64,000 nt of DNA from Thalassospiraceae bacterium LMO-JJ14 (GTDB lineage Bacteria; Pseudomonadota; Alphaproteobacteria; Rhodospirillales; Casp-alpha2), in the NCBI GenBank assembly GCA_021555105.2, contig CP134604.1:62001-126000 (forward strand), written 5' to 3'. The notes beneath the pieces were generated by a model. It was not told the DNA's origin, searched no databases, and saw only the letters and a list, made by a program, of their open reading frames with translations. Position 1 is the stretch's first letter; each line of letters begins with the position of its first letter. This document shows positions 1-64,000 of the stretch, piece after piece. The translations under genes were made by a program, and so were the position numbers.

Positions 1-597
1 GCGGCGTTCACGCTCGGCTGGGACGCCGTCGATGACACCAGCGATCTGCTGGCCATCGGCGAGATGGGCATCGCCAACACCACATCCGCCGCAGCCGTCT
101 GTCACGCGCTGTTCGGCGGACGGGCCGAAGACTGGACCGGCCCCGGCACCGGGGTGACGGGCAGTGCGCTCTCGGCCAAGGCCGGCGTCGTCGCCGAGGC
201 AGTTGCCCTGCACGGCGAAGCCGCAAGCGGTCCGATTGATATTCTGCGCCGTCTCGGCGGGTATGAGCTGGCAGCGATGGCCGGCGCCATCGTTGCCGCC
301 AGGTACAAACGCTGTCCGGTGCTGATCGACGGTTATGTCTCGGGTGCGGCGGCTGCGGCCCTGGCGGCGGCGCATCCGGCAAGCCTGGATCACACGCTGG
401 CAGCGCACGTTTCGGCGGAACCGGGGCACCGCAGACTTTTGCAAGCGCTCGGCATGGACCCGCTGCTCGATCTCGAAATGCGGCTCGGCGAGGCATCGGG
501 GGCGGCGCTGGCCATCAACATTGTCCGTAGCGCCGCGGCCTGCCACGCGGGCATGGCCAGCTTCGCCGACGCCGGTATCAGCGATAAATCCGAATAG
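1..597 (+). CDS. cobT: Nicotinate-nucleotide--dimethylbenzimidazole phosphoribosyltransferase, 3' part
   Basis: CobT transfers phosphoribose from nicotinate mononucleotide to dimethylbenzimidazole, forming alpha-ribazole phosphate for the lower ligand of cobalamin. The reading frame is open from base 1, so the N-terminal part lies outside the window. The visible 198 residues include the family signature [13 protein letters not shown] and the C-terminal [16 protein letters not shown] segment, which contains the Glu expected of the catalytic base. It ends in TAG with no sign of damage. The next gene is on the opposite strand and converges on it with a 19-bp gap, so this is the last gene of its transcript. 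Identification is secure; only the start is unknown. Confidence 0.95.
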
Positions 598-616
598 GCT
601 GGATCAAGGTCAGGCC

Positions 617-1906
617 CTAGACGTCTTCGTCCTGCGGTTCCGATGAACGCTCGATGCGCCGCTTCAGTTTCAACAGGTCGCGGCGGCGGCCGTCTTCGGC
701 GATCAGGTTCTCGACAAACCGGCCCTGGAACTGGTCGATGCCGACGGAGCGGCCGAAATCGATGGCCTCACGGTTATCGCAGCGGCAAAGGATCCACTTT
801 TCCGGGCCGTCACGATCCATCAGGCTCTTGAGCACCGCCTGCACTTCGTCCCCGGCGTCGGCGAGGTTCGGATGCCAGACGATTTTCGCCATATCCGCGC
901 CCAGGCGTTCGCGATCGATGACCTGCAGGGTTTCCATCGACAGACCGTCGAGGCACAGCCGGTAACCCTTGGTTTGCACGAATTCGCGCGCGAACAGGTA
1001 CGCCGACAGGTCGGAGAAGATATCCTCTTTCTGCAGTTCGATGACGATTGCGCCGCGTCTGGCCGCAGACAGGTTATCGTCGAAAACCTGAAACTGGTCG
1101 GAAAGCAGCGTACGCACGTTGATGTTGAAGCTGATGTCGCCGGAAATCGACACTGCATCGGTCTTCATCAGCATCGACAGCACGCGCCGGTCGAGGGTTT
1201 CGGTCAGGTGCTGGAACAGCCAGCGGTTGGATACCAAATTGACGCCCGGCAGGATCGTCTCGCGCAGGTCCTGAATCGAAATGAACAGTTCGCTGAACAG
1301 CTGCTCGGGGACCATCTTGCCATCGACGCGGCAGATGAACTGGCGGCGCACCAGGTTCGAGAGATCGGCACGTGACAGCGCTTCCTCGACCTTGGCCAGG
1401 ACGCTCGGCGTAAGCGGCTCGCCTTTTTTCTGTTTTTCCTTGAGGCGCTGGCGCGCATCCATGCGGTTGCGGACTTCCGATTGGCGCTTCTCCTCGGCCT
1501 CGGCAAGACCCTGGACGAGTTGCACGACCTCCTGATACTGCCCCGATGCATCGTACCAGGTGACGAATTCCCGGCCGTCCTTGCCGTCATCCTCGACCAG
1601 CGGGTCGTCGCCGAACAGAAAGCGGATTTTCTGAATCACCGTTTCGACCTGCGGCTTGACCGCGGTCTTGAAGAAAAAGAACAGATCGGCGTTCTTGAGG
1701 ATGAACAGCTGGCCGCTCATGTCCTTGACGAGGCCGTCGAAATTGCCGGCGGCGGTGCGGATATGCTGATCGCGGCGATTGAAGGGACGTAGCTGCGACA
1801 GATGCACATGCGCAAGCCCGCGCCCGTCTTTCAGCTTTTCCAGCCGGCGGACATAGTCGATCAGGAGCTTTTCCTGTGACGGTAATTTGTCGGGTTGCGT
1901 TGCCAT
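617..1906 (-). CDS. Degenerate EAL-domain protein (second of a tandem pair)
   Basis: A 429-residue soluble protein with no signal peptide or membrane segment. Its C-terminal half (from about residue 235) follows the layout of an EAL phosphodiesterase domain: an Asn-containing strand (DISFNINV), a strand ending in IVIELQ where EAL proteins have LEITE, and a closing FQGRFVENL where they have QGYLFSRP. The EAL signature is not visible, and the metal-binding DDFGTG loop is replaced by CLDGLS, so hydrolysis of cyclic di-GMP is unlikely. The N-terminal half is Lys/Glu-rich with helical character and matches no family I recognise. The gene lies 12 bp behind a paralogue of similar length and must be co-transcribed with it. 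I infer a nucleotide-binding or scaffold role. Confidence 0.7.
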   Translation of the reverse strand: MATQPDKLPSQEKLLIDYVRRLEKLKDGRGLAHVHLSQLRPFNRRDQHIRTAAGNFDGLVKDMSGQLFILKNADLFFFFKTAVKPQVETVIQKIRFLFGDDPLVEDDGKDGREFVTWYDASGQYQEVVQLVQGLAEAEEKRQSEVRNRMDARQRLKEKQKKGEPLTPSVLAKVEEALSRADLSNLVRRQFICRVDGKMVPEQLFSELFISIQDLRETILPGVNLVSNRWLFQHLTETLDRRVLSMLMKTDAVSISGDISFNINVRTLLSDQFQVFDDNLSAARRGAIVIELQKEDIFSDLSAYLFAREFVQTKGYRLCLDGLSMETLQVIDRERLGADMAKIVWHPNLADAGDEVQAVLKSLMDRDGPEKWILCRCDNREAIDFGRSVGIDQFQGRFVENLIAEDGRRRDLLKLKRRIERSSEPQDEDV

Positions 1907-1918
1907 CTGTATACCCGT

Positions 1919-3175
1919 CTATCCTGCCTTGGCCTTGGCTTTCGGCTGAACTCTGGGGCGCGTCATCGCCTGCACCAGCTTGTCGATGAAGTATCCCTGA
2001 AAGCGGCTGATGCCGAGCGCCAGCCCCCACTTCACTGCCTTTTCGGAATCCACGCGATACAGGATGATGCTGTCCTTGCCGGCGTGCTCGACGGTTTCGC
2101 GGAACATCTTGAGGCGCGAGCCGTCACTGGTGTCGTCCTCGAATTCCTTGCCCCAAGCAACCTTGATATAATCCGGGCGCAGGTTGGCCGGATCGAAGAA
2201 CTGCAGCGCCAGCGGACTGACCCCGTCGACCAGCACCTTGTAGCCGCGGTCCTGCAGCATGTCGCGTGCATAGCCATACGTGTTCATGTCGGCGAAGATG
2301 TCGATGATCTGCAGTTCGATCACGACCTTGTGGGCATTGTCGCCGACGACACGGTTGAAATTGTTGAAGTCCCGGGACAGCACCGTGCCGATATTCAGAT
2401 TGAGGCTGATCGGGTCTTTCATCTCGTCGAAATTCTTCCGCCCGATCACCGACAGAACGCGCTTGTCGAGCGTTTCCGTCAGGTACTGGAACAGCCACGC
2501 GCTGCTGAACAGGTTGATCCCCGGCGACACCCGTTCGCGCAGTTCGGTCATGGCGATGAAGTGCTCGCGGAAAACGAAGGCGCCGGCCTTACCCGGCGCG
2601 ATGCGGATACAGGTCTGCTGACGGATCAGATCGGCGATCCGGGTCGACTGGAGCTTCTGATTGATGGCCGCCAGGTTCCGCGCCGACAGCGGATCGCCGG
2701 AATTGGCGGTGTCCTCCTTTTCGCGGTTGCGCTGCATTTCCTCGATCATGACCTGCGCCTTCACCGAAAGCTCGGTGGCGGCGGACAGGAAAGCCGCAAA
2801 ATCCTCTTTCGAGGCAAGGTCGTACCAGGTCGACAGCCGGTCTTCGAATTCGTCCTCGCTCGAGGTCAGCGGGTCTTCGCTGAACATCGCGCGGACTTTA
2901 TTGATATACGGGTCGATGTCCTCGACCAGCACCTCGCGGCAGATCAGCACCAGATCCTGATTCATCATCAGATACAGGATCGCATCGGCATTGTTGACCA
3001 GGTTGTCGAATACCCGGACCGCGATATTGATAAAGTGGCGCTGACGGTTGCTTGGGCGCAGCATGGACAGATGCAGATGCACAGCAAAATAGCCTGACGG
3101 GTTCTCTTCGATCCGCGACAGTTTTTCCAGAAGAACCGCCTCCTGGGTCAATGATGCATCCAATGGCTTGGCCAT
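1919..3175 (-). CDS. Degenerate EAL-domain protein (first of a tandem pair)
   Basis: A 418-residue paralogue of the gene that follows it on the minus strand; both begin with a LEKL-containing helix and a HLHLSMLRP/HVHLSQLRP motif. The C-terminal half resembles an EAL domain fold (SLNLNIGTVLSRDF, KVVIELQ, YKVLVDG, YIKVAWG, RFQGYFIDKL). The catalytic residues are absent: the DDFGTG loop reads VDGVSP, and the usual KID reads KVAW. It is therefore probably an enzymatically dead EAL homologue. The middle contains a charged helical stretch near residues 145-165. It ends in a basic Ala/Lys tail. ATG start with a purine-rich AAGAAAAG directly upstream. Other members of such pairs are not known to me by function. 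Confidence 0.7.
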   Translation of the reverse strand: MAKPLDASLTQEAVLLEKLSRIEENPSGYFAVHLHLSMLRPSNRQRHFINIAVRVFDNLVNNADAILYLMMNQDLVLICREVLVEDIDPYINKVRAMFSEDPLTSSEDEFEDRLSTWYDLASKEDFAAFLSAATELSVKAQVMIEEMQRNREKEDTANSGDPLSARNLAAINQKLQSTRIADLIRQQTCIRIAPGKAGAFVFREHFIAMTELRERVSPGINLFSSAWLFQYLTETLDKRVLSVIGRKNFDEMKDPISLNLNIGTVLSRDFNNFNRVVGDNAHKVVIELQIIDIFADMNTYGYARDMLQDRGYKVLVDGVSPLALQFFDPANLRPDYIKVAWGKEFEDDTSDGSRLKMFRETVEHAGKDSIILYRVDSEKAVKWGLALGISRFQGYFIDKLVQAMTRPRVQPKAKAKAG

Positions 3176-3406
3176 GCTTTTCTTGTAATCCGCGAGGTTT
3201 CACAAACCGTTAACGATAACCGCATTCAAATAGTACAGATATCGATCAAATTATTATAGTGGGACGGGGAAAATATCCATGCCGGGGAGCCGGAAAGTGG
3301 TCGAATCAAGCACTTACAGAACCTTATTGGGTCCTTTCGTCTTGGCCCTCCGTGCCACCGGTGCTAGTTTCCGTCACCACTGAATGAGCTAAGGATCGGG
3401 AAAGCC

Positions 3407-4354
3407 GTGAGTTCACTTCTGGCAAAGAAAGTTCTTGTTACGGGCGGAGCCGGGTTTATCGGCTCGCATCTGTGCGAAAGACTGGTTGCGCGCGGCAATG
3501 ATGTGCTGTGCCTGGACAACTTTTTCACCGGGACAAAGGCCAACGTCGCGCATTTGCTAAAGGAAGACAACTTCGAACTTCTGCGCCACGATGTGACGTT
3601 CCCGCTGTATGTCGAGGTCGATGAGATCTTCAACCTCGCGTGCCCGGCATCGCCCGTGCATTACCAGTACGATCCGGTGCAGACGACCAAGACCAGCGTC
3701 CACGGTGCGATTAACGTGCTCGGCCTGGCCAAGCGGACCGATGCCAAGATTCTGCAGGCGTCGACCAGCGAGGTCTACGGCGACCCGGAAATCCACCCGC
3801 AACCGGAAAGTTACAAGGGCAACGTCAACCCGATCGGCCCGCGCGCCTGCTATGACGAAGGCAAGCGTTGCGCGGAAACGCTGTTCTTCGATTATCACCG
3901 CCAGCATCAGCTGAATATCCGCGTTTGCCGTATTTTCAACACCTACGGCCCGCGCATGCACCCCGAAGACGGCCGTGTCGTTTCCAATTTCATCATGCAG
4001 GCGTTGCGCGGCGAGCCGCTGACGCTATACGGCGACGGCGCGCAGACACGTTCGTTCTGTTATGTCGACGATCTGGTCGAGGGCATGATGCGCCTGATGG
4101 ATGCCGACGATACCCATATCGGGCCGGTCAATCTCGGCAATCCCGGCGAGTTCACGATCCGCCAGCTGGCCGAAACCGTTATCGAGATGACCGGTACGAA
4201 ATCCGAGATCATCCTCAAGCCGTTGCCCGAGGATGATCCGATGCAGCGCTGTCCGGACATCACACTGGCGAAATCGGTGCTCGACTGGGAACCGACGATC
4301 CAGCTCCGCGAAGGACTGCAGAAGACCATCGATTATTTTAAAAATCTGACGTGA
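3407..4354 (+). CDS. NAD-dependent sugar epimerase/decarboxylase, UDP-glucuronate decarboxylase type
   Basis: A 315-residue extended short-chain dehydrogenase. The N-terminal Rossmann motif is [11 protein letters not shown], the catalytic triad is T/S ([11 protein letters not shown]) with YxxxK ([10 protein letters not shown]), and the region [21 protein letters not shown] is diagnostic for the UDP-xylose synthase (UXS) group. These enzymes oxidise and decarboxylate UDP-glucuronate to UDP-xylose in the cytoplasm, supplying sugars for surface polysaccharide. Start is GTG at a position that gives the usual short N-terminus. It heads a run of same-strand sugar genes (bi-domain oxidoreductase, gmhA, hldE) with gaps under 30 bp, which supports a role in LPS or capsule assembly. 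A related nucleotide-sugar epimerase activity cannot be fully excluded. Confidence 0.85.
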
Positions 4355-4381
4355 TCGTTTTTTGACGGAGATAGCGTAGCG

Positions 4382-6529
4382 TTGAAGCAGGTCATACAAT
4401 CGCGCAAGACAGGCAAGCTGGCGCTCAAGGACGTGCCGGCACCGAAAGTGCGCGCCGGGTGCCTTTTGGTGCGTACGCGCGCGTCGCTAATTTCCGCCGG
4501 GACCGAGCGGATGGTGATCGACTTCGCGCGCAAAAGCCTGGCCGGCAAGGCACAGGCACGCCCCGACCTGGTCAAAAAGGTCCTCGAAAAAGTTAAAAAG
4601 GAAGGCCTCGCCAATACCTGGAAGACGGTAATGGCCAGACTCGATGAGCCGCTGCCGCTCGGCTACTCGGCGGCCGGCGAGGTGGTTGCCGTCGGCGCCG
4701 GTCTTGAAGGCGAGTTCCGCGTCGGCGAACACGTCGCCATGGCCGGGGCCGGGATCGCCAATCATGCCGAGTTGAATACCGTGCCCCGCAATCTAGTCGC
4801 CCGCATTCCCGCCGGCGTCAGCGGCGATGAAGCCTGCTATGCGACGCTTGGCGCGATTGCGCTGCACGCCGTGCGCAATGCCGAAACCGGGCTGGGCGAC
4901 GTCGTCGGCGTCATCGGCTGCGGGCTGGTCGGGCAACTGGCGATCCGTTTTCTGAGCTTGTCGGGGGCGCGCGTCATTGCCTTCGATTATGCCGACGACC
5001 GCCTTCAACTGGCCCTTGCCATGGGCGCGGAGGCGGCTCTGAAACCCGAAGCCGGCAACATCGATACGGCGCGGCGGATCAGCAACGATCTGGGCTGCGA
5101 CGCCGTGGTCATTGCCGCCGCCACCGACAGTTCGGCGCCGTTCGAGTTCGCCGCCGATATTGCCCGTGACCGGGCGCGCGTCGTCATGGTCGGCATGACC
5201 GGCACCACATTCCCTTATGCGGCGTTCATGCAGAAGGAACTCAACATCGTCGTGTCGCGGTCTTATGGACCGGGCCGTTACGATGGCGATTTCGAACAAC
5301 GCGGCGTTAAATACCCCGAAGGCTGGGTGCGCTGGACGGAAACCGAAAACCTCGGCGAAACGCTGCGCCTGATGCAGCCGGACCTGGCGCATCGGCTCGA
5401 TGTGTCGTTGCTAACCACACATCGCTTCAGCCTCGATGATGCCGAGGACGCTTATGCCCTCGTCACCAGCGGCGCGGTGCGGCATCTCGGGGTCGTGCTG
5501 AATTATCCCGAAGCGGACACCCCCGCGAAAACGCTGCTGGCGACGCGCAGCGAAAGCGGGCGCAGCGGTGATTGCGTGCTCGGCGTCATCGGCGCCGGCA
5601 ACTTCGCCCGTGCCGTTCTGCTGCCGGGCCTCAAGGCCATTCCCGGGGTGCGTTTCAAGACCCTGGTGACGACCCGGGGCGCGACGGCGGAACATGGTGC
5701 CCAACAGCAGGACTTCGAAAACGCCGCCACGGATGACGCCGCGGTTTTCGACGATCCTGACATCAACACCGTGATCATCGCGACACGCCACGACAGCCAT
5801 GCCGGTCTTGCCGCGAACGCGCTTTTGGCAGGCAAATCGGTCTTCGTCGAAAAACCGCTGGCGCTCGATCTCGATCAGCTCAACACGGTCATCGACGCTC
5901 TTAACCGCAGCGACGGCGTCCTGCATGTCGGCTTCAACCGCCGTTTCGCTCCGCAGATTTCCGAGATACGGACGCACTTCGAAAACACCCAGGGGCCGCG
6001 CGTCATCACGATCCGCGTCAACGGTGGCGCCATCGAAGGGGGGCACTGGACGCAAACCGCCGACGAGGGTGGCGGGCGCGTGCTCGGCGAAATGTGCCAC
6101 TTCATCGATCTGGCGCGGCATCTGGCCGGCTCCGCCATCGCCAGCGTCCGTGCCGAGGCCGCAACCGCGCCCGGCGGCACGGGCGACAATGTCATTGCCG
6201 ATTTGCGCTTTGCCGACGGCTCGGTGGCGTCCGTGGTCTACACCGCGCTCGGCGACACGGCGTTGTCGAAAGAACAGATCGAAGTGTTTGCCGGCGGACG
6301 GGCCGCCACGCTGGACGATTTCCGCCGCCTCTCGCTGGCCGCCGACGGCAGCTTCAAAACCACCACCGCCACCCAGGACAAGGGCCACAAGCAGCAACTC
6401 GCGGCCTTCGTCAAAAGTGTCACGGCCGGCACTAGCGCGCCGATCGACCCGGCGGAGCTGATCGAAACATCGCAAGCCACCATCGCCGTCCTGGAAAGTC
6501 TCCGGACTGGCAACCGCATGGATTTATAA
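4382..6529 (+). CDS. Bi-domain oxidoreductase: zinc-type alcohol dehydrogenase plus Gfo/Idh/MocA domain
   Basis: A 715-residue fusion. Residues 1-375 form a medium-chain dehydrogenase: GroES-like start with SLISAGTERMV, then LPLGYSAAGEVVAVG, then a Rossmann segment VVGVIGCGLVGQLAIRF. Residues 395-700 form a second dehydrogenase of the Gfo/Idh/MocA group: VLGVIGAGNFARAVLLPGL, the EKPLALDL motif, and the active-site style HVGFNRRFAP and EMCHFIDLARHLAG. Such fusions are known from polysaccharide and heparinase-linked loci, but the substrate is unknown; a nucleotide sugar or sugar-acid intermediate fits the neighbours. The start is TTG with GGAGA upstream. It follows the epimerase by 27 bp and precedes gmhA by 13 bp. 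Confidence 0.85.
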   Translation: MKQVIQSRKTGKLALKDVPAPKVRAGCLLVRTRASLISAGTERMVIDFARKSLAGKAQARPDLVKKVLEKVKKEGLANTWKTVMARLDEPLPLGYSAAGEVVAVGAGLEGEFRVGEHVAMAGAGIANHAELNTVPRNLVARIPAGVSGDEACYATLGAIALHAVRNAETGLGDVVGVIGCGLVGQLAIRFLSLSGARVIAFDYADDRLQLALAMGAEAALKPEAGNIDTARRISNDLGCDAVVIAAATDSSAPFEFAADIARDRARVVMVGMTGTTFPYAAFMQKELNIVVSRSYGPGRYDGDFEQRGVKYPEGWVRWTETENLGETLRLMQPDLAHRLDVSLLTTHRFSLDDAEDAYALVTSGAVRHLGVVLNYPEADTPAKTLLATRSESGRSGDCVLGVIGAGNFARAVLLPGLKAIPGVRFKTLVTTRGATAEHGAQQQDFENAATDDAAVFDDPDINTVIIATRHDSHAGLAANALLAGKSVFVEKPLALDLDQLNTVIDALNRSDGVLHVGFNRRFAPQISEIRTHFENTQGPRVITIRVNGGAIEGGHWTQTADEGGGRVLGEMCHFIDLARHLAGSAIASVRAEAATAPGGTGDNVIADLRFADGSVASVVYTALGDTALSKEQIEVFAGGRAATLDDFRRLSLAADGSFKTTTATQDKGHKQQLAAFVKSVTAGTSAPIDPAELIETSQATIAVLESLRTGNRMDL

Positions 6530-6542
6530 GTTAGAACGACGC

Positions 6543-7121
6543 ATGGATATAAACGCCTTCTTCAACGCCGAATTCGATGAGCACGCGGATGTCGCGCAAA
6601 AGACCCGCGATGCCTGTGCGGCGGATTTCGCCGTCCTGCTGGAACGCTGTGCCGAAAGCGTCAGACACGGCGGCAAGATCATCTTCTTCGGCAACGGCGG
6701 CAGTGCCGCCGACTGCCAGCATCTGGCGACGGAACTGACGATCCGCTACAAGACCGACCGTGCACCGATCGCCGCCATTGCACTCACCACCGACACCTCG
6801 GCGCTGACGGCGGGCGGCAACGATCTCGGCTTCGAAAACATCTTCGCCCGCCAGATCGAGGCCCTCGGCAAACCCGGCGACGTCGCCATCGGCATCACCA
6901 CGTCGGGAAATTCCGAGAACGTGATCCGCGCACTGAAGGCGGCGCAGGCCATGGACATCGTCCCGGCCGCACTGAGCGGCAAGGACGGCGGACGGCTCAA
7001 AGGCATCGCCGATCCACTGATCATCGTCCCCAGCGCCACCACGGCGCGGATTCAGGAAATGCACATCACGCTCGGGCAAATGCTCTGCGGCGCGCTCGAA
7101 ATCGAACTGGGGCTGGTTTGA
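6543..7121 (+). CDS. gmhA: Phosphoheptose isomerase (D-sedoheptulose 7-phosphate isomerase)
   Basis: A 192-residue single SIS-domain protein of normal length for GmhA. It converts sedoheptulose 7-phosphate to D-glycero-D-manno-heptose 7-phosphate, the first step of ADP-heptose synthesis for the LPS inner core. Visible motifs are FFGNGGSAADCQHLATEL (substrate loop), GITTSGNSENVIRA (SIS phosphate loop) and the C-terminal IQEMHITLGQMLC helix with the Glu/His pair characteristic of the family. It overlaps the start of hldE, the next enzyme in the pathway, which indicates translational coupling. No GmhB phosphatase or HldD epimerase lies next to it in this window. Confidence 0.95.
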   Translation: MDINAFFNAEFDEHADVAQKTRDACAADFAVLLERCAESVRHGGKIIFFGNGGSAADCQHLATELTIRYKTDRAPIAAIALTTDTSALTAGGNDLGFENIFARQIEALGKPGDVAIGITTSGNSENVIRALKAAQAMDIVPAALSGKDGGRLKGIADPLIIVPSATTARIQEMHITLGQMLCGALEIELGLV

Positions 7122-8593
7122 GCATGGACCGTTCGCGCCTGATCCCGCTGGTCGAAAATATCGAGCGTGCGCGCGTTCTCGTCGTCGGCGACGCCATGCT
7201 GGACCGCTTCGTCAACGGCTCGGTGGAGCGGATTTCGCCGGAAGCGCCGATCCCGGTGCTCCGCGTCACGTCCGAAACGAGCATGCCCGGCGGCGCTGGC
7301 AACGTCGTCCGCAACCTCGCCGCGCTCGGCGCACATGTTACCTTCATTGCCGTCTGCGGCGACGATGCGGCGGGCCTGGAACTCGCCGACGCCTTTTCCG
7401 CCGACCCGCTGATCGATACCTGCCTGCATGTCGACCCGGCACGCGCGACCACGATCAAGGTCCGCTATCTGGCCGGCAACCAGCAGATGCTGCGGGCCGA
7501 CTGGGAAGGCGATCAGACCATCAGCCCTGCAACCGCCGCCGAAATGCTGGCCGCCGCGACCGGCGACATCGCCGGGTATGGCGCCGTGGTGCTGTCGGAT
7601 TACGACAAGGGCGTGCTCGCCGACGGCCGCGCGCACGCCATCATCGACGCCGCCCATGCCGCCGGTGTCCCGGTGATCGTCGATCCCAAGGGCGACGGCT
7701 ACGAGCGCTATCACGGTGCCGATCTGATCACGCCGAACCGCAAGGAACTTGAACAGGCGGCCAAGAAAGTCGCGCCGGATTCGGACGCGATCTGCACCGC
7801 CGCCATGGAGCTGATTGAACGGCACGGGCTGGGCGGCATGCTGGTGACACGCAGCGCCGACGGCATGTCGCTGATATCGAATGACGGCACGGCGCATCAT
7901 CTGGCGGCTGAAAGCCGTGAAGTGTTCGACGTATCGGGCGCCGGCGATACCGTGGTTGCCGCCGTCGCCGCGATGATCGCGTCGGGGGCGGACACGAAAA
8001 CCGCCGCCTGCGTCGCCAATACCGCCGCCGGCATCGTCGTCGCCAAGGTCGGCACCGCCGTCTGTCATGCCGCCGAGCTCATTGCGGCGCTGCATCACCA
8101 GGATCTGTCGGACGCCGAGGCCAAGGTTCTGACCGACACCCAGGCAGGAGAGCGCATACAGCGCTGGCAGCGTCAGGGCCTAAAGATCGGCTTCACCAAC
8201 GGCTGCTTCGATCTTTTGCATCCAGGGCACGTATCGTTGCTGGCACAGGCGCGCGCCGCGTGCGACCGGCTGATTGTCGGGCTGAACTCGGACGCCTCCG
8301 TGAAGCGATTGAAAGGCGAAGACCGTCCGGTACAGAACGAAGCCGCCCGCAGCACCGTGCTGGCCTCGCTGGCGTCGGTCGATCTCGTCGTCATCTTTGC
8401 CGAGGATACGCCGTTCGAACTGATCGAGCGCCTGCACCCCGACGTTCTAATCAAGGGCGCGGATTACACCGTCGAGCAGGTGGTCGGCGCCGAGCTGGTC
8501 ACAGGCTGGGGCGGCACCGTCGTCCTCGCCGACTTGAAGGACGGCTTCTCGACCACCGCGACCATCGAGCGTCTCAACAAGAACGGCAAATAG
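7118..8593 (+). CDS. hldE: Bifunctional heptose 7-phosphate kinase / heptose 1-phosphate adenylyltransferase
   Basis: A 491-residue two-domain enzyme of standard HldE (RfaE) length. Residues 1-320 are a PfkB-type sugar kinase: VVGDAMLDRFVNGSVERISPEAP at the start and the FDVSGAGDTVVAAVAA anion-hole/catalytic Asp motif. Residues 345-491 are a nucleotidyltransferase: IGFTNGCFDLLHPGHVSLL with the HxGH-type motif, and IKGADYTVEQVVGAE. It phosphorylates heptose 7-phosphate at C1 and later adenylates heptose 1-phosphate. The listed TTG start overlaps gmhA by 4 bp; an ATG two codons in (7124) is an equally good start. It is the last gene of the sugar operon and converges with the penicillin-binding protein gene 7 bp away. 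Confidence 0.95.
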   Translation: MSMDRSRLIPLVENIERARVLVVGDAMLDRFVNGSVERISPEAPIPVLRVTSETSMPGGAGNVVRNLAALGAHVTFIAVCGDDAAGLELADAFSADPLIDTCLHVDPARATTIKVRYLAGNQQMLRADWEGDQTISPATAAEMLAAATGDIAGYGAVVLSDYDKGVLADGRAHAIIDAAHAAGVPVIVDPKGDGYERYHGADLITPNRKELEQAAKKVAPDSDAICTAAMELIERHGLGGMLVTRSADGMSLISNDGTAHHLAAESREVFDVSGAGDTVVAAVAAMIASGADTKTAACVANTAAGIVVAKVGTAVCHAAELIAALHHQDLSDAEAKVLTDTQAGERIQRWQRQGLKIGFTNGCFDLLHPGHVSLLAQARAACDRLIVGLNSDASVKRLKGEDRPVQNEAARSTVLASLASVDLVVIFAEDTPFELIERLHPDVLIKGADYTVEQVVGAELVTGWGGTVVLADLKDGFSTTATIERLNKNGK

Positions 8594-8599
8594 ACCGGC

Positions 8600-10564
8600 T
8601 CAGTTTCTGTCGGAAACCCCCATCGGCAGCTCGTTTTTCGGGTTAGATTTCGGCTTTGCGTTGTCGAGGATCTTGCCTGCTTCGTGCTTGGCATCCTCGA
8701 TCGTCCCGAACAGCCGCGCAAAGAAGCCCCGGTCATCGGACGGCCTGGGCAGGTCGCGCGCCGGCAATCCCTGGTGCGCGGCGGTCATCACGTCGCGCCA
8801 GATCCGGGCCGGGAAACTGCCGCCCGTGACGCGCTTCATCGCCGCACCGTCATCATTGCCGAGCCACACGCCGGCGATGTAATCGGCGCTGTAGCCGATG
8901 AACCAGGCATCGCGGTAATTCTGTGAGGTCCCGGTCTTGCCGGCCGCATCGCGCCCGAAACCGGCGGCCTTGCCGGTACCTTCCGTGATCACTCGGTGCA
9001 GCATACGGTTCATCGGGGCGACCAGATTGGCGGGCACGACCTCGCCGGGACCGGAGCCGCTGCGTCTGTACAGCACTTCGCCGCCGCCATCGCGGATTTC
9101 CTCGATCCCGTAGGGCAGCACCCCGTTGCCACCGTTGGCGAACGGCGCATAGGCGCTGACCAGTTCCAAAAGCGTCGTCTCGACGGTGCCGAGCGCGATC
9201 GAGGCATCGGGTTTCTCGCCCGGGTCGATCCCGACCGCGCGCGCGGTATCCGCGACCCGGCCGACCCCTGCCTGCATGGCGACACGCACAGCCACCGTAT
9301 TGATCGAATTCGCCAGCGCATCGGAAACCGTGACCGGTCCGGCGAACTTGCCGTTGAAGTTGCTGGGTTGCCAGTTGCCGATACGGACCGGCGCATCCTC
9401 GATGATGTCGCCTTCACGCAGGCCCGACTTGAGCCCGGCCAGATAGACGAACGGCTTGAAGGCGGAGCCGGGCTGGCGGCGCGCCTGCGTTGCCCGGTTG
9501 AACTGGGTCGCGGCATAATTGCTGCCGCCGACCATGGCTTTGACGGCGCCAAGCGGCGTCATCACAAGGACCGCCCCATCGCCGATGTTACGGGACTTGC
9601 CGGATTTCGCCAGCACACTTCTGAGCGCGCTTTCCGCCGACGTCTGATGACGCCGGTCCAGAGTCGTCTTGACGATCAGGTCGCGGTCGCGTCCGCCGAT
9701 ATAATCCTGCACCTGATCGAGGACCCAGTCGACGAAATAAGGTGCGGCGCGGCCGGGTCTGGACGTGGTGCCGCGGCTCGAAGTGGCGCGCGCCTTGCTT
9801 GCCTGATCCTCGCTCAGATAGCCTGCCGCCACCATGTTGGCGAGGACCACCTTGGTACGGCTGACAGCGCGCGCATCGTCGCTGTGCGGATTATAACGGC
9901 TCGGCGCCTTCAAAAGTCCCGCCAGCATCGCCGATTGCCAGATATTGAGCGCCGAGGCCGGCCGGCCGAAATATTTCCGGGCCGCCGCATCGACCCCATA
10001 AGTCCCCGAGCCCAGATAGACCCGGTTCAAATACAGTTCGAGAATCTGGTCCTTGGAAAAGCGGTTCTCCAGCCACAGCGCCAGCATCACTTCCTGCAGC
10101 TTGCGCTTGTAGGTGCGTTCCGGGCTGAGAAACAGGTTCTTCGCCACCTGCTGGGTGATGGTGCTGCCGCCCTGGACGATCCGCCCGGCACGGACATTGG
10201 CGAACATGGCGCGCGCCAGTCCGATCACATCAACCCCGAAGTGCGCGTAAAAGCGGCGGTCCTCGGTCGCCAGAACGGCCTGCGGCAAAGCCGGCGGCAA
10301 GTCCTTCAGGCGCACCGGGATGCCATACAGATCGCCGACGGCGGCCAGTTCCGAACCGTCCGCAGCCAGCACCCAGACCGTCGGACGCCGTGACGGCGCG
10401 AGGCTGTCTTCGACATCGGGCAGGTCGGTGTAGATCCACCCGGCGACGAACAGCGTGCCGATCAGCCCCCACACGGCAAGCGTCGCAAGCCACTTGCCGA
10501 GGCGCCGCCATAGCGGCACGGCGGGTGTCTTGCGCTTGCCGTTTCGGGTCTTTTTACGGGCCAT
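8600..10564 (-). CDS. Class A penicillin-binding protein (PBP1A family), bifunctional peptidoglycan synthase
   Basis: A 654-residue inner-membrane enzyme with a basic cytoplasmic tail (MARKKTRNGKRK), one membrane anchor at about residues 25-45 and two periplasmic domains. The glycosyltransferase domain has the catalytic EDRRFYAHFGVD (Glu101) and GGSTITQQVAKNLFL. The transpeptidase domain has the SxxK motif in RQPGSAFKPFVYL, SxN in DALANSINTVAVR, and KTGTS in GKTGTSQNYRDAWF. It polymerises lipid II glycan strands and cross-links the peptides. At about 650 residues it is shorter than E. coli PBP1A and lacks the large insert, as is common in alphaproteobacteria. It ends in a Lys/Pro-rich tail. 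Confidence 0.92.
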   Translation of the reverse strand: MARKKTRNGKRKTPAVPLWRRLGKWLATLAVWGLIGTLFVAGWIYTDLPDVEDSLAPSRRPTVWVLAADGSELAAVGDLYGIPVRLKDLPPALPQAVLATEDRRFYAHFGVDVIGLARAMFANVRAGRIVQGGSTITQQVAKNLFLSPERTYKRKLQEVMLALWLENRFSKDQILELYLNRVYLGSGTYGVDAAARKYFGRPASALNIWQSAMLAGLLKAPSRYNPHSDDARAVSRTKVVLANMVAAGYLSEDQASKARATSSRGTTSRPGRAAPYFVDWVLDQVQDYIGGRDRDLIVKTTLDRRHQTSAESALRSVLAKSGKSRNIGDGAVLVMTPLGAVKAMVGGSNYAATQFNRATQARRQPGSAFKPFVYLAGLKSGLREGDIIEDAPVRIGNWQPSNFNGKFAGPVTVSDALANSINTVAVRVAMQAGVGRVADTARAVGIDPGEKPDASIALGTVETTLLELVSAYAPFANGGNGVLPYGIEEIRDGGGEVLYRRSGSGPGEVVPANLVAPMNRMLHRVITEGTGKAAGFGRDAAGKTGTSQNYRDAWFIGYSADYIAGVWLGNDDGAAMKRVTGGSFPARIWRDVMTAAHQGLPARDLPRPSDDRGFFARLFGTIEDAKHEAGKILDNAKPKSNPKNELPMGVSDRN

Positions 10565-10623
10565 GCCGCTTTATGACAGAGGGGCGTTATGAACGGGTTA
10601 ACAGGCGGGCAGTAACGTCTGAC

Positions 10624-11352
10624 TCAGCCGAAGAACAACTGCCGGATCTGCGTATCGTACATGACGACGAGGCCCAGCACCGCCGTCGCCGCACCGATGC
10701 CCCCTTGCAGGGTACGGTTGGCCCAGGTCAGGGAGCGCGCCGTGAAACCGAGCGGCACGGCAATAACCATCGACAATGCCGCCATACCGCAGATCGAACC
10801 GATGCCGAACAGAACCACGTAGCCGATCCCGGCCAGCGGATCGCTGACAGCGCTCGCAGTCAGGACGACCAGCGCCGCCGAACCGGCCATGCCGTGCATC
10901 AATCCGACCAGAAGCGTACGCCACGGCATGCCTTCCGGATGTTCGTGCGCGTGCGCGTTTTGTTTATGCGGCACGGCCTCACCGGCGTGCGAGTGCGCAT
11001 GCAGGTGTACCGTCCCGTCCTGATGGCGGTGCAGATGAAAGTGCACGCGTTCTCGGATCAGACGCCAGACGACCTGCCCGCCGAGCCCGAGAAGCATGAT
11101 GCCGACCGCAAATTCCAGCCACCCGGCAACGGCATCGTTGATGGCCGCGCCGAGATAGATTGCCGTCCCGGCGACAATGCCCAGCGTGAGGGTATGCCCG
11201 AGGCCCCAGAGCGCCCCATGCATGACGATCCGGCGCATCGATGTCTCGCCCGTGGCAATCGACGACACGGCGGCCACATGGTCGGCCTCCAGCGCGTGCT
11301 GAAGCCCGATCACCAGCCCGAGAAGCAAAATACCGCCGAATGTCAGATCCAT
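10624..11352 (-). CDS. NiCoT/UreH-like metal permease downstream of the cbb3 assembly genes
   Basis: A 242-residue polytopic membrane protein with about six hydrophobic helices. The first helix carries HALEADHVAAVSS, close to the HAxDADH signature of nickel/cobalt permeases. A cytoplasmic loop is very His-rich (HFHLHRHQDGTVHLHAHSHAGE and HKQNAHAHEHPEG), typical of metal-handling proteins. The start at 11352 is chosen because GGCGGCAACTTC precedes it and because the first helix begins at once; the longer upstream frame adds an unlike N-terminus. It is the last gene of the leftward cco cluster, so import of a metal for oxidase maturation, or removal of excess metal, is plausible. The metal is not shown by the sequence. 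Confidence 0.75.
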   Translation of the reverse strand: MDLTFGGILLLGLVIGLQHALEADHVAAVSSIATGETSMRRIVMHGALWGLGHTLTLGIVAGTAIYLGAAINDAVAGWLEFAVGIMLLGLGGQVVWRLIRERVHFHLHRHQDGTVHLHAHSHAGEAVPHKQNAHAHEHPEGMPWRTLLVGLMHGMAGSAALVVLTASAVSDPLAGIGYVVLFGIGSICGMAALSMVIAVPLGFTARSLTWANRTLQGGIGAATAVLGLVVMYDTQIRQLFFG

Positions 11353-11497
11353 GAAGTTGCCGCCTTGAAAAATCCATCGTGATTGGTGCGCTGCACAAAG
11401 ACGCATCCTATCGCAGCGTGCGCCCGGCGCAAGAGCGCACTATCAACTGTTTCGGAATTTATGCACGGGACGGGAAAGGCGCTGTCGCTCGGCGCCG

Positions 11498-11647
11498 TCA
11501 TTCCCTGGACGGAAACACCGGGGTATTGCACTTCTCGCACATGGTGTGCGGGCCTTTCATGATATGGCCGCAATGTTCGCACTTGGTCTCGGCACGCTTC
11601 GACGCGTCATCGAGAACCTTGAATATCTTCTTCAGCACCGACAGCAT
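11498..11647 (-). CDS. 49-residue zinc-ribbon-like protein following ccoS
   Basis: A 49-residue ORF with ATG start and TGA stop. The sequence begins MLSVLKKIFKVLDDASKRA and continues with two Cys pairs, CEHCGH and CEKCNTP, in the CxxC-(11)-CxxC arrangement of a small zinc ribbon (or rubredoxin-like metal knot). The N-terminus is an amphipathic basic helix that could touch the membrane surface. It begins 19 bp after the end of ccoS on the same strand, and the permease gene follows after a gap of about 145 bp, so it is probably co-transcribed with the cbb3 assembly genes. I do not recognise a named family. The reading frame, codon use and conserved-looking Cys pairs favour a real gene. Confidence 0.6.
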   Translation of the reverse strand: MLSVLKKIFKVLDDASKRAETKCEHCGHIMKGPHTMCEKCNTPVFPSRE

Positions 11648-11666
11648 GTGTGTCCCCGTCCGCCGC

Positions 11667-11840
11667 TCAGGCCGCCGTTTTAGCGTCGTCCGGCGAGACT
11701 TCCTCGTCGTCCAGCAGGATTCGCTCGGCCGCGCCGTCGAGGTCTTCGAACTGCCCCGATTTCAGGCACCACAGAAAAGCGCCCAGCCCTACAAGGCCGA
11801 GGAACAACGCTATCGGGATCAGGTATACGAGAATTTCCAT
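11667..11840 (-). CDS. ccoS: cbb3-type cytochrome oxidase assembly protein CcoS
   Basis: A 57-residue protein with one membrane helix (MEILVYLIPIALFLGLVGLG), the typical FLWCLKSGQFEDLDGAAERIL segment with the family's GQFDDL-type motif, and an acidic tail. Length and pattern match CcoS/FixS, which is needed for insertion of heme and copper cofactors into the cbb3 oxidase in the inner membrane. It starts 9 bp after the end of ccoI, completing the canonical ccoGHIS order. It is shorter than many gene-finder thresholds but is clearly genuine. Confidence 0.92.
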   Translation of the reverse strand: MEILVYLIPIALFLGLVGLGAFLWCLKSGQFEDLDGAAERILLDDEEVSPDDAKTAA

Positions 11841-11849
11841 CGTCCGCTC

Positions 11850-14150
11850 TTATCCAATCCACCTAAGCCGGAGTGCGTTCAGCGTCACCACGATCGAACT
11901 TGACGACATCGCCACCGCCGCCACCAGCGGCGTCGCCAGACCGGCCACCGCCAGCGGCACGGCAATGGTATTGTAGGCAAAGGCCAAGGCAAAGTTCTGT
12001 TTGACCAGCCGTGTCGACGATCGCGCGACGCGGATTGCCGTCACCACCGGGCCCAACCGTGCGCCCTGGAACAGCAGATCGGCCGCCGTCTGGCTGACAT
12101 CGGCGGCGCTGGCGGGCGACATCGACACATGTGCCGAGACCAGCGACGGCGCATCGTTCAGACCGTCGCCAACCATCAGCACGCGGCGACCGTCACGGGC
12201 CAGTTCTTCGAGCCGGGCCGTCTTGTCGGCGGGCAGGCATCCGGCTTTCCAGGCATCGATGCCGAGCGCCGACGCGGCATGCGCCACGGCGTGCGGGGTG
12301 TCGCCGGAAAGCAGCTCGATGCCGAGTCCCATCTTTGCAAGCTCGGCGATGACCTCCCGGGCGTCCGGGCGAAGCGTATCTTCGAAGCGGAAGACCGCGA
12401 CGCGTTTGCCGTCGATGGCAAAACAGATTTCCGTGCCGTCCTGATCACCTGCGGGGCCGTCCACACCGCACCAGGCGCCGCTACCGAGGCGCAGCCTGCG
12501 GCCGTCGTGCATGCCTTCGAGGCCGTATCCCGGCTCTTCGCGGACGTCACTGATCGCGCCGTCCGAGGCCGGCGCGGCGGCGCAAAGCGCTTTTGAAAGC
12601 GGGTGACGGCTGTGCTGCGCCAATGCCGCCGCCAGGGATAGCTGCGCCGTGTCGTACGTCCCGCCGATCAGTTCCGGGTGCCCCAGCGTCAGGGTCCCGG
12701 TCTTGTCGAAGACCACGGTATCGATATCGCTCAGTCTTTCCAGCGCATCGGCGGCTTTGACGAGTACGCCGGCACGCAGCAACCGCGACGACGCCACCAC
12801 CTGGACCGCCGGCACCGCCAGCCCGAGCGCGCACGGACAGGTGATGATCAGCACCGCAATCGCTGCCATCAGCGACGCCTGCCAACCGGCATCGGTAAAG
12901 ACCAGCCAGCCGGCAAACGTGGCGGCGGAAAGGATATGCACAGTCGGCGCATAGTACCGCGCCACCCGGTCGGCAAGCCGCACGTAGCGGGCGCGGCCCT
13001 GTTCGGCCAGCTCCATCAGCTTGACGATTTCCGACAGCAGCGTGGCGTCGGCCAGCGCCGAGGTGCTAATACGGAGCGGCGCCGTCAGATTGAGAGTGCC
13101 GGCGAAAACCCGCTCCCCCGGCACCGCAAGCTTGGGCAGAGTTTCGCCGCTGAGCAACTGCGTGTCGACGTCCGAGCGGCCGTCGATCACCGTGCCGTCG
13201 ACGGGAATACGCTCGCCGGCGGCGACGAGCACGGTCATGCCCTTTTCAATATCGGCGATCCGCACCGCGTGCTGGCAGCCGTCATTGTCGACGACGGTAG
13301 CCGCACGCGCCTGCAGGCCGAGCAGGTGCGTCGCCGCAGAGCGCGCCTTGGCCCTGGCCCGGTGGTCCAGATAGCGGCCGATCAGCAGGAAAAACAGCAA
13401 CGACACCGAGGCGTCGAAATAGGCGTGTTCCGCGCCTTCGATGGTCTGATACAGGCTCATCCCGGCAGCCAGCACGACGGCCAGGCTGATCGGCACATCC
13501 ATGTTGAGACCGCCAGAACGCAGCGCCGCCAGCGCGCTTTTGAAGAACGGCTGCCCGGCATAGACCACGGCCGGAAGGGCGATCAGCGCGGAAATCCAGT
13601 GAAACAGGGTCCGCGTCCCCTCGCCCATGCCGCCGGCATGGCCGGACCATACGGAAACCGACAGCAGCATCACATTGGCGGCGGCGAAACCGGCGACCGC
13701 CATCGCCGACAACAAACGTTTGCCTTCGCGGTTTTCAACTCCGGCGAGTTCGGACGGATCAAACGGCGTGACCGGATAGCCCAGTGCCTGCACCGCGCGC
13801 ATCAGCTCGGCCGGATCGGCTTCGCCATCCCGCCAGGTCACGTTCAGCCGCCGCGTGCTCATGTTGACGCGGGACTGGACGACGCCGGGGGTGGCATTCA
13901 GGCGGCCTTCGATCTTGCCGATGCAGGCCGCGCAGTGAAGGTTTTCGACCAACAGGTTCAGCGACGATTGTCCATCGCCCGCGGCCATCACAAAGGTTGA
14001 CGGGTCACGCAGCGCAAGTGTGCTTTCGTCGACCGGGTTGGGCCCCGTCGCGGCGGTCGTGAAGCTGGCCAGCGCACCGGCATCGCAGCAATCGGCACCA
14101 CCGGCATCGACCGGCGGCGAGATGTTGATCGCTGGTTTGACGACGTTCAT
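11850..14150 (-). CDS. ccoI: Copper-translocating P1B-type ATPase CcoI/FixI
   Basis: A 766-residue copper ATPase that exports Cu for assembly of the cbb3 oxidase catalytic site. Features in order: a Cys-rich N-terminus (GADCCDAG), one HMA domain with LHCAACIGKIE near residues 72-80, the transport motif [10 protein letters not shown], the phosphorylated Asp in DKTGTLTLGH, and MVGDGLNDAPSL in the hinge. The reported size and the N-terminal Cys pair ahead of the HMA domain are usual for FixI. Its ATG overlaps the TAA stop of ccoH by one base, so translation is coupled. It should not be confused with the separate copper-detoxification ATPase at 31.5-33.9 kb. Confidence 0.95.
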   Translation of the reverse strand: MNVVKPAINISPPVDAGGADCCDAGALASFTTAATGPNPVDESTLALRDPSTFVMAAGDGQSSLNLLVENLHCAACIGKIEGRLNATPGVVQSRVNMSTRRLNVTWRDGEADPAELMRAVQALGYPVTPFDPSELAGVENREGKRLLSAMAVAGFAAANVMLLSVSVWSGHAGGMGEGTRTLFHWISALIALPAVVYAGQPFFKSALAALRSGGLNMDVPISLAVVLAAGMSLYQTIEGAEHAYFDASVSLLFFLLIGRYLDHRARAKARSAATHLLGLQARAATVVDNDGCQHAVRIADIEKGMTVLVAAGERIPVDGTVIDGRSDVDTQLLSGETLPKLAVPGERVFAGTLNLTAPLRISTSALADATLLSEIVKLMELAEQGRARYVRLADRVARYYAPTVHILSAATFAGWLVFTDAGWQASLMAAIAVLIITCPCALGLAVPAVQVVASSRLLRAGVLVKAADALERLSDIDTVVFDKTGTLTLGHPELIGGTYDTAQLSLAAALAQHSRHPLSKALCAAAPASDGAISDVREEPGYGLEGMHDGRRLRLGSGAWCGVDGPAGDQDGTEICFAIDGKRVAVFRFEDTLRPDAREVIAELAKMGLGIELLSGDTPHAVAHAASALGIDAWKAGCLPADKTARLEELARDGRRVLMVGDGLNDAPSLVSAHVSMSPASAADVSQTAADLLFQGARLGPVVTAIRVARSSTRLVKQNFALAFAYNTIAVPLAVAGLATPLVAAVAMSSSSIVVTLNALRLRWIG

Positions 14151-14644
14151 TACTTCACCATCACCTCGTGGCGCATCTGGTATGTGTTGTCGTCACGGCG
14201 TACCGAGATATCGGCTTTCCAGCGGCCCGGCTGCGGCGCCGCGAACGATGCGGCGTATTGCCCGGGCGCAGTTTCCGACAGTGTCATCTTAGCGATCGTT
14301 TCATCGCCGAGCGGCCGCGACAGGGATGCCTCCACGGCGGCACCGGTGAGCGGCGCGCCGTCCCGGCCGGTCATCGAGACGACCAATTTACCGGTGACGT
14401 CGAGCGTCACCGCGCTGTGCCAGCCGAGTGCAAGCTGTGCCTTGGCCGCGTCCAGCGTCTGGTTGTAAGCAACCCCTTTTTTATAGGCGTCCTCGGTCGT
14501 CAAGCCTGGCCACGTGGAAAGCGCCAGATACATGAAGACGCCGTTGACGGCGGCGATCACGCCGAAGAACGCAATGAAACCGAACAACACCATGCGTCCG
14601 GTGATCTGGCGTGGCGGCTTAGCATTCATGGTCAATGTGCTCAT
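14150..14644 (-). CDS. ccoH: cbb3 oxidase assembly protein CcoH/FixH
   Basis: A 164-residue inner-membrane protein with a single N-terminal helix (MVLFGFIAFFGVIAAVNGVFMYLAL) followed by LSTWPGLTTEDAYKKGVAYNQTL, the conserved FixH segment. The remaining domain is periplasmic and beta-rich, ending in KADISVRRDDNTYQMRHEVMVK. CcoH is required for stable assembly of the cbb3 oxidase and interacts with CcoN. It overlaps ccoG by 4 bp upstream and ccoI by 1 bp downstream. Confidence 0.93.
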   Translation of the reverse strand: MSTLTMNAKPPRQITGRMVLFGFIAFFGVIAAVNGVFMYLALSTWPGLTTEDAYKKGVAYNQTLDAAKAQLALGWHSAVTLDVTGKLVVSMTGRDGAPLTGAAVEASLSRPLGDETIAKMTLSETAPGQYAASFAAPQPGRWKADISVRRDDNTYQMRHEVMVK

Positions 14645-16143
14645 CTCTCCGGGGCCCTGAAGACACTATCATACGTTGCCGTTTCGCCGTTGGACATATC
14701 GCGCAGCCGGAACGTGATGTCCGTCGCTTCGCCCTCGATCAGGTTCGGCGGCATCTGCACGAACAGGCGGAAGCTCTGCAACGTGTCGGGGTTCAGCTCG
14801 AACAGTTCGGTCAATGCCGGTTCGTTGTCGGCACCGCCGACAACACGCATCAACGCACCCTCAGGCTCGGTGATTTCGAGGAACACCGAACGTTCGATGC
14901 GCGCCTTGTTGAGGATCTTAAATGTATAGGCGTTTTGAATCGAGCCGTCCTTGAGCTTGGTGTAAATCGGATTGCGGTCACGTAACACATTGATATCCAG
15001 CTCCGTCCGGCCGACGAAGACCAGCAGCATGAACAGGCCGATCGCCGCCCATAGACAGAAGTAGGCGACCGAGCGGAAACGGATCGGCTTCAGCTTGACC
15101 TTCTCGCCGCTGATACGACCGTTCATGGCGGCGACCGAATCGTAATCGATGAGGCCCCGCGGGCGGCCGATTCTCGACATGACGTCATCACAAGCATCGA
15201 TACACAGTGCACAGGTGATGCATTCGAGCTGCTGGCCGTCGCGAATATCGATACCCATCGGGCACGCTGCGACACAGGCATTGCAATCAACGCAATCGCC
15301 GCGGCTATCGAAGCTCTCGCCTTTCTTGTAGGCCATGCGGGGCTCACCCCGGTCCGCCTTGTAGGTCACGGTCAGAGAATGCTCATCCATCATAGCCGCC
15401 TGAATACGCGGCCATGGGCACATGTATGTGCATACCTGTTCGCGCATCAGCCCGCCCAGCGAGTACGTGGTGAACGCGAGTACCGCGACCGTGATGTAGG
15501 CGACCGGTTGCGCATCGAGGAGGATGAAATCTTCCGCCAGGGTCGGCGCATCGGCGAAATAGAATATCCACGCGCCCCCCGTGGCCACGGATATCAACAG
15601 CCAGATCGTATGCTTGGCGACCCGCTTTACGGCTTTCGAGACGGACATCGGCGCTTTGTCGAGGCGGATACGCGCGGCACGGTCGCCTTCGACGAGACGT
15701 TCAACCCAGATGAACAGGTCGGTCCAGACCGTCTGCGGGCAGGCATAGCCGCACCATGCCCGGCCGACGACACTGGTAATCAGAAACAGCCCGACTGCGG
15801 CCATAATCAGCAAACCGGCGAAGTAATAGACTTCCTGGGGCCAAATCTCGATGAAGAAGAAATAAAAACGGCGGCCGGGAAAATCGATCAGTACCGCCTG
15901 GTCCGGCGAACCGGGACCCCGGTCCCAGCGCAGCCAGGGCGTGATGTAATAAACGCCGAGCGTGAGCGCCATGATCCACCACTTGAGCTTTCGAAACATG
16001 CCCGAGACGCGCTTCGGGTGTATCTTGACGCGCTTTTGATAGAGCGAGCGATGCTCGCTCTTGTTGACCGCCTCGACGTCGTGTCGTGTGATATCATCAA
16101 CAGTGGCATTATCATTCTTTGCGGCGTCGCTCACGCTATTCAT
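14641..16143 (-). CDS. ccoG: cbb3 oxidase accessory ferredoxin CcoG/FixG
   Basis: A 500-residue membrane-bound polyferredoxin. It has several N-terminal membrane helices (WWIMALTLGVYYITPWLRW and following), a GYACPQTVW motif, and two 4Fe-4S clusters (CVDCNACVAACPMGID and CITCALCIDACDDVM). The periplasmic C-terminal part carries an Ig-like domain. In characterised bacteria CcoG reduces Cu(II) for delivery during cbb3 assembly. It begins the ccoGHIS assembly operon, which is separated from ccoP by 85 bp containing a strong hairpin. Family length and motif spacing are standard. Confidence 0.95.
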   Translation of the reverse strand: MNSVSDAAKNDNATVDDITRHDVEAVNKSEHRSLYQKRVKIHPKRVSGMFRKLKWWIMALTLGVYYITPWLRWDRGPGSPDQAVLIDFPGRRFYFFFIEIWPQEVYYFAGLLIMAAVGLFLITSVVGRAWCGYACPQTVWTDLFIWVERLVEGDRAARIRLDKAPMSVSKAVKRVAKHTIWLLISVATGGAWIFYFADAPTLAEDFILLDAQPVAYITVAVLAFTTYSLGGLMREQVCTYMCPWPRIQAAMMDEHSLTVTYKADRGEPRMAYKKGESFDSRGDCVDCNACVAACPMGIDIRDGQQLECITCALCIDACDDVMSRIGRPRGLIDYDSVAAMNGRISGEKVKLKPIRFRSVAYFCLWAAIGLFMLLVFVGRTELDINVLRDRNPIYTKLKDGSIQNAYTFKILNKARIERSVFLEITEPEGALMRVVGGADNEPALTELFELNPDTLQSFRLFVQMPPNLIEGEATDITFRLRDMSNGETATYDSVFRAPER

Positions 16144-16175
16144 TCTTTCCTGCCTTCAACAGTGTGCCATAAACC

Positions 16176-16201
16176 GTCATCCCCGCAAAAGCGGGGATGA
16201 C
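16176..16201. repeat. Perfect 11-bp inverted repeat between ccoP and ccoG
   Basis: The arms GTCATCCCCGC and GCGGGGATGAC pair perfectly around an AAAA loop. It sits between the end of the minus-strand ccoG start region and the end of ccoP. No T-run follows on the minus strand, so it is not a standard terminator. It could protect the 3' end of the ccoNOQP message or be a copy of a dispersed intergenic repeat. Confidence 0.75.
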
Positions 16202-16228
16202 TTATCGACGGGATGGCAGGCTTTCGTG

Positions 16229-17098
16229 CTATTGCCCGCCACCCAGTGAGTGAACATAGACCGTGAGCTGTTTCACAGTCACGTCATCGAGGATTTTACC
16301 CCATGCCGGCATCACGCCGCTGCGGCTGTTCGAGATCGTTTCCACAATCGTCTGCTTGTCGCCGCCATAGAGCCAAATGTTGTTATTGAGGGGCGGCGCA
16401 CCAAGCTCCGCCATGCCGACCCCGCCTTCACCATGGCAGGCAACACAGTTGTCCTCGAACAACGGCTGGCCCGCAGCGACGGCGGCGGCATCGGTCGAAT
16501 TGCCCGACAGGGACAACACATACTCCGCCACCTGACCGGCCTGTTCGGCTGTCAGGATTTCATCTTTGACGAACGCCGGCATTTGCGACTGGCGGGCATC
16601 GTCGCTTTGCGTGTTGCGCGCACCGTTGGTGATGGTCGTGTGGATTGCATCCAGCGAACCGCCCCACAACCATTCGTCATCGTTCAGGTTCGGGTAACCG
16701 GCGGCTCCCTGCGCCCCTGAACCATGGCACTGCGAACAATTGACGTTAAACGCCGATTTGCCGCCGGCCAGGGCGAATTCCAGAAGCGCCGGCTGGGTGC
16801 GGATTTCTTCCAGCGATGCCGAAGCAATTGCCTGACGCTGCGATGCCTGGGCATCGTGCGCAGCGGCGACGTCCTTCATCACCTCGGCACGCGAGCTGTA
16901 GCCCAGCATGCCCTTGGTGTAGCTGGAAACCAGAGGGATCGCCGGATAGGCAATATAATACCCGGCCGACCAGATGACGCAGGCATAGAAGATCCACAAC
17001 CACCATCGCGGCAACGGATTGTCCAACTCGCGGATGCCGTCCCACTCGTGTCCGGTCGTTTCGATGCCGGAGATTTCATCAACGTGTTTATCGGCCAT
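16229..17098 (-). CDS. ccoP: cbb3-type cytochrome c oxidase diheme subunit III (CcoP/FixP)
   Basis: A 289-residue diheme cytochrome c. It opens with an acidic cytoplasmic stretch containing GIRELDNPLPRWWLW, the CcoP signature, then membrane segments (WIFYACVIWSAGYYIAYP). Two c-type heme sites follow, CSQCHGSGAQG and CVACHGEGGVG, with distal Met residues in SQMPAF and GVMPAWG. It accepts electrons from soluble cytochrome c and passes them to the CcoO/CcoN core. It follows ccoQ by only 3 bp and ends the structural operon. Confidence 0.96.
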   Translation of the reverse strand: MADKHVDEISGIETTGHEWDGIRELDNPLPRWWLWIFYACVIWSAGYYIAYPAIPLVSSYTKGMLGYSSRAEVMKDVAAAHDAQASQRQAIASASLEEIRTQPALLEFALAGGKSAFNVNCSQCHGSGAQGAAGYPNLNDDEWLWGGSLDAIHTTITNGARNTQSDDARQSQMPAFVKDEILTAEQAGQVAEYVLSLSGNSTDAAAVAAGQPLFEDNCVACHGEGGVGMAELGAPPLNNNIWLYGGDKQTIVETISNSRSGVMPAWGKILDDVTVKQLTVYVHSLGGGQ

Positions 17099-17101
17099 CT
17101 C

Positions 17102-17251
17102 TCAATCCTCCTTGAGCGGAATTTGCGCCGCACGATCAAAGGTCTTCTTGGCGCCGGGCCGGAGCGCATAGATCAGTACACCGGCAAACAGCACCACCAT
17201 GTAGACCAGGCCCCACGTCTGGGCGAACTCGGCAAGTGTCTTGTATTCCAT
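17102..17251 (-). CDS. ccoQ: cbb3-type oxidase subunit CcoQ/FixQ
   Basis: A 49-residue membrane protein: MEYKTLAEFAQTWGLVY, then a single helix VVLFAGVLIYALRPG, then a basic tail KKTFDRAAQIPLKED. This is the standard CcoQ layout. CcoQ stabilises the interaction of CcoP with the CcoNO core. GAGGAG lies just upstream of the ATG. It starts 11 bp after ccoO and ends 3 bp before ccoP. Confidence 0.93.
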   Translation of the reverse strand: MEYKTLAEFAQTWGLVYMVVLFAGVLIYALRPGAKKTFDRAAQIPLKED

Positions 17252-17262
17252 GATGGTTCTCC

Positions 17263-17988
17263 TCAGCGCAGGTTTTCGTCGGCGTTATAGGACGAGAAAT
17301 CGACCATCGTGCCGAGTACTTGCAGGTAGGCGATCAGGGCGTCGAGCTCGCTTGGTTCGCCTGGACGGCCGTCGAAATCACGGACGATCGCCCCCGGATA
17401 GCGTTCCGTCACCCCGTCGGCGCCGTCACTGTCGGGATCGACCTGGGCGAACATGTCCGCCTTGGCAACTTCGATCATTTCCGTGCTGTACGGCACGCCG
17501 ATGGCGGCGTTGGCTTTCAGGTGGTCCGCAATGTCGATGCTGCGGACCTTGTTCTCGATCAGGAACGGATAACCGGGCATCACGCTTTCCGGCACCAGGG
17601 CACGCGGATCTTCAAGGTGCGTGCGATGCCATTCGTCGGAATACTTGCCGCCAACCCGGGCAAGGTCGGGACCGGTCCGCTTCGAGCCCCACTGGAACGG
17701 ATGGTCGTACATGCTCTCGGCGGCCAGCGAGTAGTGGCCGTAACGTTCAAGCTCGTCCCTGAACGGACGCACCATCTGGCTGTGACAGTTATAGCAACCC
17801 TCACGGATATAGATGTTGCGCCCGGCAAGCTCGAGCGGGGTGTAAGGCCTGACGCCCTTCACCTTTTCGATCGTGCTTTCCAGATAGAACAGGGGCGCGA
17901 TTTCGATAATGCCGCCGATGGAGACGACGACAAGGATACCGATCACAAGAAGGATCGAATTGCGTTCAATTTTACCGTGGTCGAACAT
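17263..17988 (-). CDS. ccoO: cbb3-type cytochrome c oxidase monoheme subunit II (CcoO/FixO)
   Basis: A 241-residue membrane-anchored cytochrome c. An N-terminal helix ([23 protein letters not shown]) anchors it; the heme site is [12 protein letters not shown], followed by [26 protein letters not shown], the conserved CcoO motif, and a distal-Met SVMPGYPFL. It relays electrons from CcoP to the catalytic subunit CcoN. It begins 12 bp after ccoN. Length is normal for the family. Confidence 0.96.
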
Positions 17989-18000
17989 TTTCGATCTCCT

Positions 18001-19614
18001 TTACGCGCTGGCCGTATGCGCAAGCGCATCGACATAGGGTTTTTCCGTCCGCACGTTACCTCTGGCCGTCATGAAGACGTTCCAGGCCATGATCAGCGCA
18101 CCCGCAACATAGAGGGCACCACCGAGGACACGGATAACATAGAACGGATGCATCGCCTCGACGGTTTCCGCGAAGGAATATTCGAGGAAGCCGAGCGAGT
18201 CGTACGACCGCCACATCAGACCCTGCAGGATACCGCTGACCCACATCGCCGCCGCATACAATGCGATCCCCAGCGTCGCCAGCCAGAAGTGGGCCGAGAC
18301 AAGGCGCAGCGAGTAGAGCTTTTCGCGGTTGAACATGACCGGTGCGAGGAAGTAGATCGCGCCGAAGCTGACCATGCCGACCCAGCCGAGTGCACCGGAG
18401 TGCACGTGGCCGATGGTCCAGTCGGTGTAGTGGCTCAGCGAATTCACCGCCTTGATGCTCATCAGCGGCCCTTCGAAGGTAGACATCCCGTAGAAGGCGA
18501 CGGAAATCGCCATCATGCGCAAGATCGGGTCAGTGCGCAGCTTGTCCCAGGCGCCCGAAAGCGTCATCAGGCCGTTGATCATGCCACCCCAGCTTGGCAT
18601 CCACAGCATGATCGAGAAGGTCATGCCCAAGGTCTGCGCCCAGTCGGGCAGCGCCGTATAATGCAGGTGATGCGGACCGGCCCAGATATAGAGGAAGATC
18701 AGCGACCAGAAGTGCACGATCGACAGGCGGTAGGAATAGACCGGGCGGTTGGCCTGTTTCGGCACGAAATAGTACATGATGCCGAGGAAGCCGGCCGTCA
18801 GGAAGAAGCCGACGGCGTTATGCCCGTACCACCATTGCGTCAGGGCGTCCTGAACGCCGGCGAAGACAGGATAGGATTTGGAGCCGAACCAGCTGACAGG
18901 CAGCGCCAAGTTGTTGACGATGTGCAGCATCGCGATGGTCACGATGAAGGCCAGATAGAACCAGTTGGCGACATAGATGTGAGGTTCCTTGCGCTTCCAC
19001 AGCGTGCCGAGGAAGACCAGCAGGTAAACCACCCAGACAATGGTCAGCCACAGATCGACGTACCATTCGGGTTCCGCGTATTCCTTGCCTTGCGTGACAC
19101 CGAAGACATACCCGGTGGCAGCCAGCACGATCACCAGCTGGTAGCCCCAGAACACGAACCACGGCGCATAACCGCCGGCGAGTCGCGCCTGACAGGTGCG
19201 CTGCACGACATAGAACGACGTCATAATCAGGGCATTGCCGCCGAACGCGAAAATCACCGCCGACGTGTGCAGTGGCCGAAGCCGGCCGAAATTCGTCCAT
19301 GGCAGATCGAGATTGAGCACCGGGAAGGCCAACTGCGATGCAATCACAAGCCCGACCAGAAAACCGACCACCCCCCAGAACGTAGTTGCGATCAACCCCG
19401 CCCTGATGACACCATCGTTATAATTGATCGCCGAATTCGGATTTGCAGGCCCCCCGGTATTGCCGTTGGATTTGATAACCAGAAAAACCCCGACGATACA
19501 GAACACCGTCAGCAGCATACCATGCAGATATATCGTCGTATCGACGGCGCCGGCGGACAGATAAAGCCCGAGCAACGCGCCGATCGCGAGCGGTAGAATG
19601 GTCAAAAGATTCAT
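18001..19614 (-). CDS. ccoN: cbb3-type cytochrome c oxidase catalytic subunit I (CcoN/FixN)
   Basis: A 537-residue polytopic heme-copper oxidase subunit, the proton-pumping catalytic core that reduces oxygen at low concentrations. Diagnostic regions include [17 protein letters not shown] with a heme-ligand His, [18 protein letters not shown] near the CuB site, [13 protein letters not shown] and [15 protein letters not shown] place the start at the ATG preceded by GGGGTTGAGA; an in-frame GTG 21 bp upstream lacks a good ribosome site. A perfect FNR/FixK-type box is centred 92 bp upstream, consistent with induction under low oxygen. A long antisense frame on the plus strand is only a shadow. Confidence 0.97.
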
Positions 19615-19699
19615 TGTCTCAACCCCGTCTTGCACACAAGAGACAACGCCCGACGGACGCCGCCTAGCAGAACACTATTTATAACCGAAATTACCGACA

Positions 19700-19713
19700 T
19701 TGATTCAAATCAA
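19700..19713. promoter_or_regulatory. FNR/FixK-type anaerobox upstream of ccoN
   Basis: The sequence reads TTGAT-TCAA-ATCAA, a perfect palindromic consensus for Crp/Fnr-family oxygen regulators. It lies in the divergent spacer between ccoN and the nitroreductase gene, 86 bp upstream of the ccoN ATG and 128 bp upstream of the nitroreductase ATG. An A/T-rich tract follows it on the nitroreductase side. Known fixN/ccoN promoters use this box, so low-oxygen activation of the cbb3 operon is the natural reading; shared control of the nitroreductase is possible. Confidence 0.9.
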
Positions 19714-19841
19714 TTGAGCTGACCGCCTTTATTTTATTATTACATTATATATTTTATGAATATGTATGCTGCATTGCAAACCGTTTGCCGCTGCGGGCAT
19801 GATTGGCTGATATAAGACACATTATCAAGGAACCTGCCCCT

Positions 19842-20609
19842 ATGAGCCCCGGCATCTTTTCTTCCGGCATCGACAGCGAAACCATCAATGTACTGTTACA
19901 GCGGCGCAGCATCCGAAAATATTCGGACACCGCTGTCACGGACGCCCATGTCGACGCCATTCTGGGGGCCGCGCTCAGGGCGCCGACATCATCGAATATC
20001 CAGGCCTACAGCGTCGTCGTGGTGCGCGACCCGGCGATCAAGGAGCGCATCGCGGTGCCGTGCGGCAATCAGAAGCATATTGTCGCGTGCCCGGTTTTTC
20101 TGGCGTTTCTGGCCGACCTGACACGGATCGAGGCGGCGTTTCAGCGGCACGGACATAGCGCCGACGACAACAATCTTGAACTCGGACTGGTCGCGACCAT
20201 CGATGCGGCACTGGTCGGCATGGCGGCGTATGTTTCCGCCGAATCGCTGGGCATTCAGGGCGTCATGATCGGCGCCATGCGCAACAAGCCCGAGGAAATC
20301 GCAGAAATCCTCAATCTCCCGAAGCGGGTCTATGCGGTGTTCGGCATGTGTCTCGGCTTCCCCGACGAAGCGCCGAAGCAGAAGCCCCGCATGCCGCAGA
20401 GCGGCATCGTGCATCGCGAGCGCTATGATGCCGAGGCCTCGCTTGCCGCGCTCGACCCCTATGACGCCCAGTTGAAGGCGCACTATGACGACATCGGCAA
20501 GGCAACGACCGCGGCGTCATGGACCGACGAGGTCGACGCCAAGTTCTCGGCCCGGCCCCGCGACGGCCTCAGGGCCGCGCTCAAGGCGCGTGGCTTCGGT
20601 TTTACTTAA
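19842..20609 (+). CDS. NAD(P)H-dependent nitroreductase-family oxidoreductase
   Basis: A 255-residue FMN-binding protein of the NfsA-like group. Typical regions are LLQRRSIRKYSDTAV (phosphate-binding Arg residues), RAPTSSNIQAYSVVVV, and ESLGIQGVMIGAMRNKPEEI. Such enzymes reduce nitroaromatics, quinones or flavins in the cytoplasm. I chose the ATG at 19842, which has AAGGAA eight bases upstream and gives the normal short N-terminus; a TTG 13 codons earlier has no such site. The 3' end overlaps the convergent endonuclease-like gene by 8 bp. Physiological substrate is not evident. Confidence 0.88.
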   Translation: MSPGIFSSGIDSETINVLLQRRSIRKYSDTAVTDAHVDAILGAALRAPTSSNIQAYSVVVVRDPAIKERIAVPCGNQKHIVACPVFLAFLADLTRIEAAFQRHGHSADDNNLELGLVATIDAALVGMAAYVSAESLGIQGVMIGAMRNKPEEIAEILNLPKRVYAVFGMCLGFPDEAPKQKPRMPQSGIVHRERYDAEASLAALDPYDAQLKAHYDDIGKATTAASWTDEVDAKFSARPRDGLRAALKARGFGFT

Positions 20610-21528
20610 AGGAAATGCCGGCTTCCAGCGCCATGTGATCGGAATTGAAACTGCCGAGGCGTTCGACTGAAACGCCGAGCGGCCCGCGCGTGAAGAAATG
20701 ATCGATGGAAATGCCGAACGGGCCGATTTCCATAGGCCACGTCGCGCGCAGCCCGGTTTGCCTGTTGTGCAGCCCCGTCGCCGCGACAAGCCGCCGGAAA
20801 GCGGCTGACGACGGCGCGGCGTTCATATCGCCGGCCATGATTACCGCGCCGTCAAGGCTACGGATCATCTTGCCCAGTGCCGCCACCTGTTTGTTCTGGC
20901 GCATGGCGCCGTCGGCCGACACTGCTTTTCTGATATGCACGGCGACGATGTGAAACGGCGGGCCGCCGTCGATCCCGTCGAACGCGGCCCAGATCACCGG
21001 CGGCGTGTGATCGAAGAACTTCTGCGTTTTCACACTGCGCCACGGGCGTTTCGACAGCAAAGACACCTGGCAGCCGACATCGTCGCAGGTATCGTCGTGC
21101 ATTTGATAGGGATACAGCTCGTCGAGCGCCTTCATGTGACGCCGCCAGCCGGGGGCCGTCTCGGACAGTATGAGAACGTCGGCATTGCGCGCCTTGAGCA
21201 TGGCGACACCGGCCCCGGGGTCGGATGAGCGGTAAAACACATTCCAACTCAGGATGCGGAGATCCGGATCGCCGGCCGGGGCCGTCTCGAACGGGATGTC
21301 GCGCAGCAACGGCGCCCCCGCGAGGACAATGATGCCGGCGCAAAGCACCGCGAAACGGCGCTGTCCCAGCAGCACAAAAAGGACACCTAAGCCCGTGCCC
21401 GCGATCACAATGTGCGGTCGGAAGTGCGCCGGCAGATCGAGCCACCAGGCAAAGCCGCCGAAATACGCCAGCACCGACACGACGAGTAGCGCCACGGCCA
21501 TCGATACGAGGAGCTTACAGAATTTCAT
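20602..21528 (-). CDS. Membrane-anchored endonuclease/exonuclease/phosphatase-family protein
   Basis: A 308-residue protein with an N-terminal membrane region of two to three helices (LLVSMAVALLVVSVLAYFGG, HIVIAGTGLGVLFVLL, FAVLCAGIIVLAG) and a C-terminal EEP domain of about 220 residues. Domain motifs are LRILSWNVFYR (Asn), DVLILSETAPGW (metal-binding Glu), AVIMAGDMNAAPSS (D-x-N) and SDHMALEAGIS (terminal Asp-His). This resembles the YafD-type membrane EEP proteins. The catalytic domain probably faces the periplasm, but the substrate (phosphodiester lipid, nucleic acid or other) is unknown. It overlaps the nitroreductase convergently. Confidence 0.85.
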   Translation of the reverse strand: MKFCKLLVSMAVALLVVSVLAYFGGFAWWLDLPAHFRPHIVIAGTGLGVLFVLLGQRRFAVLCAGIIVLAGAPLLRDIPFETAPAGDPDLRILSWNVFYRSSDPGAGVAMLKARNADVLILSETAPGWRRHMKALDELYPYQMHDDTCDDVGCQVSLLSKRPWRSVKTQKFFDHTPPVIWAAFDGIDGGPPFHIVAVHIRKAVSADGAMRQNKQVAALGKMIRSLDGAVIMAGDMNAAPSSAAFRRLVAATGLHNRQTGLRATWPMEIGPFGISIDHFFTRGPLGVSVERLGSFNSDHMALEAGISFK

Positions 21529-21662
21529 CGGACCCCCATGCGGGAATGTTTGCGCCGCAGGCCGGCAGGGAAGGCGAAGATAGGGCGTCAGATGCCGGTT
21601 TTAAAAGGGAGAATGCTTATTATCGGAAATGCCGGAGCAGATGAACGCCGGCGGCGGCCGCA

Positions 21663-22028
21663 TCACTTGTTGAGCAGCTTGGCAACGGCGCCGAGAATTT
21701 GTTCGGCATTGATCGGTTTCGCGATATAGCGGTCGCACCCGGCATTGTGAATGTCTTCGGTGGTTTCCGGCGATCTTGATCCGGTCAGGGCGATGATCGG
21801 TATGTTTTTGGTGCCGGGGTGCGAGCGCAGAACCGGGGCGATCTCCAGGCCGGTCATTTTCGGCATCACCATATCCAGCACAATCAGATCGGGGCGGACA
21901 TCGCGGGCCGTTTTAATGGCCGTGTCGCCGTCTCCGGCCTCGATGACCTCATGCCCGTCCTGCTGCAGAATCTGGCGCAGGATATCGCGGATCAGTTCTT
22001 CATCGTCGACGACTAGAATTTTTCCCAT
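21663..22028 (-). CDS. Single-domain response regulator (CheY-like)
   Basis: A 121-residue receiver domain with nothing attached: acidic pair in ILVVDDEE, phosphoacceptor Asp in LIVLDMVMPKMTG, Thr/Ser in IALTGSRS and Lys in YIAKPINAEQIL. Start is the ATG with AGGAG seven bases upstream; the longer frame adds an unlikely MERPGAG. Such stand-alone receivers pass phosphate between histidine kinases and other proteins in alphaproteobacteria. No kinase is adjacent; the next gene upstream is another receiver protein. Confidence 0.9.
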   Translation of the reverse strand: MGKILVVDDEELIRDILRQILQQDGHEVIEAGDGDTAIKTARDVRPDLIVLDMVMPKMTGLEIAPVLRSHPGTKNIPIIALTGSRSPETTEDIHNAGCDRYIAKPINAEQILGAVAKLLNK

Positions 22029-22088
22029 ACCTGCTCCTGGCCGCTCCAATATGGTTCACAACGCCGGAAATCGGTTCGCAATACAAGC

Positions 22089-22574
22089 TTAAGCGTCACA
22101 TTTACGCTTTTTATGTTCCGGCGCAACCATGCGCGAGCGTCTGTCGGGACCGAAAAAGTCCTGGGTTTTAACAAATTTCTTTTTCGTCTCGATTATCTTG
22201 CACAAGTGCTGATAAATCGTCCTCGGTGAATACGGCTTGGCCAGAAAATCCGTCGTCCCGGAATCCCGGGCAACGACGACGTTGGTGTATTCCGTCATCG
22301 ACGTCGTGATGATGACCGGGACGAAGACGTTCCGGCTTTCCGCGTCATGACGCAGCCGCCACAGAAGCTGCAACCCGTCATAACCTGGCCCCCAGTCTAT
22401 GATGACCACGTCCGGGCTTGAGTTCTGAAAAGCGTTCCAGGCCTCGTTGATCGGGCCTGCATCTATGATCTGCCCGACCTTCAGGGTGCGCAGAATACTT
22501 TTGATCGTCAGCCGCAGAAATGAATTCTGTTCGGCAACCAGAACGACGAGAGAGGAGAGGTCGTAATGTTTCAT
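22089..22574 (-). CDS. Receiver-domain protein with basic C-terminal tail
   Basis: A 161-residue protein with a receiver fold: VVLVAEQNSFLR in place of the usual DD pair, phosphoacceptor region VVIIDWGPGYDGLQLL, IITTSMTEY with the Thr, and FLAKPYSPRTI with the Lys. The first acidic pair is reduced (AEQ), so metal binding may be weak. The tail contains FFGPDRRSRM, a motif I associate with alphaproteobacterial CheY-like proteins, and ends Lys/Arg-rich. It lies 60 bp ahead of the CheY-like gene on the same strand. Kinase and output are unknown. Confidence 0.8.
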   Translation of the reverse strand: MKHYDLSSLVVLVAEQNSFLRLTIKSILRTLKVGQIIDAGPINEAWNAFQNSSPDVVIIDWGPGYDGLQLLWRLRHDAESRNVFVPVIITTSMTEYTNVVVARDSGTTDFLAKPYSPRTIYQHLCKIIETKKKFVKTQDFFGPDRRSRMVAPEHKKRKCDA

Positions 22575-22866
22575 GACCGGGACCCGATTAAAAAAAATCG
22601 CAGGGTAAATCTCTCATATCCAATTGAATGAATGTATCCGTACTTATACGCAGTCCCGGCCCTGCGGCGGACCAGGAGGGGGATCGCTGGGGCACGCCCC
22701 ATGCCGTGACGGCGCCCGGAGAATCTGATATCGGAGTTCATGCTTGTATTGATGGTTGGGGCGAGCGGATATGAAGATGGTGGCAGGTGCAGCAGGTTCC
22801 GCCGATTTACGGGTCGCGTTCGACCGCCGCCGCGCCTGGCGACCGTGATCGTCTGAAGCACATAGG

Positions 22867-24222
22867 ATGGCCTTCCATCAACCCGAATTCCTGGTATTCC
22901 TGGTTGCCGTCGTCCTGAGCTTCCGCTGGGCGCCGGCGCGAGCGCGCGCCTGGATCCTGCTCGGCGCCAGTATCGTCGTCTACGCATGGGCCGGATGGCG
23001 CGATATGGCAATCGTGACAACGGTCCTTGCCGTCAATATCGGACTGTGGCTGTCACCGTTCGCGCGCAAGGTGCGCATTACCCTGGCCACGGTTTTTTCC
23101 CTGGGCGCCCTCTTCAGCTTCAAGTACGCGACATTGGTGCTGGGGCACCCTCTGTTCGCGGACAATAGCCTGCCGCTGGGCATCTCGTTCTATGTCTTTC
23201 AACTGATTGCCTGGCAGGTGGACACGCCGCAAGCCCGGCCCGGCGCGGTCCGGTTCGTACCGCAAATCGCTCTTTTCGTGAAGTTCTTTCCGCAGCTCGT
23301 CGCAGGCCCGATCGTCCGTTATCACGAGCTGATGCCGCAGTTGAAACGGCTCTTTCAAGGGGCCCTTCCACGTCAGCGGCTTGTGCTGGTGGCACTGGGG
23401 CTTGTGCTGGTGGGCCTGTTCAAGAAGCGCTTCCTGGCAGATCCGTTGGCCGGGTTCGTCGATCAGGTGTTCCAGATCGGACCGCAATCTCTGGTCGATG
23501 CCTGGATCGGTGCCGGCGCTTTCGCCTTTCAGATTTATTTCGATTTTTCCGGCTACAGCGACATGGCGGTCGGCATGGGGCTGCTGTTCGGGCTCAAGCT
23601 GCCGCGGAATTTCATCGCGCCATATCTCACCACCAATCCAACCGATTTCTGGCGCCGCTGGCACATCACGCTTTCCACCTGGATTCGCGATTACCTCTAT
23701 ATCCCGCTCGGGGGCGCCAAAAGAGGCGTGTGGCTGCTGGTCGTGGTTATGGCGATCGCCGGCCTGTGGCACGGCGCAAACGTCACGTTCATTATGTGGG
23801 GGGTGATGTGGGGGGTGTATTGTGCCGTCCACCGCTTGACGCGTGAGCACCTGCGATTTCCGAAAGCCTTGGCCTGGAGCGGTCATATGGCCATCGTGCT
23901 TGCACTTTGGGTGATCTTTCGTGCCGACAGCCTGGAGGCCGCCGGCAGCTATCTGGCGGTGATGGCCGGCCTGAACGCGCCGCTCCTGTCGGTCGAGCCG
24001 TGGTTCAACGCCGGCGGGGCGGCGGCCGGCCTGGCAGCCCTGATGGCCCTGCACTGGCTGGAACGGCGGACTCTCGTCGCGGCGGATGCACGGCCGATAC
24101 TGCTGCGGCTGAGAACCTACGAGCGCCCCTGGGTTCAGGCCGCGCTCTGGGGGCTCATCGTCTTTGTCTATCTTATGCCGCAATTCACGGGGTTGAACCC
24201 CTTCATCTATTTCCGGTTCTGA
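22867..24222 (+). CDS. MBOAT-family O-acyltransferase (AlgI-like)
   Basis: A 451-residue polytopic membrane protein. It carries the MBOAT landmarks FFPQLVAGPIVRYHELMPQL, DFWRRWHITLSTWIRDYLYIPLGG with the first active-site His, and AGLWHGANVTFIMWG with the second invariant His. Such proteins transfer acyl groups, often acetyl, across the inner membrane to exopolysaccharide, LPS or peptidoglycan. The next gene, 2 bp downstream, encodes an SGNH-like protein with an N-terminal signal anchor, the usual periplasmic partner that places the acyl group on the substrate. The target polymer is not known. Confidence 0.9.
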   Translation: MAFHQPEFLVFLVAVVLSFRWAPARARAWILLGASIVVYAWAGWRDMAIVTTVLAVNIGLWLSPFARKVRITLATVFSLGALFSFKYATLVLGHPLFADNSLPLGISFYVFQLIAWQVDTPQARPGAVRFVPQIALFVKFFPQLVAGPIVRYHELMPQLKRLFQGALPRQRLVLVALGLVLVGLFKKRFLADPLAGFVDQVFQIGPQSLVDAWIGAGAFAFQIYFDFSGYSDMAVGMGLLFGLKLPRNFIAPYLTTNPTDFWRRWHITLSTWIRDYLYIPLGGAKRGVWLLVVVMAIAGLWHGANVTFIMWGVMWGVYCAVHRLTREHLRFPKALAWSGHMAIVLALWVIFRADSLEAAGSYLAVMAGLNAPLLSVEPWFNAGGAAAGLAALMALHWLERRTLVAADARPILLRLRTYERPWVQAALWGLIVFVYLMPQFTGLNPFIYFRF

Positions 24223-24224
24223 AC

Positions 24225-25397
24225 ATGCGCTGTATCAAACTTATTGCTCAATGGTTATTCGGCCTGATCGTCGCGGCGACAATCGGCGAAGGCTATCTGC
24301 GTCTGGTCGCAGAAACACCCCTGTGGCATTTCATGCCATTGGTTTCGCCACAGGCGCTGCGGCCAAGTCCGCACGCTGACGTGGACTACCTGCCCGGCGC
24401 CAAGCTCCTGAATTTCCGCGAGAACCGGGCCTGGACCTACATCGACAGCGATGGCCTGCCGGGAGCCAGCCTGCCGCCGCGTCCCGCCGACCGGCCGCTC
24501 ATCGCACTTCTCGGCAACAGCATGGCCGCCGGAGAACAGGTCCCGGAGGGCCGCCGCTTTCCTTTCCTTCTGCCCGCCGCGCTGGCACGTCACGGCATCG
24601 AAGTATCCGTTGCGTCGCTGGCCATGCCTGGGGCCACACCGCCCCGCATGCTGGCGCGTCTGCAGGAAAAGGCACCGGTGCTTCATCCCGCATACGTCCT
24701 CGGCGTATTTTCACTGGAAAATCTTTTCGGCGGCCGCACGGTCTGGGCCGGCGAGGCCATCCGCATGGCGAAGCGGGAAGATGGCCGGTACCAGCTCATC
24801 AACGACTCGCAGAAGCGCTACGAGGCGCTCATGTCGAGTCCGCTCTTCCGTATCAAATCGTGGCTCAAGGATCATTTCCGCCTGTACAAGATGCTGGCGG
24901 ACTTCGCTGACATCCATGACATGCATGCCACGGCGGCTGTGGCACCGCCGCTGAGCGTGGAAGAAGGATGCACCGGCATGTGGCGGACCCTGGCCCGCCT
25001 GGCGGGCGAAGATGAAGCATCCGATGCCTGGGGGGTCGCCCGCGCCATCGGCGTGGCTTTCGACGATGCGTTGCGGCGCCTGAACATCTCCGGGCGTATC
25101 GCCATCTATCTGCATACCCGTGCAACTCCGTCCTGCATCCGCGACCTCGGCGGGGAGCCGGGCCTGGCCCGGGTGCGCACGCGAATAGTTGACGCGATCG
25201 CTGGACCGAGACTGGACGTCGCGTTCCTCGAGGACGCGATCCCCGGCAACACACTCCGGCCCCATTACGGGTTCGGCGCCGAGCGGGGCGCCGGTCATCT
25301 GAACGAAAACGGCCACGCTGCCTGGAGCCGCGCACTGGCAAATGGACTGCTTTCTTCTTCACTCCTGCGAGACGCCCTTGCCGACGGGCCGAAGTGA
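24225..25397 (+). CDS. Secreted/anchored SGNH-hydrolase-like protein, partner of the MBOAT acyltransferase
   Basis: A 390-residue protein with an N-terminal signal anchor (LIAQWLFGLIVAATIGEGYLRLV). Block I of the SGNH fold is visible as LIALLGNSMAAGEQVPE (GNS in place of GDS), and near the C-terminus GHLNENGHAAWSRALA gives the catalytic His region with the DxxH Asp apparently replaced. The start ATG is two bases after the stop of the acyltransferase gene; the frame is open much further upstream but that part is antisense-like overlap. The pair resembles AlgI/AlgX-type polysaccharide acetylation modules. Ser to substrate chemistry is inferred from the family. Confidence 0.8.
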   Translation: MRCIKLIAQWLFGLIVAATIGEGYLRLVAETPLWHFMPLVSPQALRPSPHADVDYLPGAKLLNFRENRAWTYIDSDGLPGASLPPRPADRPLIALLGNSMAAGEQVPEGRRFPFLLPAALARHGIEVSVASLAMPGATPPRMLARLQEKAPVLHPAYVLGVFSLENLFGGRTVWAGEAIRMAKREDGRYQLINDSQKRYEALMSSPLFRIKSWLKDHFRLYKMLADFADIHDMHATAAVAPPLSVEEGCTGMWRTLARLAGEDEASDAWGVARAIGVAFDDALRRLNISGRIAIYLHTRATPSCIRDLGGEPGLARVRTRIVDAIAGPRLDVAFLEDAIPGNTLRPHYGFGAERGAGHLNENGHAAWSRALANGLLSSSLLRDALADGPK

Positions 25398-25691
25398 AGT
25401 TCCTTTGTAATACACGATCCTGCAAGGCGATGGTTAAGTCATCCACCGCCGGATCGTTCGAAAGTCATTTACCTTCCGTATTCGGGCGGGCGTGTTGCGG
25501 GGTATCGTTGGGGGGGCGCGTCCACGGGGGCAAATTAAAACGTTGAGCTTTGATAAGAACGGCGGGCTTTACCACGCCATATGACCAGGCCGGCTAAGCA
25601 ATTCGAACGCTCCCCGGTTTTGCTTTCTTTGTAACAACTAGTCTGTACGATTATACTCAGCACAGCTTTGAGGGTTTGGCGGAGTTTTCCG

Positions 25692-26270
25692 ATGGTTTCA
25701 AAAAAGGACGATATCGTCGAAGCCGCAAAAAACCTTTTGTGGCAGGTCGGATACGAATCCATGAGCCCCCGCATGGTGCTTAAGGCCAGCGGTGCCGGTC
25801 AGGGGAGCATGTATCACCACTTCGAGACGAAGGCCGACCTGAGCGCGTACGCATTGGAGGAAATCGAACGCGAGCTTACCGAAGAGTTCGATGCCGTCCT
25901 TGCCTCGCAGGCGGATCCCATCGACAAAATTACGGCATACCTCAAGGTGAAACGCGACGGCGTCAACGGCTGCCGCCTCGGCCGTTTGGCCAATGAACAA
26001 TCTGTTCTGGAGGGATCCCTGCGGGTCCCGATCGCGCGTTACTTTAAACATGTCGAGCACGAGATCGAGCGCGTTCTGATAGATGCGCAGCAAGCGGGAC
26101 GGCTGGACGACACGATGAAGGCCAAGGATATCGCCACGGCCATCGTCGCCGTCGTACAGGGCGGCTTCGCTCTCAGCCGGATCAACGGCAACTCCGCCAA
26201 GATTCGCCAAGCAAGCCGTGGCGCGCTTGTCCTGCTTGAACATGCCGTCAAGCCGGACACGGGCGCATAA
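25692..26270 (+). CDS. TetR-family transcriptional regulator
   Basis: A 192-residue TetR protein: N-terminal HTH in IVEAAKNLLWQVGYESMSPRMVLKASGAGQGSMYHHFETKADL, and a helical ligand-binding domain with CRLGRLANEQSV, typical of the AcrR/YcdC-like group with conserved C-x-LG. The start is ATG with GGAG upstream; an earlier in-frame codon is less likely. The downstream gene it would be expected to control is a ruined glutathione S-transferase, preceded by a TACC-TACT-GGTA palindrome. The regulator itself is intact. Confidence 0.9.
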   Translation: MVSKKDDIVEAAKNLLWQVGYESMSPRMVLKASGAGQGSMYHHFETKADLSAYALEEIERELTEEFDAVLASQADPIDKITAYLKVKRDGVNGCRLGRLANEQSVLEGSLRVPIARYFKHVEHEIERVLIDAQQAGRLDDTMKAKDIATAIVAVVQGGFALSRINGNSAKIRQASRGALVLLEHAVKPDTGA

Positions 26271-26351
26271 ACAACCAGGCATCTGCGCGACAGCACATAC
26301 CATCATCACCGACACCGAAGAACCGTTACGGTCTGCATTTGTAATTGATTG

Positions 26352-26363
26352 TACCTACTGGTA
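26352..26363. promoter_or_regulatory. Candidate TetR operator before the GST remnant
   Basis: TACC-TACT-GGTA forms a short dyad 29 bp before the ATG of the glutathione S-transferase remnant and 82 bp after the end of the TetR gene. Position and shape suit a TetR operator overlapping a promoter, but no second copy was found to strengthen the call. Confidence 0.35.
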
Positions 26364-26391
26364 TGTATCTCTCTTCAATGGAGGCGGCAAC

Positions 26392-26532
26392 ATGAAACTC
26401 ATATACGGATTACCTTCCCCTTACTCCCGCAAGGCGTGAATGGCGGTAATTTAAAAAGGCCTTGAGGGCATGATCGAAACGATCGCCTGCAACCCCTTCG
26501 AGGATCCCGGTACAATTCGCGCCGCCAACACC
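26392..26532 (+). pseudogene. Glutathione S-transferase, N-terminal remnant with two in-frame stops
   Basis: GGAGGC precedes an ATG that starts MKLIYGLPSPYSRKA, the classic GST N-terminus. The frame then hits TGA (codon 16) and TAA (codon 21) but continues in the same frame as KGLEGMIETIACNPFEDPG and TIRAAN, the next segment of a GST thioredoxin-like domain. The stops fit single substitutions of CGA (Arg) and GAA (Glu). After RAAN the similarity ceases; the expected PLGKVPAL segment and the whole helical domain are missing. The frame itself runs to a TAA at 26574. It lies downstream of an intact TetR gene with a possible operator between them. Confidence 0.75.
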
Positions 26533-26778
26533 GTTCACTTCGTGGCACACGACACAGCCTTAGCTGAGGAATAATTCACAGCCCCGATGGCTATCAATCG
26601 GCGGAATCACAAGGCAGATCTCTTCCATTTCGTGCATCAATCGCCCTATCTCCTCGGGCGACATTTTCTCCATCACCTCGAAGTCGTGGCTGTGGCCCTT
26701 GTGCGGTTCGATCATTTGCTCGACACGGCATCCTTCTTTCTCGTCATCATACCCATGCCCGGTATCGGCACGTGCCAC
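26525..26778 (-). pseudogene. Cytochrome c remnant, disrupted by a stop before the heme motif
   Basis: On the minus strand a frame opening with GTG reads through MEKMSPEEIGRLMHEMEE and PPIDSHRGCELFLS, meets TAA, and continues in frame as GCVVCHEVNGVGG. The whole resembles small cytochromes of the type PPxDxxRGxxLFxxKGCVVCHxVNGVGG, with the stop replacing the Lys. The CVVCH heme site therefore lies behind a stop. Similarity ends at GVGG, exactly where the glutathione S-transferase remnant on the other strand begins, so the two remnants abut tail to tail. The N-terminal part is His/Asp-rich and may also be altered. Confidence 0.6.
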
Positions 26779-26932
26779 CCCGGATGCAATCCGCGATGCT
26801 CATAATCCCGCCGACAAGCAAGCCAAACACGAAACTGTGCTTTTGAGCGTGTGTGCGTACGGCGATAGTCCGAACATCCCGCAGTCCGTAACCGGCGTGT
26901 TCAAGGCCGGTATATTCCTTAATTCGCAACAT
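26747..26932 (-). CDS. Possible small protein, unknown
   Basis: A 61-residue frame starting MLRIKEYTGLEHAGYGLRDV with an excellent ribosome site (GGAGGGATCCC-ATG). A short hydrophobic stretch SFVFGLLVGGIM follows, so a membrane peptide is possible. It overlaps the cytochrome remnant by 32 bp in another frame, and its C-terminus (DCIRGGTCRYRAWV) may be accidental extension after a junction. I do not recognise a family. Confidence 0.35.
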   Translation of the reverse strand: MLRIKEYTGLEHAGYGLRDVRTIAVRTHAQKHSFVFGLLVGGIMSIADCIRGGTCRYRAWV

Positions 26933-27097
26933 GGGATCCCTCCTGTTCGTCGATTGGCGTCCGACCGAAAGCCCACTTCGGGCGCGTGGCATCGCACCTT
27001 CTTCGAGAATTGAGGATCGGCAAACCTTACACGGCGTCGCTCGAATTGCATTGATCCACGTCAACGAACCTCCGGTTTCAGCAACGGGAGGCTGAGC

Positions 27098-28408
27098 CTA
27101 CCGCCTGCGTTTCAAGAACAATCTCTCGCCGAAAAAGACGACCACGATTCCAGCGGTCGCCACATAGACGAGCGTCATGTCACTTCCCGCTTTGATCATC
27201 AACAGCGCCGCCAGCACGGCAACATCGAGAACGATGGCCGTCACCAGCACCCAGGCAGATGCGCCGATCTCAATCCGCAGGTGACGCAGGATGCCCCAGT
27301 GCACCGCGATATCCATGATTATGTAGAAGATCGCACCGAGCGCGGCGATACGGCCCAGATCAAAGAACACCGTCAGGACCATGGCGATGACGATGGTGTA
27401 GACAAGCGTGTGCTTCTGAATGTCGCCCGGCATGCCGAAGTGGCTGTGTGGTACCAGTTTCATTTCCGTCAACATGGCCAGCATGCGTGAGACTGCGAAC
27501 ACGCTGGCGATTACGCCGGACACTGTGGCAACGATGGCGAACGCCACAGTGAACCAAAGACCCAGATCGCCGAACGCGGGTTCCGCCGCCTCCGCCAGCG
27601 CGTAATCTCGCGCAGAAACGATTTCGGCGAGTGACAAGTTGGCGCCGACCGCCAGCGATACCAGGACGTAGATCACGACGCAGATGGCGATGGCAATGAT
27701 AATGGCACGACCGACGCTGCGGTGCGGATCGATGATCTCGCCGCCGCTGTTAGTGATGGTCGTGAAGCCTTTGTAAGCGAGAATGCCGAGAGCGACGGCC
27801 CCCAGAAACCCGCCAACGGTAGTATCCGCCGGATCGACAGAAACACTCTCGAAGGTCATGCCTGACGCTGCCAGTCCGGCAATGGCGAACACAGCGATCC
27901 CGCCGATTTTCAGGAACGCCATGATGAACGACAACGTCTGTATCATCTTGTTGCCGAGGATATTGACGAAGAAGGCAAACAGCAGTAGCCCGACGCCGAG
28001 CGTCGGCACCGCCCAGGACGGCGGCGTGCCGTCGTATAGCCTCATGACGTATGTACCGAAGGTGCGTGCGACGAGGCTTTCGTTGATAACCATCGACAGA
28101 TACATAAGCAGCGCACAGGCTGCCGTCATGGTGCCGGGGCCGTAGGCCTTTTCCAGAAACATCGCGATCCCGCCTGCAGACGGAAAGGCATTGGACAGCT
28201 TAACGTAGGAATACGCGCTGAAGGCAACGACAACGGCGGCAGCGATAAACGCCAAGGGAAACCATTCGCCTGCCATCTGTGCTACCTGCCCGGTCAGTGC
28301 AAAAATTCCGGCGCCAATCATTACGCCGGTACCAAGCGCTACGGCACCGGTCATCGTCAGGCTGTTCTTCGCATAACGCGCGGATCGGTCCACGTGGTTG
28401 TGTGCCAT
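27098..28408 (-). CDS. APC-superfamily amino acid/polyamine permease
   Basis: A 436-residue protein with about twelve membrane helices. The first helix carries GAVALGTGVMIGAGIFALTGQVA, the glycine-rich signature of APC transporters, and the sixth region ILAYKGFTTITNSGGEIIDPHRSVGRAI matches the family's helix 6 and following loop. It probably moves an amino acid or polyamine by proton symport. The start ATG has AAGAGGT seven bases upstream, preferable to an upstream in-frame codon. It follows the ion-channel gene on the same strand by 51 bp. The substrate and any link to copper are not evident. Confidence 0.85.
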   Translation of the reverse strand: MAHNHVDRSARYAKNSLTMTGAVALGTGVMIGAGIFALTGQVAQMAGEWFPLAFIAAAVVVAFSAYSYVKLSNAFPSAGGIAMFLEKAYGPGTMTAACALLMYLSMVINESLVARTFGTYVMRLYDGTPPSWAVPTLGVGLLLFAFFVNILGNKMIQTLSFIMAFLKIGGIAVFAIAGLAASGMTFESVSVDPADTTVGGFLGAVALGILAYKGFTTITNSGGEIIDPHRSVGRAIIIAIAICVVIYVLVSLAVGANLSLAEIVSARDYALAEAAEPAFGDLGLWFTVAFAIVATVSGVIASVFAVSRMLAMLTEMKLVPHSHFGMPGDIQKHTLVYTIVIAMVLTVFFDLGRIAALGAIFYIIMDIAVHWGILRHLRIEIGASAWVLVTAIVLDVAVLAALLMIKAGSDMTLVYVATAGIVVVFFGERLFLKRRR

Positions 28409-28459
28409 ATCATTACCTCTTATCAATCTGGCTTGCCGTATCGCACCCCGAAACGAGCA

Positions 28460-28900
28460 TCACACGCCTCCCCGATGACCTTGCCGGCAACCTCGCCGGA
28501 CGATCGGATAACTGAACCAAACGGTCCAGCCGATCAGGATCAACCCGGTCAGAGCTTCGATAGACGTGACCAAGCGAAGCGGGCCGTGCGGCCAGACATC
28601 GCCAAGCCCTAAAGACGTATAGGTGACAGCCGAAAAGTAGACGTAATCGAAGAATATCCCCGTGAACTCACCATCAATGTGTCCGATATCCCAAGTCTCT
28701 TGCAAAAGGTAAAAGGTCATAGCGAACAACACTATCTCAGCAAAATGCGCTACAACGACGATAGCCATGATAAGAAGGAAGATAGGCCGCACTACGCGTC
28801 CCTCACCGGGGATAAAACGGCTCATGCCCGTGAGCACCTCGTAATGAAAAAAAGCGCACAGCAAGAACGTTGTCAGCATAGATACAAATGCGACAATCAT
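28460..28900 (-). CDS. Two-TM potassium-channel-like protein
   Basis: A 146-residue membrane protein with three to four hydrophobic stretches. The last two flank a pore loop: FDYVYFSAVTYTSLGLGDV, then LRLVTSIEALTGLILIGWTVWF. This fits the Ion_trans_2 layout, with TSLGLGD replacing the canonical TVGYGD selectivity filter; such variants are frequent in short bacterial homologues. No cytoplasmic RCK or cyclic-nucleotide domain is attached. Ion selectivity is inferred only. Confidence 0.8.
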   Translation of the reverse strand: MIVAFVSMLTTFLLCAFFHYEVLTGMSRFIPGEGRVVRPIFLLIMAIVVVAHFAEIVLFAMTFYLLQETWDIGHIDGEFTGIFFDYVYFSAVTYTSLGLGDVWPHGPLRLVTSIEALTGLILIGWTVWFSYPIVRRGCRQGHRGGV

Positions 28901-29055
28901 GTGTCATCTCTCGCCGGAGCACGCCCAGCTGCAGTGCAAATCAATTCCATCTTACGCCGCCAGAACTATGTTTCTCTTAGGTGCCGTGAGATCGATCGCC
29001 CTGTATAGCACCTGGCTGTCGTCTCAGCGGCGGCCAAACGTCCTTCGGGCCTGAT

Positions 29056-29172
29056 CTATTCCCAACTGTTTAGGCGTTTGAAGTAGGCTTCGAAGTTTAT
29101 CTCGGCCTTCTCGAAGCAACGCCATCGTTTTGGTTCGTGCATCGCCGTCTTGTTATAGTGCGCCTCATTCAT
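29056..29172 (-). CDS. Possible 38-residue peptide
   Basis: The only coding-like frame in the 298-bp gap between the ion channel and the methyltransferase gene reads MNEAHYNKTAMHEPKRWRCF and then a charged aromatic-rich tail ending in SWE. No convincing ribosome site precedes the ATG and no family is recognised. It may be a chance frame or a fragment of a lost gene. The rest of the gap shows nothing I can name. Confidence 0.2.
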   Translation of the reverse strand: MNEAHYNKTAMHEPKRWRCFEKAEINFEAYFKRLNSWE

Positions 29173-29198
29173 CACGGCAGAAGCAAGTAAGCATCCAT

Positions 29199-29873
29199 TT
29201 ATCTCCCGGAAGTCGAGAGCGGATCCGGTTCATGTGTTGACGTCAATCGAGGAATGAATCTCGGCACCGATGCTGCGTACTCGTCCCACTCGTCCGGGAA
29301 ACGGCGCCGCGTCACTTCTTCCTCTCGAATTGCAAGGCGTGTGTACATAAAGACCAGAATCGGGAACATGATAACGGTCAGCAAGGTCGGCCACTGGAAG
29401 AGGAAGCCGACCATCACCAGCATAAATCCTGCATACTGAGGATGGCGAACCCGAGCGTAGAGGCCAGTTCGGGCCATTGTACCTTCCTGATGTGCCGCGT
29501 GCAGTACGCGCCAGCCCGCCGAAATAATGATAAAGCCGGCGAGGATCAGGATATTGCTGATGATGTGTAGAACATCGAAATGCGGATTGCCATCTATACC
29601 AAGCACCGTTGAAAGCAAATGCCCTGCATCGTGTGAAAAGATGTCGACCCCTGGTGCAACGTCTGAAAGCCAACCGGAAAACAGATAGATAGTCAGCGGG
29701 TAACCGTACATCTCAGTAAACAGGGCGATGATGAAGGCCGAAAAGGCGCCCAATGACCGCCAGTCTCGTTTGCTCTGCGGCTTGAAAAAGCTGAACGCGA
29801 ACAGAATGAAGATCGCCGAATTAATGACGACTAAAGACCAGAGTCCGTAAGCAGAATGTTCTTCCCCAGTCAT
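29199..29873 (-). CDS. Isoprenylcysteine carboxyl-methyltransferase-family membrane protein
   Basis: A 224-residue protein with about five membrane helices and the ICMT/PEMT-type C-terminal motif: GLYARVRHPQYAGFMLVMVGFLFQWPTLLT, then RLAIREEEVTRRRFPDEWDEYAASVPRF. In this family these residues form the S-adenosylmethionine site near the membrane surface. Bacterial members are common in metal-resistance and lipid loci, but their substrate is usually unknown. The gene overlaps the DUF2933-like gene by 4 bp and is the last member of a tight four-gene string behind the copper ATPase. Confidence 0.82.
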   Translation of the reverse strand: MTGEEHSAYGLWSLVVINSAIFILFAFSFFKPQSKRDWRSLGAFSAFIIALFTEMYGYPLTIYLFSGWLSDVAPGVDIFSHDAGHLLSTVLGIDGNPHFDVLHIISNILILAGFIIISAGWRVLHAAHQEGTMARTGLYARVRHPQYAGFMLVMVGFLFQWPTLLTVIMFPILVFMYTRLAIREEEVTRRRFPDEWDEYAASVPRFIPRLTSTHEPDPLSTSGR

Positions 29874-30139
29874 TTCTCGTCTCCCCGCTCGTCTTCGTGG
29901 CTACTTCCATGGCTACCATGTCCATGATGCATAAAGAGATGCATTAGCGGACACAACAGAAGCAACAACCACGGCAACCACGCGGAAAATGCCAAAATGT
30001 GCGCTTTGTGCTCGGCCCACAGAAAGTATCCCGCGATCAAAACAAATCCAGCGAGGACGAGTCCGTGTCTGGACAGCCAGGCTCGAAGGCCGGCGGGCGC
30101 CGCTCGGTCGCCATTTCCATGGTTGTGATTCATCGTCAT
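29870..30139 (-). CDS. DUF2933-like small membrane protein
   Basis: An 89-residue protein with a His-rich N-terminus (MTMNHNHGNGDRA), two hydrophobic segments (LVLAGFVLIAGYFLW and WLPWLLLLLCPLMHLFMHHGHG) and a His/Asp/Glu-rich tail. The CPLMHLFMHHGHG motif is characteristic of DUF2933, a family of short proteins common in copper and other metal-resistance operons. Cys, Met and His residues beside the membrane suggest metal binding. It overlaps its neighbours by 4 bp on both sides, so the three are co-translated. Confidence 0.8.
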   Translation of the reverse strand: MTMNHNHGNGDRAAPAGLRAWLSRHGLVLAGFVLIAGYFLWAEHKAHILAFSAWLPWLLLLLCPLMHLFMHHGHGSHGSSHEDERGDEK

Positions 30140-30813
30140 TGTGTTCCTCCTTTGGGAACGGCTCTATGCTTGCGGTAGACGTAAACGACCGCCGGCGACA
30201 CGAGCATGACCGCCGCAAAAATAGAGAACCCGATCATCAGCGCCGCCCAGTCATCGGCACGCATCTCGGCGCCGAAATGGGCAAGCAGAAACGTGGCCGG
30301 GATCATGCCTGCCAATGTTGCAGCGGCAAACCGTGCCGCCGTCAGCCGCGTCAGCCCGGCGGCATAACTCACAGCGTCGAACGACAGAAACGGTAAGAGA
30401 CGGGTGACGAAAACGACCACCGTCAATCCGTTCTGGGTGTTGACCTTAGTTTGTGGCACTTTGTCACCGACAAGCCGGCGGACAAATTCCCGACCGCACA
30501 CCCGCGCGATAACGAAGGCGGCAACTGCGCCAATCTCCGCACCGATCAGAACGTAGACCGTGCCCCAGGTGTGTCCATACGCCGCGCCAGCAGCGAGCGC
30601 TATCGGCGCACTCGGCAACGGACTGAACACGATAGCCGCCGCCATGATCCCCATGACGAACAGCGGGCCATAAAAGCCGGCGTCGTCGATGAAAATCCTA
30701 ATGCGTTGCGGTTGGTACAAATCCGCCACGGCACCGCTCGATGAGGCGATCCACCAGCCGGCGCCGAGCAGACCGACAAACGACCCTACAAACAGGATGC
30801 GACGTGACGCCAT
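30136..30813 (-). CDS. TVP38/TMEM64-family (DedA-like) membrane protein
   Basis: A 225-residue polytopic protein. The central motif FSPLPSAPIALAAGAAYGHTWGTVYVLIGAEIGAVAAFVIAR is the SNARE-associated/VTT domain signature, followed by VVFVTRLLPFLSFDAVSYAAGLTRL. Family members are thought to act as lipid scramblases or transporters; in metal operons (for example next to mercuric reductases and P-type ATPases) their role is unclear. It lies 18 bp behind the Met-rich protein gene and overlaps the next gene by 4 bp. Confidence 0.85.
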   Translation of the reverse strand: MASRRILFVGSFVGLLGAGWWIASSSGAVADLYQPQRIRIFIDDAGFYGPLFVMGIMAAAIVFSPLPSAPIALAAGAAYGHTWGTVYVLIGAEIGAVAAFVIARVCGREFVRRLVGDKVPQTKVNTQNGLTVVVFVTRLLPFLSFDAVSYAAGLTRLTAARFAAATLAGMIPATFLLAHFGAEMRADDWAALMIGFSIFAAVMLVSPAVVYVYRKHRAVPKGGTQ

Positions 30814-30831
30814 CGTGCCTCACAAACATAC

Positions 30832-31458
30832 TTACTCGAAAGCCACCGGGAATCCGGAACGGCGATCGACAACAACGCGCATCACGAGCGAGTCTTCCTT
30901 GGTAACGATGTCCGCCTTGAAGACCTTGTCATCCGACGTATCTATGCTGCCGACTTTCAGGCGCGTAAGACCGTGCATTTCCAACTGACGGCCAAGGAAC
31001 CCGCGCACGTCGTCTTCCGTCACTTCTCGGTTTCCGGCCGCGCCCATCATGCCTGGGCCCATACCGTAGCCCTGGCCCATCATCCCGGGGCCTATGCCGT
31101 AGCCCCAACCCGTCATACCCCGGCCCATCATCATGCCGTGCATCATATTCATCATTCCGGGGCCCATCATACCGGGCCCCATCATACCGGGCCCCATGCC
31201 GTAGCCTTGCTGCCCCATCATGCCGGGCCCCATGCCGTAGCCTTGCTGCCCCATCATGCCGGGCCCCATGCCGTAGCCTTGCTGCCCCATCATGCCGGGT
31301 CCCATGCCGTAGCCTTGCTGCCCCATCATGCCGGGTCCCATGCCGTAGCCTTGCCCCTGCATCATACCCGAGCCCGATCCGTGCGCGTATGCCGCGACGG
31401 GAACCGCGGAAACGACAGCGACAAGCATGGCTATTTTAATAATCTTTGGCATTCGCAT
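30832..31458 (-). CDS. Secreted Met/Gly-rich repeat protein of the copper operon
   Basis: A 208-residue protein with a signal peptide (IIKIAMLVAVVSAVPVAAYA|HG). Residues of about 30-135 are built of GYGMGPGMMGQQ repeats and shorter GPGMM units; Met pairs and triplets of this kind bind Cu(I) in periplasmic copper proteins. The C-terminal 70 residues form an ordinary-looking domain (REVTEDDVRGFLGRQLEMHG, then KVGSIDTSDDKVFKADIVTK and a final hydrophobic strand), reminiscent of domains found C-terminal to such Met-rich regions. It follows the copper ATPase gene by 29 bp. I infer a periplasmic copper sponge or chaperone. Confidence 0.75.
   Translation of the reverse strand: MRMPKIIKIAMLVAVVSAVPVAAYAHGSGSGMMQGQGYGMGPGMMGQQGYGMGPGMMGQQGYGMGPGMMGQQGYGMGPGMMGQQGYGMGPGMMGPGMMGPGMMNMMHGMMMGRGMTGWGYGIGPGMMGQGYGMGPGMMGAAGNREVTEDDVRGFLGRQLEMHGLTRLKVGSIDTSDDKVFKADIVTKEDSLVMRVVVDRRSGFPVAFE
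31199..31342. repeat. Four tandem 36-bp units inside the Met-rich gene
   Basis: Four consecutive 36-bp units, each encoding one 12-residue GYGMGPGMMGQQ-type step, run head to tail. Units differ almost only at one position (GGGCCCC in the first two, GGGTCCC in the last two, plus-strand reading). A partial fifth unit follows. The near-identity points to recent slippage or unequal exchange and predicts length variation between strains. Confidence 0.9.
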
Positions 31459-31487
31459 TTGTATATCTCCTGGTTAGTAGGTTGGCG

Positions 31488-33947
31488 TTAGATACGCACC
31501 GTCCTGAGACGCAGCGCGTTGGTGATGACCGACACCGACGACAGGCTCATGGCTGCCGCTGCGAACATCGGCGAAATAAGCAGTCCAAGGAACGGATAAA
31601 GCACGCCCGCCGCCACCGGCACGCCCGCCGCGTTGTAAACGAGCGCGAAGAACAGATTCTGCTTGATGTTGCGCATGGTCGCCGTGGCCAACCTGCGCGC
31701 CCGGACGATCCCGTTCAAATCTCCCTTCACCAGCGTGAAGCCGGCGCTTTCGATCGCTACATCGGCGCCAGTGCCCATGGCGATGCCGACGTCGGCCTGG
31801 GCCAGTGCCGGGGCGTCGTTGACGCCGTCACCGGCCATCGCCACTTTGCGGCCCTCGTCCTGCAGCTCCTTGATGATCCGCGCCTTGTCGGCAGGCAGTA
31901 CGTCGGCCCGGATATCGTCGATCCCAAGCCGCGACGCGACGGCCTTGGCCGTGCGCTCGTTGTCGCCGGTCGCCATAACAATCCTGAACCCGAGGTCGTG
32001 CAGTTTCCTGAGTGCATCCGGCGTCGTTTCCTTCACCGGATCGGCGACGGCGACCAAGCCCGCAATTTTGTCCTCGACGACGATGAACATCACCGTCTCA
32101 CCCTGGTCGCGCCGGTCGTTCGCGGTGTCAGTCAGGGCGCCCGCGTCCAGTCCCAGGTCGTCGATCAGTTTGGCATTGCCCAGCGCGACGCGCTTGCCGT
32201 CGACCGTGCCCATGACGCCCTTGCCGGTGACCGCGTCGAAATCGGACGCACCGGAAAGTTCGACACCGCGCTCACGTGCGCCGGAGACGATCGCCTCGGC
32301 CAGAGGGTGCTCCGAACCGCGTTCGAGGCTCGCCGCCAGACGAAGCACCTCGTTTTCGTCGTGGTCACCTTCGGCCTCTACCGCGACCAGCTTCGGTTTG
32401 CCTTCGGTCAGGGTGCCGGTCTTGTCGACGATCAGTGTGTCGACCTTGGCGAACCGTTCCAGCGCTTCGGCGTTCTTGATCAGCACGCCCGCCTGTGCCC
32501 CGCGCCCGGTCGCGGTCATGATCGAGACCGGCGTCGCCAGACCGAGTGCGCACGGACACGCGATAATCAGCACCGCGATCGCCGCAACCAGCGCGTACGA
32601 GAATGCCGGAGACGGCCCCCATATCGACCATCCGGCAAAGGCCAGCAGAGCAACGGCGATCACCGCCGGCACGAACATGCCCGCGACACTGTCGGCCAGT
32701 TTCTGGATCGGCGCACGCGAGCGTTGCGCATTCGCGACCATCTCGACGATCTGCGAGAGCATCGTGTCCTTGCCGACCCGTGTGGCTTCAATAACAAGAC
32801 TGCCTGTGCCGTTGATGGTAGCTCCCGTGACCGTATCTCCGACAATTTTCTCGATAGGAACCGGCTCGCCGGAAATCATCGACTCGTCGACCGACGAGCG
32901 GCCCTCGAGAACCTCGCCATCGACAGCGATCTTCTCGCCAGGACGGACGCGAAGTCTGTCGCCCACCTGAACATCGTCGATTTCCACCTCTTCTTCCGTA
33001 CCGTCGGGACGAATAACGCGGGCCGTCTTTGCCGCCATGTCCATCAACGCACGGATAGCGGCGCCGGTGCGTTCACGTGCACCGAGTTCCAGGATCTGCC
33101 CTAAAAGCACCAGCACCACGATCACGGCGCCAGCCTCAAAATAGACGCCTACGTGACCGTCAGCATCGCGGAATCCGTCCGGGAAGATGTCAGGCACGAG
33201 GACAGCGGCGACGCTGAACAGGAACGCCGCCGCAACTCCCATGCCGATCAGCGAAAACATGTTGAGGTTCATGGTACGGAACGACTGGAAACCACGCACC
33301 ATGAACGGCCAGCCGGACCAGAGGATAACCGGCGTGCCGAGGACAAGCTCCGTCCAGAGCGCGGTGCTCTCACCGATCCACTCCCTAGCGGGCAAGCCGA
33401 CGTACGGCCCCATTGTCAACACCAACAATGGCAGGGTAAGGACCGCACCGACCACAAAGCGCCGCTTGAAGTCAACGAGTTCTGGGTTTGGGCCATCGTC
33501 CGAGGCTGGCACGCCCTTAGGCTCCAGCGCCATGCCGCATTTAGGGCAGGTGCCAGGTCCGACCTGCTCGATCTCCGGATGCATTGGGCAGGTGTAGATC
33601 GTGCCTTCGGGCATTAATGCCGGCTCGGGCCGGTCCCCGAGGTAGTCCGCGGGGGCGGCGACAAAGCTGTCCTTGCACCTAGCAGAACAAAAATAGTGCA
33701 GTTCGCCCTGATGGCGGTGCAAGTGCTTTGCTGACCCGCGATCGACGGACATACCGCAAACCGGATCTTCCGCACTTACATAATCTGTCGGCGCGGCGAG
33801 AAATTTATTCCAGCACCCTTCGGAACAAAAGTGGTAGTCGTGACCTTGGTATTCCGCAGATGGCTTATCGGCTGTCGCAGTGACTTCCATGCCGCAAACC
33901 GGATCACGCCAAGTATCTGTTCTCGCATGTCCGCTGCTTTTGTCCAT
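31488..33947 (-). CDS. Copper-exporting P1B-type ATPase with two YHS domains and a heavy-metal-binding domain
   Basis: An 819-residue ATPase. Instead of HMA domains it starts with two YHS-type metal sites ([10 protein letters not shown] with [11 protein letters not shown], and [10 protein letters not shown] with [11 protein letters not shown]) and a [20 protein letters not shown] domain. The core has eight membrane helices, the [10 protein letters not shown] transport motif, [10 protein letters not shown] with the phosphorylated Asp, and [14 protein letters not shown]. The start is the ATG with GGAGGGTTTC upstream; an ATG five codons earlier would place the ribosome site inside the gene. It detoxifies Cu(I) by export. 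A MerR-type promoter lies just upstream, and the Met-rich, TVP38, DUF2933 and methyltransferase genes follow in the same operon. Confidence 0.93.
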
Positions 33948-33977
33948 GAAACCCTCCGGCATTGAACAATTTCGACA

Positions 33978-34008
33978 AACCTAATCTTAGCAGTTACTGG
34001 AAGGTCAA
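33978..34008 (-). promoter_or_regulatory. MerR/CueR-type promoter of the copper ATPase operon
   Basis: On the minus strand TTGACC is followed by a 19-nt spacer beginning TTCCAGTAACTG and then TAGGTT. A long 19-nt spacer with TTGACCTTCC is the hallmark of CueR-regulated promoters, where the activator untwists the DNA. The ATG of the ATPase is 30 bp downstream of the -10. Confidence 0.65.
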
Positions 34009-34163
34009 TGGGCACTCTCATTAATTATTGTTCACAATTAGATGAAGCCAAGAAAATATGATCTGGATCAATGTATTTACTTTTACGCACCCCCATGTTG
34101 CGTTTCCCAGACAAGGCCGCACGAAAAAGGCCGTTGCCCAAACCAACCGAAGGAGCTGGAACA

Positions 34164-34493
34164 ATGAGAACATCTTTTTTGAGTGCATTAATGGCGGGTG
34201 GCACGACAATGGCCGCTTCCGGCCTAGCCCATGCGCAGGGTTACGGTTACGGATACAGCGACCACCCGATGATGTGGAACGGTATGTTGATGGGTCCGAT
34301 GATGATGATCCTGATGACCGTCGTCATCGCCGTAGCCATCGTTTTGGTTCTGAAATTCCTGGGCGTGGGCGGCGGTGGCAACCATGGCAAGGACGTGCGG
34401 GACAATTCGCTCGCCATCCTGAACGAACGCTTTGCCAAAGGTGAAATCGACAGCGCCGAATACGAGGAACGGAAGAAGACGCTCGGCGCGTAA
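34164..34493 (+). CDS. SHOCT-domain membrane protein
   Basis: A 109-residue protein with a signal-like N-terminus, a Tyr/Gly- and Met-rich stretch (GYGYGYSDHPMMWNGMLMGPMMMI), one strong membrane helix (LMTVVIAVAIVLVLKFLGVG) and a C-terminal SHOCT motif (NSLAILNERFAKGEIDSAEYEERKKTLG). SHOCT peptides are short C-terminal helices thought to mediate oligomerisation or recruitment. The start has AAGGAG eight bases upstream. It is the only rightward gene in the copper block and converges on the cytochrome c gene 4 bp away. Its Met content suggests copper exposure. Confidence 0.8.
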   Translation: MRTSFLSALMAGGTTMAASGLAHAQGYGYGYSDHPMMWNGMLMGPMMMILMTVVIAVAIVLVLKFLGVGGGGNHGKDVRDNSLAILNERFAKGEIDSAEYEERKKTLGA

Positions 34494-34497
34494 CGCC

Positions 34498-34902
34498 TCA
34501 GAACAGCCCGTTCGCCTTTTGCACAGCACGCACGTACTTGACGATATATTCGAGTTGCGAATCATTGACTTCAGGAACCGGTTTCATATCGCCAAATGTC
34601 CAGTGATGCGCGCGCGCGCCGTTCTTCGGTGCGAGGTAAAACGCGCCGTCGCTATGATGCCCCGGGTGGTAGATCCGACTGATGAATGTAGGCCCTTTGT
34701 CGGTGCCCCCGGCCGTCTTGCCGTGACACGACGCGCAATACGCGTCGTAGTTTAATTTGCCTAGATTTAGTTCAGGCGTCTTCTTCGGCTCGATCGGATT
34801 TTCGTAGATCGCCTTTTGCGCGGCCGGCACACCGTATGCAAACAATGGCACCAACAGCATAGCAATGGCGAGCACATAAAGTTGCGGGAGTATCTTTTTC
34901 AT
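34498..34902 (-). CDS. Small secreted monoheme cytochrome c
   Basis: A 134-residue cytochrome c with a signal/anchor (LPQLYVLAIAMLLVPLFAYG), heme site CASCHGKTAGGT at residues 56-60 (CxxCH) and a possible distal Met in FGDMKPVPE. The C-terminal helix SQLEYIVKYVRAVQKANGLF fits the last helix of class I cytochromes. I favour the ATG at 34902, which has GGAG eight bases upstream; another ATG two codons earlier is too close to it. In this setting it may accept electrons from periplasmic copper oxidation, but that is inference. Confidence 0.85.
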   Translation of the reverse strand: MKKILPQLYVLAIAMLLVPLFAYGVPAAQKAIYENPIEPKKTPELNLGKLNYDAYCASCHGKTAGGTDKGPTFISRIYHPGHHSDGAFYLAPKNGARAHHWTFGDMKPVPEVNDSQLEYIVKYVRAVQKANGLF

Positions 34903-34990
34903 TTCCATATCTCCAGTTCAACGTTTTCGGTGCGGTGCGCGATACCAATCCCGCAGAAACGGTTCATCTATCGGCGGACCGTCCTCCGCA

Positions 34991-35779
34991 TCACCCGCCT
35001 TTAGCTCTTTGCTTCTTGCGCACATCGGCGATGGCATCAACAAACGTCGACATGTCCACCGCACCCCGTATAACCGTATCTCCGATGACGAATGCGGGGG
35101 TCCCGGTAATTTTCAGCGCATCGGCCAGGTCGAAGTTCATGGCGATGATTTCATTCGCTCGGTCTTTTCCGCTCTTTATATCGGCTTCAACAGTTTCCGG
35201 GTCGAGACCGACGTCCTCGGCGATAAACAGTACCCGTTCCTCCGTCAACGCGCCGCGGGCCTCCATAAGGGCATTGTGGAACGGCAAATATTTCTCGCCC
35301 GGCAGTGATGCGATCGCTGCGCGCGCAGCATAAACGGAAGGTGGACCAAGGATCGGGAACTCTTTGTAGACCAACCTGATATTTCCGTCGTCCTGGAGCA
35401 GCTTCTTAACGACCGGATGTACACGTTTGCAGTAACCGCACCGATAATCAAAGAATTCGACCATCGTCACATCGCCTTCGGGGTTGCCGGCGACATATGA
35501 GTTCGGGTCGTTCAACAACTCCTCGCTGCGGTCGCGAATGATCTCTACGACCCGCTGCTCCTTTTCGGACTCTTGCCGTGCCTGATGTTCCTGAACGGAG
35601 CGCAGGATCGTCTCTGGCGACTTCATGATGTAGTCGCGGATGATCTGTTTGATCGCTTGCGTCTCTTCGTTACTGAAAACAGTGTCATGGGAAGTCGCCA
35701 ACACCGGCGACGCTACGAGAAGAAGTAGCGCACATGCGAATACTGTAGTGAACGCAAACCGGGTTATAAGGCCATGCAT
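34991..35779 (-). CDS. DsbA-family periplasmic thiol oxidoreductase
   Basis: A 262-residue protein with a signal peptide (AFTTVFACALLLLVASPVLA). An N-terminal helical region of about 70 residues (QAIKQIIRDYIMKSPETILRSVQEHQ) precedes a thioredoxin fold with active site DYRCGYCK (Cys114, Cys117) and the cis-Pro region ITGTPAFVIGD. This layout matches the Com1/ScsC-like DsbA group, trimeric copper-linked disulfide isomerases in some species. A MerR-type promoter lies immediately upstream, which ties it to the copper response. Confidence 0.88.
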   Translation of the reverse strand: MHGLITRFAFTTVFACALLLLVASPVLATSHDTVFSNEETQAIKQIIRDYIMKSPETILRSVQEHQARQESEKEQRVVEIIRDRSEELLNDPNSYVAGNPEGDVTMVEFFDYRCGYCKRVHPVVKKLLQDDGNIRLVYKEFPILGPPSVYAARAAIASLPGEKYLPFHNALMEARGALTEERVLFIAEDVGLDPETVEADIKSGKDRANEIIAMNFDLADALKITGTPAFVIGDTVIRGAVDMSTFVDAIADVRKKQRAKGG

Positions 35780-35822
35780 GTTGCCGTTTCCACTCCGATC
35801 ATGGGCTTTTCAGACTTTCGCC

Positions 35823-35853
35823 CTTTTAAGGCTGCCAGTGACAGGAAGGTCAA
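35823..35853 (-). promoter_or_regulatory. MerR/CueR-type promoter of the DsbA-like gene
   Basis: On the minus strand TTGACC is followed by exactly 19 nt (beginning TTCCTGTCACTGG) and TAAAAG. The dyad CCTTCC-N7-GGCAGC resembles the CueR operator. It sits 44 bp upstream of the DsbA-like ATG and shares TTGACCTTCC and the spacer length with the promoter before the copper ATPase. Confidence 0.65.
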
Positions 35854-36300
35854 ATGATCTCTGTGATTATGTGAATCGGCCCCCGGAGCGTATCATGAAA
35901 ACCTGCGTGCATCCCGGGAAAGGGGTGACGATATGGATGGAGCATTCAGGTATTCGGCAATTTTCGTTCCCGCCTCGTCGATCACGATGGCGGGCACCAG
36001 TTTGCGCACGCACTATCCCATGGCTAATCTGAACATATCCCCGAAATATCTCAGGCAAACGGTGGCCTCTCAGTCAATACGGACACCATGTACCACCTGG
36101 CGATTCCGAATAAGTGCCGGACTATCGAGGACAGCCGAGTTGAGCCGGCTGTTTGCCGTGTCATCGTTGTATGCGGTCGTTGCCACATGTCGGACCGGGG
36201 CCGCGAACTCCCCTGAAAACATTGAACGTTGCTTTCCCATGCAGACAGGGAATTTTCTTCGGACGTCCCAGGACGTCCGGCACGGTCGGTCAGGTCAGTG
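35854..36300. other. 447-bp stretch without a convincing gene
   Basis: No frame here has both a start with ribosome site and family similarity. A minus-strand stretch around 35,910-35,995 reads KLVPAIVIDEAGTKIAEYLN and looks coding-like, but it lacks a usable start and is closed by a stop upstream, so it may be a remnant of an unidentified gene. A second minus-strand stretch near 36,080-36,220 is also open without identity. Confidence 0.4.
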
Positions 36301-36342
36301 CGGCCCGGCACAGGCAATCCAAGATGGACCTGTGCCGGGCCG
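36301..36342. terminator. 14-bp perfect hairpin after copB
   Basis: Arms CGGCCCGGCACAGG and CCTGTGCCGGGCCG pair perfectly around a 14-nt loop, five bases beyond the stop of copB on the minus strand. No T-tract follows, so it may act as a Rho-dependent or mRNA-protecting 3' end rather than a classical intrinsic terminator. Confidence 0.6.
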
Positions 36343-36347
36343 GGCGA

Positions 36348-37052
36348 CTAAAACTGGAGCCGCACGCCCGTGACAAACCAAAGGGCATCACCCTCTTTGC
36401 CTTCGGCAATCTTGATGTCCTTTGTTTCACCATAGTACCGCTCGTAATGCACGCCCACGTAAGGTGCGAACGAGCGATCGACGAGGTCATAGCTCAACCG
36501 CATGCCGATTTCGGTCTTCGGGCCCCAGGCTCCAATCTCGATTTCCCGATCGTCGTTAAACGGCAAATCGATCTCAATACTCGGAGTCAGAATCAATCGG
36601 TTGGTAATCAACGCCTCGTACTCTGCGTTGAACCGAAATGACGGATGGTCCGACATATAGAGGTCGGCATCGAGCTCAAACCATTGTGGTGCGAGTCCCT
36701 TGATGCCAACCACGCCATGCACACGGTTCGGCCCTTCTGGTGTATCGAAGCGGATGCCCGCCGCGACGTCGAAGAAATCCGAGATCGGCATCTGCAACCG
36801 CGCTTGCGTTTCCATGGTTTCTAGGGCGTCCCCGTCCGTCTCGAACTCACCTTCGTTCCGCACCACGAACTTCAATTCGTCCGTGCCGACGACGGCGTCG
36901 CCATCCCACGCAAGAACGTCAGTCCCGTTGTCACCGGTCCGAACTTCCAGTTGCTCGACCTTCACGCCCCAGACAAGCTCTTCCGCCTGACCGGCAGACG
37001 ACGCCAGGGCCCCGAGCGCAAAGACGACGGCGATGAATTTTCTTTTCATCAT
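36348..37052 (-). CDS. copB: Outer-membrane copper resistance protein CopB
   Basis: A 234-residue protein with a signal peptide (FIAVVFALGALASSAGQAEE) and a beta-barrel of alternating strands ending in WFVTGVRLQF with a terminal Phe, the outer-membrane insertion signal. The internal segments VWGVKVEQLEVRTGDNG, MPISDFFDVAAGIRFDT and PYVGVHYERYYGETKDI match the CopB/PcoB family. It lacks the long Met/His-rich N-terminal region of some CopB proteins; here that role may be covered by CopA and the Met-rich protein. It follows copA by 3 bp. Confidence 0.9.
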   Translation of the reverse strand: MMKRKFIAVVFALGALASSAGQAEELVWGVKVEQLEVRTGDNGTDVLAWDGDAVVGTDELKFVVRNEGEFETDGDALETMETQARLQMPISDFFDVAAGIRFDTPEGPNRVHGVVGIKGLAPQWFELDADLYMSDHPSFRFNAEYEALITNRLILTPSIEIDLPFNDDREIEIGAWGPKTEIGMRLSYDLVDRSFAPYVGVHYERYYGETKDIKIAEGKEGDALWFVTGVRLQF

Positions 37053-37055
37053 CCC

Positions 37056-38825
37056 TCAGCCCCCCGTTGCCGGAGAGGCGGCTGCGGCGTTCGGTCCGCC
37101 TTCGACCACGACCTTGCGGAACATGCCACTGTCAGCGTGATACGACAGGTGACAATGGAACGCCCACTGGCCGGGGGCATCGACTTCTGTCTCGGTATAA
37201 ACAGTCGTTCCCGGCGCAACACTTATCGTGTGCTTGACCGGATTCCATTTGCCGTTCCCGTTGTCCAGTATTGACCACATGCCGTGCAGATGCATGGGAT
37301 GGGTCATCATGGTCTCGTTAACGAACTTGAAGCGAACGCGTTCTCCGTATTGAAGCCGCAGCGGTTCTGCGTCTTTGTACTTCACGCCGTTGATGGACCA
37401 GATATAGCGTTCCATATTGCCGGTCAGGCGCAGCTCTATTTCGCGCGTGGCTTCTCGTTCAACGTACAGTGGTTTCTGTGCTTTCAGGTCGCCGTATGAC
37501 AAAAACTTTTTGCCATTGGCGGCACTCGGCAGCAGCCCGCTTCCCGCAGCGTAAAAAGAATCAGCTTTCTTCGCAGCACCGGCCATTCTGCTGTGGTCCA
37601 TGCCTGGCATGTTGCCTTGGGCCATACCGGACATCTTGCTGTGGTCCATGCCTGGCATGTTGCCTTGGGCCATACCGGACATCTTGCTGTGGTCCATACC
37701 GGACACCTTGCCTTGGGCCATACCGGACATGTTGCTGTGGTCCATACCGGACATGTTGCCATGATCCATGCCCATATCGGCCATGGTCAGTCGGGGGTCT
37801 TTACGAAGCTCGGGAATTTCAGCGGCCATGCCGTCGCGCGGCGCCAAAGTTCCCCGTACGCCCGCGGTCCGTCCCATCGATTCGGCAAACACCGCATACG
37901 CCCTGTCTTCGGTGGGCTGGACGATAACGTCATATGTTTCGGCAACTGCAATTCGGAACTCGCCCACGGCAACCGGCTGCACGTTGTTTCCGTCAGCCTG
38001 CACCACGGTCATTTCGAGACCCGGGATGCGAATATCGAAATAGGTCATCGCAGACGAGTTGATGAACCGCAGCCGGATACGTTCTCCCGGTTTGAATTGA
38101 CCAGTCCAGTTCTGTATTGACGACCAGCCGTTGATAAGAGGTGTGAAGCCCTGCATGTCCTCGATGTCATTCGGCATCATACGCATGTCGCCCCACATCA
38201 TTCGGTTGTCGAATGCCGCGCTGAGCCCCTTTTCCCGGGCTTCGGAGAAAAAATCGAAAATCGTCTGCCGTTTGCGATTGTAGTAATCGGCAGACATCTT
38301 GAGGTTTCGCATGATGCGGCTGCCTGCGTGCGGATGCGCATCCGTCAACTGAACCACGTATTCTCTGTCATAACGAAACGGCTCGCGTTTTTTCGGTTCT
38401 ATAACGATCGCTCCGAATGCGCCGTCGGGCTCCTGAAACCGTGAATGGCTGTGAAACCAGTAGGTGCCGTTTTGTACGATCGGAAAACGGTAGGTAAAGA
38501 TTTCGCCGGGCGCGATGCCCGCATAACTGATCCCCGGCACCCCGTCTTGATCATACGGGAGGATCAAACCATGCCAGTGAATGGATGTCTGTTCGGAGAG
38601 ATTGTTCTTTACGCGGATGACGACATCCTCTCCTTCCTTGAACTTGAGCACCGGCCCCGGCGAAGCACCGTTGTAGCCGATACCCTGTCGGGTGAATTTA
38701 CCGGTATCGATTTGCACCGGATCGACGGTCAGCGAGTATTCGCCAGCCATAGCGGATACGCCGCCCACCAAGAGGGCGAGCGCACCGCCAGTCACACCTG
38801 CACGCAGCAGAAAGCGAAAAGACAT
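37056..38825 (-). CDS. copA: Periplasmic multicopper oxidase CopA
   Basis: A 589-residue three-cupredoxin-domain oxidase. Copper ligands are visible in SIHWHGLILP and YWFHSHSRFQEPDG near the N-terminus, and in THPMHLHGMW and WAFHCHLSYHADSGM near the C-terminus (type 1, 2 and 3 sites). Between domains 2 and 3 a Met/His-rich insert repeats MDHSKMSGMAQG, a Cu(I)-binding region. Family members oxidise Cu(I) to less toxic Cu(II) in the periplasm. The usual twin-arginine signal is not apparent: the N-terminus reads MSFRFLLRAGVTGGALALLV. Either export differs, or the true start lies elsewhere. It forms an operon with copB. Confidence 0.93.
   Translation of the reverse strand: MSFRFLLRAGVTGGALALLVGGVSAMAGEYSLTVDPVQIDTGKFTRQGIGYNGASPGPVLKFKEGEDVVIRVKNNLSEQTSIHWHGLILPYDQDGVPGISYAGIAPGEIFTYRFPIVQNGTYWFHSHSRFQEPDGAFGAIVIEPKKREPFRYDREYVVQLTDAHPHAGSRIMRNLKMSADYYNRKRQTIFDFFSEAREKGLSAAFDNRMMWGDMRMMPNDIEDMQGFTPLINGWSSIQNWTGQFKPGERIRLRFINSSAMTYFDIRIPGLEMTVVQADGNNVQPVAVGEFRIAVAETYDVIVQPTEDRAYAVFAESMGRTAGVRGTLAPRDGMAAEIPELRKDPRLTMADMGMDHGNMSGMDHSNMSGMAQGKVSGMDHSKMSGMAQGNMPGMDHSKMSGMAQGNMPGMDHSRMAGAAKKADSFYAAGSGLLPSAANGKKFLSYGDLKAQKPLYVEREATREIELRLTGNMERYIWSINGVKYKDAEPLRLQYGERVRFKFVNETMMTHPMHLHGMWSILDNGNGKWNPVKHTISVAPGTTVYTETEVDAPGQWAFHCHLSYHADSGMFRKVVVEGGPNAAAASPATGG
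37591..37770. repeat. 48-bp tandem repeats in the CopA Met-rich insert
   Basis: Two identical 48-bp units (37591-37638 and 37639-37686), a diverged third and a partial fourth run in tandem, each full unit encoding 16 residues of the MDHSKMSGMAQGNMPG type. Identity of the first two units suggests recent duplication. Confidence 0.85.
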
Positions 38826-38905
38826 TATTGATTTTCCTTGTTGAAGCCTTGATGAACCTTGCCGCGAGCACGGCCCGCGGCAGATCGTGTCTCAATAACA
38901 ACGTG

Positions 38906-39451
38906 TCAGCGGGAGAGTTTTACCTGCCCAACCATCCCGGACTCGTAATGTCCTGGAACATTGCAGGCGAACTCCAGATCGGCACGTTCCGGAAATCTCC
39001 AAATCATCTCGCCGCTTTTCCCGGGCTCCAACAGTACGCTGTTAGGGTCGTCATGCATGCCGTGCCCCATTGAGGCCTGCATTTTTTTGGCCGCATCACG
39101 GTCGATCTTGTCCGCCAGAAGCACGCCTTGCTCCACCATCATCATCATTTCCGGCCCGTGAGCCTTGTGCATATCAGCGGTCGCAATGTTGAACTCGTGG
39201 ACGAACTCGCCTGCGTTCTTGATGATGAAACGAACCGTCTCGCCTTCCTTTACCGATATATTCTCCGGTTCGTAGTAGTTGTCGTGCATGGTAATTTCGA
39301 TTGTCCGCGCGGCTTCGCTGACCTTGCCCGGCGCGCCGATCCTTGTAGCTTTGCCGTGACCGGGATCGGCCAGGGCTGCGGATGAAGTGGCGCCAATAAT
39401 GGCGCTGAGGGTAATGGAATAGATCGCCTTGGCGATGAACTTGGAGGTCAT
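38906..39451 (-). CDS. Cupredoxin-domain periplasmic copper protein (CopI-like)
   Basis: A 181-residue protein with a signal peptide (YSITLSAIIGATSSAALADPGHG). The single cupredoxin domain has VRFIIKNAGEFVHEFNIAT with the first copper His, and LEFACNVPGHYESGMVGQVKL with the Cys-His-Met ligands of a type 1 site. An intervening His/Met-rich loop (HKAHGPEMMMMVEQG, SMGHGMHDD) matches CopI-type proteins of copper tolerance. The ATG is chosen for its AAGGA upstream and direct entry into the signal sequence. It precedes copA by 80 bp. Confidence 0.88.
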   Translation of the reverse strand: MTSKFIAKAIYSITLSAIIGATSSAALADPGHGKATRIGAPGKVSEAARTIEITMHDNYYEPENISVKEGETVRFIIKNAGEFVHEFNIATADMHKAHGPEMMMMVEQGVLLADKIDRDAAKKMQASMGHGMHDDPNSVLLEPGKSGEMIWRFPERADLEFACNVPGHYESGMVGQVKLSR

Positions 39452-39540
39452 ATGTGTAATCCTTCGAATCTGTGCATAAGAATAGCCGCGTGCAAGGCGC
39501 GTAAGCCGTTGCACGTCGGGAAGACATTTATTCTTGCTGT

Positions 39541-39882
39541 TCAGGTTCGAGGGGGTGGCGTTTCCTGCTCCGGCATCAGCCTGGATCTGACATCGTCCTG
39601 ATGAACGAATACAAGTCGCTCGGATGAAAGCAGGACCAACTCATCCGCGGCAGCACGATGGTCCGCAGGCGCTACGCAATGAGCGAGCGCAACAGAACAA
39701 GCATCATCGGAATGTTCATTGATATGTTTGGAAACACTATCGCTCGCGTCATTCGCGTGTTCGTCCATGCCAAGCCCTTGGGCGGCTTGACCGGCATGGC
39801 CGACCTTCCCCATCGCGTGGTGAGCCATTAACGGGTTCACGACAAGGAACAGCGACAATAAAATGACGGTAAAATTTTTCAT
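39541..39882 (-). CDS. His-rich secreted protein of unknown function
   Basis: A 113-residue protein with a signal peptide (FTVILLSLFLVVNPLMAHHA) and a small mature part containing several His residues, two Cys (SDDACSVALAHCVAP) and an Asp/Glu-rich middle. It resembles short periplasmic proteins seen upstream of cupredoxin and copA genes but I cannot name a family. It is first in the leftward string with cupredoxin, copA and copB, which suggests a copper-binding role. Confidence 0.6.
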   Translation of the reverse strand: MKNFTVILLSLFLVVNPLMAHHAMGKVGHAGQAAQGLGMDEHANDASDSVSKHINEHSDDACSVALAHCVAPADHRAAADELVLLSSERLVFVHQDDVRSRLMPEQETPPPRT

Positions 39883-39996
39883 TCACTGACTACTTCGCTT
39901 AAACCGTTCTGCCAGTCAAGCACCAACCGAGTGATTGACCTTGCCCACAACTTTGGACCTGCCCGAGGCCGAATTTCCCGTTGTCCCTATCAAAAA

Positions 39997-40908
39997 CTAT
40001 GTCCGGACGTAGGCGTGGTGAAGGCCGCCAAGCTGTGGCAGCGCTGATATCGAGCCGACGGCCTGGACGGCGCGACCCAGGGGAGTGTCCTTGTCCAAAC
40101 CGAGATGCGTGCGATAGCCGTTGTAGTAATCGGCGTACCGATGCAGCAGTGATCGCAAGTGACGCTCGTTTAGCGTGATGACATGATCCAGCAAGTCCCG
40201 GCGAATTGAACCAATAACACGCTCGACATAAGCGTTTTGCCATGGTGAACGCGGTGCCGTCGGTCGATCCCTGATCCCCATCGCGGACAGACGATTGACG
40301 TAGACTTGGCCGTAGGACGCGTCCCGATCTCGGATTAAGTATCGAGGCGCTTCATCCCAAGGGAAGGCTTCAACGACCTGCCGCGCGATCCATTCGGCCG
40401 TCGGATGATATGTCACGTTCACATGAATCATCTTCCGACGGTCGTGATCCAAAATGACGAGCCCAAATAGCAACTTGAATCCGACCGTCGGCACGACGAA
40501 TAAATCAATCGCAGCGATACCGTCGGTATGGTTCCGAGGGAAAGTCCGCCAGCCTTGAGATGGCGGGCAGCGGCGCTTCATCATGTACTTGGCGACCGTC
40601 GATTGCGACACGTCGATGCCGAGTTTGAGCAATTCCCCATGAATGCGCGGCGCGCCCCAGAGCAGGTTATCGATGCTCATTTCTTGGATCAGATTCCTTA
40701 TCTCCGCTGGCACTTTCGGCCGCCCGACCACGCGACTGCTCTTCATCTTCCAGAACAAACGAAATCCGGCCCGGTGCCAGCGAATCACGGTATCTGGCTT
40801 CACGATCAGCATGTTCACGAGCGCGCGCGGATTGACCTTGTAGATAGCCGAAAAGAACAGGCGGTCCCACGACGTGAGCTTCGGCCGGGCGGGAAGTTGC
40901 CGCTGCAA
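39997..40908 (-). CDS. rve-type DDE transposase, N-terminus uncertain
   Basis: A 303-residue integrase-core transposase. The DDE residues appear in AAIDLFVVPT, LIRDRDASYG and AYVERVIGSIRRD, and the protein ends in the AVQAVGSISALPQLGGLHHAYVR pattern of a transposase group frequent in alphaproteobacteria (IS3/IS481-like). The listed start is TTG. The same frame stays open about 90 bp further upstream, encoding the expected family segment VDVVALRHQVAALQ, but no ATG, GTG or TTG start is visible there. The N-terminal end is thus probably damaged. I could not identify terminal inverted repeats. It lies 240 bp outside the left end of the tRNA island. Confidence 0.8.
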   Translation of the reverse strand: MQRQLPARPKLTSWDRLFFSAIYKVNPRALVNMLIVKPDTVIRWHRAGFRLFWKMKSSRVVGRPKVPAEIRNLIQEMSIDNLLWGAPRIHGELLKLGIDVSQSTVAKYMMKRRCPPSQGWRTFPRNHTDGIAAIDLFVVPTVGFKLLFGLVILDHDRRKMIHVNVTYHPTAEWIARQVVEAFPWDEAPRYLIRDRDASYGQVYVNRLSAMGIRDRPTAPRSPWQNAYVERVIGSIRRDLLDHVITLNERHLRSLLHRYADYYNGYRTHLGLDKDTPLGRAVQAVGSISALPQLGGLHHAYVRT

Positions 40909-41144
40909 TGCCGCGACTTGGTGGCGAAGAGCGACAACATCAACCTCCGTTGCCGGTCCATGAATGAGCCGACGGAGAAAACATCAAACGATCGGATGAA
41001 CAACGTCGAGCATCACAAGGCAATCGTCACCGGATCGACCACTCGGTCAAGTCTGGTTCAATGGATAGGATTTTTGGCAGGGGCAGAACCGTTGATTGCT
41101 AGAGTTAATAGCCTCAATTGAGGAAACCCATAACCCCTTGAAAA

Positions 41145-41192
41145 GAATGGTGGGCGCGACAGGGATTGAACCTGTGACCCCTGCCGTGTGAA
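41145..41192. repeat. Left attachment site repeat
   Basis: A 48-bp copy, identical to 57624-57671, of the 3' part of tRNA-Val from the T-arm to the anticodon stem. Beyond the repeat the tRNA sequence stops, so this is the displaced fragment and not a functional tRNA. Confidence 0.93.
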
Positions 41193-41324
41193 TGCCCAGT
41201 AAATGTCACGCTCCAACACCCTCTAACACCTAGAGGCACCGAAAACCCGTTTATCTACAATTATTTAAGTTGCCGCCCTTGGTGTTGGGGAATATTCCCA
41301 AGGTGATATTCGGTGTGTTTTCCT

Positions 41325-41345
41325 GCACTTCACGCGCACTTCAGC
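41325..41345. promoter_or_regulatory. Candidate integrase arm site, left end
   Basis: Two GCACTTCA motifs in the same orientation, 11 bp apart. A version differing at a single base lies inside the right end (57539-57559) in the same orientation. It falls between the attachment repeat and the integrase ATG. Confidence 0.6.
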
Positions 41346-41365
41346 GCACGAACAGGAGCGGTAAC

Positions 41366-42589
41366 ATGACTATTAAGATAGATAATAATTTGGTGCGGAG
41401 ACTGGCGCACGAGACACCGGACAAGGTCCGCGAGTTTCGGGACTCGTCTCTTAAAGGCTTCCTTATCCGGCAACAGAAGTCGGGCACCATTGCCTACTTC
41501 GTTTCGATCCATCGAGGCTCGTCCGTAAGGCGACAACGCCGAATCAAGGTAGGTGAGCACCCAATGACCAGTCCAGGCGAGGCAAGGCGCAATGCAGAGA
41601 GAAAAATTGCCGAGGCGCGTCTTGGTCAACTTGCGAATAATGATCGAGTTATGACGTTAGGAGAGTTTTTGGATGAGAAGTACCTTCCGTGGGTGCGTAC
41701 AAATCTCAAGGACCCCGTATCGCAAGAGGCTCAACTACGGCGCAACTTCAACCAGTGGCGGCGGCTCAAACTCGATGAAATTAATCGCGAGCTCATCGAC
41801 AACTGGCGGGGAAAACGCCTGAAGTCTGATGTCTCGCCTAACACGGTCAATCGAAACGTCAACGTGATCCGGGCCGTGCTGAGCAAGGCGGTGGAATGGG
41901 AAGCCCTAAAGTTTCATCCGTTAGGCGGGCTGAAGCCACTGAAGATTGACAAGTATAAGCCAGTTCGAGTTCTGAGCGATGAGGAGCGCGTGCGTCTGTT
42001 CGATATCATGCGTGAGCGCGACGCAGAACTTCGGGCCCGACGGGAGAGCTACAACGAGTGGCGGCGAGTCCGGCATCTAAACCCATACCCTGAACTCACA
42101 TACTACGGCGACCACCTTTCACCGATGGTTCTCACCGCCTATCACACCGGAATGCGGCGGGGCGAAATCCTCTCGCTTAAATGGGCGGACATCGACTTCA
42201 GGAAAGGTGAACTCATTGTCCGAGGCGAAGTATCCAAGACCGCGCAGAGCCGGGTCATTCCGATGAACGATCAACTTCGGGAAGTAATGAATAAATGGCG
42301 ATCCCAATCAGAGCTAGTATCCGAATACGTCTTCCCCGGGCCCGATGGCGGACGCATGGACAAGCTCCGCAACAGTTGGAACTCGCTCCGCAAAAGAGCT
42401 GGCCTCAAAAATTTTCGATTTCATGACTTGCGGGCCGACTTTGCCAGCCGTCTGGTGAATGGGGGCGTCTCGTTACCGATTGCACAACGCCTTCTTGGAC
42501 ACTCGAGCCCGGTGATTACGATGAAGTTTTATACAGCGGTCAGCGATGACAGTTTAAGAAATGCTGTAGCAACTGCGGGAAGCACCTAA
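41366..42589 (+). CDS. Tyrosine recombinase (site-specific integrase)
   Basis: A 407-residue phage-type integrase. An N-terminal arm-binding region (residues 1-90, with FLIRQQKSGTIAYFVSIHRG) is followed by a SAM-like core-binding domain (about 95-185) and a catalytic domain with Arg264 (TGMRRGEIL), Lys291 (SKTAQSR), His353 and Arg356 (FHDLRADFA), His379 (LLGHSSP) and nucleophile Tyr389. The complete RKHRHY set indicates an active enzyme. The ATG has AGGAG upstream; a longer frame exists but would run into the arm-site repeat. It presumably catalyses integration at tRNA-Val. Confidence 0.95.
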   Translation: MTIKIDNNLVRRLAHETPDKVREFRDSSLKGFLIRQQKSGTIAYFVSIHRGSSVRRQRRIKVGEHPMTSPGEARRNAERKIAEARLGQLANNDRVMTLGEFLDEKYLPWVRTNLKDPVSQEAQLRRNFNQWRRLKLDEINRELIDNWRGKRLKSDVSPNTVNRNVNVIRAVLSKAVEWEALKFHPLGGLKPLKIDKYKPVRVLSDEERVRLFDIMRERDAELRARRESYNEWRRVRHLNPYPELTYYGDHLSPMVLTAYHTGMRRGEILSLKWADIDFRKGELIVRGEVSKTAQSRVIPMNDQLREVMNKWRSQSELVSEYVFPGPDGGRMDKLRNSWNSLRKRAGLKNFRFHDLRADFASRLVNGGVSLPIAQRLLGHSSPVITMKFYTAVSDDSLRNAVATAGST

Positions 42590-42591
42590 AG

Positions 42592-42960
42592 TCATTTTTT
42601 ACTCAGGGCCGCAAATACAAGGGCAGTCAGTGCTGCTAATCCAATAAGTGCGATAGCATCATTCCCATTCTTCATGGATTTTGCCGTTTGCACCTGCACG
42701 TCTCTCGCAGCTAATGCATCCGCCGCCTCGTCTGCTTCTGCAATCAATTTGTTTGCGGAAACACCAAACACTTCAGCGACAGACCTCAGTTGCTCCACAT
42801 TTATAACTGAATCTCCACGCTCTATTCTCGACCATGCGGATTGTCCCAAATTCAACTTCGACGCTAACTCTTTTTGTTCCATACCTGATTCTTCACGATG
42901 ATGCGCCAGCACCCGCCCAAGAACAGCAGCATAGGTTGTACCTGGTTTTAAGTTTTCCAT
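42592..42960 (-). CDS. XRE-family HTH protein with C-terminal membrane helix
   Basis: A 122-residue protein. Residues 12-75 form an XRE-type HTH (LAHHREESGMEQKELASKL, NLGQSAWSRIERGDSVINVEQL). A linker of charged helix (AEADEAADALAARDVQVQTAK) leads to a single hydrophobic segment near residues 102-119 (AIALIGLAALTALVFAAL) and a Lys-Lys end. A membrane-tethered XRE regulator is unusual. It is transcribed divergently from the LRAT-like gene across 75 bp, which contains an A/T-rich stretch with two GCATATA motifs and a TATAAT. It converges on the integrase with 2 bp between stops. Confidence 0.85.
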   Translation of the reverse strand: MENLKPGTTYAAVLGRVLAHHREESGMEQKELASKLNLGQSAWSRIERGDSVINVEQLRSVAEVFGVSANKLIAEADEAADALAARDVQVQTAKSMKNGNDAIALIGLAALTALVFAALSKK

Positions 42961-43035
42961 TTACATTATTCCGCATATATGATTATAATGCATATAGTAT
43001 TTTTAAGTCGAAACCATAACAAAGGATATAACGGC

Positions 43036-43482
43036 ATGGCTATAAATGAAATAGAAATAGGCTCTCGTGTCTGGGTCAATCTTTTCCCAATCCGCCACCA
43101 CGGACGATATCTTGGCAACGGAATGGTGGCTCACAATTCCAAGAAAAACCGCTGTGTGAGCATCGAGCCCCTCGACGCATTTTCAGATGGGCGTAAGGTT
43201 TACCATTCGCCGCCGAGTACACCTATCGACGTCGCGAACATGTGGGCGTTTGCAGAAAGCCTCGTGGGAAAGCCATATTCGCTGACTGGTTTCAATTGCG
43301 AGCACTTCGCCAACTACTTGGTCGATGGTGTAGCGAAGAGCAAACAAGCAAAATATGGCGCCACAGGAGCTTGTCTGGGCGCCGTAATAGCCATGTCAAA
43401 GAATGGCGGCACACGAGAAGTACTGCTGTTAGCAGGAGTACTTGGCATTGGTGGGCTGTTGTTGGCGCACGCGACCGACTAG
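43036..43482 (+). CDS. LRAT/NlpC-P60-like Cys hydrolase or acyltransferase with C-terminal membrane helix
   Basis: A 148-residue protein. The catalytic layout of the permuted papain (LRAT) fold is visible: His21-His22 in PIRHHGRYLGNG, a following strand with VAHNS, and Cys88 in the signature FNCEHFANYLVDG. A hydrophobic segment (residues 128-145, EVLLLAGVLGIGGLLLAH) ends the protein. LRAT-type enzymes transfer acyl groups from phospholipids or hydrolyse amides or esters; bacterial ones are mostly uncharacterised. AAAGGA lies ahead of the ATG. It pairs divergently with an HTH-TM protein. Both carry a C-terminal membrane segment, suggesting joint action at the membrane. Confidence 0.8.
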   Translation: MAINEIEIGSRVWVNLFPIRHHGRYLGNGMVAHNSKKNRCVSIEPLDAFSDGRKVYHSPPSTPIDVANMWAFAESLVGKPYSLTGFNCEHFANYLVDGVAKSKQAKYGATGACLGAVIAMSKNGGTREVLLLAGVLGIGGLLLAHATD

Positions 43483-43630
43483 TTGTTAGCTAGCGCCTCC
43501 TCCCACTCTCAAGCCCATGATCTTCACCTGTCAGAATTTACAGGTTCTCGTCGGGAAGGTTGTCTATAATATTAACGAAACGGTCCGCGTAGTTTTCTGT
43601 GTTGAGCCGACAGAAACGAAAATATTTGAC

Positions 43631-44686
43631 CTAAAAAGCTCCCGCGTTCTTACAGCCTTCAAGGAAAGTTTTTTTTAGAAAATTACTGTCTGCCAAAGGC
43701 GATCTCGCTGCATGTCTCGCAAGCGTGTCCAAATAGTCTTGCGGCAAGCGTCCATCGATTGTCCACTCATCCAAAATTTGAACTATCCAATACTTACCGT
43801 CATTAGTTCCACAGCACTTTGCTTTGTAACGCTCATCAATCGAGTAAAGATCCCGCCAAGTATCAATCTCTTCACTTTTGGCCACTGGGCCGTATTCGAG
43901 TGCTATTTCATCGACTGAGATTTTCTGAAAGTCGTTGGAGTTAATTGTGATAGTAATCTCAAGGCCCGACGGAATCGCCGAGTAGGGATAAAAAGATTTT
44001 CGCCTAACTCCATTTCTGATCGCAGGATCCTTTGCGAGTTTATAAGTTGTATTACACTCGTGACACGTGGGGGCCAGGTTTCGAAAATTGACGGTGTTGA
44101 ATGGATAGAGAGCTTGTGGCAGAAAATGGTCGTATGCTTCCCGCTTCTCGTGGTTTTCGCTTTTCATGTCTGACAGCCCACAAAAAGGGCATTTTCCCTC
44201 GTTATTTACCGCAACGAATGATTTGTAATGATCCTTGATATCTCCAATTTTTTCTTTCAGCGCGGCCAATCCAAGCACCCGTTCGGAATAAAGGGCTTTA
44301 AAAAATTCTCCAAGTAGTTCTGCGAGACCCTCATTCATCGCCTTGATATCTGCGTACCTTGCGATTTGGTTAGTGGGATCGTTGGCGCAAACTGCTTCTA
44401 GATCGTTGTTCCCTGAGTACCATGACGAAATTTGGGCGATTTCGCCCGCCGTCAGCGTCGCAAATATCTCGTATATTTGCTGGACGTGTCCATTAAAGAG
44501 ATCGGCACCATAAGCATCAGAAACATCAAAAGCATCCATTACTTCTCGAAGTTCGGCATTCCCGTTAAATAGGTCGAGGCTGTATGGTGCGCCCCCCGGT
44601 GCAGCACACCAGACTCCGAAGATGCAATCGATAAACTCATGCATCCTGTCCATCTGGTGTGGCACGAATTGATAAGGACACAGCAT
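43631..44686 (-). CDS. HNH endonuclease of an ATPase-HNH (Septu-like) pair
   Basis: A 351-residue protein. The nuclease motif is zinc-type HNH: CPFCG at 166-169, YDHFLPQ with Asp-His at 186-187, Asn203 in FRNLAPTCHECNTTYK with Cys208 and Cys211. The N-terminal 150 residues are helical without a recognised family. Its ATG overlaps the stop of the ATPase gene by one base, so the two are translationally coupled. The arrangement, AAA ATPase then HNH nuclease, is that of PtuA-PtuB (Septu) defence, but here the pair is the tail of a type I restriction operon. Target and trigger are unknown. Confidence 0.82.
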   Translation of the reverse strand: MLCPYQFVPHQMDRMHEFIDCIFGVWCAAPGGAPYSLDLFNGNAELREVMDAFDVSDAYGADLFNGHVQQIYEIFATLTAGEIAQISSWYSGNNDLEAVCANDPTNQIARYADIKAMNEGLAELLGEFFKALYSERVLGLAALKEKIGDIKDHYKSFVAVNNEGKCPFCGLSDMKSENHEKREAYDHFLPQALYPFNTVNFRNLAPTCHECNTTYKLAKDPAIRNGVRRKSFYPYSAIPSGLEITITINSNDFQKISVDEIALEYGPVAKSEEIDTWRDLYSIDERYKAKCCGTNDGKYWIVQILDEWTIDGRLPQDYLDTLARHAARSPLADSNFLKKTFLEGCKNAGAF

Positions 44687-46488
44687 CAGGCCTCGCTCTC
44701 CATCCTGTCGAGGACCGTCTTGATAAGAATCATTTTCTCAACGGATTCGCCTAATCCGTCATTCAACTCTGCAAGGAGTTGATCTTTGTCTTCTCCATCT
44801 TCAAGCCGCTGCCTCAACGCCTCTATCTTGGATTCCGCCACCCCTCCGATAGTTTCGCTTTTCCCGAAGGTTTTGATGGTGATCTTGTTTACTGACGCAC
44901 CCAATGTTTGATAATTGGGTCGACTTACTGAGACTTGCCCATCGACGTTCTTAAATACCAAAACTCGCTCGGCGCGACTGTCGGAAATCAAGAATGGGCT
45001 GTGTGTTGTAATGAGCATTTCCCGCTCGTGCCCATCGCTGTCTGCAGCGAAGCACTGGCGAAGCCGCGTGACATAGCTGGATCTCCAATCCGGGTTAAAA
45101 TGCGTTTCCGGCTCGTCCAACAAGAAAATAGCGTTGGCATCTTTAAACAAAAGGCTTAGCCCAATGCTGTGCAACAACTGGTGCTCGCCATCAGAAAAAC
45201 TCTTTAAGAGAATGGGCTTATCTAAATCTGCCTTTGTCATCCAAAAGTGCTTAATGCGCATGATGCGCTCATCTGAAGCGAGGACAGGAACGGTCTCATT
45301 CACATAATGACTGTTGGACCGATAAAGGTCTGTTTTGAGATCTTCGCTTACTGAGTAATAGTTGAGAGCCAGGAGAACTTGAAGCGCCTGGAACAATTCG
45401 ACCGCGCCTCCTTGAAAATTCGCTTTGAACGCATCCTTGGTTGCCTCATTCACGAGATAGTCAAGATAGAGGCTACCCGTCTCCTCTTCCTCAAAGCTAC
45501 AAGTCGCACAACGCCTTAAGCGCGAGAGGATTCGGTTTAGTCTACTCTCTTCTTCTGCCGGGGCATCTAAAAGTTCCAACAAATTTAATGTTGCCGTTCT
45601 CTCTTCCTGATCAAATGAAACAGCCGGATGTTCGAGACCAAACTCATCAACGACTTCGAGGGGAATGTCGATTGTTCGCCTGATAACAATTTGAAACTGC
45701 CTCAAACCCTGCAACTTCAATTCCTCGCAAAGCGGCTGCAGTTCTTCGCCCGTCCGAAACAGCAAATTACAAAGCAAAATTGCCTGACTGAAAGAGTTAT
45801 CCATATAGGCCAGACGGGTTTCTGGCTTGCCGGGATAGTCGAGTTGTTCTTTTAGGCTGTTCCAATATTCATCAAATTGGATAAATCGCATTTTAAAAAA
45901 TGGGAGACTGAGAATTTCGTTTTCACCAGAGGAGTAACCAAGGACAAATTGGGGTAGCAAGAAGTTACGTTCGCGCGAACTTATCCCACCGATATCACTT
46001 AGCCTCTCGACTTCCGCTAACGATTCGACTTCAGCAAGTGATACCGCATTGTCCGATACAAAATCGGACATATTGACCCAATTCATTTCAAGCGAACGAC
46101 TAGGATCTTTGATCACTCGAACATGCGCGTGCGTAACATCCGACTTCTGGATTTCGCTTGGCACTTTAACTAAATATTCGAGCTCGAAGCCGTTTGGCTC
46201 GAATGCTTCAGTGACGGGGTCGTCGTCGTGTTCCGAAGGCATAAGCGCCATTGGGAGATAACTTCGCTGAACCCGCAGCAATTCGAGCTGATAGAAGATT
46301 GCGGCCAATGCCTCTAAGATGTTCGACTTTCCGCTGCCATTGGGCCCGGCGCAAATGAACGGCTCAAATTCATAGGATTTACCAGTCTCATCCTGCAAAT
46401 CCCATTCACGCCGGAAAGTACACTCAAACCCAGCTCGTAAACTTCTAAATCCCTCGGGACCCGTAATCTTGAGACGAATCAGTCGCAT
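44686..46488 (-). CDS. AAA/ABC-type ATPase linked to the type I restriction operon (PtuA-like)
   Basis: A 600-residue SMC/RecF-like ATPase. The Walker A motif AGPNGSGKSNILEAL lies at about residues 47-61; a long insert of helices fills the middle; SFSDGEHQLLHSIGL is the ABC-type signature, IFLLDEPETHFNP the Walker B, and LITTHSPFLISD the switch His. A hydrophilic coiled tail (ESKIEALRQRLEDGEDKDQL) follows. It resembles ATPases annotated as restriction-system-associated and the PtuA/OLD group, though no Toprim domain is present. The ATG at 46488 starts 4 bp after the hsdS stop; an upstream TTG would overlap hsdS. It probably senses a phage signal and controls the HNH partner. Confidence 0.85.
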   Translation of the reverse strand: MRLIRLKITGPEGFRSLRAGFECTFRREWDLQDETGKSYEFEPFICAGPNGSGKSNILEALAAIFYQLELLRVQRSYLPMALMPSEHDDDPVTEAFEPNGFELEYLVKVPSEIQKSDVTHAHVRVIKDPSRSLEMNWVNMSDFVSDNAVSLAEVESLAEVERLSDIGGISSRERNFLLPQFVLGYSSGENEILSLPFFKMRFIQFDEYWNSLKEQLDYPGKPETRLAYMDNSFSQAILLCNLLFRTGEELQPLCEELKLQGLRQFQIVIRRTIDIPLEVVDEFGLEHPAVSFDQEERTATLNLLELLDAPAEEESRLNRILSRLRRCATCSFEEEETGSLYLDYLVNEATKDAFKANFQGGAVELFQALQVLLALNYYSVSEDLKTDLYRSNSHYVNETVPVLASDERIMRIKHFWMTKADLDKPILLKSFSDGEHQLLHSIGLSLLFKDANAIFLLDEPETHFNPDWRSSYVTRLRQCFAADSDGHEREMLITTHSPFLISDSRAERVLVFKNVDGQVSVSRPNYQTLGASVNKITIKTFGKSETIGGVAESKIEALRQRLEDGEDKDQLLAELNDGLGESVEKMILIKTVLDRMESEA

Positions 46489-46492
46489 GATT

Positions 46493-48031
46493 TCAATCAA
46501 CCACTTGCAGTCTTACAAGATTCTCATCTTCGATAAATGCTTGACTGATTTTTCCGTTCGCAATTTCTTCGAACACCCAATCACGAAAAGTTTCATATTC
46601 GCGTGAGGAAAAGGGGCGATTTTCCTCCCCCATGTACTCGAGTGCCCGAAATTGCACATTCTGCCAGAAGGCATCAAACGACAAATCAGTGCCGCTATCC
46701 GGGCCTTGCATTAGTTCGTCGAACCATTGGCGCAGCAGCCGCTCACGGCCATCTCGCGAGTCCATCGGGGCGCCTTCTATAGAAAGAGATGTCTCGTACT
46801 CTTCATGCTCTTCAATATGATCTGCGAAATTAGTTTCTTGATGTAACGGGACACGAGACAGGCCCAGCACTCCCTTGAATGCCCTCTGGCTCAAAGCGCC
46901 GTAAAGGTCTTCTAAATCATTCCTGCTTTGCTGATAACGGGATTTGAGAGCTTCGATTTTCTCAACTATCTCGGCGAATTGGTTCTGAAGATCGATGGGG
47001 GGTAATGGAAACGGAATTTTATTTAATGCACCGACATTAAAATGTTTCTGAATTCCACCAACCTCGCGTGATGCGACCATCGCCATACCTCGCTCAGAGT
47101 TGAGTAGGCAAGTTAAATACAGTGGATGAAGTCTCTCGCGTCTAGGTCGGACAATGATGAGATCAATGCAATTTGCGCCATCAAGTTCCTTGGGTACGAC
47201 GGCTGCTGTTCCAGTTTTCCCGGTTCGCACAATCACTATGTCATCGGCTTGGAGACGCGATTTAGACAGAACACTGTCGTGAGCTTCCTGTGAGAAAAAA
47301 ACTAAATCATTCAAATCTATATAATTTGCTTTTATGTTCAGGGACCTTAGCGCGATTACGCCATTTTCGGCATAATGCGAAGCAGGTTTCACCACAACAC
47401 CGACAGTCACCTTCTCGGCATACTCTCTCGATGTCCCCAGTTCCCAATTTTTTTTATTCAATACAGGATCACCGAACATTTCTATAAAGACGCTCTTTAG
47501 CAGATCGTCGAGATCATTCAGGTGACGCACTCTCTGGGCAATTAGATCTTCTAGCTTATTCAGCAGATATGCGATGCGCTTTTGGTCATCGAGAGGTGGA
47601 AAAGGGATCTGTATTGCCAAGAAGTCTGCAGTGGTCAGGCTGCGCCTTCTGGCAACAGCTCCCCGCATTTTTGATGCGTATATTCGACGTGCCTGATTTG
47701 AGCGCAAATAGCGCTCGAGGTATGGTATGTGCGCCTCGGCATTATCGATAAGCTTCCAGATTTTGTAAGCTGGGCTCACGATCCCAGCTGGATATTTCGT
47801 TTGAAATCCAAGCACTCCCTCATCAATAGGGAACCCGACCACAAGTTCATTTTTGTAGGCAACCAAGTACTTCGCTGTGTCACGACTCGCTACGCGTTTT
47901 TTGAACTTCTCAGCCTGATCAACCAGGCCATCCTTCATTGTGATCGATAAAACTGGATATTCACCACTTCCTGCTCTCTCAGTTCCAGATTTCTTGAATA
48001 ATGATCCTAGTGATCGTCGGGCCCATGTCAT
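46493..48031 (-). CDS. hsdS: Type I restriction-modification specificity subunit with C-terminal extension
   Basis: A 512-residue HsdS. Two target-recognition domains are each followed by a helical spacer: the first spacer begins LTTADFLAIQIPFPPLDDQKRIAYLLNKLEDL, the second LNKIPFPLPPIDLQNQFAEIVEKIEAL. Together they read a bipartite DNA target. After the second spacer, at about residue 400, HsdS proteins normally end; here an extra acidic region of about 110 residues follows (for example SFDAFWQNVQFRALEYMGEE and REYETFRDWVFEEIANGK). It overlaps hsdM by 4 bp and precedes the ATPase by 4 bp, so the extension may dock the downstream proteins. Confidence 0.92.
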   Translation of the reverse strand: MTWARRSLGSLFKKSGTERAGSGEYPVLSITMKDGLVDQAEKFKKRVASRDTAKYLVAYKNELVVGFPIDEGVLGFQTKYPAGIVSPAYKIWKLIDNAEAHIPYLERYLRSNQARRIYASKMRGAVARRRSLTTADFLAIQIPFPPLDDQKRIAYLLNKLEDLIAQRVRHLNDLDDLLKSVFIEMFGDPVLNKKNWELGTSREYAEKVTVGVVVKPASHYAENGVIALRSLNIKANYIDLNDLVFFSQEAHDSVLSKSRLQADDIVIVRTGKTGTAAVVPKELDGANCIDLIIVRPRRERLHPLYLTCLLNSERGMAMVASREVGGIQKHFNVGALNKIPFPLPPIDLQNQFAEIVEKIEALKSRYQQSRNDLEDLYGALSQRAFKGVLGLSRVPLHQETNFADHIEEHEEYETSLSIEGAPMDSRDGRERLLRQWFDELMQGPDSGTDLSFDAFWQNVQFRALEYMGEENRPFSSREYETFRDWVFEEIANGKISQAFIEDENLVRLQVVD

Positions 48032-49710
48032 CCCAGTATCCTTTGCAACTCAATGAGCTCGCGCACAATCCCGCTCTGGATATTTCTCAGGTCCACATGA
48101 TCCATTGCACCTACTTCATTCGCTAGCAACCGTTGTAAAATTACTTCTGGCGCCTCATATTCCACTTCTTCAAACACATCCTCTTTGTATCGAGATAGCG
48201 ACAGGTCATACCCTTCCTCCTCGATGTCTGCGCGAGGCACCATGAAATATTTCTGCGTGCGGTCGGTGTCAGTTTCGGGATTGCGGGCATTGTATCGAGC
48301 GACAATTTCTTGCAGGTCGCCATAGCCAACTTGTTTGCTGCGCTTATCATCAAGCGAATATCCATCTGACTGCATGCCATAAAACCAAATATTTTCAGTG
48401 GCCGGCTTAGCTACCTTGTCTTCCGCTCCCCAGACTTTCGTGAAAAGCAGGATCGCGGTACTGACTCCGGCGTAAGGCTTAAACACTCCGCTCGGCATGG
48501 TAATAACGGCTTTGAGGTCGCATCGCTCGACCAGCATCTGGCGCAGGCTCTTGAACGCCCCGCCCGAACTGAACAGCACGCCTTGCGGCACGATAACGCA
48601 ACCGGTGCCGCCCTTTTTCAAAAGACGGTAGATGTTTTCGACAAACAGCAATTCAGTCTTGGTGGTGGGGAGGGTTAGATTTTCATTGATGTCCCCTTTG
48701 TCGATACTGCCGGTAAAAGGCGGGTTAGCCATCACAATGTCGTATTCAGCCTCCTCAACATAGCTTTTGCTCAAGGTGTCTCTGTAATCGATGTTGGGCT
48801 CATCGACACCATGCATCATCAAGTTCATCAGCCCCAATCGCACCATGGTACTATCGATGTCGTAGCCGAATAGAGAGGCTTGCAGAATGGATTGCGTTTT
48901 TTCGGTAAGCCCCGCCGCCACGGATGTGCGAATAAAGCCGTCTTCGTCCGGATGCAATTCCTTAGCTCCAGCTTTTTTGGCGAGCTCAGTCACGATATAT
49001 TGGTACGCGCCAAGCAAAAAACCGCCTGTACCGCAGGCTGGATCAGCAATTCGATGACCAAGTTGCGGCTGCACCAGATCAGCCATTAGCTTGATGATAT
49101 GGCGCGGGGTACGGAACTGTCCGTTCTTACCTGCTGCAGCAATCTCGCTGAGGAGCATTTCATAGACATCGCCTTGGATGTCCTGGAAAGCCTGGCCGTT
49201 TTCTTGCGAGTCCGTCTCCATGATCTCGAAGATTTCGTCGATCGTCTTTACCGCTTCCACCAACAGAGACGCTTTAGGGATAATGAACGCTGCATTGCGC
49301 ATATGATGAGTAAATTTCGATTCAGCTCCGTTCATGTCCTTAAGGAATGGGAACACTTTGCTTTGGACGTGCTGTAGCATTGCCTCGGCCTGCATATGCT
49401 TGAACTCACTCCAACGCAGTGAGCTCTTATCAACGGCATGAACCATCTCCGTTCGAGCGTCCAACTCATCGATGGAGTCTTTTGATCGATATTCCGGTGG
49501 AATCCATACGCCTTCGAATTTTGAGGTGTATGGCTCACCGGTCCACTCAGCATCGGCCTGTCTTTTCTTATCCAACTCGTCGATTCGCTTCATGAACAAC
49601 AGGTAGGTGATTTGCTCGATCGCTGTGAGCGGGTTGGAAATACCGCCGGACCAAAACTTGTCCCACAGTTGATCGATCTTGGTTTTTAGCTCGGGGTTGT
49701 TTTGGAGCAT
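48028..49710 (-). CDS. hsdM: Type I restriction-modification DNA methyltransferase subunit
   Basis: A 560-residue N6-adenine methyltransferase. The N-terminal HsdM helical domain (KIDQLWDKFWSGGISNPLTAIEQITYLLF) is followed by motif I ADPACGTGGFLLG at 222-234 (AdoMet site) and motif IV NPPF at 329-332 (catalytic). It methylates the host target sequence together with HsdS. The stop overlaps the hsdS start (ATGA). AAGGAA lies upstream of the ATG. No sign of decay. Confidence 0.96.
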   Translation of the reverse strand: MLQNNPELKTKIDQLWDKFWSGGISNPLTAIEQITYLLFMKRIDELDKKRQADAEWTGEPYTSKFEGVWIPPEYRSKDSIDELDARTEMVHAVDKSSLRWSEFKHMQAEAMLQHVQSKVFPFLKDMNGAESKFTHHMRNAAFIIPKASLLVEAVKTIDEIFEIMETDSQENGQAFQDIQGDVYEMLLSEIAAAGKNGQFRTPRHIIKLMADLVQPQLGHRIADPACGTGGFLLGAYQYIVTELAKKAGAKELHPDEDGFIRTSVAAGLTEKTQSILQASLFGYDIDSTMVRLGLMNLMMHGVDEPNIDYRDTLSKSYVEEAEYDIVMANPPFTGSIDKGDINENLTLPTTKTELLFVENIYRLLKKGGTGCVIVPQGVLFSSGGAFKSLRQMLVERCDLKAVITMPSGVFKPYAGVSTAILLFTKVWGAEDKVAKPATENIWFYGMQSDGYSLDDKRSKQVGYGDLQEIVARYNARNPETDTDRTQKYFMVPRADIEEEGYDLSLSRYKEDVFEEVEYEAPEVILQRLLANEVGAMDHVDLRNIQSGIVRELIELQRILG

Positions 49711-49742
49711 AGGTCAAATTCCTTGTGGCTGGCCGCGCGCCA

Positions 49743-52544
49743 TCACGCTGCTAAGCGTTCCGTGAGGTGCAAAATTTCGCTGATTTCTGCCGGGCTAAAA
49801 ACACCCCGGATTCCTTGCGGATGGATTATTGTGAACGGCGCGTTAATAAGATCCTTCTTCTCGATCTTTTCGCGCTCAATGATATAGCCCTTGAGTAAGT
49901 TCAAAAATTCCAACTGTCGACTAGAAAGGTTGCTGTGCTGCTTAATAAATAGTTCAAAAGCATCACTTACTGTCTCTGGGAAGCTTTTTAGAATTTCGAT
50001 ACCGAGAATGTGTCGAATAAATTGCAAAAAGTGTGCTTTACGGTTCTTATAAACTTGGCGAAGCAAGTCTTCCGTGATGTGCGGATGTTCCGCATGGAGA
50101 GCCTCGGCTAACTCGTCCGCTTCACTTGCTGAAATATCCTGACCGTCTTTCAATTTTTGCAGAATGGGCGACGTCTCTATTAGCTCAAAAATCAACGTCT
50201 CGACCATTTCTCGATATCGTGAGACGCTTACTGCCTCATTCTCCGGCCCAAATTCAACATACTCTTTCCTATGTATTTCATCTTTCAAATTCAGATGGAC
50301 GGGGGCGTTATCCGGTCCGGTCTGCTCTCTGAATTTCATAAGCGGAGCGAGCCTGGTAACTAGGTCGTCAAAAGCATCTTCGTCTGCCTGAGACCAATAG
50401 CGGTTGGTTTGTGCTGATCGGATTAAGACCTCCTCGACACTAACGAAACTGATGCTCAGAGGCAGCGTTGCGATCTGCTCAACGATAGCTGCCTTTAATG
50501 TTTCAGATTGAGCCGTTTCGTCGTTCATCCTCGCCAGAGAATACTCAAGAACGTCTTTGCTGAATTTCATTGCCTTGAAATCACCGTCCGACGCTGTTCG
50601 GAATAACGGCTTAATCTCTTGTCGCAGGAACTCGATCCTTTGGTGGTCAAAAGCTATCCAGAAATTTTCCTCTTCTAAACGAGCCAATGCGGCGGCGGCT
50701 TCCTTGATTACAACGGATCCTTTGGGAAGACTCGCGATTTGAATTCTGAGTTTGCCAATTTCGCGATCAGCAATCTGATGCAATCCCGTATCAATGGCTT
50801 TTTCGATTTTATCGATACGCAATGATACGAATCGGACCGGCAACGGAACTTGTGGCGGCTGGTCCTTTCCTTTCGGTTCGACTTTGAAATATTCGAAATT
50901 GTCCCAACAATCTAGGATCAGGAATACATCCTTTTCGACGCACCACGGTTTGATTTTTTTCTCTTCTAGTAGCCGCGTGCCGCGACCTATCATCTGCCAA
51001 AATCGCGTGTAAGAATAGATCGGCTTTGCAAATACCAAATTGACGATTTCACGCACATCAACGCCGGTATCCAACATTCCAACACTAATAGCGATGCGCG
51101 GCATGTCATTGTTCTTAAATTGGTCCAGGAGACCGCCCTTGCCGTATACGCGGGAGTCGTCAGAAACTAACACCTTTGCGAGCTCGCCCTTATACTGTGG
51201 AAAAAGACTATCGAATATTTCCTCCATTCGCCGCGCATGCGGGATGGATGAGCAAAAGAAGATCGTCTTTCCCGGAAGAACACCATTCGGGTCTTTAATG
51301 CTCTCTTCCATAAACTCACGAACGATCAGCGCGTTGGTACCGCGATTTATAACTTTCTTCTCTAGTGCTGTGCCTTCGAAATTGATTTCCTCAATTTCCT
51401 TACCTTCCAGTATCAGCCTTTTCTGGTCTTCTAATGATATGGTTCGCTTGCTGATCCCTTCTATTTGGAATCGGGTTTGAATTTTCATGACCTGGAAACC
51501 ACACAAATAGGGTGGCTTGTTGGAGAGTGCTTCCTCATAGGTATAGGCAAACGAGGGGACACCATCCTCGCAGTGAAATAGCTGGAACGTATTATGATCG
51601 ATAACGTCTGTTGGCGTTGCAGTAAGGCCGAGGGTGATTGTCTTAAAATAGTTAAGAATCTCCCCATAAGCGTTGTAGATCGAACGGTGGCTCTCATCGA
51701 CAACAATTAGGTCGAAAAAGTGCGGAGATATTTCTTGGGTCTCACCACGAATTATATTCAGCATCGAAGGATAGGTAGATACGTATATCCTCCGATTTTT
51801 TACGATCAATTTTTCGCCCACATTGGGCCATCGTGGCTCATTGGGAAGATGCTCTTTGAAAGCATCCAAGGCTTGTTCGCGCAGAGCAATCCGGTCTACG
51901 AGAAACAGTACGCGCTCTGCGTGGCTCGCCCGCATTAGGGCGTCTATCAACGCGATACATGTCCGCGTCTTGCCAGTACCCGTCGCCATAACGAGCAAAA
52001 AATTCCGTCGTTTTTGCTCTATACCTTCCAAGATAGAGCGAATAGCTCTGATTTGATAATCACGACCCGCAATATTGGTATTGATTAAAGCCTCCGTCAG
52101 AGGCTTGCGGTTCCTCCGGATGTAGGCAAAGCGCTCGAAATCATCTCTGGTCGGGAATCCGACCACCTGCTTGGGCGGGGAATTGCCTAAGTCCCAAAAA
52201 TATGTCTCGTACCCATTGGTATAGAAACAAAAGGGAAGCTCTCCCCCCTTTTCGGCCTGAATGTTGTGACAATACTGCTTCGCTTGCTCCCGACCCAACC
52301 CCGCGTCTCTAGATGTCTTTTTGGCCTCCACCACGGCGAGCGGCTGCCCATCTTTACCCAGAAGCACGTAGTCACTGAATTGATGACCTTCAAAAGGAGT
52401 TCGTGGCGCGTCTACACCGTCGGGAAGGCCAGTCAAAATATCGAACTCTTGGACAACTTGGGTTGGGTCATCCACATTCCAACCTGCTTGTGCCAAAAGC
52501 CTATCAATTAGTTCGACACGGGTTTGTGCCTCTGTCTTTGACAA
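49743..52544 (-). CDS. hsdR: Type I restriction endonuclease subunit R
   Basis: A 933-residue restriction and translocation subunit. N-terminal nuclease motif: Asp58 in QFSDYVLLGKDG and Glu73-x-Lys75 in VVEAKK (PD-(D/E)xK). The SF2 motor follows with Walker A MATGTGKTRT at about 186-195, DESH at 283-286 and LGLTATP. The C-terminal helical region binds HsdM. Translation begins with TTG, supported by a strong GGAGG eight bases upstream. It is the first gene of the hsdR-hsdM-hsdS order and lies 32 bp ahead of hsdM. It cleaves unmodified DNA after ATP-driven translocation. Confidence 0.95.
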   Translation of the reverse strand: MSKTEAQTRVELIDRLLAQAGWNVDDPTQVVQEFDILTGLPDGVDAPRTPFEGHQFSDYVLLGKDGQPLAVVEAKKTSRDAGLGREQAKQYCHNIQAEKGGELPFCFYTNGYETYFWDLGNSPPKQVVGFPTRDDFERFAYIRRNRKPLTEALINTNIAGRDYQIRAIRSILEGIEQKRRNFLLVMATGTGKTRTCIALIDALMRASHAERVLFLVDRIALREQALDAFKEHLPNEPRWPNVGEKLIVKNRRIYVSTYPSMLNIIRGETQEISPHFFDLIVVDESHRSIYNAYGEILNYFKTITLGLTATPTDVIDHNTFQLFHCEDGVPSFAYTYEEALSNKPPYLCGFQVMKIQTRFQIEGISKRTISLEDQKRLILEGKEIEEINFEGTALEKKVINRGTNALIVREFMEESIKDPNGVLPGKTIFFCSSIPHARRMEEIFDSLFPQYKGELAKVLVSDDSRVYGKGGLLDQFKNNDMPRIAISVGMLDTGVDVREIVNLVFAKPIYSYTRFWQMIGRGTRLLEEKKIKPWCVEKDVFLILDCWDNFEYFKVEPKGKDQPPQVPLPVRFVSLRIDKIEKAIDTGLHQIADREIGKLRIQIASLPKGSVVIKEAAAALARLEEENFWIAFDHQRIEFLRQEIKPLFRTASDGDFKAMKFSKDVLEYSLARMNDETAQSETLKAAIVEQIATLPLSISFVSVEEVLIRSAQTNRYWSQADEDAFDDLVTRLAPLMKFREQTGPDNAPVHLNLKDEIHRKEYVEFGPENEAVSVSRYREMVETLIFELIETSPILQKLKDGQDISASEADELAEALHAEHPHITEDLLRQVYKNRKAHFLQFIRHILGIEILKSFPETVSDAFELFIKQHSNLSSRQLEFLNLLKGYIIEREKIEKKDLINAPFTIIHPQGIRGVFSPAEISEILHLTERLAA

Positions 52545-52597
52545 GCGCTTACCTCCCCATGCGCAATTTGATCGCAGCCATCCAAGTCTTGAATAGA

Positions 52598-53506
52598 TTA
52601 TTCAAAGAAATCTTCATCGACCTTTTTAAGGTGCAGAACTTCTTCGTCTCTACACCCGATACTGTAACGGATCATCAAACGCGTAAGCTCCCCGCCATCA
52701 ATCAAGACAATGCGCATTCCAAGGTCCTTGGCTGTTTGTTTTGCATCAAGACTAAACGAGGACGTTGTCACGAATATGCCCTTCTGCGCTCGTTTTAAAT
52801 TCAGCGCCCCATAGAAGTCTCTAATTGCACCTGCACCAATGTTATTTCCCTCCGCGTATTTTTTCGCTTGGATGTATATTTGGTCGACGCCAAGTGGGTC
52901 TTGATCAATCACTCCATCCACGCCGTTATCCCCACTTTGGCCAAGAGCTCGCCCAGCGTCCTCGGAAGTGCCGCCATACCCCATGGCCAACAGCAGTTCG
53001 ACGATTAAATTCTCAAAAAATGCTGGCGTCTCATCTCGAACTCGGTCCAGCAACTCAGACGCTAATGCGGCGTTGATTTTCCTATGAGCCGATCTCAAGA
53101 CTTCGTCCGGCGTCGCGTCGATTTCTGGCGCTTCGGAGACTGCGCTACCCTCGTCGCTTACGTCACGCGTTCGAGCTTGGAATTCTTGATACTCATCGAA
53201 CTGCTCGAGGTAGGACCTGTCTATTGTGGTGCTTTCATCAGCCAGTGCGGCGCGCCCACGGTCCGTGATTATAAAGTACCCACGCCTTGTGGTCCGGACG
53301 AGACCAGCTTGCTTTAAGTAACTCTTGGCCCAGTGAACTCGGTTAGCGAACTGAGTCTGCTTCCCGCTGGGGAGTAATTTGTCTCGATCTTCTTCCGACA
53401 ATGACAACTTGTCTGCCAGCGTATCGACAACGTCCCCAATCTTGACCTCGCCATGTTGAGCGCTTTCGAGTACCGGGCGCATCAGTTCTTGGAAATTGGG
53501 CACCAT
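52598..53506 (-). CDS. mrr: Mrr-type restriction endonuclease
   Basis: A 302-residue protein with the two-part Mrr architecture. Residues 1-95 are an Mrr_N winged-helix domain (VPNFQELMRPVLESAQHGE, FANRVHWAKSYLKQAGLVRTTRRGYFIITDRG). Residues 160-290 are the nuclease domain: FFENLIVELLLAMGYGG, GQSGDNGVDGVIDQDPLGVDQIYIQAKKYA with the catalytic Asp-Gly and QAK, and GIFVTTSSFSLDAKQTA. Mrr cleaves DNA carrying foreign methylation. It sits 53 bp ahead of hsdR on the same strand and so forms a joint restriction cluster. Confidence 0.94.
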   Translation of the reverse strand: MVPNFQELMRPVLESAQHGEVKIGDVVDTLADKLSLSEEDRDKLLPSGKQTQFANRVHWAKSYLKQAGLVRTTRRGYFIITDRGRAALADESTTIDRSYLEQFDEYQEFQARTRDVSDEGSAVSEAPEIDATPDEVLRSAHRKINAALASELLDRVRDETPAFFENLIVELLLAMGYGGTSEDAGRALGQSGDNGVDGVIDQDPLGVDQIYIQAKKYAEGNNIGAGAIRDFYGALNLKRAQKGIFVTTSSFSLDAKQTAKDLGMRIVLIDGGELTRLMIRYSIGCRDEEVLHLKKVDEDFFE

Positions 53507-54046
53507 ACACTTAACCCTAAATGTTCGATATTCGTAGCGACCTAATAAATTGATAGCCGCTTCTTTCTACCCTGAGTTATATACACCAAACATAAAGCAC
53601 TATGTAGGTAGATGGCCATTCCCAAAAATCGATTCAGAGTTGTCGCGCTTGGGTCCCCTTGATGCACACGACATCGCAACTGGCTAAGAGCCCATCCCCA
53701 CCCTGATATCATGCATACTCTGGCCACGTAGGGGCCGGCACTTCAAATGCCCCGTCTATCGCGGGCTTTGGTTGGCAATCCAAATTTTGAAGTGCGCAGG
53801 AAGTGCGGAACCGCCCTTCGAGCGAACAAAGAACACCCATATGCGAGGTCGTCGAGCTATCGCCCAGATGTCTATCGCAAGGCAAGGGGCAGTTCGCGGA
53901 ACACCTCAGAGGGCCGTGGAGAGGCCGACTCGATGTCCCGGGCCCCGCGATAGCAGGCCACCCCGACTCGCGCATCCTCGGCCATACAAGATGCAACCGG
54001 TATCGGGAGGTCGGGATGCGATCGGAGAACGCCACGAATTGCTAAG
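53507..54046. other. 540-bp non-coding stretch between mrr and the replication region
   Basis: No frame looks coding. A 10-bp inverted repeat (GCACTTCAAA at 53738-53747 and TTTGAAGTGC at 53786-53795) contains the same GCACTTCA core as the arm-like sites at the island ends. The stretch is less A/T-rich than typical promoters. It may hold the mrr-hsdR promoter at its left end (minus strand) and otherwise shows nothing I can name. Confidence 0.5.
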
Positions 54047-54156
54047 CGTCACGTCACATGACGCGAAGCACAGCCGACGACGATGCCTGAGGGGGAGATC
54101 ATCCCCCTCCCCCTGATCCGGACCACCACTACATTAAAATGTGACGTGACGTGACG
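54047..54156. repeat. Iteron-like inverted repeat with central hairpin next to the primase gene
   Basis: CGTCACGTCACAT (54047-54059) is matched by its exact inverse ATGTGACGTGACG (54139-54151), and the second arm extends to a triple GTGACG. Between them GAGGGGGA and TCCCCCTC form an 8-bp hairpin with a 5-nt loop. The array lies 9 bp beyond the stop of the PrimPol-ATPase gene. Such repeats beside a replication gene suggest an origin; the hairpin could also end its transcript. Confidence 0.6.
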
Positions 54157-54164
54157 ATAAGCGG

Positions 54165-56546
54165 TTAAAAATTGTAATCACGGCCTATTGGGTCGATGCC
54201 GTCCAATATTTCCTTAGGCAGCCATATCCCCCGACTACGCGGCCCGTTAAAACGTAAAGGTTCTTGAGGTCGCGCACCATCGATACGAGCCAACGCATCG
54301 CGCCAACTACCGTTCTCCCACCGTGTATTTCGATAAATCTCCGCGAGCCCCGGATGGCGATTAGCAACCACAAATCCGTCGTCGACCACTTTCACCCCTC
54401 GATTTAGCAAGTCCGTGACACTCGGCGGCGAATTATGCCCAGCACCCGTTGCTAGTACTGTCGCCAAGATTGACCCAACCGTATATTCGTCGATTAGAGT
54501 ACCAAGCAGATGATTAAGGCAGTCATCCGCATCATCGATACGGTGTGCTTCAGCATGAATTTGTATGAGGTCAAAGTATCTCTCGATCCAGAGGGCGGCT
54601 TCCGCCTGACTGGGGACACGACCTTCCAATGCCAAGAATGCCCCCGCGAACATCGTCGACATGTTGTTTAGGTGACGGCTATCTTCGGGCGGCATCTCCC
54701 CAAGAAATGTACTGACAGCCTCTGGAACCAATCCCGCCAACCGGATTGCATTCTGGCACCATGCCGGACCGAGGGCCTCGAATTCATCCATTGCCTGGTT
54801 AAACATTCGGCCGGTATTAGGATCGTTGTCGTGCCGGTCCAATTCGAACCTGATAATCCGTGACGCGTCCGCAGACGTGAGGATTGTTGGATGGATCGCA
54901 GCAAACAAAAAGGATGCGCGGATATTAAATTGTAGCGCTTTTCCTTCTGGTGTTCCTCTCGCAACCTGGCTCTCTGATGAGTAAGCGCTGCGCGCAAGTT
55001 TCATCACGCTGCTAAGGCGACCCCGACTACCGTCACTTTCAAACTCATCGAGAATTACCGGCAGGCTATCCGCTTGTAGTCGCTGCCTAATACCGGCCTC
55101 GGTGCTTTGGCCATCCAAACTGACGACCAGCGGCGACAGGAGCCTCGTTATACCGTTCAGCAGGGTCGTTTTGCCGGTGTTGCGTGCGCCGATCAGAAAA
55201 CCGTGTGGTCGCGATTTAAGGACGCCACAGATCGGAGCAAGAAACATCCAACCAAGTAAAAGCAGGGGATCGTCTGTGTTCTTCCAATTCGGCAAAGAGA
55301 TCGCTTCGAGAATTCTATTTGCATCGACCTCATAGTCGCCACCGTCGAAGTCTACAGGATCAAAACAAACATAAACGTTCTTCGACTCCTCCGGCACCCT
55401 TCCCGTCAAGTTGACGATGATATCACTGCCATCTCTCCAGACACCTCTCCCCCTAACCCGGTCCATGTTAAATGGCCCTCTATCGCGACACGCCTGCATT
55501 AATACATCTGCGGCCCATTGTGGCGCGAACCCGGCGGGCTCCCCTTTGGGACCAAGCTTTGGGAACCTCTCTTCCCAGAAGTCCTTATTTGCTAACCCGA
55601 GTAATCCGGCGGGTGTCGTAAGTTGTTGTGCTGACATCGCCATCACCAACCTCGACCTTGGCATAAAGAACACAAAAGTATTCTGGGGCGTGTACCCTAA
55701 GGGCTGAGGGCCAATGTCTCCCGGGTCGTATGACTGAGATAGTACCGGACTGTCGAAGTCCTTGCGCCGAGCGTCTTCGATCATACCGGGGAGTTCATCC
55801 AGAGTGTTCCCTGGATAACCGCTTGGGAACAGCGACGAGATTACTCTCAGAATTTCAGCATTATCGCCAAAGCGGACACACTGTGCCGCGAGCCTCAGGG
55901 TCGCATCGTGGGTTCCGGTCCCGCCCAAGATGGTCGGAGTATGTTCCGATTGAACTATCACCTTTAGAAGGCCCAATTGCCGCGCTGTGAATGCTGGCAG
56001 TTCTGTCCGTTCTACTTCGAGCAGAGAGCGGTCGCCCCATGTATAGCTCTCTCCTGTTGTTGGATGGATTGAGGGCGGGATCACAACTTGGCTCTTGTTG
56101 CAGAGAATATCGCCGACATGGCCGATGTGGGTAGATGCTAGTTTGCAAGTTTCGACCCCTTCTTCCGCGCGGACAAAAGCGCTAGCGCCCTTTGCCCCGT
56201 ATTTGACAATCAAACCCTTGCCAAGAATTGCTTCTAGCACACCTGTAAATCGATCATCATCGATATCAACTACTGCGAGACGGTGGTCCTCTCCGATTTT
56301 GCCCCCCAATACTAGGCCGATGTTCATGCCGCCGAACTCTCGCGCCCATTCACCCATCCTCTCTTTGCTGGGACGGCTGTTTGGCGCGGAGTAACTTGGC
56401 CAGTTCGTCACACGAGGCTGTTTGCCCTCGACGGGAATTGGGGAATATCCCTGGTGCCAATAGTCAAATGCCGCATCGGCAAATGGTGTCGGGACATTGC
56501 GCAATGACCTACCCAACCCAACTTCGTTCTTCCTATCCTTGGACAT
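54165..56546 (-). CDS. PrimPol-helicase-like replication protein
   Basis: A 793-residue protein. The N-terminal bifunctional primase/polymerase domain (about residues 20-200) has the catalytic D-x-D in LAVVDIDDDRF (Asp94, Asp96) and VGDILCNKSQVVIPPSIHPTTGESYTWG. The C-terminal half has an ATPase with Walker A GARNTGKTTLL at 453-463 and Walker B VILDEF at 498-502. Such fusions replicate plasmids, satellites and integrated elements. The ATG has AGGAG upstream. It follows the AlpA-like gene by 33 bp, and an iteron-like repeat lies directly beyond its 3' end. It implies that the island replicates after excision. Confidence 0.85.
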   Translation of the reverse strand: MSKDRKNEVGLGRSLRNVPTPFADAAFDYWHQGYSPIPVEGKQPRVTNWPSYSAPNSRPSKERMGEWAREFGGMNIGLVLGGKIGEDHRLAVVDIDDDRFTGVLEAILGKGLIVKYGAKGASAFVRAEEGVETCKLASTHIGHVGDILCNKSQVVIPPSIHPTTGESYTWGDRSLLEVERTELPAFTARQLGLLKVIVQSEHTPTILGGTGTHDATLRLAAQCVRFGDNAEILRVISSLFPSGYPGNTLDELPGMIEDARRKDFDSPVLSQSYDPGDIGPQPLGYTPQNTFVFFMPRSRLVMAMSAQQLTTPAGLLGLANKDFWEERFPKLGPKGEPAGFAPQWAADVLMQACRDRGPFNMDRVRGRGVWRDGSDIIVNLTGRVPEESKNVYVCFDPVDFDGGDYEVDANRILEAISLPNWKNTDDPLLLLGWMFLAPICGVLKSRPHGFLIGARNTGKTTLLNGITRLLSPLVVSLDGQSTEAGIRQRLQADSLPVILDEFESDGSRGRLSSVMKLARSAYSSESQVARGTPEGKALQFNIRASFLFAAIHPTILTSADASRIIRFELDRHDNDPNTGRMFNQAMDEFEALGPAWCQNAIRLAGLVPEAVSTFLGEMPPEDSRHLNNMSTMFAGAFLALEGRVPSQAEAALWIERYFDLIQIHAEAHRIDDADDCLNHLLGTLIDEYTVGSILATVLATGAGHNSPPSVTDLLNRGVKVVDDGFVVANRHPGLAEIYRNTRWENGSWRDALARIDGARPQEPLRFNGPRSRGIWLPKEILDGIDPIGRDYNF

Positions 56547-56579
56547 ACCGAGCTCCTAACTCATCATTGGCCGGTGCAG

Positions 56580-56804
56580 TTACGTGATTTCATGCGTGCC
56601 GCGATAACGGCGGCGATCCAGCCATGCGTTCAGGTCGTGGATGTCGTACCTGACGGTCCGACGACCTATGCGAATGAAGGGGGGCCCATCGAGTTCCGGG
56701 CGAAATCGTGATGTCTTCAGCCAATGCACGGACATCCCGAGCCATTCAGCGGCCTCAGATGTCGTCAACAGACGACGCTTTTCATTATCTCTATCGGAAG
56801 TCAT
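56580..56804 (-). CDS. AlpA/excisionase-like HTH protein
   Basis: A 74-residue MerR-like winged-helix protein: LLTTSEAAEWLGMSVHWLKTSR is the HTH, and PPFIRIGRRTVRYDIHDLNAWLDRRR the wing with the conserved RY-DLxxWL pattern of AlpA and Xis proteins. GAGGAG lies seven bases ahead of the ATG. It probably directs excision or switches on the replication gene that follows. It sits between the unknown gene and the PrimPol-ATPase gene. Confidence 0.85.
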   Translation of the reverse strand: MTSDRDNEKRRLLTTSEAAEWLGMSVHWLKTSRFRPELDGPPFIRIGRRTVRYDIHDLNAWLDRRRYRGTHEIT

Positions 56805-56883
56805 CTTGGGCTCCTCTTCGGCGGAGCCCTGATATTGTCGAGGACGATCTTTGGATTCGTCCTTCTTTTATTCGGACCAAGAG

Positions 56884-57453
56884 TTAGGCTTTGTGTGTCC
56901 AGTATATCCGATACTTACTCTTTTTGTAGTAATGGAGAAGCTGCCCAAACGGGACGCCTGTGCGATTGGATACGTGCTCGACAACATCATTTAGGTGACG
57001 AGTAGCCCAAATCCGGATCTCTGTGTGATTGAGTTTCTTCGTCCGACTATTGTAGAGGAATGACCAAGCGAATGCGTCCCAGTCTTCTTTCAATTGGTCC
57101 GTGTCAATATTTTGGTTCCGGGCGGCAACGTCATTGATCGCATCTGCAATAGACATCTTTTGGCGAAAAATACGCGAACAGATTCTTTGGCATCGCGTCA
57201 GCCATCCAACATCCCAACACGCATCGAGGTAAGGCTTATCCAATGCCTTCTGCGTCGATACAAACTTGAGATCGGTTGAGCGACCTCGATCTCGCGGTCG
57301 CGTCAAATACTCTTCAACGATCTTCGGCATGAAGCCGTTGACGCGGGCAGCACGATCAATGTCCTGCTGTCGAGGCTTGCCGTCATCTTTGATGATCTCC
57401 TCGATCCAATACCAATCGAATGGGCTCGGTTTCTCCGCACCAACTCGGGACAT
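56884..57453 (-). CDS. Unknown island protein, first gene of the replication operon
   Basis: A 189-residue soluble protein with no signal or membrane segment and many Arg, Asp and Trp residues. The start ATG is picked for the strong GGAGG eight bases upstream; the frame is open 13 codons further. Notable segments are SPFDWYWIEEIIKDDGKPRQQDIDRAARVNGFM and EVTHN-free helical tail NRTGVPFGQLLHYYKKSKYRIYWTHKA. I do not recognise a family. Its place before the AlpA-like gene suggests a regulatory or replication-initiation role. Confidence 0.65.
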   Translation of the reverse strand: MSRVGAEKPSPFDWYWIEEIIKDDGKPRQQDIDRAARVNGFMPKIVEEYLTRPRDRGRSTDLKFVSTQKALDKPYLDACWDVGWLTRCQRICSRIFRQKMSIADAINDVAARNQNIDTDQLKEDWDAFAWSFLYNSRTKKLNHTEIRIWATRHLNDVVEHVSNRTGVPFGQLLHYYKKSKYRIYWTHKA

Positions 57454-57491
57454 CTTCCCTACCTCCGTCATAAGGGGACGTACTATATGCA

Positions 57492-57532
57492 CAAGATATC
57501 GAAGTTTAGAACTACTGTGAGACGATATCTTG
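57492..57532. repeat. 10-bp inverted repeat near the right end
   Basis: CAAGATATCG (57492-57501) and CGATATCTTG (57523-57532) form a perfect inverted pair separated by 21 bp, lying between the first gene of the replication operon and the arm-like site. Likely a binding site for an element regulator or accessory factor. Confidence 0.55.
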
Positions 57533-57538
57533 CAAACC

Positions 57539-57559
57539 GCACTTCACACGCACTTCAGC
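57539..57559. promoter_or_regulatory. Candidate integrase arm site, right end
   Basis: Two GCACTTCA motifs 11 bp apart in the same orientation, differing at one base from the copy at 41325-41345. It lies 64 bp inside the right attachment repeat. Confidence 0.6.
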
Positions 57560-57598
57560 CCATTTTAGGCCACCGATCAAATTGACATCTAAAAAAGA

Positions 57599-57622
57599 AA
57601 AAAGCCCGGTTTCCCGGGCTTT
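57599..57622 (-). terminator. Intrinsic terminator of tRNA-Val
   Basis: On the minus strand AAAAGCCCGG and CCGGGCTTTT form a 10-bp stem with a 4-nt loop, followed by a T-tract (TTTTTTCTTTTTT). It starts four bases after the encoded CCA end. It lies on the island side of the junction, so the element supplies the terminator of the restored tRNA gene. Confidence 0.9.
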
Positions 57623-57623
57623 T

Positions 57624-57671
57624 GGAATGGTGGGCGCGACAGGGATTGAACCTGTGACCCCTGCCGTGTGA
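57624..57671. repeat. Right attachment site repeat
   Basis: Identical over 48 bp to 41145-41192. Here it forms part of the complete tRNA-Val gene. Confidence 0.93.
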
Positions 57672-57701
57672 AGGCAGTGCTCTCCCGCTGAGCTACGCGC
57701 C
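57627..57701 (-). tRNA. tRNA-Val(CAC)
   Basis: The minus strand folds as a complete tRNA with encoded CCA: acceptor GGGCGCG pairs with CGCGCCC, the D-arm is GCTC-GAGC, the anticodon stem CTGCC-GGCAG encloses loop TTCACAC with anticodon CAC, and the T-arm is ACAGG-TTCAATC-CCTGT. Anticodon CAC reads the Val codon GUG. The 3' half is the target of island integration. Confidence 0.95.
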
Positions 57702-57736
57702 CGCCGTATGCGGCCCGGACATCCCCAGGAGGCGTG

Positions 57737-57765
57737 ATATAATGCCCGTCCGGTGAGCCTGTCAA
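57737..57765 (-). promoter_or_regulatory. Sigma70-type promoter of tRNA-Val
   Basis: On the minus strand TTGACA and TTATAT are separated by exactly 17 bp, with the -10 element 36 bp upstream of the tRNA 5' end. A GC-rich discriminator-like stretch follows, typical of stable RNA promoters. Confidence 0.8.
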
Positions 57766-57935
57766 TGCCCGCCGCGCCGGTATACACTTGCGCCTCTGCC
57801 CGTCACCCCGCCCGTCACCCCGTCCGCCGGCGCTGCCCTGAAACCTCCGGAAACAATCTTTGACTTGGCGCTACCCGTTCGATGTGGCACACGAAATGCT
57901 GTAAAACGACCATATCGGGATAAAATCTGAGCATC

Positions 57936-59306
57936 ATGACTCCGCGTCGCACCGCCGCCATCGTCCTTGCCGCCGGCCACGGCACCCGGATGGAATCGAC
58001 CCTGCCGAAGGTCCTGCATCCGCTCGGCGGGCAACCGATGATACATCACATCCTGTCGACGCTGGCCGTCGCCGGAATCGACGATATCTGCGTCGTCATC
58101 GGCCCCGACATGGATAACGTCCGTGACGCCGCCCAGCCTTTCCGCACAGCCGTGCAATCGGAACGCCTGGGCACCGCGCATGCCGCGCTGGCCGCCAGGG
58201 ACAGTATTACCGAAGCGAACCCCGACGGGGTCGACGATCTGCTTATCCTCAACGCGGATAATCCGTTGATCCCGGAAAGCGCTATCAAGGCGTTACTGGA
58301 AAAGCGCGCCGGTCCTGATAATCCGGCGGTTTCCGTGCTCGGGTTTCACACCGAAAACCCCGGCCCCTATGGGCGCATGGTCACGACCGACGACGGCATC
58401 CTGCACCGGATCGTCGAGGCCAAGGATGCCGATCCCGAGGAATTCGCCATCGATTTCTGCAGTTCCGGCATGATGGCCCTGGACGGCGCCACAGCCTTCG
58501 ACATGCTGTCCGCGATCGGCAACGACAATGCCCAGGGCGAGTATTACCTGCCCGATGTCATTCATGTCGCACAGCACAGCGGCCGGACGTGCACCTTTGC
58601 CGAAGGTTGTGAAGCGGATCTGCACGGCATCAATTCACGCGCCGAACTGGCCATCGCCGAAGCGCATGTTCAAAACCGGCTGCGCTCGGAAGCGATGGCC
58701 GGCGGGGCGACACTGATCGCACCGGAAACCGTCTTCTTCTGTTTCGACACCCGCGTCGGACGCGACGTGGTGATCGAACCCAACGTGGTGTTCGGCCCCG
58801 GTGTCGAGATCGCCGATAATGTCACCATCCGGGCGTTCTCACATATTGAAGGCGCGCGCATTGCCGCAGGCGCCGTCATCGGTCCTTTTGCCCGGCTTCG
58901 CCCCGGCGCCAACATTGCAGAGAACGTGCACATCGGCAATTTCGTCGAAATCAAAAATGCCAACCTGGGTGTGGGCGCCAAGGCCAATCATCTGGCCTAC
59001 GTCGGCGACAGCGATGTCGGCGCGGGCGCCAACATCGGCGCCGGCACCATCACGTGCAATTACGATGGCGTCTTCAAATGGCGCACGACCATCGGCGCGG
59101 GAGCGTTCATCGGCTCCAACACCTCGCTGGTGGCGCCGGTCAATGTCGGCGCGGGCGCCGTCACCGGGGCCGGCAGCACCATCGCCAAGGATATCAGCGC
59201 CGATGCGCTGGCCGTCACCCGCGCGCCGCAACGCGAGATCAAGGATTGGGGCCGCCAGACCCGCGCGCGCAAACAGGCACTCAAGGATAAGGGGGAGAAA
59301 GGCTGA
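57936..59306 (+). CDS. glmU: Bifunctional UDP-GlcNAc pyrophosphorylase / glucosamine-1-phosphate acetyltransferase
   Basis: A 456-residue two-domain enzyme of normal length. The N-terminal uridyltransferase has IVLAAGHGTRMESTLPKVLHPLGG; the C-terminal left-handed beta-helix acetyltransferase has the hexapeptide repeats GAVIGPFARLRPGANIAENV and HIGNFVEIKNANLGVGAKANHLAYVGDSDVG with the catalytic His. It makes UDP-GlcNAc for peptidoglycan and LPS. Its TGA overlaps the glmS ATG by one base. Confidence 0.97.
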   Translation: MTPRRTAAIVLAAGHGTRMESTLPKVLHPLGGQPMIHHILSTLAVAGIDDICVVIGPDMDNVRDAAQPFRTAVQSERLGTAHAALAARDSITEANPDGVDDLLILNADNPLIPESAIKALLEKRAGPDNPAVSVLGFHTENPGPYGRMVTTDDGILHRIVEAKDADPEEFAIDFCSSGMMALDGATAFDMLSAIGNDNAQGEYYLPDVIHVAQHSGRTCTFAEGCEADLHGINSRAELAIAEAHVQNRLRSEAMAGGATLIAPETVFFCFDTRVGRDVVIEPNVVFGPGVEIADNVTIRAFSHIEGARIAAGAVIGPFARLRPGANIAENVHIGNFVEIKNANLGVGAKANHLAYVGDSDVGAGANIGAGTITCNYDGVFKWRTTIGAGAFIGSNTSLVAPVNVGAGAVTGAGSTIAKDISADALAVTRAPQREIKDWGRQTRARKQALKDKGEKG

Positions 59307-61129
59307 TGTGCGGCATCATCGGCATCGTCGGCAACAATCCCGCCACCCCCCGCCTGCTCGAAGCGCTGAAACGGCTTGAATACCGAGGCTACGATTCCGC
59401 CGGGATCGCGACACTGGTGAACGGCGGCATCGAGCGCCGCCGCGCCGAGGGCAAGCTGGCCAATCTCGGCAAGCGCCTGCAGGAGAGCCCGCTTGAGGGC
59501 ACCACCGGCATCGGCCACACCCGCTGGGCAACGCACGGCGTGCCGAACGTACAGAACGCGCATCCGCATGCCACGGATCGCGTTGCCGTCGTGCACAACG
59601 GAATCATCGAGAATTTTCGCGAGCTTCGCCAGGAAGTCGCCGCGGCCGGATGCACCCTGGCCTCCGAAACCGATACCGAGATTATCGCCCACCTGGTCAC
59701 GCTTGGCCTCAAAGCCGGTCTTTCGCCGAAGGACGCGGTCTTCGAGACGCTTAAAAAACTGCAGGGCGCGTATGCGCTGGGCTTCATCTTTTCGGGTGAA
59801 CACAATCTGATGGCCGCCGCCCGGCACGGCAGCCCCCTGGCGCTGGGGTTCGGCGAACATGAAATGTATCTTGGCTCGGACGCACTCGCCCTGGCGCCGC
59901 TGACCAACCGCATCCTGTATATGGAAGACGGCGATTGGGCGATGATGACGGCGTCGAGCGCCGAGATCTTCGACAGCGACGGCCATCCCGTCGAGCGGCC
60001 GATCCGCCTGACCGAGCTTTCCGGCGCCGCCATCGGCAAGGGCGGTTACCGGCACTTCATGCTCAAGGAAATTTACGAACAGCCGCAGGTCATCGGCGAC
60101 ACGCTGCATTCCCTCGTCAACCCGGCGGAACGGCGCATCATCATGCCCGAAGGCGATGTCGACCTGGCAAAAGCCGAAAAGATCACGCTGATCGCCTGCG
60201 GCACATCGTATTATGCCTGCATGACGGCAAAGTACTGGTTCGAGAGCCTGGCCCGGATTCCGGTCGAGGTCGATATCGCGTCGGAATACAGATACCGAGA
60301 TCCGGTGCCGCCGCAAAACGGCGTCGCCATCTTCATCTCGCAGTCCGGCGAAACCATCGACACCCTGGCCGCGCTGCGCCACGCCAAGCAAGGCGGGCAG
60401 AAAATCCTGTCCATCGTCAATGCGCTGGAAAGCGCCATCGCGCGGGAATCGGATGCCGTCCTGCAGACCCTTGCCGGACCTGAAATCGGTGTCGCCTCGA
60501 CCAAGGCGTTCACCACCCAGTTGACGGTGCTGGCCTGCCTCGCCATCGCCACCGCCGAAGCACGCGGCACCATCTCCGGACAGGCGGTATCCGACCTGGT
60601 CGGTGCACTGACCGAGGTCCCGGCCCGCGCTGCCGAGGTGCTCAACCACGACGACGCTATTCGCACCCTCGCCGCCACCGTCGCCGAGGCCCGCGACGTG
60701 CTGTATCTCGGCCGCGGCACCAATTATCCGATTGCCCTCGAAGGCGCGCTCAAACTGAAAGAGATTTCATATATTCATGCCGAGGGCTATGCCGCCGGCG
60801 AGATGAAGCACGGCCCGATCGCGCTGATCGACGAGGCGGTACCGATAATCTGCATCGCCCCCGAGGACAAACTGTTCGAAAAGACCGCGTCGAACATTCA
60901 GGAAGTCAAGGCGCGCGGCGGCAAGGTCATCGTGTTCACCGACCATGCCGGCGCGCGGCAACTGCAGGACTGCGCCGAGTTCATTATCGCCCTGCCCGCC
61001 GTGAATGCCTTTGTTTCGCCTATTTTGTATGCCATTCCTGTGCAATTGCTGGCGTATCACGTCGCCGTCATCAAGGGGACGGATGTCGACCAGCCACGCA
61101 ATCTGGCCAAAAGTGTGACTGTGGAGTAA
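59306..61129 (+). CDS. glmS: Glutamine--fructose-6-phosphate aminotransferase (isomerizing)
   Basis: A 607-residue amidotransferase. The N-terminal glutaminase begins MCGIIGIVGNN, with Cys1 as nucleophile after Met removal, and GIGHTRWATHGVPN. Two SIS domains follow (LIACGTSYYACMTAKYWFE and YLGRGTNYPIALEGALKLKEI), and the C-terminus ends LAKSVTVE, the conserved tail that closes the sugar site. It forms glucosamine 6-phosphate, the precursor used by GlmM and GlmU. It is translationally coupled to glmU. Confidence 0.98.
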   Translation: MCGIIGIVGNNPATPRLLEALKRLEYRGYDSAGIATLVNGGIERRRAEGKLANLGKRLQESPLEGTTGIGHTRWATHGVPNVQNAHPHATDRVAVVHNGIIENFRELRQEVAAAGCTLASETDTEIIAHLVTLGLKAGLSPKDAVFETLKKLQGAYALGFIFSGEHNLMAAARHGSPLALGFGEHEMYLGSDALALAPLTNRILYMEDGDWAMMTASSAEIFDSDGHPVERPIRLTELSGAAIGKGGYRHFMLKEIYEQPQVIGDTLHSLVNPAERRIIMPEGDVDLAKAEKITLIACGTSYYACMTAKYWFESLARIPVEVDIASEYRYRDPVPPQNGVAIFISQSGETIDTLAALRHAKQGGQKILSIVNALESAIARESDAVLQTLAGPEIGVASTKAFTTQLTVLACLAIATAEARGTISGQAVSDLVGALTEVPARAAEVLNHDDAIRTLAATVAEARDVLYLGRGTNYPIALEGALKLKEISYIHAEGYAAGEMKHGPIALIDEAVPIICIAPEDKLFEKTASNIQEVKARGGKVIVFTDHAGARQLQDCAEFIIALPAVNAFVSPILYAIPVQLLAYHVAVIKGTDVDQPRNLAKSVTVE

Positions 61130-61133
61130 GCCG

Positions 61134-61469
61134 ATGAAACTGTTAACCGCAACCGCCCTTGTTTGCATTGCCGTACTGAGCGCGCCTGCGTTCGCCGACG
61201 GCAAAAACCAAAAGCAATGCGCGGACGAATTCGACAGCTGCGTCAGGCATTGCGAAACCACCTACAAGGACGATGCCGGTGGCCGTGCGGCGTGCATGCC
61301 GCAATGCTCGGGCCGGTACGCCGCCTGCGACGCGGGGGTTGCTTATGAAAAAGCAAAGCCCTGGCTTGAAGAACAGGCCAACAAGACGAAGAAGTTCTTC
61401 GACGACATGATGAAGAGCATCGAGAAGGACACGCCCGACAGCGCGCCCAAAAAAGACCAGAGTATCTGA
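61134..61469 (+). CDS. Secreted Cys-rich small protein
   Basis: A 111-residue protein with a signal peptide (LLTATALVCIAVLSAPAFADG). The mature part has six Cys in a compact block (QKQCADEFDSCVRHCETTY, AACMPQCSGRYAACDAG), suggesting three disulfides in the periplasm, followed by a Lys-rich helix with repeated KK. It starts 4 bp after glmS and so is likely co-transcribed. I know no named family; the C-x6-C-x3-C spacing recalls small helical-hairpin proteins. Confidence 0.75.
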   Translation: MKLLTATALVCIAVLSAPAFADGKNQKQCADEFDSCVRHCETTYKDDAGGRAACMPQCSGRYAACDAGVAYEKAKPWLEEQANKTKKFFDDMMKSIEKDTPDSAPKKDQSI

Positions 61470-61491
61470 ACGGAGCCCCTGCCGGCCCGGT

Positions 61492-62100
61492 CTACATCGT
61501 GAAGTTGAACGATATGCTGATGCGTTCGCCATTCGATTTGTTGGCCTGCACGCTGTGCTCGGTGAAGCTCTGGAACAGGACCAATAGACCGGCGCTTCCC
61601 TTGACGGGGAAAGTCCTTGCCGTATAAGGCGTTGTTTCCAGTGCCGGGGCCTGCAGCATCTGCAGCTTGAACGGCGAGTGCAGCAGAAAGTCGCCGCTGT
61701 TTTCCGGCTTCGCCACGTAATATACGCCGCTGATGAAGTTGTTCGGGTGCACGTGCGGTTCCTGCGAATGGCCGTGCCCGTGAATGTTGACCCAGCTGTC
61801 CGTCAGCTTCAGCGGGTGCGTCTTGGTATCGAAACGCAGAAAGTCGGCATACAGGTTGGCTTCTTGAACGATGAACGCCCTGAGATCCTCGAACCCCGGC
61901 TGATCGAGCAGACTGAATCCCGACCACAGCGTCGAGTAATGATCGTTGCTTGAGGCTTCGGGCAGACTGTTCGGCGTCTTGTCCCGGATCGCGTGGCAGG
62001 CCTGGGTCAGCTTTTCGTTGAACTTTTCCGGATTCTTGTACTGCGCGAAGTGTATCGGCAGCGGGAAGAATGCCTCGATCGATCGTTCTACATTGTCCAT
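61492..62100 (-). CDS. 2-oxoglutarate-Fe(II) oxygenase-like protein
   Basis: A 202-residue protein of the TIGR02466-like group of putative 2OG-Fe(II) oxygenases. The iron ligand region is WVNIHGHGHSQEPHVHPNNFISGVYYV and the distal part is LVLFQSFTEHSVQANKSNGERISISFNF, with His of the SFTEHSV motif and Arg of GERISISF as expected for the iron and 2-oxoglutarate sites. The start ATG is chosen for the natural MDNVERSIEAFFPLPIHF opening; a longer frame upstream is not protein-like. The substrate is unknown. It converges with the Cys-rich gene. Confidence 0.8.
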   Translation of the reverse strand: MDNVERSIEAFFPLPIHFAQYKNPEKFNEKLTQACHAIRDKTPNSLPEASSNDHYSTLWSGFSLLDQPGFEDLRAFIVQEANLYADFLRFDTKTHPLKLTDSWVNIHGHGHSQEPHVHPNNFISGVYYVAKPENSGDFLLHSPFKLQMLQAPALETTPYTARTFPVKGSAGLLVLFQSFTEHSVQANKSNGERISISFNFTM

Positions 62101-62190
62101 GGAAGTCTCTCTGTCCTTGCGCATCCCCCGGTCACAGGAAACGGCGCGGATTTGCCGGCGCCATCCCGGGCTGTCCTGGCGGCATAGCAT

Positions 62191-62220
62191 AAAAAAGGGG
62201 AGGCATAAATGCCTCCCCTT
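62191..62220 (-). terminator. Intrinsic terminator of the porin gene
   Basis: On the minus strand AAGGGGAGGC and GCCTCCCCTT pair around a short ATTTAT loop and a run of six T follows. It lies 30 bp after the porin stop and is a textbook strong terminator, fitting a highly expressed gene. Confidence 0.93.
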
Positions 62221-62249
62221 CTTAAACGAGTCTGTTTCTAATTACAGAA

Positions 62250-63368
62250 TTAGAAAACGACTTTGGTACCGGCGAAGACGGTGGTAACTGCGTCGTAGGA
62301 GACGCCAGCTGCCTGATCGACTTCGTCATGCTGGTAACCGACGTAAGCAGCAACGCCTTCGGCGACAGACTGCTCAGCACCAACCATGAAACCGACGATT
62401 TCATCGTTGGCTGCGGTCGCGTCTTCCGACTTCGAGTAAGCAACACGGAACGTCGTGGTGCCCATCGAGGTCAGGTCGGCGGCGTAGTTAACACCAACGC
62501 TCCAACCAACCGGCGTACGGGTAGAGCCAGCCACCAAGTCGAGCTTGGAGTAGCTGAAGTCAACAGCCAGACCGCTGTCGTGGCTCAGCTGAGCGCTACC
62601 GCCCCACTGTGAGTCCTGCGTAGTCGAGCTGGCGCCCGTGGATTTGTAACCGACACCGGCTTTAACACCGATACCACCGAACTTGCCGGAGAACTTAACG
62701 TCTGCAGCGGAGTTCTGTTCGTTGGTGTGCGAAACACCGACAACGATACCGCCCATGGACGGCGTGTTGTAGCGGATGACGCTGGAACGCGTACCGTCAG
62801 CGGAAACGCGGAAAGCGCCGAGGTCGGTACCGGCAGCACGTGCTTTGGTTGACGAGTTGACCAGCGTCACGGAACCACCGAACAGCATGTTCGAGCCGTA
62901 CTGCAGGTTGCCGACGCCACCGTTTTCAGTGATGCCGTCAGTTGCTTCGGAAGTGTGACCGATGGCGACCGAACCGAACTGCTTGTGAGCGAAAGACACA
63001 TAGTTGTGGCGCAGCGTGAAGAAGCTGTCCGTACCGGCTTCGGTACCGTTGGTGCCGTTGCCGTTGACGTTCGCATCAGCCGGATCCAGCGTGGATTCGT
63101 TCGAAGCCGTCATGGCCCACTCGGAGGTGCCTGAAACGCTCATGGCTTCGTTGATCTTGCCTTTGGCGACGATGCGGGCACGCGTCTGCGAACCGCCGTT
63201 GTCACCCTGGTACACGCCGGCGTCTTCGCCGTTGTTGTAGTACCACATGCCTTTGTTGAAGTGACCGGACACGGACATTTCCATGTTGGCCGCTTCGGCA
63301 ACCGGAACGGCAACCACGAACAGAGCGGCAGCAGCAACGGATGCTTTGAGAGTTGTTTTGATGTTCAC
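62250..63368 (-). CDS. Outer-membrane porin
   Basis: A 372-residue general porin. A signal peptide (IKTTLKASVAAAALFVVAVPVAEA|ANMEMSVSG) leads into alternating beta-strands: AANMEMSVSGHFNKGMWYYNN, SFAHKQFGSVAIGHTSEATDG, and the terminal VTTVFAGTKVVF with final Phe for BAM recognition. The start is GTG, supported by AAGGAG seven bases upstream; upstream frame residues are not a signal. Codon use is biased to a few codons, as expected for an abundant protein. It resembles Rhodospirillaceae porins. Confidence 0.93.
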   Translation of the reverse strand: MNIKTTLKASVAAAALFVVAVPVAEAANMEMSVSGHFNKGMWYYNNGEDAGVYQGDNGGSQTRARIVAKGKINEAMSVSGTSEWAMTASNESTLDPADANVNGNGTNGTEAGTDSFFTLRHNYVSFAHKQFGSVAIGHTSEATDGITENGGVGNLQYGSNMLFGGSVTLVNSSTKARAAGTDLGAFRVSADGTRSSVIRYNTPSMGGIVVGVSHTNEQNSAADVKFSGKFGGIGVKAGVGYKSTGASSTTQDSQWGGSAQLSHDSGLAVDFSYSKLDLVAGSTRTPVGWSVGVNYAADLTSMGTTTFRVAYSKSEDATAANDEIVGFMVGAEQSVAEGVAAYVGYQHDEVDQAAGVSYDAVTTVFAGTKVVF

Positions 63369-63896
63369 TTTGGTTTCTCCTTCACCAAACGAGATGGGGT
63401 ATCCCCAGTTTAAAGGGAAGCCGCAATACGGCGGGCGTCCCAGCCGCGAACGGCGGCTTCCGATACGCATCTTATGCATTTCCGCCGAACGGCAAAGCGA
63501 ATTCACATGCTTGTGAGGATTTTAGGCGTCACTGTGGTATAAAGAACACACCTGCTCCAACGCCCTGCGGGGCCTCGTTTTTTAACCATATCATCCGCCG
63601 CCGTGACAAAAAGGACTCAATTTGTGCGCACAGGCGGCTTTCCGGCGATATCTTGTGGCTCTTTGGTTAACGCGTTCGCGCAGAATCACGAGAAACTGTA
63701 TATCCACGCAACAATTTAAAGCTTCACCGGGACACCCGCTGCAACGACAGTCCCTTTTAAAATCACGGACGATGCATTACATCATGATCCATGAAGTCCG
63801 CTTAGGGATGATGACTTCACGAATCGTATTTACCAGGCCATGCAACGTGGACACGCAGATGGACCGGCATGGCAAACCCGAGGAGACTTATTTCCT
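63369..63896. other. 528-bp divergent spacer between porin and gabD
   Basis: No convincing gene. The porin promoter should lie in the left part (minus strand); I could not fix a clear -35/-10 pair. The right end has GAGGAG before the aldehyde dehydrogenase ATG. A plus-strand frame of 106 codons here overlaps the start of that gene and is taken as accidental. Confidence 0.5.
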
Positions 63897-64000
63897 ATGC
63901 AACTTTCCGATCCGAAACTTTTCCGCCAGCAATGCTATATAGACGGCGCCTGGGTTGACGCAGACAGTGGCGAAACCATTGATGTAAACAACCCTGCAAC
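63897..64000 (+). CDS. gabD: Succinate-semialdehyde dehydrogenase, 5' part
   Basis: The first 34 codons are present: MQLSDPKLFRQQCYIDGAWV and then DADSGETIDVNNPA, the recognisable N-terminus of GabD-type NAD(P)-dependent succinate-semialdehyde dehydrogenases. These oxidise succinate semialdehyde to succinate in GABA and related degradation. GAGGAG lies 11 bases upstream of the ATG. The gene continues beyond the window, so the catalytic part is not seen. Confidence 0.8.
   Translation, partial: MQLSDPKLFRQQCYIDGAWVDADSGETIDVNNPA

Follow-up and report, generated by a model that had tools for sequence, protein, structure and literature searches.

A type I restriction operon with a linked ATPase-HNH nuclease pair and a candidate docking tail on HsdS

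Introduction

Of the known defences, type I restriction enzymes count among the oldest. To our knowledge, a wired connection to them has been demonstrated for few effectors, foremost PrrC. In EcoprrI, a type Ic R-M operon carries PrrC, an ABC-ATPase anticodon nuclease that the R-M enzyme holds as a second line of defence (PMC2610378). PrrC and PARIS have been described as guardians, and PARIS joins an ATPase sensor to a nuclease responding to anti-restriction signals (PMC12707154). For the retron PtuAB pair, toxicity and tRNA-Tyr loss have been reported and the retron parts were tested as an antitoxin; the same paper mentions a report of DNA degradation by Septu PtuAB (PMC11555353), and Septu cleaves tRNA-Tyr (PMC13096335). 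Here we compare these systems with a type I operon that runs into an ATPase-HNH pair. What is new in this analysis is an extra winged-helix tail of HsdS that accompanies the pair.

Results

The window, meaning the whole 64-kb stretch of DNA analysed, carries on its minus strand six intact ORFs in the order mrr, hsdR, hsdM, hsdS, ABC-type ATPase and HNH nuclease:

52598..53506, minus: Mrr-type methyl-directed nuclease, 302 aa (Mrr_N 6e-31, Mrr_cat 3e-32)
49743..52544, minus: HsdR restriction-translocase subunit, 933 aa, TTG start (ResIII, HSDR_N, EcoEI_R_C)
48028..49710, minus: HsdM N6-adenine methyltransferase, 560 aa (N6_Mtase 2e-58, HsdM_N)
46493..48031, minus: HsdS specificity subunit, 512 aa (Methylase_S 7e-16), two target-recognition domains and a C-terminal tail
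46496..46795, minus: C-terminal tail domain of HsdS, last 100 residues, predicted winged helix
44686..46488, minus: ABC/OLD-type ATPase, 600 aa (ATG 46488) or 604 aa (TTG 46500) (TIGR04435)
43631..44686, minus: HNH nuclease, 351 aa, short core match to PtuB/PDC-M01B models

The nuclease and helicase motifs of HsdR and the DPACGTGGF and NPPF motifs of HsdM are intact. With the domains and motifs of their families present in HsdR, HsdM and HsdS, this is a type I restriction-modification system. Spacing is +53 bp for mrr/hsdR, +32 bp for hsdR/hsdM, -4 bp for hsdM/hsdS and -1 bp for ATPase/HNH; between hsdS and the ATPase gene it is -8 bp from the mechanically called TTG start or +4 bp from the ATG at 46488, the start better supported by alignment to relatives.

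The operon is cargo of a 16.5-kb element integrated at tRNA-Val:

41145..41195, no strand: att repeat at one element end, 50/51 identity to 57625-57675
41270..42589, plus: tyrosine integrase
54165..56546, minus: Prim-Pol/phage-type primase
56580..56804, minus: small HTH_17 (AlpA/excisionase-like) protein
57625..57675, no strand: att repeat, the 3' part of the tRNA-Val(CAC) gene at 57628-57702 (minus)

The initial annotation had the operon itself right, since the six-gene order on one strand and the coordinates hold and each ORF matches its family; it missed the element around it. Elsewhere among the relatives, the Hymenobacter plasmid (L145/L146) carries phage-like terminase and tape-measure genes, and an unrelated 1050-aa ORF upstream in L169 proved to be an SMC protein and not a Sir2-Argonaute as in L084.

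Across 85 distinct loci from at least 10 phyla (a count resting on record titles), hsdS lies directly upstream and the HNH gene directly downstream of the ATPase gene in every testable locus, and five further loci from other genomes keep the same hsdS-ATPase-HNH order. This order is more than chance, because it recurs in every testable relative. The hsdS and ATPase genes overlap by 4 bp in 49/83 loci and the ATPase and HNH genes by 1 bp in 64/84, and cargo genes, which occur between hsdR and hsdM or between hsdM and hsdS, never fall inside hsdS-ATPase-HNH. A functional link from hsdS to the pair had been suggested from the window sequence, with a database survey proposed as its check and rare linkage as the result that would speak against it; linkage turned out to be universal in our sample and, together with a dedicated HsdS tail that tracks the ATPase, supports the link. 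Stand-alone ATPase-HNH pairs do exist (L143, L144) and defence genes cluster, as would suit an independent Septu-like module merely travelling with the type I operon. We disfavour this reading as very improbable, given that every testable family ATPase stands behind hsdS, that the reading frames overlap, that no cargo is inserted and that HsdS proteins without the pair lack the tail. A stand-alone Septu label is rejected on the same context, the pair lying behind hsdS in every testable locus. A diverged cousin, L174, carries a canonical PtuB (105 bits). We also rejected a viral or phage origin, as no relative was confirmed in viral contigs and none was found in phage records.

The ATPase scores 727.7 bits against TIGR04435 (curated cut-off 300) and is a clear member of that family. 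TIGR04435, or restrict_AAA_1, is the uncharacterised NCBIfam "restriction system-associated AAA family ATPase"; a literature search for this name or accession found no paper, and none of the family matches named a partner HNH family, an HsdS tail or a mechanism. The Walker A (GPNGSGKS, 46324-46347), signature (LSDGEHQ) and Walker B (LLDEPE) motifs are invariant or nearly so among 60 aligned proteins. The solved structures nearest to the ATPase profile are PtuA (E 2e-12 to 1e-8) and AriA (E 1e-7), in the C-terminal part, and by these profile matches the protein is a PtuA/AriA-type enzyme.

The downstream protein has an HNH core (C166-x2-C169-G ... D186-H187 ... N203-L204 ... C211-N212 ... K216; window 44039-44191) whose residues are invariant in 75 aligned proteins. 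Its sequence match to PtuB models is confined to this core (33 bits), and searching its sequence against solved structures or Pfam yielded no usable match. Its structure model (pLDDT 94; plasmid-derived rows were left out of the alignments used as input for structure models) matched chain F of the retron-Eco7 complex 9vhl with Z 8.0 over 185 residues, the next match being at Z 2.1; this hit emerged from the second aligner only, and Foldseek searches against PDB and BFVD gave no significant match. We take chain F to be PtuB from its length and the entry, not from the record, and a sequence check of this identity found nothing. The protein has a PtuB-like predicted fold, which with the C-x2-C...DH...CN core is the combination expected of a Septu HNH partner. 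The PtuA-PtuB layout first assigned to the last two genes was right, and the predicted HNH fold matches the chain taken as PtuB.

HsdS proteins of ATPase-HNH-linked systems carry the extra C-terminal tail, which was found in 0/14 HsdS from loci without the pair. In L108, HsdM is 82% identical but the pair is missing, and HsdS has no tail; in one diverged operon, L142, a tail could not be recognised. Profiles trained on half of the tails recovered 40-41 of 42 held-out HsdS and 0 controls, the HsdS tails of the five loci from other genomes all scored 27-128 bits, and among 398 genomes a strong tail signal appeared only in three, those with ATPase and HNH. By sequence, the tail is not in Pfam, and a search against solved structures gave nothing usable. 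The tail is modelled as a winged helix (pLDDT 81), and its structural matches, at up to Z 7.5, include a chain of Wadjet JetABC and one of a cohesin head module.

Tail-ATPase distances correlate after removal of HsdM, HsdR and the HsdS core (partial r 0.36, 0/1000 permutations), and no control correlation is significant (HsdS core-ATPase 0.04, tail-HNH -0.04, ATPase-HNH 0.09). In these alignments divergence of the tail follows that of the ATPase and not that of the HNH protein, and after correction for the ATPase no co-divergence with HsdM is left; the signal could partly reflect adjacency. We propose that the tail is a docking module for the ATPase. Winged helices are often DNA-binding, and the tail could instead bind DNA or HsdR, with the ATPase-HNH pair assisting ordinary restriction by trimming or degrading the DNA ends made by HsdR, a subunit present in most loci. 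We consider such an assistant improbable, because the tail tracks the ATPase and not HsdM, and because operons without HsdR retain the pair.

Mrr, which lies next to the operon in four loci only (the studied window, L025, L052 and L060), is for this reason rejected as a component. HsdR is a usual, not universal, partner, present in the great majority of loci. The HsdM-HsdS-ATPase-HNH core occurs without adjacent HsdR in L006 (a Priestia plasmid), L145 (a Hymenobacter plasmid), L170 and a cyanobacterium (G616/L173), the contigs being drafts; a genome search of the cyanobacterium found no full-length HsdR, and the L170 genome has other HsdR genes elsewhere. Since these relatives have no HsdR next to the core, the guarded partner there cannot be HsdR, which argues against a simple HsdR guard and is compatible with both HsdMS-based versions, a guard and an aimed nuclease. 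In the latter, the methylase complex would read unmethylated sites and, via the HsdS tail, recruit and activate the ATPase-HNH pair there, beside HsdR or in its place. The four cores in which the pair would be the sole effector favour this, as does the location of the link on HsdS, the DNA-reading subunit, whose tail tracks the ATPase. However, where activity is known for relatives of the pair, it is tRNA cleavage with an abortive outcome (PMC11555353, PMC13096335), most loci keep HsdR, and in draft genomes HsdR could act in trans, for instance from the other HsdR genes of the L170 genome. We regard an aimed nuclease as possible, if rather unlikely.

Discussion

The type I enzyme and the ATPase-HNH pair probably work as one antiviral machine. 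Our preferred reading, to which we give a probability of about 0.4, is a composite antiviral system in which HsdMS tethers an inactive ATPase-HNH effector via the HsdS tail and phage interference releases it. The sequences show the parts, their obligate linkage, and the tail with its ATPase co-divergence; we infer docking, inhibition, trigger and substrate as follows. The C-terminal winged-helix domain of HsdS would dock the PtuA/AriA-type ABC ATPase, which in turn would hold the PtuB-fold HNH nuclease, and the HsdM-HsdS methylase complex would keep this effector tethered and inactive. A phage disturbing the complex, through an anti-restriction protein or failed restriction, would trigger a change of ATPase state that frees or activates the HNH nuclease, which may then abort the infection by cutting tRNA or DNA of the host. 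By analogy, HsdMS would be a holder as EcoprrI is for PrrC or the retron complex for PtuAB. More tentatively, and with the odds leaning against it, HsdM-HsdS-ATPase-HNH might be a distinct class of methylation-sensing immunity, with the type I methylase as sensor, the HsdS tail wired to a PtuAB-like effector and HsdR optional.

If HsdS docks a second nuclease, the methylase is a sensor platform beyond a self-marking enzyme, and the cell's response to anti-restriction proteins becomes testable by a single tail deletion. The HsdR-less forms are a natural setting in which to ask whether HsdMS can drive another effector.

Among the known systems close to this one is the ATPase family itself, whose name already records an association with restriction systems. 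In restriction-like systems, pairs of an OLD-type ABC ATPase with a nuclease have also been catalogued before (PMC12839542, citing Krishnan et al. 2020). Presenting the locus as a candidate under-described composite system, as was done initially, was therefore over-stated.

Septu and the retron Eco7/Ec78 PtuAB share with the window an ATPase gene followed by an HNH gene, the PtuA match and the resemblance to 9vhl chain F. However, Septu is a two-gene pair acting alone, whereas the window-type pair always lies behind hsdS in testable loci, and the window HNH protein, at 351 aa, is longer than PtuB and matches its models over the HNH core only. No reverse transcriptase was found among the operon genes, and the ATPase reaches 48.9 bits against the retron Ec78 PtuA model NF041760, below its cut-off of 500.

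MADS likewise combines a methylase, a specificity subunit and an ATPase; the MAD2, MAD3 and MAD5 matches are weak (123, 24 and 59 bits against curated cut-offs of 720, 420 and 400), no MADS model matches the HNH pair, and no further MADS genes turned up. PARIS resembles the window through AriA, which matches the ATPase profile. Its AriB is a TOPRIM nuclease (PMC12839542), and PARIS does not form part of an hsd operon, whereas the ATPase here is partnered by an HNH protein, with no TOPRIM AriB beside it. PrrC is likewise an ABC-ATPase nuclease carried by a type I operon. Unlike PrrC, a single protein whose nuclease is of another kind, the window system consists of two proteins with an HNH nuclease and a dedicated HsdS tail.

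Gene content and genomic setting of the operon

The six genes named in the initial annotation were all present and intact by ORF and family checks, and all are encoded on the minus strand:

53506-52598, minus strand, mrr
52544-49743, minus strand, hsdR (TTG start)
49710-48028, minus strand, hsdM
48031-46493, minus strand, hsdS
46488 (or 46500)-44686, minus strand, ATPase gene
44686-43631, minus strand, HNH nuclease gene

The overlap is 4 bp between hsdM and hsdS, and 1 bp between the ATPase and HNH genes. By score, the ATPase falls well within NCBIfam TIGR04435, 'restriction system-associated AAA family ATPase', a name that already records the link to restriction systems. The PADLOC models to which it lies close are those of PtuA; for the HNH protein they are those of PtuB and the candidate PDC-M01B/M62B families, over the HNH core only. 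The HNH protein was modelled confidently (pLDDT 94), and its sole clear structural match was chain F of the retron-Eco7 complex 9vhl, taken to be PtuB from its chain length, with a Z of 8.0 over 185 residues, the edge of the informative range for the aligner used (next match, 2.1). All aligned relatives share its metal-binding cysteines and its D-H, N and K residues.

A 16.5-kb integrative element (41145-57675) at tRNA-Val(CAC) carries the operon as cargo. A 51-bp repeat, identical at 50 of 51 positions, lies at 41145-41195 and 57625-57675, the latter copy being the 3' part of the tRNA gene; besides the operon, the element encodes an HTH_17 protein, a phage-type primase and, adjoining one repeat, an integrase. 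Over the length of the operon, G+C drops from ~0.60 to 0.47-0.50. Beside the element's regulator lies a 167-aa LRAT-like protein (Pfam LRAT, 42979-43482). At 37578-37793, at least six copies of a 24-bp repeat run in register within a multicopper oxidase gene adjoining a copB-like gene.

hsdS, ATPase and HNH genes remain adjacent across genomes

We scanned 84,980 species genomes with a five-ATPase alignment and confirmed 293 relatives, of which the best 80, with three annotated plasmid and two whole-genome loci, entered a survey of 85 distinct loci, the window among them (L055 and L007 denote one and the same position). These loci were picked by ATPase similarity and therefore show the ATPase's neighbours, not how often hsdS has an ATPase. 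Profile searches of all ORFs bore out the proposed linkage: hsdS lies directly upstream and HNH directly downstream of the ATPase wherever the contig allows, the sequence ending before the neighbour upstream in L067 and downstream in L079. Spacing is -4 bp between hsdS and the ATPase gene in 49/83 measured loci and -1 bp between the ATPase and HNH genes in 64/84; the few large spacings reflect split or mis-started ORFs (e.g., L008, L081). Cargo genes, assigned by eye from sequence to RhuM/Fic-like, KilA-N-like, AlbA-like and DUF1016-like types common in such loci, separate hsdR from hsdM in ~20 loci and hsdM from hsdS in about five; none was found inside hsdS-ATPase-HNH across the survey, and in L081 ~2 kb interrupts the ATPase itself. 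An Mrr neighbour of the operon was seen in just four loci: the window, L025, L052 and L060.

At the strict threshold, TIGR04435 occurred in 3/398 Pseudomonadota genomes (the window's own included) and, counting the centre genome each time, in 5/178, 5/175 and 1/179 genomes from the phyla of Chryseobacterium, Halomicronema and Paenibacillus. Since so few sampled genomes carry it and all five new loci from these samples (L168-L171, L173) kept hsdS-ATPase-HNH, the system is uncommon and its linkage tight.

HsdS of these loci carries an additional C-terminal domain

In pair-bearing loci, HsdS extends 100-160 residues beyond its usual end, and this tail conserves the pattern Y-x3-K-x-W-V-F-x2-L-x2-G-x-L-x-Q ... 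N-x-I-x-L. As controls we used fourteen HsdS from type I loci lacking the pair, retrieved with the window's HsdM; none matched the tail profile and all end at the usual place, including that of L108, whose HsdM is 82% identical to the window's and whose HsdS aligns up to where the tail would start. Half-trained profiles picked up 40-41 of the 42 HsdS held out and none of the controls; training on the proteobacterial block only recovered 32/41, which makes recognition of the most distant tails less certain. Among 398 genomes, good tail matches occurred only in the three with both the ATPase and the HNH protein. In two Methylobacter loci (L047, 6821-9013; L070, 6869-9013), HsdS reaches 714-730 aa, an additional ~200 residues separating its core from its tail.

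No Pfam entry was found for the tail. AlphaFold2 predicted a winged helix (mean pLDDT 81). Among its structural matches, at Z 6-7.5, were winged helices of cullin and PadR proteins, one chain of Wadjet JetABC and one of the cohesin head module. The model suggests that the tail docks on an ABC-type ATPase head, and, as the fold is common, no more than suggests it.

Pairwise distances over 48 loci with all parts complete gave a tail-ATPase partial correlation of 0.36 once HsdM, HsdR and the HsdS core were removed (0/1000 permutations), and of 0.34 within the main clade (2/1000); HsdS core-ATPase, tail-HNH and ATPase-HNH correlations were not significant over these loci. The signal appears in both ATPase halves, peaking in the middle, and is therefore not merely that of the stretch adjoining hsdS; recombination-linked inheritance possibly contributes.

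HsdR is optional

HsdR is present in most loci with enough flank, and is optional. None was found on the replicon of the Priestia locus L006 or of Hymenobacter swuensis plasmid pHsw2 (L145/L146), which carries HsdM-HsdS-ATPase-HNH with terminase and tape-measure genes. L170 has no adjacent HsdR, and other HsdR genes are present elsewhere in its genome; in the 7.3-Mb genome of L173, only ORFs of ~210-220 residues matched the HsdR nuclease domain. In Chryseobacterium L084, a fused Sir2-Argonaute (2630-5782, 1050 aa), matching solved short-Argonaute and Sir2 chains, occupies the usual hsdR place, 6 bp upstream of hsdM. The limits of the family are marked by three diverged cousins: L142 (hsdRMS-ATPase-HNH, HsdS without a recognisable tail), L145 (a weak tail-like HsdS end) and L174 (an HsdS whose tail-like end is missed by the profile, an ATPase and a canonical PtuB).

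Possible mechanisms and relation to known systems

Taken together, the HsdS tail, the conserved linkage and the operons lacking HsdR point to HsdMS as the pair's contact. Such contact is compatible with both links envisaged initially, a guarding pair or one targeted by HsdMS. HsdMS might keep the pair silent until phage interference frees it; in the rival reading that remains, which the contact would fit equally, HsdMS would direct the pair to unmethylated DNA. We lean towards a silenced and then released pair, because the characterised relatives considered here are toxic effectors that cleave tRNA (PMC11555353, PMC13096335).

Among the freely accessible papers searched, we found none on the HsdS tail or the five-gene operon. 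Passages of a 2026 BREX survey describe OLD-type ABC ATPases with various nucleases, HNH among those listed, as known earlier from ABC-ATPase-anchored restriction-like systems (PMC12839542). For the release of a silenced pair, precedents are PrrC on EcoprrI (PMC2610378), PARIS (PMC12707154) and retron PtuAB (PMC11555353).
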